Assembly: GCF_001921205.1 (NCBI RefSeq)
Contig: NZ_MSIE01000097.1
Coordinates: 1 to 32,085 of the forward strand
Direction: 5' to 3'
Source: Actinophytocola xanthii
Lineage (GTDB): Bacteria > Actinomycetota > Actinomycetes > Mycobacteriales > Pseudonocardiaceae
DNA: 32,085 bases
In this document: positions 1 to 32,085 of the stretch, piece after piece
Layout of the letters: every line of letters starts with the position of its first letter
How positions within the stretch are numbered: the stretch's first letter is position 1
Notes under the pieces: generated by a model
What the model saw: the letters and a program-made list of their open reading frames with translations, nothing else
Databases searched by the model: none
What the model was told of the DNA's origin: nothing
Position numbers and translations under genes: made by a program

Positions 1-38
1 AGCCCACCACCACCAAGCCGGCACCACCACTCTCACAG

Positions 39-986
39 TCAGTCCTGGGCGATGGTCTCGGCGAGATCGGCCAGCTGCCGTTCGGACAGCGGCAGGGTCT
101 CCCGCCCGGCTCTGACGCGTTCCGGATCCTCCGGCTGGCTCGGGTTCGGGGCGAAGTCGGGACTGCCGAAGTTCCGCACCGCGAGCATGTACATCTGTCC
201 GTCCGGCAGATAGATCCGGGCGGTCTGGGTGAGCGACTGGAACGGGTCGCTCGGCTGGAGCGCGTAGAGCTGCACGACCGCGCCGCCCGGCAGCACCTGG
301 CGCTTGGGCGGTTCACAGTTGAACTCGTCGAACGCCTGCTGGTCGGCGGCGGCGAGCGGGTCGCCGTCGAAGCGGCCGACGGAGAACGCCACGCTTCCGG
401 TGCCGCCGGCGTCGGTCACGTCGGCGACGTAGTCGTAGGTGTCGACGGCGCCGGGACGGCTCGACGGGTAGTGCCGCTCGACGAGCTCGCCCACATCCGC
501 CCCTCCGGCGGCCGTCGCCAGGGCGTCGGCGACCGTCGACCGGACCTCCGCGGCCGCGCGCACGGTGCCCCATGCCCGGTCGGTGGTGTCCGGAATGGAG
601 CACTGCGGCTTGGAGATGACCGCCCGCCCCGACGGAGGGGGCGCCGTCTCACCGGGTGCCCAGGTGCCGTCGGGGGCTCGCGCCGGCAGCTCGGCCCTCG
701 GCCAGTCCGCTTCGGCGCTCGCCGCGGAGGTCGAGACCACCGACGTGGTCGTCTCGAGCCGACCGGCCGGCGTCACCGTCTCCGTGCCGTCGAGCGTCGC
801 CGCGGCGACGGCGGTGCCGCCGAACGCGGCGACGACCGCGAGCGCGGCCCCCAGCTGCTGGGTGCGGCGGCGCCGCCGCCCCCGGCCCACGACATCGGGG
901 AGCCCGCCGCGGGCGGGCGGTGGGTTCTCACCGGCCAGCTCGGCCCGCAGGGCGGTGCGCAGGTTGTCCTCGTTGTCATCCCACAT
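39..986 (-). CDS. Membrane-anchored protein, probable anti-sigma partner of the adjacent sigma factor
   Basis: The product is about 315 residues. A short acidic N-terminus (MWDDNEDNLRTAL) is followed by a very basic stretch near residues 35-41 and one hydrophobic segment at about residues 45-64. A roughly 250-residue polar, presumably extracytoplasmic domain follows. I place the start at the ATG at 986 because it lies 11 bp inside the end of the upstream sigma-factor gene, the usual arrangement for coupled translation; an upstream in-frame start would overlap more. A short cytoplasmic head plus one membrane helix behind a SigE-family sigma factor is the typical anti-sigma or sigma-associated membrane-protein layout. 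No zinc-binding anti-sigma HxxxCxxC motif is seen, so the regulatory role is inferred from context. Confidence 0.75.
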   Translation of the reverse strand: MWDDNEDNLRTALRAELAGENPPPARGGLPDVVGRGRRRRRTQQLGAALAVVAAFGGTAVAAATLDGTETVTPAGRLETTTSVVSTSAASAEADWPRAELPARAPDGTWAPGETAPPPSGRAVISKPQCSIPDTTDRAWGTVRAAAEVRSTVADALATAAGGADVGELVERHYPSSRPGAVDTYDYVADVTDAGGTGSVAFSVGRFDGDPLAAADQQAFDEFNCEPPKRQVLPGGAVVQLYALQPSDPFQSLTQTARIYLPDGQMYMLAVRNFGSPDFAPNPSQPEDPERVRAGRETLPLSERQLADLAETIAQD

Positions 987-1491
987 CGTGTGCACTCCGT
1001 TCGGGTACGTCGGCGTTCTGGTAGGCCGCACGCAACGCCTGGATTCCGCGCGACAGCTGGCTCTTGACCGTCCCGGTCGAACACCGCAGCACCGCGGCCA
1101 CCTGTTCGATGGACAGGTCGTGCACGATCCGCAGCACGAGCGTGGCCCGCTGCCGGGGCGCGACCGTCTGCAGCGCGGCGAGCAGCGACTGCCGCTCGTC
1201 GACCTGTGTGGACGCCGCGGGTCCGGACAGTTCCGGCAGCTCGGCGACGAGCCGTTCGCGTGCCCGACCGCGCCGGCGGGTGTCCAGGAACAACCTGGTG
1301 ATTACGGTCCGCAGGTAGGCCTCCGGGTTGCCCCGGGACACCCGCGACCACCGCGCGTACAGCCGAACGAAACCGGCCTGAGTCAACTCCTCCGCTTCGC
1401 CCCAGTCGCCGCACAACGCGTACGCGCCCCGTCGCGCGTGGTCGAACCGCGCCGAGTAGAAGTCGGCGAAGTCTCCCTCGATTCCGACCAC
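976..1491 (-). CDS. SigE-family ECF-type RNA polymerase sigma factor
   Basis: About 171 residues, the normal size for a SigE-family factor, which redirects RNA polymerase to its own promoter set. Region 2 is visible in the N-terminal half (DFADFYSARFDHARR, then GDWGEAEELTQAGFVRLYARW). Region 4, a helix-turn-helix, is at the C-terminus (LSIEQVAAVLRCSTGTVKSQ). GTG codons lie at 1497 and 1491; I prefer 1491 because an AGGAGG ribosome site sits 5 nt upstream of it, whereas that site overlaps the 1497 codon. The stop overlaps the start of the membrane-protein gene by 11 bp, so the two are probably co-translated. No general-stress or antibiotic target can be deduced from sequence. Confidence 0.92.
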   Translation of the reverse strand: MVGIEGDFADFYSARFDHARRGAYALCGDWGEAEELTQAGFVRLYARWSRVSRGNPEAYLRTVITRLFLDTRRRGRARERLVAELPELSGPAASTQVDERQSLLAALQTVAPRQRATLVLRIVHDLSIEQVAAVLRCSTGTVKSQLSRGIQALRAAYQNADVPERSAHDVG

Positions 1492-1576
1492 AAACACCTC
1501 CTGCCGATCGTGGACGGGTTAGGAACGCCGTTGTCCACAGCGAGGTTGCCGGCGGGGCCGAGAATTTACGCGAGCC

Positions 1577-1605
1577 TTGTTCGGATCATGGCCGCCACCT
1601 AGTGT
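1577..1605 (+). promoter_or_regulatory. Candidate promoter of the PhyH-type dioxygenase gene
   Basis: A TTGTTC box at 1577-1582 and a TAGTGT box (actinobacterial TANNNT type) at 1600-1605 are separated by 17 bp. They are followed by a strong GGAGGAGGG ribosome site just before the GTG at 1633. Only three of six bases match the consensus in each box, so this is tentative. Confidence 0.35.
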
Positions 1606-1632
1606 CGACCTGGGGCGATCGGAGGAGGGCTC

Positions 1633-2445
1633 GTGGCGGGACGGTTCGAGGAGCTGGCCGAGCGGATCTACACCGACGGCATCGTGGGCGAGCGCGGCGC
1701 CTTCGACACCGAGTGGGTCGACCGGCTCGGTGCGGACATCGAGGCTCTGTTCCAGGAGGCCCTGGCGCGGCCCGGAGGCGCCATCGGGCGCGGGCCGAAC
1801 CGGTACTACGTGGAGATCCACCCGGAACGGATCCGCGGCTTCGTCGACCTCGTGAGCCATCCGTGGGTGACCGGGGTCTGCGAGGCGGTGCTCGGGGCGA
1901 AGTACCAGATCGTCGAGATCGGGTTCGACGTTCCGCTGCCCGGCGCGGTGAACCAGCCCTGGCACCGGGATTTCCCCGCACCGGAGGAGACCCGGCGGGA
2001 CCGGCGGCTCACGTCGCTGGCGTTCAACATCACCACTGTGGACGTCACGCCCGAGATGGGGCCGTTCGAGATCGCGCCGGGGACGCAGTGGGACGACAGC
2101 CCCGAGTTCGAGCACGGGATGTTCCCACCGCGCTCGCACTGGCCCCGCTACGAGGAGCTGGGGCAACGGCGGCTGACGCGCCGCGGGGACATCTCCGCGC
2201 GAAGCGCGTTGACGATCCACCGCGGCACGGCCAACCGTTCCGACACGCCGCGACCGACCCTCGTGCTGGGGGTCGACGCGCCGGGCGCGGGCAACGACGA
2301 GCGCCATGACCTCGCCGTCACCCGCGAGTTCCACGAGCGGCTACCGCCCGGTGTCCGGGAGCACCTTCCCTGCCGGGTGGTCGACCGGCTCGAGCCGATC
2401 GAGCAGCGCCACACGATCGAGGGTCTGGTCATGGGCGCGCCCTGA
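1633..2445 (+). CDS. Phytanoyl-CoA dioxygenase (PhyH) family Fe(II)/2-oxoglutarate oxygenase
   Basis: A 270-residue cytoplasmic protein of the PhyH family, which uses Fe(II), O2 and 2-oxoglutarate to hydroxylate or halogenate small molecules. The metal-binding facial triad is visible: His111 and Asp113 in WHRD, and a distal His196 in TIHRGT. Arg207 in the SDTPRP segment is well placed to bind the 2-oxoglutarate carboxylate. Asp113 is intact, so hydroxylation rather than halogenation is expected. The GTG start at 1633 is preceded by GGAGGAGGG at good spacing. The gene stands alone between divergent and convergent neighbours, so the substrate cannot be inferred; family members act in lipid, ectoine and secondary metabolism. 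Confidence 0.88.
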   Translation: MAGRFEELAERIYTDGIVGERGAFDTEWVDRLGADIEALFQEALARPGGAIGRGPNRYYVEIHPERIRGFVDLVSHPWVTGVCEAVLGAKYQIVEIGFDVPLPGAVNQPWHRDFPAPEETRRDRRLTSLAFNITTVDVTPEMGPFEIAPGTQWDDSPEFEHGMFPPRSHWPRYEELGQRRLTRRGDISARSALTIHRGTANRSDTPRPTLVLGVDAPGAGNDERHDLAVTREFHERLPPGVREHLPCRVVDRLEPIEQRHTIEGLVMGAP

Positions 2446-2463
2446 CCGGGTGGCTCAGCCCGG
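2446..2463. terminator. Small hairpin between convergent stops
   Basis: CCGGG at 2446-2450 can pair with CCCGG at 2459-2463 around an 8-nt loop, between the stop of the dioxygenase and overlapping the stop of the DoxX gene. The stem is short and there is no T-tract, so a bidirectional terminator role is only plausible. Confidence 0.3.
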
Positions 2464-3165
2464 CAGGAGAGCCTTGATCCGGTCCCTGCGGTTGCCCTTG
2501 CGGACCGTGCTCTGGAACGCGCCGGCCGCGGACTGCGCGGTCTCCTGGATCACGCCCGCCGCGGACTGCGCCGTCTTCTCCAGGACGCTGGCCGCGGACT
2601 GGACGCCTCCCTGCAGGGCGCCAGCGGCGGACGCGACACCGCCCTGGACGGCGCCCGCCGCGTGCTGGACCTTGCCCTGCACGCCGTCGCCACCCCGGCT
2701 GACCTTGCTGCCGGCGATGCGGGCCGCGCGCCGCGCTCGCCAGTTCAGCGACGGCTTGCCGTGGGTGTCGGCCGAGGCGATGAGCAGACCACCCAGCAGG
2801 CCGACGTTCTTCAGGAAGTGCAGCTGCTGCTCGGCGCGGTCGTCGGGGTTCTGCTCCTCCCAGAACCGGTGGTGGGCCGCGGTCGTGGGGACCAGGGTGG
2901 CGGACAGCAGCAGGGACGCCAGGCGCGGGAAGCGGCCGAACGCCAGCGCCAGCCCGGCACCGACCTTGACCGCCGCCTCCAGCTTGACCAGCGACTCCGT
3001 GTCGGTCGGCATCTGCTGAGGGAGTTTGTCGCCCACCTGGCCGACCGCCTTGTCGACCACCGGCTGGGCGGCCTGAATCGACGGCTTCGGGTTGCGCAAC
3101 GTCTCGATGCCATCGGACACGAACACGGCCGCCAGCATCGGCCGAGCGATGCGGCGCAGGATCAT
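2455..3165 (-). CDS. DoxX-family membrane protein with an 11-residue-repeat C-terminal tail
   Basis: A 236-residue protein. The N-terminus (RRIARPMLAAVFVSDGIETL) and hydrophobic stretches near residues 60-76, 82-97 and 118-131 match the small four-helix DoxX family of inner-membrane proteins, linked in some bacteria to thiol and oxidative stress. The unusual part is residues 166-220, five consecutive 11-residue repeats rich in Ala, Gln and Ser (see the repeat entry), followed by a basic tail (RKGNRRDR). Typical DoxX proteins are about 130-170 residues, so the tail is an addition. The ATG at 3165 has a clear GAGGAGGTC ribosome site. It diverges from the helicase gene and is probably monocistronic. 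The DoxX part is fairly sure; the role of the tail is unknown. Confidence 0.82.
   Translation of the reverse strand: MILRRIARPMLAAVFVSDGIETLRNPKPSIQAAQPVVDKAVGQVGDKLPQQMPTDTESLVKLEAAVKVGAGLALAFGRFPRLASLLLSATLVPTTAAHHRFWEEQNPDDRAEQQLHFLKNVGLLGGLLIASADTHGKPSLNWRARRAARIAGSKVSRGGDGVQGKVQHAAGAVQGGVASAAGALQGGVQSAASVLEKTAQSAAGVIQETAQSAAGAFQSTVRKGNRRDRIKALLPG
2506..2670 (-). repeat. Five tandem 33-bp units encoding 11-residue repeats
   Basis: This encodes residues 166-220 of the DoxX-type protein. The five units are VQHAAGAVQGG, VASAAGALQGG, VQSAASVLEKT, AQSAAGVIQET and AQSAAGAFQST. The period is exactly 11 residues with no insertions. Eleven-residue periodicity is known from amphipathic lipid-binding helices (apolipoprotein, synuclein and LEA types). 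A long helix lying on the membrane is therefore an inference. Confidence 0.85.
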
Positions 3166-3263
3166 GATGACCTCCTCGGGCTACCTGAATGTTGACCATG
3201 GAGTACCCCCGCCGTGCCGCGCCGACACCGATATCGTCGAGTGAACGAGGCTTGGGGGTCACG

Positions 3264-5173
3264 GTGAGCTTGAGCGCGCACGCACACCGGCAGGTTCAAC
3301 AGCGGGCCGACACCCTGCTGCGGCGGAGCTTCCCCGGCATGCCGCCGTTACCCCGCCGCGTGCTCACCGCACTGCTCGCGCGGACCGCCGAGGGCTGGCA
3401 CCTGTTCGTCCGCACGGGGCGGACGGGCGCGGACGCGTTCCTGGTCGGCCCCACCGGCGTGACCGCGCTGGTGATCGCCGAGACCCCACCGGACCAGTCC
3501 GCGGCGCAGGCCCTCGCCCGACACGCCGACGAACGGTGCGTCGGGCTGCGGGTCAGCGCGGACCAGGTCCTCACCGGCGCGGCGGTGCGGCACGTGGTCG
3601 TCGTCCCGGAGCCGGGCACACCCGACACCGGGACCTTCCAGGTGCTCGCCGAGAAGGATCTCGACCGGCTGTTCCGGCGAGCGGAACCGCGCCTCCCCCC
3701 GCGCCAGGCCGCCGCGATCGCGGACCTGCTCGGGCGGCGGCTGTCCGGTTACGAGCGGCTCGTCGTGCCGCGTCCGGAGCGCCCGGCTGCCCCGGAGGGG
3801 TTCCTGGACGCGGGACAGCTCGCCGAGGACGAGCTCGACGCGGCCCAGGAGCGGCCGTTCGAGACCTGGATGACCTTCCTCCACCCCGACCAGCAGAAGA
3901 TCGTCACCCGGCGCTACGGCGGCCCGGCGCGGATCAGCGGGCCGGCGGGAACCGGCAAGACCGTCGTGGCGCTGCACCGGCTCCGGCACCTGGCCACCCG
4001 CACCGTCGGGCCGCTGCTGTGCACCACGTTCGTCCACAACCTGCCGCCGGTGTACCGGACGTTGTTCGAGCGCCTGGCGCCCACCCTGGCCGGTCGGGTG
4101 GAGTTCGTGAACCTGCACGCCTGGGCCCGCGGCTTCCTGGCCGGCCGAGGCGTCGCGGTGAACCTGGTGTCGGGGCAGGTGGACAGCGCGTTCAGCCGGG
4201 CCTGGATTCGGCATCGGGAACGCCTGGGGCCCGTGCACGGCGCACCGCTGTACTGGCGGACCGAGATCGACCGGGTCATCAAGGGGCGTGGGTTGACCAG
4301 CCTGGCCGAGTACCGCGCGGTGAACCGGCGCGGGCGGGCGCTCCCCCTCGACGGCGAGAACCGGACCGCGGTCTGGCGGCTGTACGAGACCTACCAGGAG
4401 AACCTGGCGCGCGACGGGCTGCACGACCACAACGACCTGGTCCACCTGGCACGGCCGAACTGGCCGCGACGCCGCCCGACCGGCCGTACGCGGCCGTCGT
4501 GGTCGACGAGGTCCAGGACATCACGTTGACCGGGCTGCGCCTGCTGCGTGAGCTGGCCGGCGACGGCCCGGACGGGCTGCTGCTGGTCGGCGACGGGCAG
4601 CAGCAGGTGTATCCCGGAGGCTGGCGCCTGTCCGACGCGGGAATCCCGGTGCAGGGTCGCGGTGAGGTGCTCCGGGTGAACTACCGCAACCGGGCGGCCA
4701 TCGTGGACTTCGCCAGGCGCTTCGACGCCGTGAACCAGGTCGACGACCTCGACGGGGACCGCGGGTACACCCTCGAGCAGGCCAGCAACACCAACACCGG
4801 CGGCACGGTCCGCTCCTGGCGCGGACCGGAGCGGGAGCTGGGCGCGGCCCTGGTCCGGGCGGTGAACGAACTGCCCGTCCCGGTCGGCAACGCCGCGGTG
4901 ATCGTGTTCGCGAAGAACGACGTGGAGCACTGCGTCAAGCTGCTGTCCGCCGCGGGGATCCTCTCGCTGCGGCTGGAACACTACGAGGGCGGACCGGACG
5001 AGCGGCTGAAGATCGGTACCGTGCACCGCGCCAAGGGGCTGGACTTCCAGGCGGTGCTCGCCGTGCGGCGGAGCGTCGGCACCCTCGAACAGCCGGTGCT
5101 CGAACGGCAGTACCTGGTGGCGGCGACCCGGGCGCGTGACCACCTCTGGTGGGGTGTCGTCGAGCAGTCCTGA
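3264..5173 (+). pseudogene. Nuclease-like/UvrD-type superfamily 1 helicase, split by a one-base frameshift
   Basis: With one base restored this would be a protein of about 636 residues. The first ~100 residues contain a NERD-like segment (LVGPTGVTALVIAE). The helicase motifs follow: Walker A GPAGTGKT (residues 226-233), motif II DEVQD (4505-4519), motif III LLVGDGQQQVYPGGWRL, motif V GTVHRAKGLDFQ and motif VI VAATRARDHLW. The upstream part reads in one frame to about 4453 and would stop at 4529 after a nonsense tail; DEVQD and everything after lie in another frame. Adding one G at 4453-4454 turns HLARPNW into HLARAELAATPPDRPYAAVV, which joins the halves. The GTG at 3264 is the likeliest start; GGGGG lies just upstream. 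The defect is either a sequencing error in a G run or a real inactivation. Its end is 5 bp from the end of the convergent HerA-like gene. Confidence 0.85.
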
Positions 5174-5178
5174 CGAGC

Positions 5179-8100
5179 TCAGTCGTCGGGGTCGTGGTCG
5201 GGCCACTGGGCCGCTCGGGCGCGGTGGACCACCTCCTCCGGGGTCAGGGCGCTCGCGGGGTGGTGGGTCAGGCAGTTCGGGGTCCGCAGCCGTTGGAAGC
5301 GGGAGCCCTCGGTCGACGCGTAGAACTGGGCCACCTTCAGCGCACCGACGTGGTCGAGGCGACCACCCTTGGACTGGGCCAGCTCCCGGGCCGCGGCGAT
5401 CTGCACCGGGGCGTTGAGCCGGCCGACGAACACCGTCGACGCGTTTCCGGGGACGCGGTTGTGCAGTGCCTTGGGCGCCTGGGTGGCGAACACCAACCCC
5501 AGACCGTACTTCCGCGCCTGCGCCACCAGCATCAGCGTGCTCTGCGTACTCGGCGTCGTCCCCACTGCCGGTGCGAGGGTCTGGGCCTCGTCCATCACCA
5601 GCAGCCCGCCGAGCGGACGGTCGCCGGCCGGGTGCTCCTTGACCCAGGAGAACAGCTCCAGCTGGAGCTGGTTGACGAAGCTCTGCCGCTGCTCCTCGGT
5701 CCGCAGGCCCACGAAGCTGATCACCGAGACCCTGGCCCGCCTGCCCCGGGACGGGGTGAGCAGCGCTCCCGGGTCCACCGGCTCCCCCGCACCCCCGAAC
5801 AGCGTGTCGTTGACCTTCGCGGCCCGCAACGACGTCGCCAGCTCCACGGCCAGCTTCTGGGCGCCGTCGATGGTGCTCGCGCCCTCGGGCAGGTCGGCCA
5901 GGACGGCGATCAGGCCGTCGAGCGTTCGGCGCCCCTGCCTCGCGTAGTAGGTCAGCGCCTCGCGCAGCACCGCTCGGCTCCACCTCGCCTTGTTGTTCGC
6001 GCCGGTGACGTTCGCCCGCGGTTCGAGGCTGGCGGCGGCGGCCTCGACGGCCATCGCGAGTTCGTCGGCGTCCCCGGCCACGGCGGCGAAGTCGGGCAGG
6101 GGCTGGAAGCTCAGGGGGCGTCCGGCCCGGCGGCCGGGCGTCCACACCACCACCTCCGTGTTGGCCAGGTACTCCTGGGCCAGGGTGGCGTCGGAGGGTG
6201 CCCAGCCGGGCGGCGGGGCGGGCCAGGGGTCACCGAGCCGGGCGAGGTCGTTGTTGGGGTCGAGCACGATCGACGAGACACCGCGCAGGGCGCACTCCTC
6301 GACCAACCGCCGGAGCAGCACGGTCTTGCCCGAGCCGGTGCCGGCGAAGACGACGGCGTGCCTGCGCAGCGACTCGACCGGCACCCGGACGGGGGTGCCG
6401 TCGGCGACGGTCACGCCGACGGTGATCGACGCTGACAGCGTGGACTCGGGTATCGGGTCCGGTGTGGAGGGTTCGGCTGTGCGTCTACCGAGGACGGTGT
6501 CGAGGAGCTCGGTTCCGCTGGCGGGTTTCCTGGACACCAACCACGCCTCCAGCCCGGGTGGGCGTTCGGCGAGCAGCGTCTCCAGGGCGCGGAACGTGCG
6601 GAGGTCGTCGTCGGCGACCGGGAGGTCGACGCCGCCGCTCTCCCGGAACGACGCCACGTGCTCGGCGGTGACCCTGCCGTTGGGCCAGCCCGAGTTCCGC
6701 AGGACGACCAGGTGGCGGGTGCCGTCCGGGCGCAGGCCGGCCTCCGCCCGCGCGTCGCGCAGCCTGGTCTGGGCGGCGCGTGCGTTGCCGTGCCCGATGG
6801 CGCGGAACGACCAGTGCGCCTCGGTCTCGGTCTCCTCCTCCAGCGTGCGGCGCAGCCGCGCGTGCAGTGCCGGCGAGGAGCCGAACGGCGGGTCCAGCCG
6901 CCACTCCACGCCGCTGTCGCCCTGCTCGACCATCCAGGCGGTCAGGCCGGCGGTGAGCAGCGCGGGGACCGTGCCGTCCTCGTGGCCGGGGGCCAGCACG
7001 GCGCCGATGTCCGCATACCCCTTGAGCTCGGCGAACCGGCTGTCGAGCGGTTCGAGGTCGTGGCACGCCGGCTCCACCGTGTCCGGCTCGGGCTCGGTGT
7101 CGAGCCGCTCCAGCTCGCTCACCCGCCCGCCGAGCAGGCACTGCCGCACGTGGGCGTCGACGCGCTGGAGCAGTGCCCGGGGAGTGAACTGCTTCTCGAT
7201 GCCGTCGAAGGCGGTCACCGCGACCGGCCAGGTCGGGTGCGGCGGCACGAAACCGACCTCGGCGTAGGGGGCGGCGAGCCGGCGGGCCACCAGCTCGCGC
7301 GCGAGTTCGGCGTCCTCGATCTGGCGGAGCACGGCGACCTCGCGGAACCGGTCGGTCGCTGTGGAGAAGACGCTCTTGCGGAGCTGGGTCCAGGTCGGGG
7401 TGATGCAGGCGACCACCGACAGCGTCCGGCGTGTGTTCTCCCGCAACGCCATCAGGCCGAGGGCGACCCGGTTCAGCGCCCGCCGGCCGCCGTCGACCCC
7501 GGCGGCGACAGCGTCGAGCTGGTCGACCGCGATCACGGCGGGGCCGGTGAGCGCCGACAGCCACGACACGTCCCGGACGACCAGCCGGGGCGGCCGCGCT
7601 CCCGGCCGCACCCCCCAGGCGGCGCGTTCGCCCGGGGTGGACTCCTCGAGCGAGCCCAGGTAGTCGCCGCCGATCGTGCTCAGCTCGTCGTCGCCCGCGC
7701 CGTAGAGCACCAGCGCCCGCAACGTCTCCCGGGTCTCGAGCACCACCTGCGGGTCGACCCGCCGCAGGGCCGTCACGAACCGGTCGAGGTCCTTTCTGGA
7801 CACAGGAGCTTCGCCGGCGATGGCCGCGGCGTGCTCCTCCGACAGGTCGGCCATCGCGGCCAACCGTCGCAGGAGGACCGCGAGCTGGGTGTGGCCGGTG
7901 GCGTCGGCACGCATCAGGTCGCGGCGCACCGAGAGCAGCACGCCGGTCCAGAGCTCGTCGGCCTGGTCCAGGTCGACCAGGAAGAAGTACCCGTCCCGCT
8001 CCCGCACCTGGCGTCGGACCCAGCCGAGCAGATGCGTCTTGCCCGCGCCGCGCTGGCCCCGCAGCACCAGGCCGATCGGGCTCGCACCGCGGCTGGCGGC

Positions 8101-8250
8101 GGCGTCCCGCAGGCCGGCCAACACCTCGCGGTCCACCTCGGCGTGCATGCCCTCGACGTGGTAGCCGGTCTCACCCCACACGTCGTCGGGGGTCCAGGCC
8201 CAGTTGAACCGCAGCGCCTCCAGGGCGCGCCGCTCCTCCTCGGTCATCAC
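5179..8250 (-). CDS. Dual P-loop ATPase: N-terminal AAA-type domain fused to a HerA-like motor
   Basis: A 1023-residue cytoplasmic protein with two complete nucleotide-binding domains. The first has Walker A GQRGAGKT (65-72) and a Walker B-like strand AVIAVDQLD (238-246), like an AAA/STAND ATPase. Residues about 380-600 form a linker of unknown fold. The second resembles HerA/FtsK DNA-translocating ATPases: GTGSGKTVLLRRL (637-649), Walker B GGLLVMDEAQ (881-890) and the sensor-like FATQAPKALHNRVPGNAS (921-938). HerA motors form hexamers on DNA and usually work with a nuclease or another effector. The gene overlaps the upstream winged-helix gene (GTGATG at its start), implying coupled expression. 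I do not recognise a named family for the whole protein. Anti-mobile-element defence or DNA repair are the main possibilities. Confidence 0.85.
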   Translation of the reverse strand: MMTEEERRALEALRFNWAWTPDDVWGETGYHVEGMHAEVDREVLAGLRDAAASRGASPIGLVLRGQRGAGKTHLLGWVRRQVRERDGYFFLVDLDQADELWTGVLLSVRRDLMRADATGHTQLAVLLRRLAAMADLSEEHAAAIAGEAPVSRKDLDRFVTALRRVDPQVVLETRETLRALVLYGAGDDELSTIGGDYLGSLEESTPGERAAWGVRPGARPPRLVVRDVSWLSALTGPAVIAVDQLDAVAAGVDGGRRALNRVALGLMALRENTRRTLSVVACITPTWTQLRKSVFSTATDRFREVAVLRQIEDAELARELVARRLAAPYAEVGFVPPHPTWPVAVTAFDGIEKQFTPRALLQRVDAHVRQCLLGGRVSELERLDTEPEPDTVEPACHDLEPLDSRFAELKGYADIGAVLAPGHEDGTVPALLTAGLTAWMVEQGDSGVEWRLDPPFGSSPALHARLRRTLEEETETEAHWSFRAIGHGNARAAQTRLRDARAEAGLRPDGTRHLVVLRNSGWPNGRVTAEHVASFRESGGVDLPVADDDLRTFRALETLLAERPPGLEAWLVSRKPASGTELLDTVLGRRTAEPSTPDPIPESTLSASITVGVTVADGTPVRVPVESLRRHAVVFAGTGSGKTVLLRRLVEECALRGVSSIVLDPNNDLARLGDPWPAPPPGWAPSDATLAQEYLANTEVVVWTPGRRAGRPLSFQPLPDFAAVAGDADELAMAVEAAAASLEPRANVTGANNKARWSRAVLREALTYYARQGRRTLDGLIAVLADLPEGASTIDGAQKLAVELATSLRAAKVNDTLFGGAGEPVDPGALLTPSRGRRARVSVISFVGLRTEEQRQSFVNQLQLELFSWVKEHPAGDRPLGGLLVMDEAQTLAPAVGTTPSTQSTLMLVAQARKYGLGLVFATQAPKALHNRVPGNASTVFVGRLNAPVQIAAARELAQSKGGRLDHVGALKVAQFYASTEGSRFQRLRTPNCLTHHPASALTPEEVVHRARAAQWPDHDPDD

Positions 8251-8867
8251 GGCTCGATCGCCAGCAGGTGGACGTCCTGGGTCCCGACCCGCAGCGCGGC
8301 CGCGCGGTCCCGCTCGGTCAGCAGCGCCTGGTCCTCCTGCGGCGCGAGGACCACGTCCGGAGCCCGGTTGAGCCGGCGGAACGCGTCGTCCACCTCGGCC
8401 CTGGGCGTGCCGTCGAGGCGTCGGCGCAGGTCGGTGAGGCTCACGTAGTCACCCGGCGCCTCGGTGAGCGCCCGGTAGGTGGCCCGGATGTGGTCGGTCA
8501 GGCCGTCGTGGGCGTGGAACACGTCGGCGAGTGCCAGTTGGGAGCGCTCCAGATACCGGCCGAGAGCCGCCAGCACCGCGTGAAAGGCCTTGCCCAGGGA
8601 GTCCCGGGGAACCGGCCGGGCCGAGCGGAGCTCGTCCGCGCACCACCGCCAGCCGCGGTCGGTCAGCTCGTGCACGAACGGCCTGTTGCCGCCCCCGCGC
8701 GTGCTCTCCACGAGGCCGAGCTGGTTCAACCGCACCCGCTCGGCGCCGTCCAGCCGCAGGCCGAACCGCTCGTCCAGCTCCCGGTTGTCCAGCTCGTGTG
8801 CCTCGGCCATCAGAACGAACATCACGGCTCGCTGTCGGACACCGAGCTTCTCCTGCGGCATATGCAC
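8247..8867 (-). CDS. Winged-helix-like protein coupled to the dual ATPase
   Basis: A 204-206 residue protein of unrecognised family. The N-terminal ~80 residues look like a winged helix: an initial helix (RQRAVMFVLMAEAHEL), a helix-turn region (DNRELDERFGL), then a recognition-type segment and a Gly/Arg wing (STRGGGNRPFVHELTDRGWRW is split across the wing). Residues about 90-130 form a helical middle. The C-terminus (SLTDLRRRL, AEVDDAFRRL) suggests a second winged-helix-like unit. GTG at 8867 and ATG at 8861 are both possible starts; neither has a good ribosome site. Its stop overlaps the ATPase start by 4 bp. The coupling suggests a DNA-binding or loading partner of the ATPase rather than a free regulator; that is inference. 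Confidence 0.7.
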   Translation of the reverse strand: MHMPQEKLGVRQRAVMFVLMAEAHELDNRELDERFGLRLDGAERVRLNQLGLVESTRGGGNRPFVHELTDRGWRWCADELRSARPVPRDSLGKAFHAVLAALGRYLERSQLALADVFHAHDGLTDHIRATYRALTEAPGDYVSLTDLRRRLDGTPRAEVDDAFRRLNRAPDVVLAPQEDQALLTERDRAAALRVGTQDVHLLAIEP

Positions 8868-8968
8868 TAGGTCTGCCGGAAGGGCGCCCGCGTTTCAGCC
8901 CTGTTCCTGATCGAATTCCGTTTCCGGTCGACGGCGCAGGTCACTCGGTCGGAAGAAATTCCGGGGGA

Positions 8969-10108
8969 TTATTCGCCCAGAGCCCGGGCCAGGCGCCGCA
9001 TCCCCTCGACGATCTGGTCGGGGGTGTTGGTGGTGAACGACAGGCGCATGGTCGAGGGGTCGGGTGTCGTGGCGAAGAACGGGGCGCCGGGCACGAACGC
9101 GACCTGCTCCCGGAGCGCGCCGCGGAGCAGCGTCGCCGTGTCGACGGCCCCCGGGAGGTGCAGCCAGATGAACATCCCGCCGTCGGGGTCGGTCCACCGG
9201 GTGCCGTCCGGGACCGCGCCGGGCAGGGCGGCGATCATCGCGTCGCGGCGGGTGCGGTACTCCGTCCGCAGGGTCGCCAGGTGCGCCTCGAGGTCGGTCT
9301 CGGCCAGGTAGATCGCGGCGGCGGCCTGGTCGACGGTGCTCGTGTGCAGGTCGGCGGCCTGCTTGGCGACCACGAGCCGAGGCATCAGCGCGGCGGGGGC
9401 GCGCAGCCAGCCCAGCCGCAGCCCCGGCGCGCAGATCTTGGAGAGGCTGCCCAGCGAGACGACCCCCTCGCCGGCCAGCGGGGACAACGGCTCACCCCGG
9501 TACCGCAGCTCACCGTAGGGATCGTCATCGACGACCCACACCCCGTGGGCCGCGGCCAGCTCGGTGACGGCCAGCCGGCGGGCGGCGGTGAGGGTGCGAC
9601 CGGTGGGGTTCGCGAAGTTCGGCACCAGGTACACCAGCGACGGCCGCTCGCGCTCGAGCACCTCGGCCAGCGACCCCGGCACCATCCCGTCCTCGTCGGT
9701 CGTCACCGGGACCGGGCGCGCCCCGGCCATCCGGAAGCACTGCAGCGCCGCGAGGTAGGTCGGCTCCTCGACGGCGACGACCGCCCCGGGGCCGAGCAGC
9801 GTGGCCGCGACCACCGTAAGCGCCTGCTGCGAACCGGTGGTGACGAGCACGTCCTCCGCGCCGGTCGGCACACCCCGAGCGGTGAGCCGCTCGGCGACCA
9901 GGCCGCGCAGCGCGAGGTTGCCCTCGGTCGGCGCGTACTGGAGGTTGCGCCGCGCGTCCGGACCGGTGAGCGCCCGGTCGAACGCCCGCCGCCAGCCGTC
10001 CAGGTCGAACAGCTCGGGGGCGGGAAGCCCGCCGGCGAAGGAGATCATCTCGGGGTGGGCGGTGAGGGCGAGCAGATCACGGATGGGAGAACTCTCGACG
10101 GGGCGCAC
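8969..10108 (-). CDS. PLP-dependent aminotransferase, fold type I (LysN/2-aminoadipate transaminase-like)
   Basis: A 379-residue class I/II aminotransferase of the MocR-related group without a DNA-binding domain. It is expected to transfer amino groups between amino acids and 2-oxo acids using pyridoxal phosphate. Visible features are the N-terminal ISFAGGLPAPELF, the cofactor-contacting NFANPTG (Asn167), Asp in VVDDDPYGEL (194-196), the Schiff-base lysine Lys224 in SLSKICAPGLRLGW, and a carboxylate-binding Arg near MRLSF. The GTG at 10108 is preceded by GAGGAG. Related enzymes act on 2-aminoadipate, aromatic or branched-chain substrates; substrate choice cannot be read here. It diverges from the FKBP gene with about 170 bp between them. 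Confidence 0.9.
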   Translation of the reverse strand: MRPVESSPIRDLLALTAHPEMISFAGGLPAPELFDLDGWRRAFDRALTGPDARRNLQYAPTEGNLALRGLVAERLTARGVPTGAEDVLVTTGSQQALTVVAATLLGPGAVVAVEEPTYLAALQCFRMAGARPVPVTTDEDGMVPGSLAEVLERERPSLVYLVPNFANPTGRTLTAARRLAVTELAAAHGVWVVDDDPYGELRYRGEPLSPLAGEGVVSLGSLSKICAPGLRLGWLRAPAALMPRLVVAKQAADLHTSTVDQAAAAIYLAETDLEAHLATLRTEYRTRRDAMIAALPGAVPDGTRWTDPDGGMFIWLHLPGAVDTATLLRGALREQVAFVPGAPFFATTPDPSTMRLSFTTNTPDQIVEGMRRLARALGE

Positions 10109-10279
10109 GGCAGCTCCTCAGGTCGGCACGGGGAGGTACGCGGCGAGGCGGTGGTGCCGCGTGAGCAGGCTGCACTGATCGAGAGGAGCCAGCCTGGAGC
10201 ATACGCCGACGGGTGCCTCGAGCGGCCGGAACGGGAACGGGCTGGTTGGATGGCCGGGTACATCCGATGAAGGAGGATC

Positions 10280-10654
10280 ATGGCTTTGGAGAAGCCCGAG
10301 GTGGACCCGATCGAGGGTCCCCCGCCGGCCGACCTTGTCGTCGAGGACATCACCGTCGGTGACGGCGAGGAGGCGCGGCCCGGTCAGCAGGTGAGCGTGC
10401 ACTACGTCGGCGTCGCGCACTCCTCCGGCGAGGAGTTCGACGCCTCCTGGAACCGCGGCTCGCCGTTCAGCTTCCCGCTCGGCGGCGGCCGGGTCATCGC
10501 CGGCTGGGACCGGGGAGTGGCCGGGATGAAGGTCGGCGGCCGGCGCAAGCTGGTCATCCCGCCGCACCTGGGTTACGGCGACCGCGGCGCCGGTGGCGCG
10601 ATCAAGCCGGGCGAGACGCTCGTCTTCGTCGTCGACCTGCTCGCGGTGCGCTAG
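10280..10654 (+). CDS. FKBP-type peptidyl-prolyl cis-trans isomerase
   Basis: A 124-residue single-domain FKBP, the normal length for the cytoplasmic actinobacterial form, which speeds cis-trans isomerisation of prolyl bonds. Family landmarks include VSVHYVGVAHSSGEEFDASW, PFSFPLGGGRVIAGWDRGV and GGRRKLVIPPHLGYGD, followed by the closing strand GETLVFVVDLLAV. There is no signal peptide or lipobox. The ATG at 10280 follows AAGGAGGATC, a near-perfect ribosome site. A GC-rich hairpin 27 bp after the stop probably ends the transcript. Confidence 0.95.
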   Translation: MALEKPEVDPIEGPPPADLVVEDITVGDGEEARPGQQVSVHYVGVAHSSGEEFDASWNRGSPFSFPLGGGRVIAGWDRGVAGMKVGGRRKLVIPPHLGYGDRGAGGAIKPGETLVFVVDLLAVR

Positions 10655-10680
10655 CGCGCGTCACACGATCAGGTGAAACG

Positions 10681-10705
10681 GGCGGCGGCGCGCAACCCCG
10701 CCGCC
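10681..10705 (+). terminator. GC-rich hairpin after the FKBP gene
   Basis: GGCGGCGG at 10681-10688 is perfectly complementary to CCGCCGCC at 10698-10705, with a 9-nt loop. No T-run follows, as is common for actinobacterial terminators. Confidence 0.55.
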
Positions 10706-10772
10706 GGGCGGACGTCTCGTCACGCACCCAGCGCTGGGACTCATATTCCTCATCCCGGCAGGAGGTCACGAG

Positions 10773-11267
10773 ATGACCAGGTTCTCCCGGCGAGCGCTGG
10801 GCGCGCTCGCCGCGACCGTACTCATGCTGACCGGTGGCGTGGTGGCAGCCGCCCCGGCCAGCACCGCCCACGTCGCTGTCCCGGTGCTGACCAACATCCG
10901 CACCGGACTGCACACCGGCTTCGACCGGGTGGTGCTGGACTGGTCCGGCGCCGCCGCCCCGCGGGTGCGGGTGACGCACGTCGGCGACCTGTACGCGGAC
11001 GGGTCCGGTGAGCTCGTCTGGCTCACCGGCGAGTTCTTCGTGCAGGTCGTCGCCAGCCCGGCCTACGCGCACCGCGCGGACGGCTCGGTGTCCTACGCCA
11101 ACCCGCAGAAGTTCCGGACCCGCGCGCTGCGCAACGTCATGGCCGTCGCCGTGGTCAGCGACTTCGAGGGCTACGTGACGGTCGGGCTCGGTACGCGGTA
11201 CCGGTCCTGGGTGCGCACGTCCGCGCTCACCTCACCCGCGCGGCTCGTCGTCGACGTCGGTCACTGA
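10773..11267 (+). CDS. Secreted AMIN-like domain protein
   Basis: A 164-residue protein with a signal peptide: basic MTRFSRRALGAL, a hydrophobic core, and a likely cleavage after residues near 29-32 (APASTA-H). No lipobox cysteine is seen, so it is probably released or loosely wall-bound. The mature part (VLTNIRTGLHTGFDRVVLDW, then YVTVGLGTRYRSWVRTSAL and the closing RLVVDVG) matches the AMIN-like domain found in actinobacterial exported proteins. Related AMIN domains bind peptidoglycan in amidases and secretins; the exact role here is unknown. An AGGAGG site lies just before the ATG. Its last 36 bp overlap the end of the convergent hydrolase gene. Confidence 0.82.
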   Translation: MTRFSRRALGALAATVLMLTGGVVAAAPASTAHVAVPVLTNIRTGLHTGFDRVVLDWSGAAAPRVRVTHVGDLYADGSGELVWLTGEFFVQVVASPAYAHRADGSVSYANPQKFRTRALRNVMAVAVVSDFEGYVTVGLGTRYRSWVRTSALTSPARLVVDVGH

Positions 11268-12014
11268 CCGACAGCCGGCACGCAGCCGGTCGATCAGCGG
11301 CCACAACGCCTCCGGGCGCTCGACGTGGGCGTTGTGGCCCAGCCCGGCCAGAATCGTCGGCTCGCCGAGGTCGGCCAGGTGCTCGGCCGGCGACATGGGG
11401 TCGAGCTCGCCCGCGGCGAGGACCACCTCGCCGCGGCAGGCCGCGAGCAGCCCCGGCACGTCCGGCTCGCCGACCCCGAAGGCCTTCCCGTCCAGGGTCA
11501 GCGACCAGCCGTCGTCGACCTGCTTGACCCCGGCGTCGGTCGAGGTCACCAGGCCGTGCAGCCCGGCGACCCGCAGCGCGCGCTCCTCGGCCTCCTCGCG
11601 GGTGGCGAGCACCTGCGCCGGCCGCTCGGCGAGCGAGGCCGCCTTGGCGAGCTCGTCGGCCGACCAGCGCACCTTCACCCCGAGCCCGCAGACGGCGGGA
11701 ACCCGCAGGCCGAACCAGCCGCTCGCGAGCACCAGCCCGACCACGCCGCCGAGCGAGTGCCCGAGCACGGCGACCGGCCGCCGCGGGTCGAGCGCGGCGG
11801 CGAGCGCCGCCGCCATCCCGCCGAAGGAGTACCGCGCCAGCGGTGCCGAGCGACCGTGCCCCGGCAGGTCCGGAACCAGCACCTCACCCGGCCACCGGTC
11901 GCCCAGCGAGCGGAGTAACCCGTCCCAGACCTCCGACGTCGCCCCGAGGCCGTGCAGGAGGAGCAGCGCGGGAGAGCCGGAACCGTGGCGGGAGAGGAAG
12001 ATATTCACGATCAT
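11232..12014 (-). CDS. Alpha/beta-hydrolase
   Basis: A 260-residue cytoplasmic alpha/beta-hydrolase fold enzyme. The oxyanion-hole segment LLLLHGLGATSEVWD, nucleophile elbow GHSLGG (Ser87), probable acid Asp205 (AGELDPM) and catalytic His227 (GLGHNAH) form a complete triad. Such enzymes hydrolyse esters, lactones or similar bonds; the substrate is not predictable. The ATG at 12014 starts the fold directly. A longer reading would add about 30 unrelated residues and run back to 12104, inside the P450 gene, so it is rejected. It is divergent from the P450 gene with 52 bp between starts, so a shared promoter region and possibly a shared pathway are plausible. Confidence 0.88.
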   Translation of the reverse strand: MIVNIFLSRHGSGSPALLLLHGLGATSEVWDGLLRSLGDRWPGEVLVPDLPGHGRSAPLARYSFGGMAAALAAALDPRRPVAVLGHSLGGVVGLVLASGWFGLRVPAVCGLGVKVRWSADELAKAASLAERPAQVLATREEAEERALRVAGLHGLVTSTDAGVKQVDDGWSLTLDGKAFGVGEPDVPGLLAACRGEVVLAAGELDPMSPAEHLADLGEPTILAGLGHNAHVERPEALWPLIDRLRAGCRSVTDVDDEPRG

Positions 12015-12066
12015 GAATGGTGCCCTATGCGTACCGGGCTGGTGACAGGCGGTAGACAATGGGCGC

Positions 12067-13362
12067 ATGCCCAGCGACACCGCCGTGCTCGTGGATCCGG
12101 ACACCTACGTGACCGGCGTGCCCTACGAGGCGCTGGCACGGCTGCGCCACCGGGCGGCGGTGGTGTGGGTGGACGAGCCGGACGGCCCCGGGTTCTGGGC
12201 GGTGCTGCGACACGCGGAGGTCAGGCACGTCCTGCGCGACGCGGCGGTCTACTCCTCACACCTGGGTGCGACCCAGATCCAGGACCCGCGCGACGAACGG
12301 GCACTGCGGTTCGTCCGCCAGATGATGCTCAACCAGGACCCCCCCGAGCACTCCCGCCTGCGAGGGCTGCTGGCCAGGGCGTTCACCCCCCGCGCCGTGG
12401 CCCGGCTGGAGGACCGGATCCAGGCCTGGGCGGTAGAGCTGGTGGAGGCGGCCGCCGGGCGGGCCGAGGTCGACTTCGCCACCGACATCGCGGCCGACCT
12501 GCCGCTGCGCACGCTCGCCGAGATCTTCGGGGTGCCGGTGGAGGACCGCTGGCTCATGTACGACTGGAGCAACCGGGTCATCGGCTACCAGGACCGCGAG
12601 TACGCGACCTCGGCCAGGGCCACGGCGACCGGCTCGACGGAGATGGCCCGGCGCGCGCTGGCCCTGCGGCCCCGGCCGGACGCCGACGGGTTCCTCCCCG
12701 ACCAGCGCACCCGCGAGGGAATGCCCGACCTGTACGCCTACGCCCACGAGCTCGGGGAGCACAAGCGCCGCGAGCCGGGCGAGGACGTCATGTCCAACCT
12801 GATGCGCGAGGTCGACGAGGACGGCGGGCGGGTGTCGGTGGGTGAGTTCGAGAACCTCTTCTGGCTCTTCGCGGTGGCGGGCAACGAGACCCTGCGCAAC
12901 GCACTGCCCGGCGGCATGATCGCCTTGATGTCCCATGTGGACGAGTACCGGCGGCTGCTGCGGAACCGGGAGCTGGTCGGCCCGGCGGTGGAGGAGATGC
13001 TCCGCTGGTGGACGCCGGTCATGCGCTTCCGCCGAACGGCCACAGTAGACACCGAGCTGGGCGGGACGCGGATCAGGGCCGGGGACAAGGTGGTCGTCTG
13101 GTTCTCCTCGGCCAACCGGGACGAGCGGGTGTTCAGTGACCCCGACCGCTTCGACGCGACGCGGGCGGCCGGCGAGCACCTGAGCTTCGGCCACGGCCCG
13201 CACTACTGCATCGGCGCGCACCTGGCCAAGGTCCAGATGCGCGCCCTGTTCACCGCGCTGTTCGACGTTCTGGGCGAGGTCGAGCCGGCCGGGAAGCCGG
13301 TCCGGCTGCGCTCGAACTTCCAGAACGGGATCAAGCACCTGCCGATCCGCCGGCGGCTGTAG
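12067..13362 (+). CDS. Cytochrome P450 (CYP124/125/142-like)
   Basis: A 431-residue soluble bacterial P450 that would hydroxylate a hydrophobic substrate using electrons from a ferredoxin partner; no redox partner gene is present in the window. The heme-binding loop is FGHGPHYCIGAH with Cys381. The K-helix motif is EMLR, and the I-helix is FAVAGNETLRN. The AGNET.RN form and the FSSANRDERVF segment are typical of the CYP124/125/142 group, which acts on sterol side chains and branched lipids; this subfamily call is tentative. There is no strong ribosome site. A TAGACAAT stretch ends about 6 bp before the ATG, so a leaderless transcript is possible. Confidence 0.92.
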   Translation: MPSDTAVLVDPDTYVTGVPYEALARLRHRAAVVWVDEPDGPGFWAVLRHAEVRHVLRDAAVYSSHLGATQIQDPRDERALRFVRQMMLNQDPPEHSRLRGLLARAFTPRAVARLEDRIQAWAVELVEAAAGRAEVDFATDIAADLPLRTLAEIFGVPVEDRWLMYDWSNRVIGYQDREYATSARATATGSTEMARRALALRPRPDADGFLPDQRTREGMPDLYAYAHELGEHKRREPGEDVMSNLMREVDEDGGRVSVGEFENLFWLFAVAGNETLRNALPGGMIALMSHVDEYRRLLRNRELVGPAVEEMLRWWTPVMRFRRTATVDTELGGTRIRAGDKVVVWFSSANRDERVFSDPDRFDATRAAGEHLSFGHGPHYCIGAHLAKVQMRALFTALFDVLGEVEPAGKPVRLRSNFQNGIKHLPIRRRL

Positions 13363-13381
13363 TTCCGCGTCGGTTCTCGCG

Positions 13382-14866
13382 TCACCCCGAGGCCATCGAG
13401 TGCTGGCGGTCGTCCCCCGAGGCGTTGTCGCCGCTGTCGCCCCGTCTGTCCAGGAGCGCGAGCCCGAGGGCGACCACGACCAACGCCACCGCGCCGAACA
13501 GCGCCACCGCGAGGCCGGTCTGGTAGCGCCCGCCCGTCGCCCCGACCGTCGCGTAGAACACCGCGGCGAGGACGGCGGTCCCCATGGCCGCGCCCATCCG
13601 CTGGCCGGTCTGCAACACGCCGCTGGCGACGCCGGCCAGCGTCGGTGGCACCCGGGAGAGCGTGATCGTGGTGTTCGGCGAGATCACCGCTCCCCCGCCC
13701 AGCCCGGCGACCAGCAGCGGCAGCACCATCGCCAGCAGCAGGTGCTCGCGCGGCACGAGCAACGCCACGACCGCGGTGACCGCGAGGCCGGCGGCGACCG
13801 TGGCCAGCCCGACGACGGTGATCAGCCGACCCCAGCGGGACACCAGGCGACCGGCCACCCAGGCCGAGACCGCCGACCCCAGCGCGAACGGCGTGACCGC
13901 CGCCCCGGACTCGAGCGGCGAGAACCCCAGGCCGGTCTGGAAGAACACGGCGAACACGAGCCAGATGCCGGAGAACCCGCAGAAGTACACAGCGGACAGC
14001 GTCGCGCCCGAGGGGTACCCAGGAGCCGAGAACAGGCGCATGTCCAGCAGCGGGGCGCGGTCCCCGGCCACCCGCCGCCGCTCCCAGCGCAGGAACGCGT
14101 ACCCCAGGACGAGGGCGATCGGGAACAACCACCAGAACCGCCGCAGGCCGTCGGCCTCGGACTGCACGACCGGGAACATCACGGCCAGCACGCTGAGCCC
14201 CAGCAGCACCATGCCGACGAGGTCGATGTCCGACCGCACCGAGCCGGACGACGTCGCCGGCACCAGGAGGAACGCCAGCAGCAGCGTCAGCAGGCCGAAC
14301 GGCAGGTTCACCAGGAACACCCACCGCCAGCCGTCGGGGTCGTCGAACACGTTCAGGATGAGCCCGCCGATGACCGGCCCGGCGGCGGTGGACACGCCGA
14401 TCGTGGCCCCGAGCATCCCGAAGGCCCGCCCGCGTTCCGGGCCGCGGAACATGTCCTGGATCAGCCCGCCGTTCTGCGGGGTGACCAGGCCGGCGACCAG
14501 CCCCTGCAACAGCCGGGCGACCACCAGCAGGGTCAACGTCGGCGCGAGCCCGGCGGCGACACTGGTGAGGATGAACCCGCTGAGCGCGATCAGGTACATC
14601 CGGCGGCGGCCGAACGCGTCGCCGAGCCGCCCGCCGGTGACCAGCGCGAGCCCGAAGGTCAGCGGGTAGCCGGAGACCACCCACTGCACGCCGCTGGCGG
14701 AGGAGCCCAGCCCGTCCTGGATGGCCGGCACGGCGACGGTGACGATGCTGACGTCGAGGAGAATCATGAAACCGCCGGCCAGCGTCACGATCAGCGCCCG
14801 CCAGCGGCGTGGATCTTCACCGGGGGCGTGCTCCTGGTACGACGCGCGCGAGGGTCGGGGGGCCAT
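13382..14866 (-). CDS. MFS drug-efflux-type transporter, DHA2 (EmrB/QacA) family
   Basis: A 494-residue membrane protein with the 14-helix DHA2 layout of proton-driven drug exporters. Visible signatures: LLDVSIVTVAVPAIQ in helix 1, motif A GGRLGDAFGRRRMY after helix 2, and the antiporter motif C region GPVIGGLI in helix 5. The tail is polar (DRRGDSGDNASGDDRQ). The ATG at 14866 has only a weak upstream ribosome site. It lies 95 bp downstream of a second MFS gene on the same strand, so the two may be co-transcribed. The substrate is unknown. Confidence 0.9.
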   Translation of the reverse strand: MAPRPSRASYQEHAPGEDPRRWRALIVTLAGGFMILLDVSIVTVAVPAIQDGLGSSASGVQWVVSGYPLTFGLALVTGGRLGDAFGRRRMYLIALSGFILTSVAAGLAPTLTLLVVARLLQGLVAGLVTPQNGGLIQDMFRGPERGRAFGMLGATIGVSTAAGPVIGGLILNVFDDPDGWRWVFLVNLPFGLLTLLLAFLLVPATSSGSVRSDIDLVGMVLLGLSVLAVMFPVVQSEADGLRRFWWLFPIALVLGYAFLRWERRRVAGDRAPLLDMRLFSAPGYPSGATLSAVYFCGFSGIWLVFAVFFQTGLGFSPLESGAAVTPFALGSAVSAWVAGRLVSRWGRLITVVGLATVAAGLAVTAVVALLVPREHLLLAMVLPLLVAGLGGGAVISPNTTITLSRVPPTLAGVASGVLQTGQRMGAAMGTAVLAAVFYATVGATGGRYQTGLAVALFGAVALVVVALGLALLDRRGDSGDNASGDDRQHSMASG

Positions 14867-14961
14867 TCCCGAGGTCTACCCCGATCGGGACGGTCGTACC
14901 ACCTACCACCCGGTCGCCGAGGCGTGACGGTGGCGACAGGACGCACTCGGCCGGCTCGCGG

Positions 14962-16443
14962 TCACGCGGGAACCTCGTCCCCGGTTGTCCTTCGGGGTAT
15001 CCAGCGCAGGGCGAGCAGTCCGAGCCCCGCACACAGGGCCGCGGCGACGCCGATCGCGACGTGGAGCCCGGTGAGGAACGCGTCCTCGGCCTGCTCGAGT
15101 GCCGCACCGGCGGCCCCGGCGGTGACGGTCTCCCCCAGCGTCGGGGCGATGTCCGGGCCGAGGGACCGGAAGACGAGGACGGCGGTGGAGCCGAGCAGGG
15201 CGATGCCGAGGGCGTTGCCGAGCTCGTTGGACGTCTCGGCGATCGCGGCGGCGGAACCGGCGCGATCGACGGGCACGGCGGCGACGGCGGTGTCGGCGAC
15301 GAGGGCGAAGGAGAGGCCGTACCCGAAGCCGGCCACGACGGTGGAGGTGACGTACCAGCCGGTCCCGCCGGTGGTGGTCGTGGCCAGCAGCAGGAGAAGG
15401 CCGACGGCCATCGAGAAGTGGCAGACCACCAGCGTCACCCGGGGCCCGACGCGGTCGACGACGGCGGGGGTGAGAACACAGGTTGCGGTGAGCACGGCCG
15501 CGCCGGGCAGGGCGAGCAGCGCGGCGGTGAGCACCGGCAGGCCCAGGACGGTCTGGAGGTAGATGCCGGTGAGGTACGCGGCCGCCGACCACGCCACCAG
15601 GGACAGCACCCCGGTGACGATCGCGACGGTGAACACCGTCGAGCGGAACAGCCGCACGTCCACGAGCGGATGGTCCAGCACCCGCTGCCGGAGCACGAAC
15701 CGGACGAGCGCGCCGACACCGACGACCCCGGCGACCGCCGCCTCGGTCGACGGGCCGTAGGCAGCGAGGGTCTTGACCGAGTACACCGCGAGCAGCAGGC
15801 CGCCCGCGGACAGGGCGATGCTGGCCACGTCGACTCCGCCGGGTCGCCTCGTGCGGACCTCGCGCAGCAGGAACGGCGCGGCGACCAGGAACGCGGCGGC
15901 GACGGGCAGGTTGACGAGGAACACCGACCCCCAGTCGAAGCGGCTCAGCAGCAGCCCGCCGACGACCGGCCCGATCGCGAACCCGGCGGCGAAGGTGGCG
16001 GCGAAGATGCCGATCGCTCGGGATCGCTGACGGGGGTCCGCGAACAGCTCGCCGAGCACCGCGAGCCCGGACGGCAGCAGCGTCGCGCCGCCCAACCCCA
16101 TGAGGACACGGAAGGCGATGAGGATCTCCGGGGACGGGGCGTACGCGGCGCCGGCGGAGCCGGCCGCGAACACGGCGACGCCGATCATGAGGAGCCGGAA
16201 CCTGCCGAAACGGTCACCGAGGTTGCCGAACGCGATCAGCAGCGAACCGACGACGAAGCCGTAGCCGTCGAGCACCCACAGCGCCTCGTCCGCGGTCGGA
16301 GCGAGGGCCTGGGTGATTCTCGGCATGGCCAGGAACAGCACCGAGCCGTCCATCGAGACCAGCAGGACGGGACCGAGGACGACCAGCAGTCCGAACCAGT
16401 CCCGCCGGCCGGCTCTCCGCGAGGTCGCTGAGGGGTGAGTCAC
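14962..16443 (-). CDS. MFS drug-efflux-type transporter, DHA2 (EmrB/QacA) family
   Basis: A second 14-helix MFS exporter of about 493 residues, only distantly similar to its downstream neighbour. Signatures are LVSMDGSVLFLAMPRI in helix 1, motif A FGNLGDRFGRFRLL, and motif C GFAIGPVVGGLLL. I choose the GTG at 16443, with GAGGGTG upstream, over a longer reading to 16560. The longer form would add a Pro/Gly-rich stretch and overlap the divergent regulator gene. The 103-bp gap to the MmyB-type regulator gene is the natural control region, so that regulator may control this pump. Confidence 0.9.
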   Translation of the reverse strand: MTHPSATSRRAGRRDWFGLLVVLGPVLLVSMDGSVLFLAMPRITQALAPTADEALWVLDGYGFVVGSLLIAFGNLGDRFGRFRLLMIGVAVFAAGSAGAAYAPSPEILIAFRVLMGLGGATLLPSGLAVLGELFADPRQRSRAIGIFAATFAAGFAIGPVVGGLLLSRFDWGSVFLVNLPVAAAFLVAAPFLLREVRTRRPGGVDVASIALSAGGLLLAVYSVKTLAAYGPSTEAAVAGVVGVGALVRFVLRQRVLDHPLVDVRLFRSTVFTVAIVTGVLSLVAWSAAAYLTGIYLQTVLGLPVLTAALLALPGAAVLTATCVLTPAVVDRVGPRVTLVVCHFSMAVGLLLLLATTTTGGTGWYVTSTVVAGFGYGLSFALVADTAVAAVPVDRAGSAAAIAETSNELGNALGIALLGSTAVLVFRSLGPDIAPTLGETVTAGAAGAALEQAEDAFLTGLHVAIGVAAALCAGLGLLALRWIPRRTTGDEVPA

Positions 16444-16546
16444 GAGTTCACCCTCGGGACTCGGCCGGGCCGCAGCCATCCCTCCGCCGTGGGTACACCT
16501 GGCGGGGGCAGGCTCGCCGACACCTCCCGGGCATACAGTCGACGGC

Positions 16547-17401
16547 GTGCGCACCGACACCCTCGGCGTGTTCCTCCGGACGCGACGCGACCGCGTCAGC
16601 CCGGAGGAGGCCGGCCTGCGCGTCTACGGCACCCCCCGGCGCGTGCCCGGCCTGCGGCGGGAGGAGCTCGCCCAGCTCGCCGGCGTCAGCGTGGGTTACT
16701 ACACCAGGCTGGAACAGGACCAGGCGGGAACCGCCTCGTCCCACGTCCTCGACGCGCTCGCCCGGGTGCTCGGCCTCGACGCGGCCGAGCGGACCCACCT
16801 GCGCAACCTCGCCCACCGGCCCACCGTGCCCCGCCTCGTCCGGCCCGCACCCGAGACCCCCGCCCCACGCGTGGTGGCCCTGCTCCGCGCACTGGGCGAG
16901 AGCGTGCCCGCGATCGTGCTGGGTCGACGTGGGGACGTGCTCGCGTGGAACCACACCGGCCACACCCTCGTCGCCGAGCACCTCGACCACCGCGCCCCGG
17001 ACGATCCCGAGACGAGGCCGTCGATCCCGACGATGTTCTTCCTCGACCCGCTGCACCGCGACCTCTACCGGAACTGGGCACAGCTCGCCCGGATCCACGT
17101 CGCCTACCTGCGCCTGACCGCGGGCCGGTACCCGGACGACGCCCGGCTGGCCGAGCTCCTGGGCGGGCTCACCATGCGCAGCGCCGAGTTCGCCACGATG
17201 TGGGCCACCGGCGACGTCGCCGACTGCACGACCGGCCCGATGGACCTCCAACACCCCACCATCGGGCGCCTGGACGTCGACTACCAGGTCTGGCTCCAGC
17301 CCGACAGCCCCGACCAGCGCCTGGAGGTCTACACGCCCCGCGACCGGCCGGCGCAGGACGCTCTCCGGCTGCTCCGTCGCTCGTCGGGTGTGGTCGGGTA
17401 G
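16547..17401 (+). CDS. XRE-family regulator with MmyB-like ligand-binding domain
   Basis: A 284-residue transcription factor. The N-terminal helix-turn-helix is at about residues 37-60 (GLRREELAQLAGVSVGYYTR), preceded by the characteristic RRVPGLRREE. The rest is the MmyB-like sensor domain, with typical GRRGDVLAWNHTGH and GGLTMRSAEFATMWA segments; this domain is reported to bind a small hydrophobic ligand. The GTG at 16547 is the start. The gene lies 10 bp upstream of the nitric oxide synthase gene in the same direction and diverges from an MFS exporter, so it probably controls one or both. Both relationships are inferred from position. Confidence 0.93.
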   Translation: MRTDTLGVFLRTRRDRVSPEEAGLRVYGTPRRVPGLRREELAQLAGVSVGYYTRLEQDQAGTASSHVLDALARVLGLDAAERTHLRNLAHRPTVPRLVRPAPETPAPRVVALLRALGESVPAIVLGRRGDVLAWNHTGHTLVAEHLDHRAPDDPETRPSIPTMFFLDPLHRDLYRNWAQLARIHVAYLRLTAGRYPDDARLAELLGGLTMRSAEFATMWATGDVADCTTGPMDLQHPTIGRLDVDYQVWLQPDSPDQRLEVYTPRDRPAQDALRLLRRSSGVVG

Positions 17402-17411
17402 GTTCGCGCGG

Positions 17412-18650
17412 GTGACAGTCCGGGTCTGGGAGCCGTCGACACCGCCGGGGGTGGGTGCGGCGAGCCCTGTGGTGGACGAGGCGGAGGCCGTCGAGTTCCT
17501 CGAGCTGTTCCACGCCGAGAACCCGGAGGCCGGGCCGGCGGCGCCGCGGATCCGGTGGGTGCGGGCGGAGATCGGGTTCACCGGGACCTACCAGCACACC
17601 AGCGCGGAGCTGGCCTTCGGCGCCCGGGTCGCCTGGCGCAACAGCGCGCGCTGCATCGGACGGCTGTACTGGCGCAGCATGCGCGTCCGCGACCTGCGGG
17701 CGGTGCGGGAACCCGCCGCGGTCGCGGCGGAGTGCGCCGAGCACCTGCGGATCGCGTTCAACGGGGGCAAGGTGCGGCCGCTGATCACCGTGTTCGCGCC
17801 GGACGCGCCCGGGCGGCCGGGGCCGCGGATCTGGAACGAGCAGCTGATCCGGTACGCCGGGCACCGCCAGGCGGACGGGTCGGTGCTCGGGGACCCCCGG
17901 TACGCGGGATTCACCGAGGCGGTGGGCCGGCTGGGGTGGCGGAGGCCGGAACGCCCGTCCGCGTTCGACGCGTTGCCGCTGGTGGTCTCGAGCGACGGGG
18001 AGACTCACCTGTCGACACTTCCCGAGGACGCGGTGGTCGAGGTTCCGCTCGTCCACCCGGAGCTGGAGTGGTTCGCGGAGCTGGGGCTGCGGTGGCACGC
18101 GGTCCCGGCCATCAGCAACATGCGGTTGTCGATCGGCGGCGTCAGCTACCCGGCGGCGCCGTTCAACGGGTGGTACATGGGCACCGAGATCGGGGCGCGG
18201 AACCTCACCGACCCCGACCGCTACGACCTGCTGCCCGAGGTCGGGCGTCGGCTCGGGCTGGACACGGGGCGGGAACAGACGCTCTGGAAGGACCGGGCGC
18301 TGGTCGAGATCAACCGGGCGGTGCTGCACTCGTTCGCCGCGGCCGGGGTGACGATCAGCGACCACCACACCGAATCGGCGCGGTTCCTCAAGCACCTGGA
18401 GAAGGAGGAGCGCGCCGGCCGCGTCTGCCCGGCGGACTGGAGCTGGATCGTCCCGCCAATGTCGGGCGGGCTCACGCCGGTGTTCCACCGGTACTACGAC
18501 ACCCCGCACCTGCGGCCGGAGTTCGTGGCCGACGAGGACGCGACCCGCGCCTCGCTGGAGGGCGTCGCGCCGACGCTACCGCCGACCGTCCCGACGCGAC
18601 TTACTCCTATGTGGACCTACCTGGGTGGCCGGCGGCCAGCCCGTTCCTGA
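17412..18650 (+). CDS. nos: Bacterial nitric oxide synthase (oxygenase domain only)
   Basis: About 412 residues, matching bacterial NOS, which lacks the reductase domain of animal enzymes. It converts L-arginine to citrulline and nitric oxide using heme, a pterin-type cofactor and borrowed electrons. The heme-ligand Cys81 is in WRNSARCIGR. The substrate-binding loop is PFNGWYMGTEIGARN with Glu259 for arginine. The pterin and dimer region SDHHTESARFLKH and ADWSWIVPP is intact. I start at the GTG at 17412; a GTG at 17388 would overlap the regulator gene. No texE-type nitration P450 lies next to it; the P450 at 12 kb belongs to another group. Roles known for bacterial NOS are oxidative-stress protection and nitration of natural products; this one is unassigned. 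Confidence 0.95.
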   Translation: MTVRVWEPSTPPGVGAASPVVDEAEAVEFLELFHAENPEAGPAAPRIRWVRAEIGFTGTYQHTSAELAFGARVAWRNSARCIGRLYWRSMRVRDLRAVREPAAVAAECAEHLRIAFNGGKVRPLITVFAPDAPGRPGPRIWNEQLIRYAGHRQADGSVLGDPRYAGFTEAVGRLGWRRPERPSAFDALPLVVSSDGETHLSTLPEDAVVEVPLVHPELEWFAELGLRWHAVPAISNMRLSIGGVSYPAAPFNGWYMGTEIGARNLTDPDRYDLLPEVGRRLGLDTGREQTLWKDRALVEINRAVLHSFAAAGVTISDHHTESARFLKHLEKEERAGRVCPADWSWIVPPMSGGLTPVFHRYYDTPHLRPEFVADEDATRASLEGVAPTLPPTVPTRLTPMWTYLGGRRPARS

Positions 18651-18666
18651 TGGCGGGCCGCCGGCC
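18627..18666. terminator. Long perfect inverted repeat between nos and the beta-propeller gene
   Basis: GGCCGGCGGCC at 18627-18637 is the exact reverse complement of GGCCGCCGGCC at 18656-18666, with an 18-nt loop holding the nos stop codon. The next convergent stop is at 18672. Position and symmetry fit a bidirectional terminator; there is no T-run. Confidence 0.65.
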
Positions 18667-18671
18667 GCAGG

Positions 18672-20666
18672 TTACAGCGCGATCCTCGCGAGCTGGTTCA
18701 GGTTGTCGAGGTCGCTGACGACCACGTCGGCGTGGCCGATCGTCCACAACTCGTCGTTGACCACCAGGGCGCGACGGGGTGGGGCGCCCGGGTTGTCACG
18801 CGGGTTGTGGCGCACGATGCCGACCTCGTCCACGGTGTTCTCGGTGACGCGCAGGACCAGTGCGCCGGCGTCGTAGTTTCCGGCGCCGGTGCGGCTGTCC
18901 ACCACCGACGACGTGATCGGGACCACGACGAGGTCGCGGTCGGGCCAGTGCAGGAACGCGTGCGGGTCGTGCTCCACCTCGGAGGACCCACCGGGAACCT
19001 GATGCTGGTCGAGGCGCTTCGCGCCGTCGGCCGTGGTGTCGAACAGGGACACCTGTAGGCCGGTGACCCTCCCCTCGGTGGTCGCCTCCTGGCCGACGCC
19101 CAACAGGCGTCCCTCGCCGACGGGGTGCAGGTAGGCGGAGTAGCCCGTGATCTTCAGCTCTCCGGTCACCTTCGGCGCTGCCGGGTCCGAGAGGTCCACT
19201 GTGTACAGCGGATCGGTCTGGCGGAAGGTGACCAGGTAGGCGACATCTCCCATATACCGCACGGAGTAGATCCGCTCGCCCTTACCGAGGCCGCCGACCT
19301 GGCCGACCTGCGCCAGCTCGTTGCCCCGGCGCGTCAGCACGCTCACCATGCTCTCGCTCTCGACCGTGTCCGTGGTCGTGGCCACCCGCAGATGGCCCTC
19401 GTGCTCCGAGAGCGAGTACTGGTTGAGCAGGACCCCGTCGACGCGACCCGACGCCACATGGACAGGCCTGCCCTCGCCGGAGATGTCGAACTGGTAGATC
19501 TCGGTGCGCACGTCGCCCTGCGGCCGCTCGGCCGGGGGAACGTCCCCCGTCTCGTGGGAGACGTGGTCGTCGGCGATGTACAGGCTGGCACCGGTGCCGT
19601 AGACGGTGTCCCCGTCGGCGGCGATGCTCACCGGGTCGCCGGTGGTCAGCTCCTTGCGGAGGTCGACGCTGAGCACGGTCAGCATGCCGGTTCCGTTGTA
19701 CCGCTGGGGATGGCTCACCGCCGTGCACTCGGTCAGCTGGCCCCCGCTCGTCCTCCCGCCACTGGTCAGCTCGTACTTGGGCAGCCAGTCCTCGATGGAG
19801 GAGTTCTGCACGATCTCCTTGTTGCGCTTCGTGGCCGCGTCGTGGGAGGTCGGCAGGTCCGGGTAGGCGAAGGGGAGCCGCGGGGTCGAGCGCACGACGA
19901 CCCGGGCGACCGGGCCGACCTGACGGGCGTCGAGCAGGAACCCGTCCAGTTGGAGCGTGCCGATCACCTTGCCCGCGCCGGTCAGGTCGACCAGCACGAG
20001 CTGGGACCCCCAGACCTCCTTCGCCGGCGGCGTACCTCCCGGCAACTTCTCCGCCGGCAGGGACATCACGTACCCGTTCGTGATCATCACCAGCGCGCGG
20101 TCGCCGTCCAGCAGCAACTGGTTGGCGGCACCGCCGCCGTAGACCGAGTCGCGGGTGCCCATCGGCAGCTCTACCCGGGCGGTCCGCTTGCGGGTTGCGA
20201 CGTCGACGACGTCCAGCGCTCCGTCCGCCAGCGTCACCACGCGGCGGCCGTCGGTCTTCACCAGGTCCGGCTCCTCCACACCGGACTCGTGCACGTTCGT
20301 GGTCGAGTGCCCGCCCTGTTTGCCGGCGCTCGATCCCGGTGCCTCCGCGGCGGACACGCCCCCGGTACTGTTCCGGTCGGGCACGGCCACCCGCGCGTCT
20401 CCCTCCGCGCCCGCCTCGTAGTCGACGCCGGGCCCGGCGAAGCCGTACGGGCCGACGTGGGGCATCGCCGCGTTCTTCAGCTCGCGCAGCGCCGCCTCGC
20501 ACGAGTCGTAGGCGACCAGGCTGATCTCTCCGGTCGTGGGGGGCGGCACCGGCTGCTCACCGTCGGCCAGGCCGACCACCGCCGCGCTGCCGGCCACCCC
20601 GACCCCGAGCCCCAACACCGCCGCGGCGGCGACAGCGGCCCGCGGCATCTTCCGTAAACCCGTCAT
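18672..20666 (-). CDS. Secreted or membrane-anchored beta-propeller domain protein
   Basis: About 664 residues of the bacterial beta-propeller family (PF09826 type). The N-terminal MTGLRKMPRAAVAAAAVLGL and the following Ala/Gly/Val-rich segment form an uncleaved anchor or signal peptide. A Ser/Gly-rich linker follows, then repeated blade strands. Family landmarks include NVHESGVEEPDLVKTDGRR and DPLYTVDLSDPAAPKVTGEL. The ATG at 20666 is chosen because the export signal begins there; longer readings run into the divergent kinase gene. The molecular role of this family is not established; some members carry extracellular binding functions. Confidence 0.87.
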   Translation of the reverse strand: MTGLRKMPRAAVAAAAVLGLGVGVAGSAAVVGLADGEQPVPPPTTGEISLVAYDSCEAALRELKNAAMPHVGPYGFAGPGVDYEAGAEGDARVAVPDRNSTGGVSAAEAPGSSAGKQGGHSTTNVHESGVEEPDLVKTDGRRVVTLADGALDVVDVATRKRTARVELPMGTRDSVYGGGAANQLLLDGDRALVMITNGYVMSLPAEKLPGGTPPAKEVWGSQLVLVDLTGAGKVIGTLQLDGFLLDARQVGPVARVVVRSTPRLPFAYPDLPTSHDAATKRNKEIVQNSSIEDWLPKYELTSGGRTSGGQLTECTAVSHPQRYNGTGMLTVLSVDLRKELTTGDPVSIAADGDTVYGTGASLYIADDHVSHETGDVPPAERPQGDVRTEIYQFDISGEGRPVHVASGRVDGVLLNQYSLSEHEGHLRVATTTDTVESESMVSVLTRRGNELAQVGQVGGLGKGERIYSVRYMGDVAYLVTFRQTDPLYTVDLSDPAAPKVTGELKITGYSAYLHPVGEGRLLGVGQEATTEGRVTGLQVSLFDTTADGAKRLDQHQVPGGSSEVEHDPHAFLHWPDRDLVVVPITSSVVDSRTGAGNYDAGALVLRVTENTVDEVGIVRHNPRDNPGAPPRRALVVNDELWTIGHADVVVSDLDNLNQLARIAL

Positions 20667-20753
20667 GCCCCAGGGACGGACGCCGCCGCCTGTCCCGTTG
20701 CGCCGAGCGGCGAGAAACTTGGAAAGTCGTCCGTCAGGGGGTTGACTGCCCAG

Positions 20754-21434
20754 ATGCGTGCACAGGTGATCGCGGACGTGGCCGACGCCGTCCGTTCTCT
20801 TCCGGAGAAGCGGTTCCAGCGCGTGGCGGTGGACGGCGTGGACGGCGCGGGCAAGACCTACTTCGCTGACGAGCTCGCCGACGAGCTCCGTGGGCGCGGC
20901 ACCCCGGTGGTGCGCGCGTCGGTCGACGGCTTCCACAACCCGCAGCGCACCCGGTACCGCCTCGGCCGCAGGTCGCCGGAAGGCTTCTACCGCGACTCCT
21001 ACGACTACGGCAGGTTCATGCGCCTGCTGCTCGACCCCTTCGGTCCGGAGGGCTCGGGTGCCTACGTGCCCGAGGTGTACGACGTGCGCCGGGAGCGCGA
21101 GGTGCGGCGTCCTCCGGCGCTGGCGGAGCCGGGCTCGGTGCTGGTCGTCGACGGGATCTTCACCCACCGGGACGAGCTCGTGCGGTTCTGGGACTTCTCG
21201 GTCTGGCTCGACGTCCCGTTCGAGGTGTCGATCCCCCGGGGCGGCCAGCGGGGGGACATGGACCCGGACCCCCGCGCGGAGTCCAACCGACGCTATGTGG
21301 AGGGTCAGCGCATCTACTTCGCCCAGTGCTCACCGCGCACCCGCGCGAGCATGGTCGTGGACAACTCGGACCTGGCGAACCCGGTCATCACGGTGCGCTC
21401 AGGGGCGGGTGAGGCAGACCTGCGGACGGAATAG
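20754..21434 (+). CDS. Uridine-kinase-like P-loop phosphotransferase
   Basis: About 226 residues. Walker A GVDGAGKT (residues 28-35) and the segments VRASVDGFHNPQRTRY and VLVVDGIFTHRDEL follow the uridine/phosphoribulokinase-like nucleoside kinase pattern, in which the Asp of VDG assists phosphoryl transfer. The usual lid region is represented by RGGQRGDMDPDPRAESNRRY. The family phosphorylates uridine/cytidine or pantothenate-like alcohols; the actual substrate is uncertain. The ATG at 20754 is preferred to a TTG at 20742. The gene diverges from the beta-propeller gene by about 87 bp, and its last 36 bp overlap the end of the GON-domain gene on the other strand. Confidence 0.82.
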   Translation: MRAQVIADVADAVRSLPEKRFQRVAVDGVDGAGKTYFADELADELRGRGTPVVRASVDGFHNPQRTRYRLGRRSPEGFYRDSYDYGRFMRLLLDPFGPEGSGAYVPEVYDVRREREVRRPPALAEPGSVLVVDGIFTHRDELVRFWDFSVWLDVPFEVSIPRGGQRGDMDPDPRAESNRRYVEGQRIYFAQCSPRTRASMVVDNSDLANPVITVRSGAGEADLRTE

Positions 21435-22124
21435 CCCGTCGGGCGCGCAGCCCAGCTCGAGGATGGGCAGCCTGCCGCGCGGGTTGACCGGGTCGGCCGC
21501 CCCCGGCGAGGGGGCGATCCAGCCGCAGTACCCGCCGCCGACGAGGTCCACCAGCTGGTCACGCGGGCCGGCGGCGACGCTGCCGAACGGGACGAACCCG
21601 TCGGTGCGGAAGGTGTCGGCGAGGACGAAGGCGGTGCCGCGCAGGTCGACGTTGCCGCGGCCGAAGGCGTTGTGGAGGTCGCAGGCCATCGCGGACGCGT
21701 AGGGCATCGCGGTGACCGTGCGGCCGGCGTGGGTGAGGCGGCCGGTCGAGGTGGCGAACGTGAGGTCGTTGATGTCGACCGTGAGCGTCGCGGGGTTGAC
21801 CCGCAGGCGGGTGAACGAGGTGCGCACGCTGATGCCGGCCGCGGGGCCGCCGGCGGTGTACTGGGAGAAGTTGGCCGAGCGGCCGGTGTTGGCGAGCGTG
21901 AGGTACTCGCGGGGGCGGCCGGCCATGTCGTGGCAGTACACGCCGAGCAGGAAGCGGCGGGTGAGCAGGACGTAGTTGCCGTCGGGGGCGAAGGGGAACA
22001 GCGCGTGGATGCGGGCACAGCTCGCCAGGACGCCGCGGGGGACCGCGGCGGCCGGAACGGGTGCCGCGGTGACGGCGACCAGGACGGTGCAGACCACCAC
22101 AAGCGCGCGGCGCAACCGAGTCAT
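21399..22124 (-). CDS. Secreted GON-domain protein
   Basis: A 241-residue exported protein. The signal peptide is [20 protein letters not shown] with probable cleavage near PAAA. The mature part matches the GON domain: [27 protein letters not shown], and [15 protein letters not shown]. This domain was first noted in animal ADAMTS proteases and also occurs, mostly alone, in actinobacterial secreted proteins. Several cysteines (for example [23 protein letters not shown]) suggest disulfides. No catalytic domain is attached, so its role is unknown. The ATG at 22124 is set by the signal peptide; readings further upstream have no recognisable protein character. Confidence 0.87.
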
Positions 22125-22159
22125 GGTGCGACGGTAGCAACGGAACAATGCCGCGGAAT

Positions 22160-22183
22160 TCACTCTTTTCGGCGTCACTCTTT
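22160..22183. repeat. Direct repeat in the GON/XRE intergenic region
   Basis: TCACTCTTT occurs at 22160-22168 and again at 22175-22183, 15 bp apart, in a locally AT-richer 166-bp gap between divergent genes. It could be a tandem regulator site; no protein is assigned. Confidence 0.35.
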
Positions 22184-22290
22184 GGGGCATTTTGTGCACG
22201 GCCGGCACAGGGCGGCTGTGTCTGGTCCGTTGAGGTGGAATTGGCGGTGTCGAGCGGAGGATGTGGACCTGGCGGGCATAAGTTGCGCAC

Positions 22291-23193
22291 ATGGGACGGA
22301 CCAATGCCACCGCGTGCCACCGGGAGCTGGGCGCGGAGCTGAAGAAGCGGCGCGAGGCCGCGGGACTGACGGGACAGCAGGTCGCTGAGCACACGGGCTG
22401 GCACCGGACGAAGGTGTCGCGCGTGGAGAGCGGCCACTACGCGATCAGCCCGGTCGAACTGATCCACTATCTGGCGGCCTGCGGGATTCATCGGCCGCGG
22501 GAGTTCGACGATCTGACGGACCTCTGTCGGCAGGCACAGCGCGACGAGGGCTACTGGATCGGCCGGCATGCCAAATGGATGGAGGAAACCGGAAGCTCAC
22601 TGATCTTCCACGAGTCCACCGCGGTCCAGTGCGTCACCTACGAGCCGGTGCTCGTGCCTGGCCTGTTGCAGACCGCCGGCTATGCGAGGGCGGCCCTCTC
22701 CCGGCGGTCGATACCGCCCGCCGAAGTGGAGACCCTGGTTCGGACGCGACTGGACCGCCAGCAGGTCCTGTACCGGAAACACCGCCGACCTTTCGCCTTC
22801 TTCGTGCACGAGCAGGCTCTGCGCTTCCTGGTGGGAAGCAGGTCGAACATGCACGACCAACTACTGCACCTGGTCCTCATCGCGGGCTTGCCGCACGTGA
22901 ACTTCCGGGTCATACCAACCACGGCAGGGGTGGGAGCCATCCTGGGCGGAGCCTTCCGGCTCTTCGAGTTCGACCAGCACCATCCGCTGGTCTTCCTCGA
23001 CGGGATCACCGCCGGCCTGTTCCTCGAAGACGAGGGGTACGTGCAGGAATACCGGTCGGCCACCGCCGACCTGGACGCGCTGGCTCTCGATGCGGGAGAA
23101 TCCCGGGCGTTCGCGGCCGAACTGGCCGACGCGTACGACCGAGGGAGCCGACGGAATGCCCCCATTTACCAGCTGGAGGAAGAGCACTTTTAG
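22291..23193 (+). CDS. XRE-family regulator with DUF5753 domain (WhiJ-like)
   Basis: A 300-residue DNA-binding protein. The N-terminal helix-turn-helix is at about residues 25-50 (LTGQQVAEHTGWHRTKVSRV). The remainder is the DUF5753 domain with its typical LVPGLLQTAGYARA, FAFFVHEQALRFLVG and VIPTTAGVGAILGG segments. Such proteins are abundant in Streptomyces and Pseudonocardiaceae, where several affect development or antibiotic production and act with a small DUF397 partner. The partner here is the next gene, overlapping by 38 bp, which supports joint function. A TAAGTT box ends 6 bp before the ATG, so translation may be leaderless. Confidence 0.94.
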   Translation: MGRTNATACHRELGAELKKRREAAGLTGQQVAEHTGWHRTKVSRVESGHYAISPVELIHYLAACGIHRPREFDDLTDLCRQAQRDEGYWIGRHAKWMEETGSSLIFHESTAVQCVTYEPVLVPGLLQTAGYARAALSRRSIPPAEVETLVRTRLDRQQVLYRKHRRPFAFFVHEQALRFLVGSRSNMHDQLLHLVLIAGLPHVNFRVIPTTAGVGAILGGAFRLFEFDQHHPLVFLDGITAGLFLEDEGYVQEYRSATADLDALALDAGESRAFAAELADAYDRGSRRNAPIYQLEEEHF

Positions 23194-23326
23194 CGACGAG
23201 TCGGACTGCGTCGAGATCGCGCTCACTCCCGAGTTGGCCGGGGTGCGCGACTCCAAGAACGCCGACGGCCCGATCCTCTCCCTCCCCGCGACCGCGTGGC
23301 AGGCACTGCTCACCGTCCTGCGTTGA
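23156..23326 (+). CDS. DUF397 small protein, partner of the DUF5753 regulator
   Basis: A 56-residue protein beginning MPPFTSWRKSTFSDESDCVE, with the diagnostic W.KS..S....CVE start and the VRDSKNADGPILSLPATAW core of DUF397. The ATG at 23156 lies inside the end of the regulator gene; a longer in-frame reading from 23090 lacks family similarity in its added part. DUF397 proteins are reported to pair with XRE/DUF5753 regulators, in some cases behaving like a toxin-antitoxin module. The last 17 bp overlap the end of the convergent kinase gene. Confidence 0.92.
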   Translation: MPPFTSWRKSTFSDESDCVEIALTPELAGVRDSKNADGPILSLPATAWQALLTVLR

Positions 23327-24791
23327 GCTGCTCCTCCGCCAGGAAGTGCGCGACGTCCTTCGTCGCCGGGTACAGCTCGCGGTACCTCCGGTAGTACTGC
23401 TCGTACCGCCCGTCGCCGGTCGGGATCACCGTCTCGGCGGGCGGGTTCCACGCCTCGAAGTCCACCTCGGTGCCGGTCGCGACCGCCGCCAGCATCGCGT
23501 CACCCAGGGCGGCCCCGACCGTCTCCGTCGGCACCTGCTGGGGCTGGCCCGCCACGTCCGAGACGATCCTGGTCCAGAGTCCGCCCCGCGTCCCCCCGCC
23601 GACCGCGACCAGGCGGCGCGCCTCTCCCCCGGCCTCCCGCATGACCTCCAGGTTGTGCCGCACCCCGTACGCGATCCCCTCCAGCGCCGCCCGGTACAGC
23701 TCCGCCCGCCCGTGCGCCAGCGTCAACCCGGCGATGACGCCGCGCGCCGACGGGTCGAAGATCGGCGTGCGCTCGCCGGCGAAGTACGGCAGCAGCAACA
23801 GGCCCCGGCTGCCCGGTGGCACCGCGGCCGCCTCCGCCACCAGCGACGCGAAGTCGCCCCCGACCAGCCGGCGCAGCCAGTCGGTCACCGCGCCGGAGGT
23901 CGCCATGCCGGCCGCCAGCGACCGCGTCCCGGGAAAGACACCGCTGGTGGTCCACAGGCCCGGGTGCGGCTTCGGCTGCTCCAGCACCTCGATCAGGAAC
24001 ATCGTCGTGCCGTACATGACCATCACGTCACCGGGCTCGCGCACGCCGACGCTGGTGGCCTCCGCCCACGCGTCGACCGTCCCGGCCGTCACCGGAAGGC
24101 CCTGTGGCAGGCCCGTCTCGGCGGCCGCCGCGGCGCTCACCGTGCCGACGACCTCGGTCGGCCAGGCCAGGTCGGGCAGCGCCAGGTCGGGTGCCACCAC
24201 GCCTGCCCAGTCCCGCGCCCAGCCCAGCTCGTTCTGGTCGTACATCGGGTCGCACTGGCTGGCCGAGTGGTGGTCCAGGACGTACCGGCCGGTCAGCCGG
24301 TGCACCAGGTACGAGCTGGCCATGAACAGCATCTCGGTGCGCTCGTACACCTCGGGCTCGTGGCGGGCGAGCCAGCGGAGCTTGGGGCCTACCGCCTGGC
24401 TCGAGAGCGGGGTTCCGCCGCGGCGCAGGATCTCCTCGGCACCCAGCTCCTCGGTCAGCTCCGCGATCTCCACCCCGGCCCGGGTGTCGACACCGTAGAG
24501 GATCGCCGGGCGCAGCGGGCGGCCCTCGGCGTCGGCCGGCAGCAGGCAGGGGCCGATCCCGCTGACCGCCAACCCCGCGAGGCGGCCCTCGGCGGCGCCG
24601 AGCAGCTCGCGGGTGATCGCCAGGAAGTCCGCCCACCACACCGCGTCCGCGTCGTGCTCGACCCAGCCGGGGTGCGGGGTGGCGGTGCCGTGCTCGCGGC
24701 TCGCCCTCGCCAGCACCTGTCCCCGGCCGTCGACGAGCACGCCCTTGGAACTGGAGGTCCCGATGTCGACCCCGAGGTGGAGGTCAGCCAC
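23310..24791 (-). CDS. FGGY-family carbohydrate kinase (xylulokinase/ribulokinase-like)
   Basis: A 493-residue sugar kinase that phosphorylates a ketose or polyol with ATP. The phosphate-1 loop is DIGTSSSKGVLV. The probable catalytic base is Asp in TAGTVDAWAEATSVG. The family segments YFAGERTPIFDPSARG and the adenosine-site VAVGGGTRGGLW are intact. The GTG at 24791 overlaps the isomerase stop by 8 bp, so the enzymes are translated together. The pairing with an L-arabinose/L-fucose-type isomerase points to a ketopentose or deoxyketose substrate such as L-ribulose, D-xylulose or L-fuculose; the exact sugar is not determinable. No epimerase, aldolase or transporter gene follows. Confidence 0.92.
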   Translation of the reverse strand: MADLHLGVDIGTSSSKGVLVDGRGQVLARASREHGTATPHPGWVEHDADAVWWADFLAITRELLGAAEGRLAGLAVSGIGPCLLPADAEGRPLRPAILYGVDTRAGVEIAELTEELGAEEILRRGGTPLSSQAVGPKLRWLARHEPEVYERTEMLFMASSYLVHRLTGRYVLDHHSASQCDPMYDQNELGWARDWAGVVAPDLALPDLAWPTEVVGTVSAAAAAETGLPQGLPVTAGTVDAWAEATSVGVREPGDVMVMYGTTMFLIEVLEQPKPHPGLWTTSGVFPGTRSLAAGMATSGAVTDWLRRLVGGDFASLVAEAAAVPPGSRGLLLLPYFAGERTPIFDPSARGVIAGLTLAHGRAELYRAALEGIAYGVRHNLEVMREAGGEARRLVAVGGGTRGGLWTRIVSDVAGQPQQVPTETVGAALGDAMLAAVATGTEVDFEAWNPPAETVIPTGDGRYEQYYRRYRELYPATKDVAHFLAEEQLNAGR

Positions 24792-26196
24792 GGGTGAACT
24801 CGTCCAGCGTGATGTCCAGCAGCTCACACACCGCCCGCAGCTCCGCGCGGCGGTCGCCGGGGACGGCGTGGATGTGGTTGGCGCCGAAGCGGGACAGGAA
24901 CACCTCGGCCGGGGCGTCGAGCCGGGCGAAGGCGTGCGGCCACTCCGGTGTCGACATCTTCATCAGGGTCTCGGTCGTCGCCTCGTCGTAGTTCTCGAAC
25001 TCGCCCAGCATGAGCTGGAGCCGGTAGCGGCCGTCGTCGCGGGTCAGCCGGGCGAGGGTCATCTCACCGGGTGCGGCGACATGGTGCACCGACGCGCCGC
25101 CGGCCGGGAAGAAGAACACCTCCGGGTAGAGGTGGACCTTGGCGAGGTTCTCGGCCGGGTCGTCGCTGCGGGCGGCGTACCAGGTGGCGTGCTGGCCGGA
25201 GTTGCAGAGGTCCCAGATGTCGCGGTCGCCGTGGTAGTGGCGCACGTCGGCGAACAGCACCGGTGTCCCGGCCAGGTGCTTGAGGATCTGCATCGTCAGC
25301 GCACCGTCCATATCGGCCTCGGTGGCGCAGACGTGTGTCTCCTTGGGACCGTTCCAGTCGTACGGATCGTTGAGGAAGGCCTCGGCGACGTCCATCGTGG
25401 CGAAGTACTGGGTCAGCTCCGGCTGGCCCTTGATGCCGGTGAAGTCCAGGTTCCACTCGTCGATCAGCTCACGCATGGCGAGGTAGGAGCCGATCTGGCG
25501 TTCGAGGAGCTCCTCGGTGAGCTTGGCGCCGTCGTAGTGGACGTTGGCGTGCCGCTCGAGCCACTGCCGGGCCTTGGTCTTCTCCGCCTGGTCGGCCGCC
25601 TCGGCCCGGCGGACGATCTCCCACTGGTCGATCTCCTCGACGTCCACACCGAACAGTCGCTGCCACTGGTCGGTGTTGGCCACGGCGGTGTTCATGCCCA
25701 TCGGCCGTCCGCCGATTCGGCCGAAGGTCTGCCCGCGCAGCTTCGCCACCGCGCCCGCCGCGCCGGCACGCACGCCGATGGCCGCGACGAGGTCGGCGTC
25801 CTGGGGGTCGCCCCAGAGCCGGGTGTGCCGGCGGCCGACCTGGTCGAGTGCACCGCCGGCGGCCAGCATCCCGACCATGCCCGGCTGGACCGGGTCGATG
25901 TTGGCGAGCAGCAGGAGCGGGCCGGTGAGCTGGCCCGCCGCGAGCATGGTGAAGTGCGGGAAGGCCCAGACGCAGTAGTGCAGGACGGTCAGGTCGACCC
26001 GGGCGGCCTCGATCTCGCGGGCAAGCGAGGTGGCGAGGGTGTTCGAGGAGACCGGCTCGGCGACGCGGACGACCTCGTGGCCGGCCGCCTCCAGGCTCGC
26101 GACCAGCTTGTCCTCGTTGGTGCGGATGAACTCGGCGATGCCGCCGTGGACGTAGTCCCGCCCGTCCGAGATGTTGAGCACGCCGATCCGCGCCAC
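24784..26196 (-). CDS. L-fucose/L-arabinose isomerase-family protein
   Basis: A 470-residue cytoplasmic protein of the fucose/arabinose isomerase superfamily, which interconverts an aldose and a ketose with a divalent metal. Candidate metal and catalytic residues are Glu in THVCATEADMDGALTM, Asp/His in LFADVRHYHGDRDIWDLCN and His in GGASVHHVAAPGEM. The N-terminal VARIGVLNISDGRDYVH and DLTVLHYCVWAFPHF fit the Rossmann-like domain. The GTG at 26196 with GGGAGG upstream is preferred to a longer reading from 26211, which would overlap the operator. It is the first gene of a two-gene operon with the FGGY kinase and is preceded by a clear promoter and operator, so LacI repression is expected. Confidence 0.9.
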   Translation of the reverse strand: MARIGVLNISDGRDYVHGGIAEFIRTNEDKLVASLEAAGHEVVRVAEPVSSNTLATSLAREIEAARVDLTVLHYCVWAFPHFTMLAAGQLTGPLLLLANIDPVQPGMVGMLAAGGALDQVGRRHTRLWGDPQDADLVAAIGVRAGAAGAVAKLRGQTFGRIGGRPMGMNTAVANTDQWQRLFGVDVEEIDQWEIVRRAEAADQAEKTKARQWLERHANVHYDGAKLTEELLERQIGSYLAMRELIDEWNLDFTGIKGQPELTQYFATMDVAEAFLNDPYDWNGPKETHVCATEADMDGALTMQILKHLAGTPVLFADVRHYHGDRDIWDLCNSGQHATWYAARSDDPAENLAKVHLYPEVFFFPAGGASVHHVAAPGEMTLARLTRDDGRYRLQLMLGEFENYDEATTETLMKMSTPEWPHAFARLDAPAEVFLSRFGANHIHAVPGDRRAELRAVCELLDITLDEFTRG

Positions 26197-26213
26197 GCTG
26201 ACCTCCCACACTG

Positions 26214-26229
26214 GAGTAATCGTTTACTC
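26214..26229. promoter_or_regulatory. LacI-type operator of the sugar operon
   Basis: GAGTAATCGTTTACTC is a 16-bp palindrome in which seven of eight base pairs match, with the central CG typical of LacI-family sites. It begins just downstream of the -10 box of the isomerase promoter, so bound repressor would block initiation. Confidence 0.82.
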
Positions 26230-26231
26230 AG

Positions 26232-26260
26232 ACCGTATTCTCGGTCCCGACACGTGTCAA
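26232..26260 (-). promoter_or_regulatory. Promoter of the isomerase/kinase operon
   Basis: On the minus strand a perfect TTGACA (26255-26260) is followed after exactly 17 bp by TACGGT (26232-26237). The operator occupies the expected transcription start. The -35 lies in the perfect palindrome GACACGTGTC (26249-26258). Confidence 0.75.
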
Positions 26261-26275
26261 CCGCCCCGGTAGGGT
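26247..26275 (+). promoter_or_regulatory. Candidate promoter of the LacI-family gene
   Basis: CCGACA (26247-26252) and TAGGGT (26270-26275) are separated by 17 bp and face the regulator gene. The -35 overlaps the opposing -35, so the two promoters would compete. Confidence 0.4.
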
Positions 26276-26302
26276 CTGGCCCAGGCGTGAAAGTGAGGCT
26301 AG

Positions 26303-27295
26303 GTGGCAACGATCAGTGACGTCGCGTCCCGGGCGGGCGTGTCCACCGCGACCGTGTCCAGGGCGCTCAACGGGAAGTCCACAGTGGACCCGGAGCTCGT
26401 GGCGCGGGTGATCGCCGCCGCGCGGGAGCTGGGGTACCAGCCCAACGGACCGGCGCGGAACCTGCGCCGCCAGGAGGCCGCCGTCCTCGCGCTGATCATC
26501 AGCGACGTGGAGAACCCGTTCTTCACCGCGATCGCGCGCGGCGTGGAGGACGTCGCGCACAAGGTCGGGTACTCGGTGGTGCTCTGCAACGCCGACGAGA
26601 ACGCGGCCAAGGAGCGCCGCTACATCGACGTGGCCATCCAGGAGCGGGTGGCGGGCGTGATCATGTCGCCGACGTCGACGGCGACCAACATCGACCCGCT
26701 GGTCAACCGCTCGACGCCGGTGGTGGCCGTCGACCGGCCGCTGCCGGGGCATCCCAGCGACACCGTGCTGGTCGACACCCGGCTCGCGGCCAGGGAGGCG
26801 ACCGAGCACCTGCTGGCCCGGGGCTACCGGCGGATCGGCTGCGTCACCGGCCCGTCGGGCGTGCGGACCGCGGAGGACCGGCTCGCCGGCTACCGCGACG
26901 CGCTACGGGCGGCGAACCAGCGGGGCTCGACCCGACTGGTGCGCCGGACCGAGTTCCGGGCGCCGGGCGCGAACCGGGCGGCCCACGAGCTGCTGGCCCA
27001 ACCCGAGCCACCCGACGCGCTGCTGGTCGCGAACAGCGCGATGGCGATCGGGGCGCTGGGGGCGCTGGCCGAGCGCGGACTGCGGCCCGGACGCGACGTC
27101 GGCGTCGTCGCGTTCGACGACGTGCCCTGGGCGGCGCTGGTCGATCCCCCGCTGACGGTCGTCGCCCAGCCGGCCTACGAGATCGGCACGGTCGCGGCGC
27201 AGCTCCTGCTGGCCCGCGTCAACGACGGCGCCCGTCCCGCGACGACCACCACCCTCGCCGCGCGCCTGATCGAGCGCGGCAGCTCGCACCGCTGA
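26303..27295 (+). CDS. LacI-family transcriptional repressor of the sugar operon
   Basis: A 330-residue regulator with the N-terminal LacI helix-turn-helix (TISDVASRAGVSTATVSRAL) and hinge helix (PARNLRRQE). The periplasmic-binding-protein-like sugar domain follows (LALIISDVENPFFTAIARG, DVGVVAFDDVPWAAL). Known LacI-family proteins leave the operator when a sugar or sugar phosphate binds. The GTG at 26303 gives the correct domain start. It diverges from the isomerase gene with a 106-bp gap holding the operator, making it the obvious local regulator. The inducer is presumably the isomerase/kinase substrate. Confidence 0.94.
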   Translation: MATISDVASRAGVSTATVSRALNGKSTVDPELVARVIAAARELGYQPNGPARNLRRQEAAVLALIISDVENPFFTAIARGVEDVAHKVGYSVVLCNADENAAKERRYIDVAIQERVAGVIMSPTSTATNIDPLVNRSTPVVAVDRPLPGHPSDTVLVDTRLAAREATEHLLARGYRRIGCVTGPSGVRTAEDRLAGYRDALRAANQRGSTRLVRRTEFRAPGANRAAHELLAQPEPPDALLVANSAMAIGALGALAERGLRPGRDVGVVAFDDVPWAALVDPPLTVVAQPAYEIGTVAAQLLLARVNDGARPATTTTLAARLIERGSSHR

Positions 27296-27306
27296 GGCCC
27301 AATTTC

Positions 27307-27322
27307 AAGAAATCGATTACCC
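27307..27322. promoter_or_regulatory. Second LacI-operator-like site
   Basis: AAGAAATCGATTACCC shares 12 of 16 bases with the operator at 26214 in the same orientation, including the core AATCG. It lies 11 bp after the repressor gene and upstream of the next gene. Its own symmetry is limited to AATCGATT. Confidence 0.4.
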
Positions 27323-27366
27323 AGCATGATCCGCACGAACCCGCACGCTCGTGCTACCGTGAGGAC

Positions 27367-27951
27367 ATGCGCCCTTCCCTGAGCGAGATCCTCGCCAGGG
27401 CCGGCCTCCGGGTCGACCCCGAGGAGTTCCTCACCCTGGTGGAGGACGCCGCACGCCGCCTCTCCCCCGCCGACCCCGACCCGGCCGAGTACTTCGCCCC
27501 CGCGCAGCGCGCCGTGTTGAGCGACGTCGGGCTGGACCTGTCGCCGCGCCGCCCGGAGGAACGCGACTCGCGCGCCCGGGCCGTCGCCGCCCAGGCCGTG
27601 CTGCGCGACACGGCGCTCACCGTGGCCGGAGCCGCCGAACGCATCGGCGTGGACACCAGCCGGATCCGCCACCGCCTGGCCGAGAACCGCCTCAGCGGCT
27701 GGAAGGATCGGGGCGGCTGGCGCCTACCGGTGTGGCAGTTCACCAACACCTCGGTCCTCCCCGGCCTCGAAGCGGTCCTCCGAGCCACCCCCGACGACCA
27801 ACCACCCCTGGTCGTCGCCGCCTTCATGACCACCCCCCAGGCCGACCTCCTCCTCGGCCAGGACCCCACCACCCCCCGCGACTGGCTCCTCTCCTCCGGA
27901 GACCCCACCCGAGTAGCCCGCCTCATCGCGACGCTCGGCACCCCCGCCTGA
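27367..27951 (+). CDS. HTH protein resembling MbcA/ParS/Xre antitoxins, without a toxin gene
   Basis: A 194-residue protein. A helix-turn-helix is at about residues 78-108 (LTVAGAAERIGVDTSRIRHR), followed by KDRGGWRLPVWQF, as in excisionase-like DNA-binding proteins. The C-terminus (PRDWLLSSGDPTRVARLIAT) resembles the segment that binds RES-family toxins in MbcA/Xre-type antitoxins. No RES-domain toxin gene follows, so it may be an orphan or have another function. A TACCGT box ends 6 bp before the ATG, suggesting leaderless expression. The last 200 bp use unusually many CCC/ACC codons. The assignment is tentative. Confidence 0.7.
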   Translation: MRPSLSEILARAGLRVDPEEFLTLVEDAARRLSPADPDPAEYFAPAQRAVLSDVGLDLSPRRPEERDSRARAVAAQAVLRDTALTVAGAAERIGVDTSRIRHRLAENRLSGWKDRGGWRLPVWQFTNTSVLPGLEAVLRATPDDQPPLVVAAFMTTPQADLLLGQDPTTPRDWLLSSGDPTRVARLIATLGTPA

Positions 27952-28068
27952 ACCCTCTAGGCGCAGTGCCACGAGATCACCGCGGGTTGGCTGAGCAAGG
28001 CAATTGGACCCAGCTTCGCATTTTCTCAAGCTGACGGGTTGATTCAGCGATGTCATCGCCATTGAGTG

Positions 28069-29142
28069 TCACGTGCCCAGCCCACGACTTCGCCGCCACC
28101 ACAGCCCGAGTCCCACCGCGGCCGCGCCGAGCACCGCAAAGACGATTCGCAACACCAAATTCTGCCCGCTTGCGAGAATCGGTGGCAGAGCGATTGCGCT
28201 CGCTGCGCCGATACCGAGCGTGGGCGCGAACAGGGCTACCGAACGGGCCGGCCGGATCGACAGCGGTATCCGCACGGTCGGCCCCAGTGTCGGCTCCGCT
28301 GTCCTGATAACGAGCTCACCCCTGGCATGGCTCTCGCGAAACGGCGGGAACAGCCGGACCGGGATGACGTCGTAACGAGAGCGAATGACGATCTCCTGAT
28401 CGGTAACCACTTCAAGCGCTTCCGGCGCGGTCACACTGATCCTCGCCGGTTCTGTGAGCGGTTCGTGATGGAAGTGAGCGACGTTTAGAACGTACTCTGT
28501 CCCTGCCACGAACGGCACCGATCCGTTCTCGTCGGGTTGGACCTGCTTACTAGACTCGGTCTCGATCGAGGTCACGCGGAAATAGGTCCTGGCCCTCTGG
28601 TATGCGGGTACTGACGGGGTCAGGAAACGGACAAGTGTCTCGAAGTCCCGGCCTGCATCGTCGGTAGGAGCCACCAGTCCTTCGGGTGACCCACCTGTCG
28701 TCGCGTGCACCGCGTGGTCGGGGTTCGCCTCGACGAGCAACTGTCTCAAAGCGGTCGAGTACTGCTGCACCGCTGCCGCGCGTTCCGCCGAAGAGTTCTG
28801 TGGTCGATCCGCAAGGGGCAGGTATCTACTCAGCCTAAAGTAGACGATATAGGTGTTGCCTTCGACAAGCGTGCGCACGACGGTCCCCTGCCGCAAAGGG
28901 ATGAACACCGCTGGGTGAAACCCGGCCGCGTGCTGCAAAGAAAAATGAACAACGACTTCACATCCATCCAGCTCTTTTCTTTTCCAAAGCTCCCGCGTCT
29001 GGTTCGATATGTACTTCCCCTCATAGCGGAAGCGATGATGGATCCCAACCGGACTGGCCACGATGTCTATCGCGTCACTGATGTAGAGTTCCCTGATGTT
29101 CGAGGTGAACAGGTGGAGCCAAGAATCGCAGACGTCAGACAA
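28069..29142 (-). CDS. Unrecognised protein with two C-terminal membrane helices
   Basis: A 357-residue protein of no family I can name. The N-terminal ~120 residues (WLHLFTSNIRELYISDAIDI, FRYEGKYIS, VVHFSLQHAAGFHPAVF) look like a compact cytosolic domain. A Gly/Asp-rich linker follows, then a beta-rich, Ig-like stretch at about residues 195-295. Two hydrophobic helices follow near 302-322 and 329-348, with a basic end (WWRRSRGLG). The TTG at 29142 has GAGAG 6 nt upstream and overlaps the YunG gene by 8 bp. As the last gene of the operon, it may link the operon's output to the membrane; that is inference. Confidence 0.65.
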   Translation of the reverse strand: MSDVCDSWLHLFTSNIRELYISDAIDIVASPVGIHHRFRYEGKYISNQTRELWKRKELDGCEVVVHFSLQHAAGFHPAVFIPLRQGTVVRTLVEGNTYIVYFRLSRYLPLADRPQNSSAERAAAVQQYSTALRQLLVEANPDHAVHATTGGSPEGLVAPTDDAGRDFETLVRFLTPSVPAYQRARTYFRVTSIETESSKQVQPDENGSVPFVAGTEYVLNVAHFHHEPLTEPARISVTAPEALEVVTDQEIVIRSRYDVIPVRLFPPFRESHARGELVIRTAEPTLGPTVRIPLSIRPARSVALFAPTLGIGAASAIALPPILASGQNLVLRIVFAVLGAAAVGLGLWWRRSRGLGT

Positions 29143-29518
29143 TGTTCTCTCGCAACTCGAACTCCGCCGTCACCTGGGACAGCAGTCGTTCGTAGCGACT
29201 TCGCGTTTCAGAATTATTTAGCAGTCGCTCTCTCTGTTGCACACTGACGTCGGTCGGAACAAACCGAGAAAACTGCTCCCTGGTCAGGTCGATGTCACCG
29301 TCGGGCAGGCGGTTCCAGTAGTGTGAAACCGTTCCAACCTTCGCTCGAATCAGGTCCCCACCGAGATACTCCTGGATGACAAGAGCGGTCACCGCGCACT
29401 GACCGAGTGCTGGATTGCCCGAGGACCACGCGGGATCTACGGAGGTCGCTGCCGACCACCGGCTGCGCAGTGCCGCGAACAGTCGCTGCCTGCTGACCTC
29501 GCCACTTCCCTCGGCCAC
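29135..29518 (-). CDS. YunG-family protein
   Basis: A 127-residue protein matching the YunG family by the run NPALGQCAVTALVIQEYLGG, then TVSHYWNRLPDGDIDLTREQF. The conserved Cys and His suggest a papain-like or transglutaminase-like arrangement, but no activity is established for the family as far as I know. The GTG at 29518 lies 19 bp after the nucleotidyltransferase stop, in the same operon; the C-terminus overlaps the next gene by 8 bp. Members occur widely in bacteria as small cytoplasmic proteins, often annotated hypothetical. Confidence 0.75.
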   Translation of the reverse strand: MAEGSGEVSRQRLFAALRSRWSAATSVDPAWSSGNPALGQCAVTALVIQEYLGGDLIRAKVGTVSHYWNRLPDGDIDLTREQFSRFVPTDVSVQQRERLLNNSETRSRYERLLSQVTAEFELRENIV

Positions 29519-29536
29519 CGTCCGAGTATAGCGAGG

Positions 29537-30229
29537 TCAACCAGTAGGACCAACCCCTGTTCGCCACGAGCGGTAATGGGCAACGGCTGCCCGCAATTCG
29601 GGACTCAATGATCCATTCGCTATCCGAGAGAGCGTTACACAGGACACATCTGCGATGTGAAGGTCCTGGATCGTCAGACCGATTCGCAGGCTGTGGTCGA
29701 CGACGCGCCGCAGAAGTGCGGCGACAATTTCCGGCGCAGCATCCCAACCTGCTTCGAGCAGGCGGGTCCTTCCGCGCAGGAGATCACGGTAGCCGTCGTT
29801 CGGATCTATGACCGTTGCGCAGTTGAGGGGCAACGCGAGCGAGTTGCCCGACATGTCCGCACACTTGAGTGCGTCTGGCAAGGTCAACGCGACTCTGGAT
29901 GGTGAGGCTGGCGGGAATATATCTACGGTGATGCCATCTCCCAACTCCACGCGTGGATTGCCGAAGAGCGTCTCACCCAGCACGTATCTATTGCGCAGGT
30001 CGGATGCCAACTTGCTGATATCGCCGGTGTAGATCAAGTCGATATCCCGTACGTCATCAGCCGCCCGACCCAGGACGAAGTCTCGCACCGCGCCGCCGGT
30101 GACGAAGGCCTGGTCCGGGTCGAGGCGGTTGAGTAGGTCGCTGGCACGCACGAACCTTTTCGTTCTTAGTAACCATCTTTGCCAGTGCGCGGTGGACAAC
30201 GCCAGATCACGACCCGTCAAGTTCATCAT
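29537..30229 (-). CDS. Poly(A)-polymerase/CCA-type nucleotidyltransferase, head domain only
   Basis: About 230 residues with the class II nucleotidyltransferase signature AFVTGGAVRDFVLG, followed by the two metal-binding aspartates Asp62 and Asp64 in VRDIDLIY. The later segment DGITVDIFPP supplies the third acidic residue. The fold transfers nucleotides to RNA, proteins or small molecules. True CCA-adding enzymes are about 400 or more residues with RNA-binding neck, body and tail domains; these are missing or minimal here, so a tRNA role is unlikely. I start at tandem ATGs (30229/30226), overlapping the HD gene by about 20 bp; a reading from 30421 adds a Cys/Trp-rich stretch that looks non-coding. 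The substrate is unknown. Confidence 0.75.
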   Translation of the reverse strand: MMNLTGRDLALSTAHWQRWLLRTKRFVRASDLLNRLDPDQAFVTGGAVRDFVLGRAADDVRDIDLIYTGDISKLASDLRNRYVLGETLFGNPRVELGDGITVDIFPPASPSRVALTLPDALKCADMSGNSLALPLNCATVIDPNDGYRDLLRGRTRLLEAGWDAAPEIVAALLRRVVDHSLRIGLTIQDLHIADVSCVTLSRIANGSLSPELRAAVAHYRSWRTGVGPTG

Positions 30230-30848
30230 CCGCGAAAAGGTGGGGACGCTTCGCAAACTCGGCGCACAGTTCGACAAAGATCGGCAGTAGTTTTGGGAAG
30301 GCTTCAGCGATCTTGGCATTTGCGGCCCGCTCCGTAGCGGCGTATTCGGCCCAGGTCCGCCGCAACGGGTGCGCATCCGCCAACAGCACCATCGCGTGTG
30401 GCAGCAGTTTGTCCATCGCATAGACGAATCTGCTCTCCGGCTCGTCGCCGGCGTAGTACGCGCGAAGCCGGTCGACCAGCCAGGGGAACTGGTCCTGGTT
30501 CTCGACGATGATCCGCTCGAACGCTTGAGCCTCCCTCACGCTCTTCGTGGCCTTGTCCACTGTTTCGGCATACACAGAAGTGTCGCCTGCATACACCTCC
30601 ACAAAATCGTGCACGAGGGCGTATTGAGCGACCAGTCCGACGTCCAAGGTCGCGTCTATCAGCGGCGCAAAACAGCAGGAGGCCACGCCCAGAGAGAACG
30701 AGTGCTCGGCATCGTTCTCTAGGCGGCCTCGACCGTCAGGAACGAAGACCGTTCGATTTATCCCGCACATCGGAACGACGACGTTCCTCATCAGCTCAAG
30801 CAGGGACTGCGCGGACGGCCGGGCCTCCTCCTGATTGGTCGACGTCAT
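30207..30848 (-). CDS. HD-domain phosphohydrolase (YfbR/HDDC2-like)
   Basis: A 213-residue HD-superfamily metal-dependent phosphohydrolase. Metal ligands visible are His49 in ENDAEHSFSL, the His80-Asp81 pair in ALVHDFVEVYAGDT and Asp146 in YAMDKLLPH. The spacing and the HDFVE..AGDT motif match the HD_3 group, which includes 5'-nucleotidases such as YfbR. The ATG at 30848 overlaps the upstream gene's stop as ATGA, so it is translationally coupled; the longer reading to 30941 is rejected. Neighbouring a nucleotidyltransferase, it may remove or recycle the nucleotide that enzyme uses; that is inference. Confidence 0.82.
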   Translation of the reverse strand: MTSTNQEEARPSAQSLLELMRNVVVPMCGINRTVFVPDGRGRLENDAEHSFSLGVASCCFAPLIDATLDVGLVAQYALVHDFVEVYAGDTSVYAETVDKATKSVREAQAFERIIVENQDQFPWLVDRLRAYYAGDEPESRFVYAMDKLLPHAMVLLADAHPLRRTWAEYAATERAANAKIAEAFPKLLPIFVELCAEFAKRPHLFADDELDGS

Positions 30849-31798
30849 GTGCGCTTCACTCGAAGGTACGCGTTGGGCAGAACGGTGACCATTCGATGGA
30901 CAAGTGGCTGCGCGCACCGACTGGTGGAGCGAGCTAGCCACACTATTGGTGGAGTTTCGAGCATCTGCCCGATCGTACCGGTCATCACACGCCGGGTGGA
31001 GTACAGGCCCTGCTCATCGTACTGGTACGTCATCGGAGTGAGCGCAAACGGAACAAATCCAGCAGACCGCAGTGATGCTCCGTCGAACCCAAGCAAAGGG
31101 TTGAGCGCGGTGATGAACACGTCTGAGTTCCAACAACGTCTCAGCTCACGCGCCGACCAGGCGATCAACCTGCTGACGAGGTTCATAGGCAGTTCAACTG
31201 TCGCCGTGGATCTCGTCAGGACGAGTACGCTCTCCGGAGCCAACTGGCGTCGTCCGTGGGTGGCGTTAGTCAAGGCATCGAGCAGGTACTCGCGATCACA
31301 AGGAGAGAAGGAGAGACACAGGGCCGGGACATCGGTGTTTGGCGCGAAAGCGCCGACATGCACAACGGTGTCCGCGCGCTCGCAGTGGAGGTAATGTACC
31401 TCCCGCTGAAGCCATAGTCCGATCTCTCCAGGGACGGAACCGAGGCGCGGTTGCTCGGAGCGCGTGATCCGGCTGAGGGAGAGGTCGGGCAACGCCCCGC
31501 CAGCCGCGAGGTGACGATAGACCTCATCGGTCCGGCGGAAACGCTTGTCGAGACGAGCGGTGAGCATCCGTGTGGCTGTCTCCGGTGACGCGGTGATCGC
31601 TTGCCTGCTCAGTGCCGGGATGTGCAGTCGACACTGCTGCTCGGCATAGTTCTCGGGAAGTTGGAGGGCGTCCCATGCTGGCGGAGAATTCCGAGACACC
31701 ACGGCGGCGAACCGCTCGACGAACGGATCTCGGGTGACCCGCAGGAGTTCCTTCCACTGGTCCCGAGGAGACAAGCTGGGCGAACGTCCGTCAGTCAT
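30845..31798 (-). CDS. GNAT-like protein of unknown substrate, first gene of the five-gene operon
   Basis: A 317-residue protein I cannot name. The C-terminal half has GNAT-like or Mom-like character: a beta strand plus helix (NLVSRLIAWSARELRRCW), then NPLLGFDGASLRSAGF and YQYDEQGLYSTRR. The last two resemble the closing part of acyltransferase-like proteins that end N..LGF.G...R..GF. The N-terminal ~110 residues are helical and polar. ATG 31798 has GGACGGGGGAAC upstream, a good ribosome site. It is translationally coupled to the HD gene by ATGA. The GNAT assignment is from pattern only and is uncertain; a DNA- or RNA-modifying acyltransferase is one reading. Confidence 0.62.
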   Translation of the reverse strand: MTDGRSPSLSPRDQWKELLRVTRDPFVERFAAVVSRNSPPAWDALQLPENYAEQQCRLHIPALSRQAITASPETATRMLTARLDKRFRRTDEVYRHLAAGGALPDLSLSRITRSEQPRLGSVPGEIGLWLQREVHYLHCERADTVVHVGAFAPNTDVPALCLSFSPCDREYLLDALTNATHGRRQLAPESVLVLTRSTATVELPMNLVSRLIAWSARELRRCWNSDVFITALNPLLGFDGASLRSAGFVPFALTPMTYQYDEQGLYSTRRVMTGTIGQMLETPPIVWLARSTSRCAQPLVHRMVTVLPNAYLRVKRT

Positions 31799-32085
31799 GT
31801 TCCCCCGTCCGGCTGGTTGGCGCGGGCGACAACGTGAGTCCCGGTATTGCGATTATCCACCTGCGAGTCGCGCACGTTCACGCCAAAACGACGAGGTGGA
31901 CCCGTCCCGCCGAGCCGGCCAGATTCCTCTGAAGGAGATCTTGCGTCTCGGAGGAGGGCTGGGAGGCGGCGTTGAGTCACTCGCCTTCGCAGGAGTTGCC
32001 AACGTTCGACGCCGACTGCCGACCTCGTCAGCACGACGACTCTGAGAACGTGTTTGAGATCTTGGTCGGCGTGGCTGGTTGATCT
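31799..32085. other. Upstream region of the five-gene operon, no confident gene
   Basis: These 287 bp hold the ribosome site and a candidate promoter for the operon. A possible 79-residue minus-strand reading from 32034 ends with an ATGA overlap on the GNAT-like gene, but it is Arg-rich and shows no domain, so I do not call it. The final 40 bp run into an uncharacterised right edge. Confidence 0.5.
31852..31880 (-). promoter_or_regulatory. Candidate promoter of the five-gene operon
   Basis: On the minus strand GATAAT (31852-31857) lies 17 bp downstream of TGAACG (31875-31880). The -10 matches consensus at five of six bases, the -35 at three of six. The start would be about 45 nt upstream of the GNAT-like ATG. 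Confidence 0.38.

Follow-up and report, generated by a model that had tools for sequence, protein, structure and literature searches.

The window, by which we mean the whole stretch of DNA analysed, is a contig of 32085 bases. Reading of its open reading frames confirmed the first observation of an earlier note, namely that positions 28069-31798 hold five minus-strand genes that overlap or, in one case, are separated by an 18 bp gap (Table 1). G+C content was 0.608 across this cassette and 0.725 across positions 1-28000 of the contig, and the cassette of the window is apparently an acquired low-G+C patch; the cassettes of its relatives were not low in G+C. Only 287 bp separate gene 1 from the upstream end of the contig, so that more of the operon could lie beyond it.

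Table 1. Genes of the cassette in the window.
Gene	Assignment	Position	Strand	Length	Start and spacing
1	GNAT-like / Mom-related acyltransferase	30845..31798	minus	317 aa	
2	HD-domain phosphohydrolase	30207..30848	minus	213 aa	ATGA overlap of 4 bp with gene 1
3	nucleotidyltransferase	29537..30229	minus		start at 30229 or 30226; overlap of 20-23 bp with the HD gene
4	YunG	29135..29518	minus	127 aa	GTG start; gap of 18 bp after gene 3
5	predicted membrane protein	28069..29142	minus	357 aa	TTG start; overlap of 8 bp with gene 4

The earlier note had considered that the GNAT-like and YunG genes fit no known system, a point now answered in part: gene 1 is related to Mom, with which phage Mu modifies adenine. 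Against Mom profiles, gene 1 gave an hhalign P of 95.9 (E 5e-9), compared with 0.1 (E 0.51) when the control was four ordinary GNATs. As the control profile (4 diverse sequences) failed to match phage Moms too, this comparison speaks to specificity at the level of sequence and does not rank folds. The gene 1 profile also retrieved a canonical Mom that itself matched Mu Mom. In Foldseek searches with a poor model of gene 1, the best match was Mom of Mu (8bv8, E 8.3e-4), which was the sole PDB match at E<=1e-3; the next non-Mom match followed at 2.0e-2, and GNAT toxins such as TacT were weak fold matches (E 0.5). Both AlphaFold models, the structure predictions made for cassette proteins, were poor, with mean pLDDT of 46.7 and 57.0.

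Residues H135, Y136, G149, L194, R196 and S209 are conserved in gene 1. H58-Y59 and R111, which we take to be catalytic in Mu Mom, were invariant together with S124 in all 15 aligned sequences, and S124 is named as an inactivating position in the title of PDB 8bv8. Gene 1 thus resembles Mom of phage Mu (PF25680, phrog_1384), which carries out adenine N6 modification, in its GNAT-type catalytic domain and in the retained HY, L, R and S (S124) residues. It differs in several respects: the Pfam Mom (PF25680) cut-off of 27.1 bits was reached neither by gene 1 (13.4) nor by two relatives (21.5 and 16.8), and gene 1 has about 110 additional N-terminal residues that the aligned phage Moms lack. At the position of Mu Mom D149, gene 1 has N233; this residue was Asn in 8/8 cassette proteins and Asp in 7/7 canonical Moms, a change which suggests that the donor or product may be different. 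Unlike Mom of Mu, gene 1 is chromosomal, has YunG fused to it or in the same operon, and is accompanied by HD and membrane partners; no phage or plasmid copy of it was found.

According to PMC7824862, Mom relatives are known from phages and bacterial genomes, and in the momylation systems of jumbo phages Mom is typically fused to a restriction endonuclease. The cassette resembles the systems described there in having a Mom-family GNAT outside Mu-like phages, but it has no recognised endonuclease, and its C-terminal fusion partner is instead YunG. No endonuclease family was recognised in the cassette proteins scanned, which reach up to the contig end and include the unassigned N-terminal domain of gene 5; nor was any DNA-binding or restriction domain recognised in the cassette.

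Gene 4 falls far above the cut-off of the YunG family (PF24585; E 2.3e-31, 108.8 against a cut-off of 27). Its invariant residues are W21, C41, H66, D77, T79 and Q82, and the Cys, His and Asp were kept in 12/12 aligned YunG sequences, so that gene 4 is predicted to be a Cys-His-Asp enzyme. In relatives, by contrast with the family at large, YunG forms the C terminus of the gene 1 homologue, and in two of them the fused part scored under the PF24585 cut-off (19.8 and 16.9). YunG is mostly found without Mom: gene 4 alone matched 23 plasmid records, and in 3/10 plasmid contexts read (Priestia, Stenotrophomonas and Lysinibacillus, the latter two with one common gene order) it adjoins ordinary GNAT acetyltransferases, so YunG can partner GNATs other than Mom. 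Among the papers that our literature searches listed, we saw none joining Mom with YunG, and we found no described function for the widespread YunG family.

Gene 2 is an HD_3 protein (Pfam 7.8e-24; 84.9 against a cut-off of 22.5) whose metal site, H49, H80-D81 and D146, was invariant together with E84 in 6/6 sequences. It is related to the HDDC2/YfbR 5'-deoxynucleotidases (PDB 2paq, 4dmb), with which it shares the HD_3 domain and the H...HD...D metal site, and further to PDB 3kh1, a 'predicted metal-dependent phosphohydrolase'; gene 2 is a candidate dNMP phosphatase (deoxynucleotidase). It nevertheless belongs to a subfamily separate from YfbR/HDDC2 and specific to the cassette. HD proteins in cassettes of the Microbispora-containing family were mostly 53-58% identical to gene 2, and among the matches listed for 148 genomes of the class, those at Mom cassettes were 56-57% identical whereas other HD proteins reached at most 39%. 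As their alignments show, genes 1, 2 and 4 keep the residues expected of working enzymes.

Gene 5 belonged to no known family when nine members were compared with Pfam (best E 0.024), and its residues 11-70 weakly matched phrog_30351 (E 0.0053), which is annotated as of unknown function. A low-confidence model gave an alpha/beta N-terminal domain, an Ig-like beta-sandwich and two C-terminal helices at 300-322 and 329-352, which we take as membrane-spanning from this prediction; with the same model, the Foldseek matches listed were mostly Ig-like or other beta-sandwich proteins at partial coverage. For the N-terminal domain, the shape of its motifs led us to consider a PUA/EVE-like candidate.

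Genes 1, 2, 4 and 5 form a conserved unit. Genes 1 and 4 are a single fused protein in Microbispora as well as in two further genera of that family, and in relatives the membrane-protein gene follows directly after the Mom-YunG fusion, with a convergent HD gene next in most of the loci read. Gene 5 was present in 18/220 genomes of this family and adjoined the fusion in 17 of the 18 carriers (12 Microbispora, plus G691, G801, G764, G791 and G811); at the remaining carrier (G807) the locus was cut by a contig edge. The HD gene was adjacent to the cassette in 10/10 Microbispora records and at G843, L033, L050 and L051, as well as at L055, where gene 5 lies at the contig edge. It was not beside the cassette at L053 and L054, and at L052 the copy of gene 5 stands alone. 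In several of the genome searches behind these counts, the first pass scored 5-9 candidates per genome, so that absences are lower bounds, and the class-level genome samples differed between searches. The carriers named in the records were Microbispora, among them M. bryophytorum and M. catharanthi, with a remnant in Actinomadura, and the distribution of the cassette is patchy, its genes being associated repeatedly in different chromosomal settings.

Within Microbispora the cassette was present in 12/15 genomes, surrounded by metabolic genes. In 15/15 comparisons (3 genes, compared in 5 selected pairs apiece) dN was lower than dS, with ratios of about 0.17-0.55. One copy was broken by an insertion sequence, indicating that the cassette is dispensable. 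Comparison with two Microbispora genomes that lack it (G161 and G905) gave no clean empty site; the right flank was partly present in both, and the WYL gene of the left flank matched elsewhere in G161.

The recurrence of adjacent homologues of genes 1, 2, 4 and 5 elsewhere argues that the set is not a chance one, and with genes 1 and 4 fused in other genera it upholds the coherence that the earlier note had proposed, except for the nucleotidyltransferase, which was found in no other genome searched. The genes were not scattered, and the set was not found in 59 other genomes sampled from the family of the window, contrary to what the note had named as evidence against a system. Overall, the earlier interpretation was partly supported.

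We tentatively favor, at a little short of even confidence, the view that the cassette is a chromosomal system making or editing an acyl-type modification of nucleobases, with a substrate and role that we infer as follows. By analogy with Mom, the Mom-like enzyme would acylate an exocyclic amine on a nucleobase, most likely adenine in DNA. The YunG enzyme would then use its Cys-His-Asp site to remodel the acyl or amide group by hydrolysis or amine exchange, a putative chemistry based on residue conservation. The HD enzyme may dephosphorylate (modified) deoxynucleoside monophosphates from degraded DNA and thereby prevent their reuse, and the membrane protein may anchor the system or read it out at the membrane. 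In the window, the nucleotidyltransferase would be an added accessory. The likeliest benefit would be self-marking or a changed susceptibility to nucleases and phages. Several observations count against an acyl modification of this kind: post-replicative DNA modification needs no membrane protein, Mom D149 and the Pfam score expected of Mom are not kept, no DNA-binding or restriction domain was recognised, YunG is mostly found without Mom, one copy of gene 5 stands alone, and the HD gene is missing at two loci.

The acyltransferase and the Cys-His-Asp enzyme could instead tailor a small molecule (a metabolite of the nucleoside, amino-sugar or peptide type), and the HD protein would then be the phosphatase of a nucleotide intermediate. 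Microbispora and Actinomadura are actinomycetes rich in secondary metabolism, and the carriers were Microbispora and an Actinomadura remnant; the YunG-GNAT pairs on plasmids agree with such a role, and the Asp-to-Asn change would allow a new substrate. However, in the loci read, where neighbours were partly scanned for families, we saw no synthase, ligase or transporter that recurrently accompanied the cassette, and the acyltransferase family closest to gene 1 has DNA as its substrate. We consider this reading unlikely.

Less probable again is an anti-phage module, akin to the nucleotide-signalling or nucleotide-modification immune modules to which the earlier note had likened the locus, in which the nucleotidyltransferase would make a signal for the HD protein to break down and the membrane protein would serve as effector. 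The domain mix of the window, the soluble part followed by two C-terminal helices in gene 5, the apparently acquired low-G+C patch and the patchy distribution would suit it, as would a WYL regulator that neighbours the cassette in Microbispora. Such regulators often have defence genes under their control, and this one matched the CRISPR-associated WYL models of PADLOC (E 5.3e-47). Gene 3, however, was present in 1/197 genomes, that of the window itself, and absent from the cassettes of relatives that were read. It is of the CCA/polyA type and has GGxVRD and DxD motifs, read by eye, and a Pfam PolyA_pol head (4.1e-8) with no other domain recognised, scoring at most 17.2 bits against full-length NCBIfam models, so that, unlike a CCA-adding enzyme or polyA polymerase, it is a head alone with no recognised RNA-binding body. 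PADLOC matched none of the five proteins at E<=1, and the low G+C is not shared by the cassettes of relatives. In contrast to CBASS-like nucleotide-signalling defence, the cassette has no recognised families of signal synthase or effector. With the nucleotidyltransferase not conserved and PADLOC silent, we rejected nucleotide-signalling immunity as the main reading.

Judged by the neighbours scanned, the surroundings did not resemble a defence island, a reading that we rejected. Pfam and PADLOC scans of chosen neighbours (10 proteins per scan) gave a response regulator, an LTD protein, an EF-G-like protein, WYL, a FAD-binding protein, a GNAT and an IS605-type ORF; besides WYL, the sole clear defence-model match among the 10 was this IS605/TnpB-type ORF at one locus. 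Carriage as mobile-element cargo was rejected as well, since plasmid and phage searches were void except for YunG. By tblastn, genes 1 and 3 had no match in plasmids or phages, Microbispora gene 5 none in plasmids, and gene 2 none in plasmids at a limit of 1e-20; the Mom-YunG fusion had a sole match in plasmids and phages, to one YunG-only plasmid record. Scans of viral contigs (two for gene 1, one each for genes 3 and 5) were also negative, and the tblastn of phage records covered gene 1, gene 3 and the fusion. With PADLOC silent on the five genes and the Mom-like gene found in no phage or plasmid, an immune system is possible but unproven.

GNAT toxins acylate charged tRNA, and the Mom-like GNAT might similarly acylate a protein or charged tRNA, with YunG reversing or editing the mark. 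TacT-type toxins were among its weak fold matches (E 0.5), and fusion of a writer to a putative eraser would allow control. Mom nevertheless outperformed every other GNAT listed in both sequence and fold match, and the 5'-deoxynucleotidase relatives of the HD protein point to nucleotides, making this very unlikely. Finally, an ordinary operon of unrelated metabolic genes, which the earlier note gave as its alternative, or a chance cluster, would accord with the metabolic neighbours, wide inheritance (12/15) and insertion-disrupted, hence dispensable, copy in Microbispora, but is highly improbable given the gene fusion, the cassette-specific HD subfamily and the repeated association in different settings.

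Acyl-type nucleobase modification stays our preferred reading, and a more specific form of it, possible though somewhat unlikely, is a new base-hypermodification pathway. Here a Mom-derived transferase with an altered active site would write an acyl-amide, a fused papain/transglutaminase-like YunG would convert it further, a dedicated HD enzyme would clear the modified nucleotides, and the membrane protein would read the state. If this were true, the YunG family would gain a function. The conserved chromosomal Mom-YunG fusion cassette offers an experimentally accessible route towards a new nucleic-acid modification, besides a functional handle on YunG.

The five minus-strand genes of the cassette were confirmed at the positions and with the overlaps described in the earlier note: gene 1 (GNAT-like), gene 2 (an HD_3 protein), gene 3 (a PolyA_pol nucleotidyltransferase head), gene 4 (YunG family) and gene 5 (a putative membrane protein). 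The window spans one complete contig of an assembly of 8.34 Mb. A stretch of 287 bp separates the start of gene 1 from the upstream contig end, which lies within an ORF that remains open. The G+C content of the cassette was 0.608 versus 0.725 in positions 1-28000, with the shift, from about 0.73 to 0.60, located at the cassette's 3' end. In relatives, the cassettes had a G+C of 0.67-0.73, which was not clearly under flank values, so the 61% patch is peculiar to the window. The left flank encodes sugar metabolism (FGGY kinase, fucose isomerase and a LacI regulator) rather than defence genes. Directly adjoining the low-G+C patch, a 194-aa gene gave a weak match to excisionase/MerR-type helix-turn-helix proteins (NCBIfam 'excise', E 0.0011, under the model cut-off). 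Elsewhere in the window, AT skew was strong (0.2-0.37) across about 4 kb and differed from the remainder.

Coordinates of the features discussed
Feature	Sequence	Positions	Strand	Remark
Five-gene cassette	window	28069-31798	minus	
ORF open at contig end	window	31795-32085	minus	overlaps start of gene 1
194-aa gene	window	27367-27951		
Strong AT skew	window	13000-17000		
Canonical Mom	L034 (G510:C230)	7020-7757		locus stretch 6270-8895
Mom-like remnant, Actinomadura physcomitrii	L023	9809-10570		
Interrupted fusion, G843	L094	4054-4983		
Second gene-5 copy	L052 (G811:C1)	8374-9426		
WYL-domain regulator, Microbispora	L007	6179-7168		

Family matches to gene 1 were weak and both were to Mom (PF25680, E 0.063; phrog_1384, E 0.007); two of its relatives scored better on the Mom model (2.1e-4 and 0.0056), yet under its cut-off. 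Across 396 genomes of the phylum, a four-row gene-1 profile had just two matches, one being the window and the other a protein of 245 aa encoded by G510, a genome of 2.6 Mb within this phylum. Searched in turn, this protein hits Mu Mom along with 279 further phage records; the ORFs beside it, judged by eye, resemble ParB and a helicase, and the locus is perhaps a mobile element. Compared profile to profile, gene 1 matched seven canonical Moms (six from phages, one from G510) with P 95.9 and E 5e-9, versus P 0.1 and E 0.51 for four ordinary GNATs used as a control; the Moms also had no match to these four GNATs, so the control excludes a generic GNAT match and cannot rank folds. In relatives, gene 1 and gene 4 homologues form one protein, and although the AlphaFold model of this Mom-YunG fusion was poor (pLDDT 46.7), its sole PDB match at E<=1e-3 was Mom (8bv8), with the next non-Mom chain at 2.0e-2. 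Residues H, Y, G, L, R, S and one further G were invariant in 15 aligned proteins, the S being S124 of Mu Mom, and the position of Mu Mom D149 was Asn in 8/8 cassette members. According to passages of PMC7824862, Mom acylates adenine at N6, and momylation systems are known from phage and bacterial genomes; passages of PMC8281217 name the Mu product N6-methylcarbamoyl adenine (ncm6A).

The claim that this is an unusual, co-conserved gene set was borne out. Gene-1 homologues occurred in three further genomes of a 246-genome class sample; within the window's own family, sampled at 60 genomes, no genome other than the window's had gene 1. An alignment-based search returned ten Microbispora records and one from Actinomadura physcomitrii, in which just an N-terminal piece of the Mom-like gene survives and none of YunG, gene 5 and HD was detected close by. 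In Microbispora, a single ORF of about 500 aa comprises the Mom-like and YunG parts, followed directly by the gene-5 homologue and then a convergent HD gene (55-58% identity to gene 2). The fusion was found in 12 of 15 Microbispora species genomes; in one of these, G843, an insertion carrying a 260-aa ORF, transposase-like by eye, breaks it after approximately 203 residues. A gene-5 profile matched 7/296 class genomes (five full-length, two marginal in the C-terminal part only) and 18/220 genomes of the Microbispora family. The fusion adjoins gene 5 in 17 of these 18; in the last, G807, a contig edge cuts the locus and the HD is kept (45% to gene 2). No HD was present beside two loci, L053 and L054. 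G811 carries a second gene-5 copy (48% to Microbispora gene 5), near which no Mom, YunG or HD was detected.

The HD gene belongs to the cassette. Among 148 class genomes, a search with gene 2 singled out precisely the three that carry Mom cassettes, where the HD at the cassette was 57, 57 or 56% identical to it; all other HDs listed, including second copies in those genomes, were at <=39%. In further genera, identity of the cassette HDs to gene 2 was 53-54% (L033, L050, L051) and 45% (L055); the closest solved structures were 3kh1, HDDC2 and YfbR. Within Microbispora, dN was below dS in every comparison (five chosen pairs per gene), with dN/dS of about 0.22-0.37 for the fusion, 0.17-0.55 for gene 5 and 0.18-0.51 for HD, the latter two values being blurred by antisense overlap of these genes at their 3' ends.

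Papain/transglutaminase-like enzymes carry a Cys at a helix start, then His and Asp on strands. The low-confidence fusion model has this order of elements in its YunG part, and W, C, H, D, T and Q were invariant in 12 fused, stand-alone and plasmid YunG sequences. Stand-alone YunG in nine other class genomes had no Mom, HD or gene 5 within about 1.5 kb on each side, indicating that YunG also exists independently of the cassette. On plasmids, it adjoins an ordinary GNAT in three of ten contexts read, two of the three being one gene order. Two plasmid records, L067 (Stenotrophomonas rhizophila) and L068 (Lysinibacillus fusiformis), are nearly identical in gene order across some 8 kb surrounding YunG despite labelled hosts of different phyla, for which a mislabelled record, contamination or recent transfer are alternatives.

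Gene 5 has no family assigned in Pfam (best E 0.024 in a scan of nine members) and gave one weak PHROGs match, to a function-unknown family (E 0.0053). The architecture suggested by its model (pLDDT 57.0) is an N-terminal alpha/beta domain, then an Ig-like sandwich, then a pair of helices at the C terminus. Conservation of the N-terminal region was seen across ten sequences, and the Foldseek matches listed were mostly Ig-like or other beta-sandwich proteins. Gene 3, the one non-conserved gene, occurred in 1/197 genomes, the window's own, and was not found in the relatives' cassettes read or in plasmids, phages or viral contigs. Its catalytic motifs appear intact by eye, and it is best seen as accessory to the window's single copy; the nucleotide-signalling idea of the earlier note depends on this gene.

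Several observations would fit a defence role: the cassette is patchily distributed, its G+C in the window is low, some Microbispora have lost it, and a WYL-domain regulator lies immediately upstream of it in Microbispora. The strong match of this regulator to PADLOC CRISPR-associated WYL models lends mild support to a conflict role. Against a defence role, PADLOC gave no match for the five genes, no plasmid or phage copy of the Mom-like gene was found, and defence-type neighbours were in general absent; the other neighbours scanned were a response regulator, an LTD protein, an EF-G-like protein, FAD-dependent enzymes, a GNAT and one IS605-type ORF.

A shared function of the cassette genes is very likely, given the gene fusion, the HD subfamily specific to the cassette and the recurrence of the association in varied chromosomal settings. 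Given the relationship of gene 1 to Mom, a nucleobase is the leading candidate for the substrate, at roughly even chances. The exact chemistry is inferred, as are a clearing of modified dNMPs by the HD protein and an action of gene 5 at the membrane.
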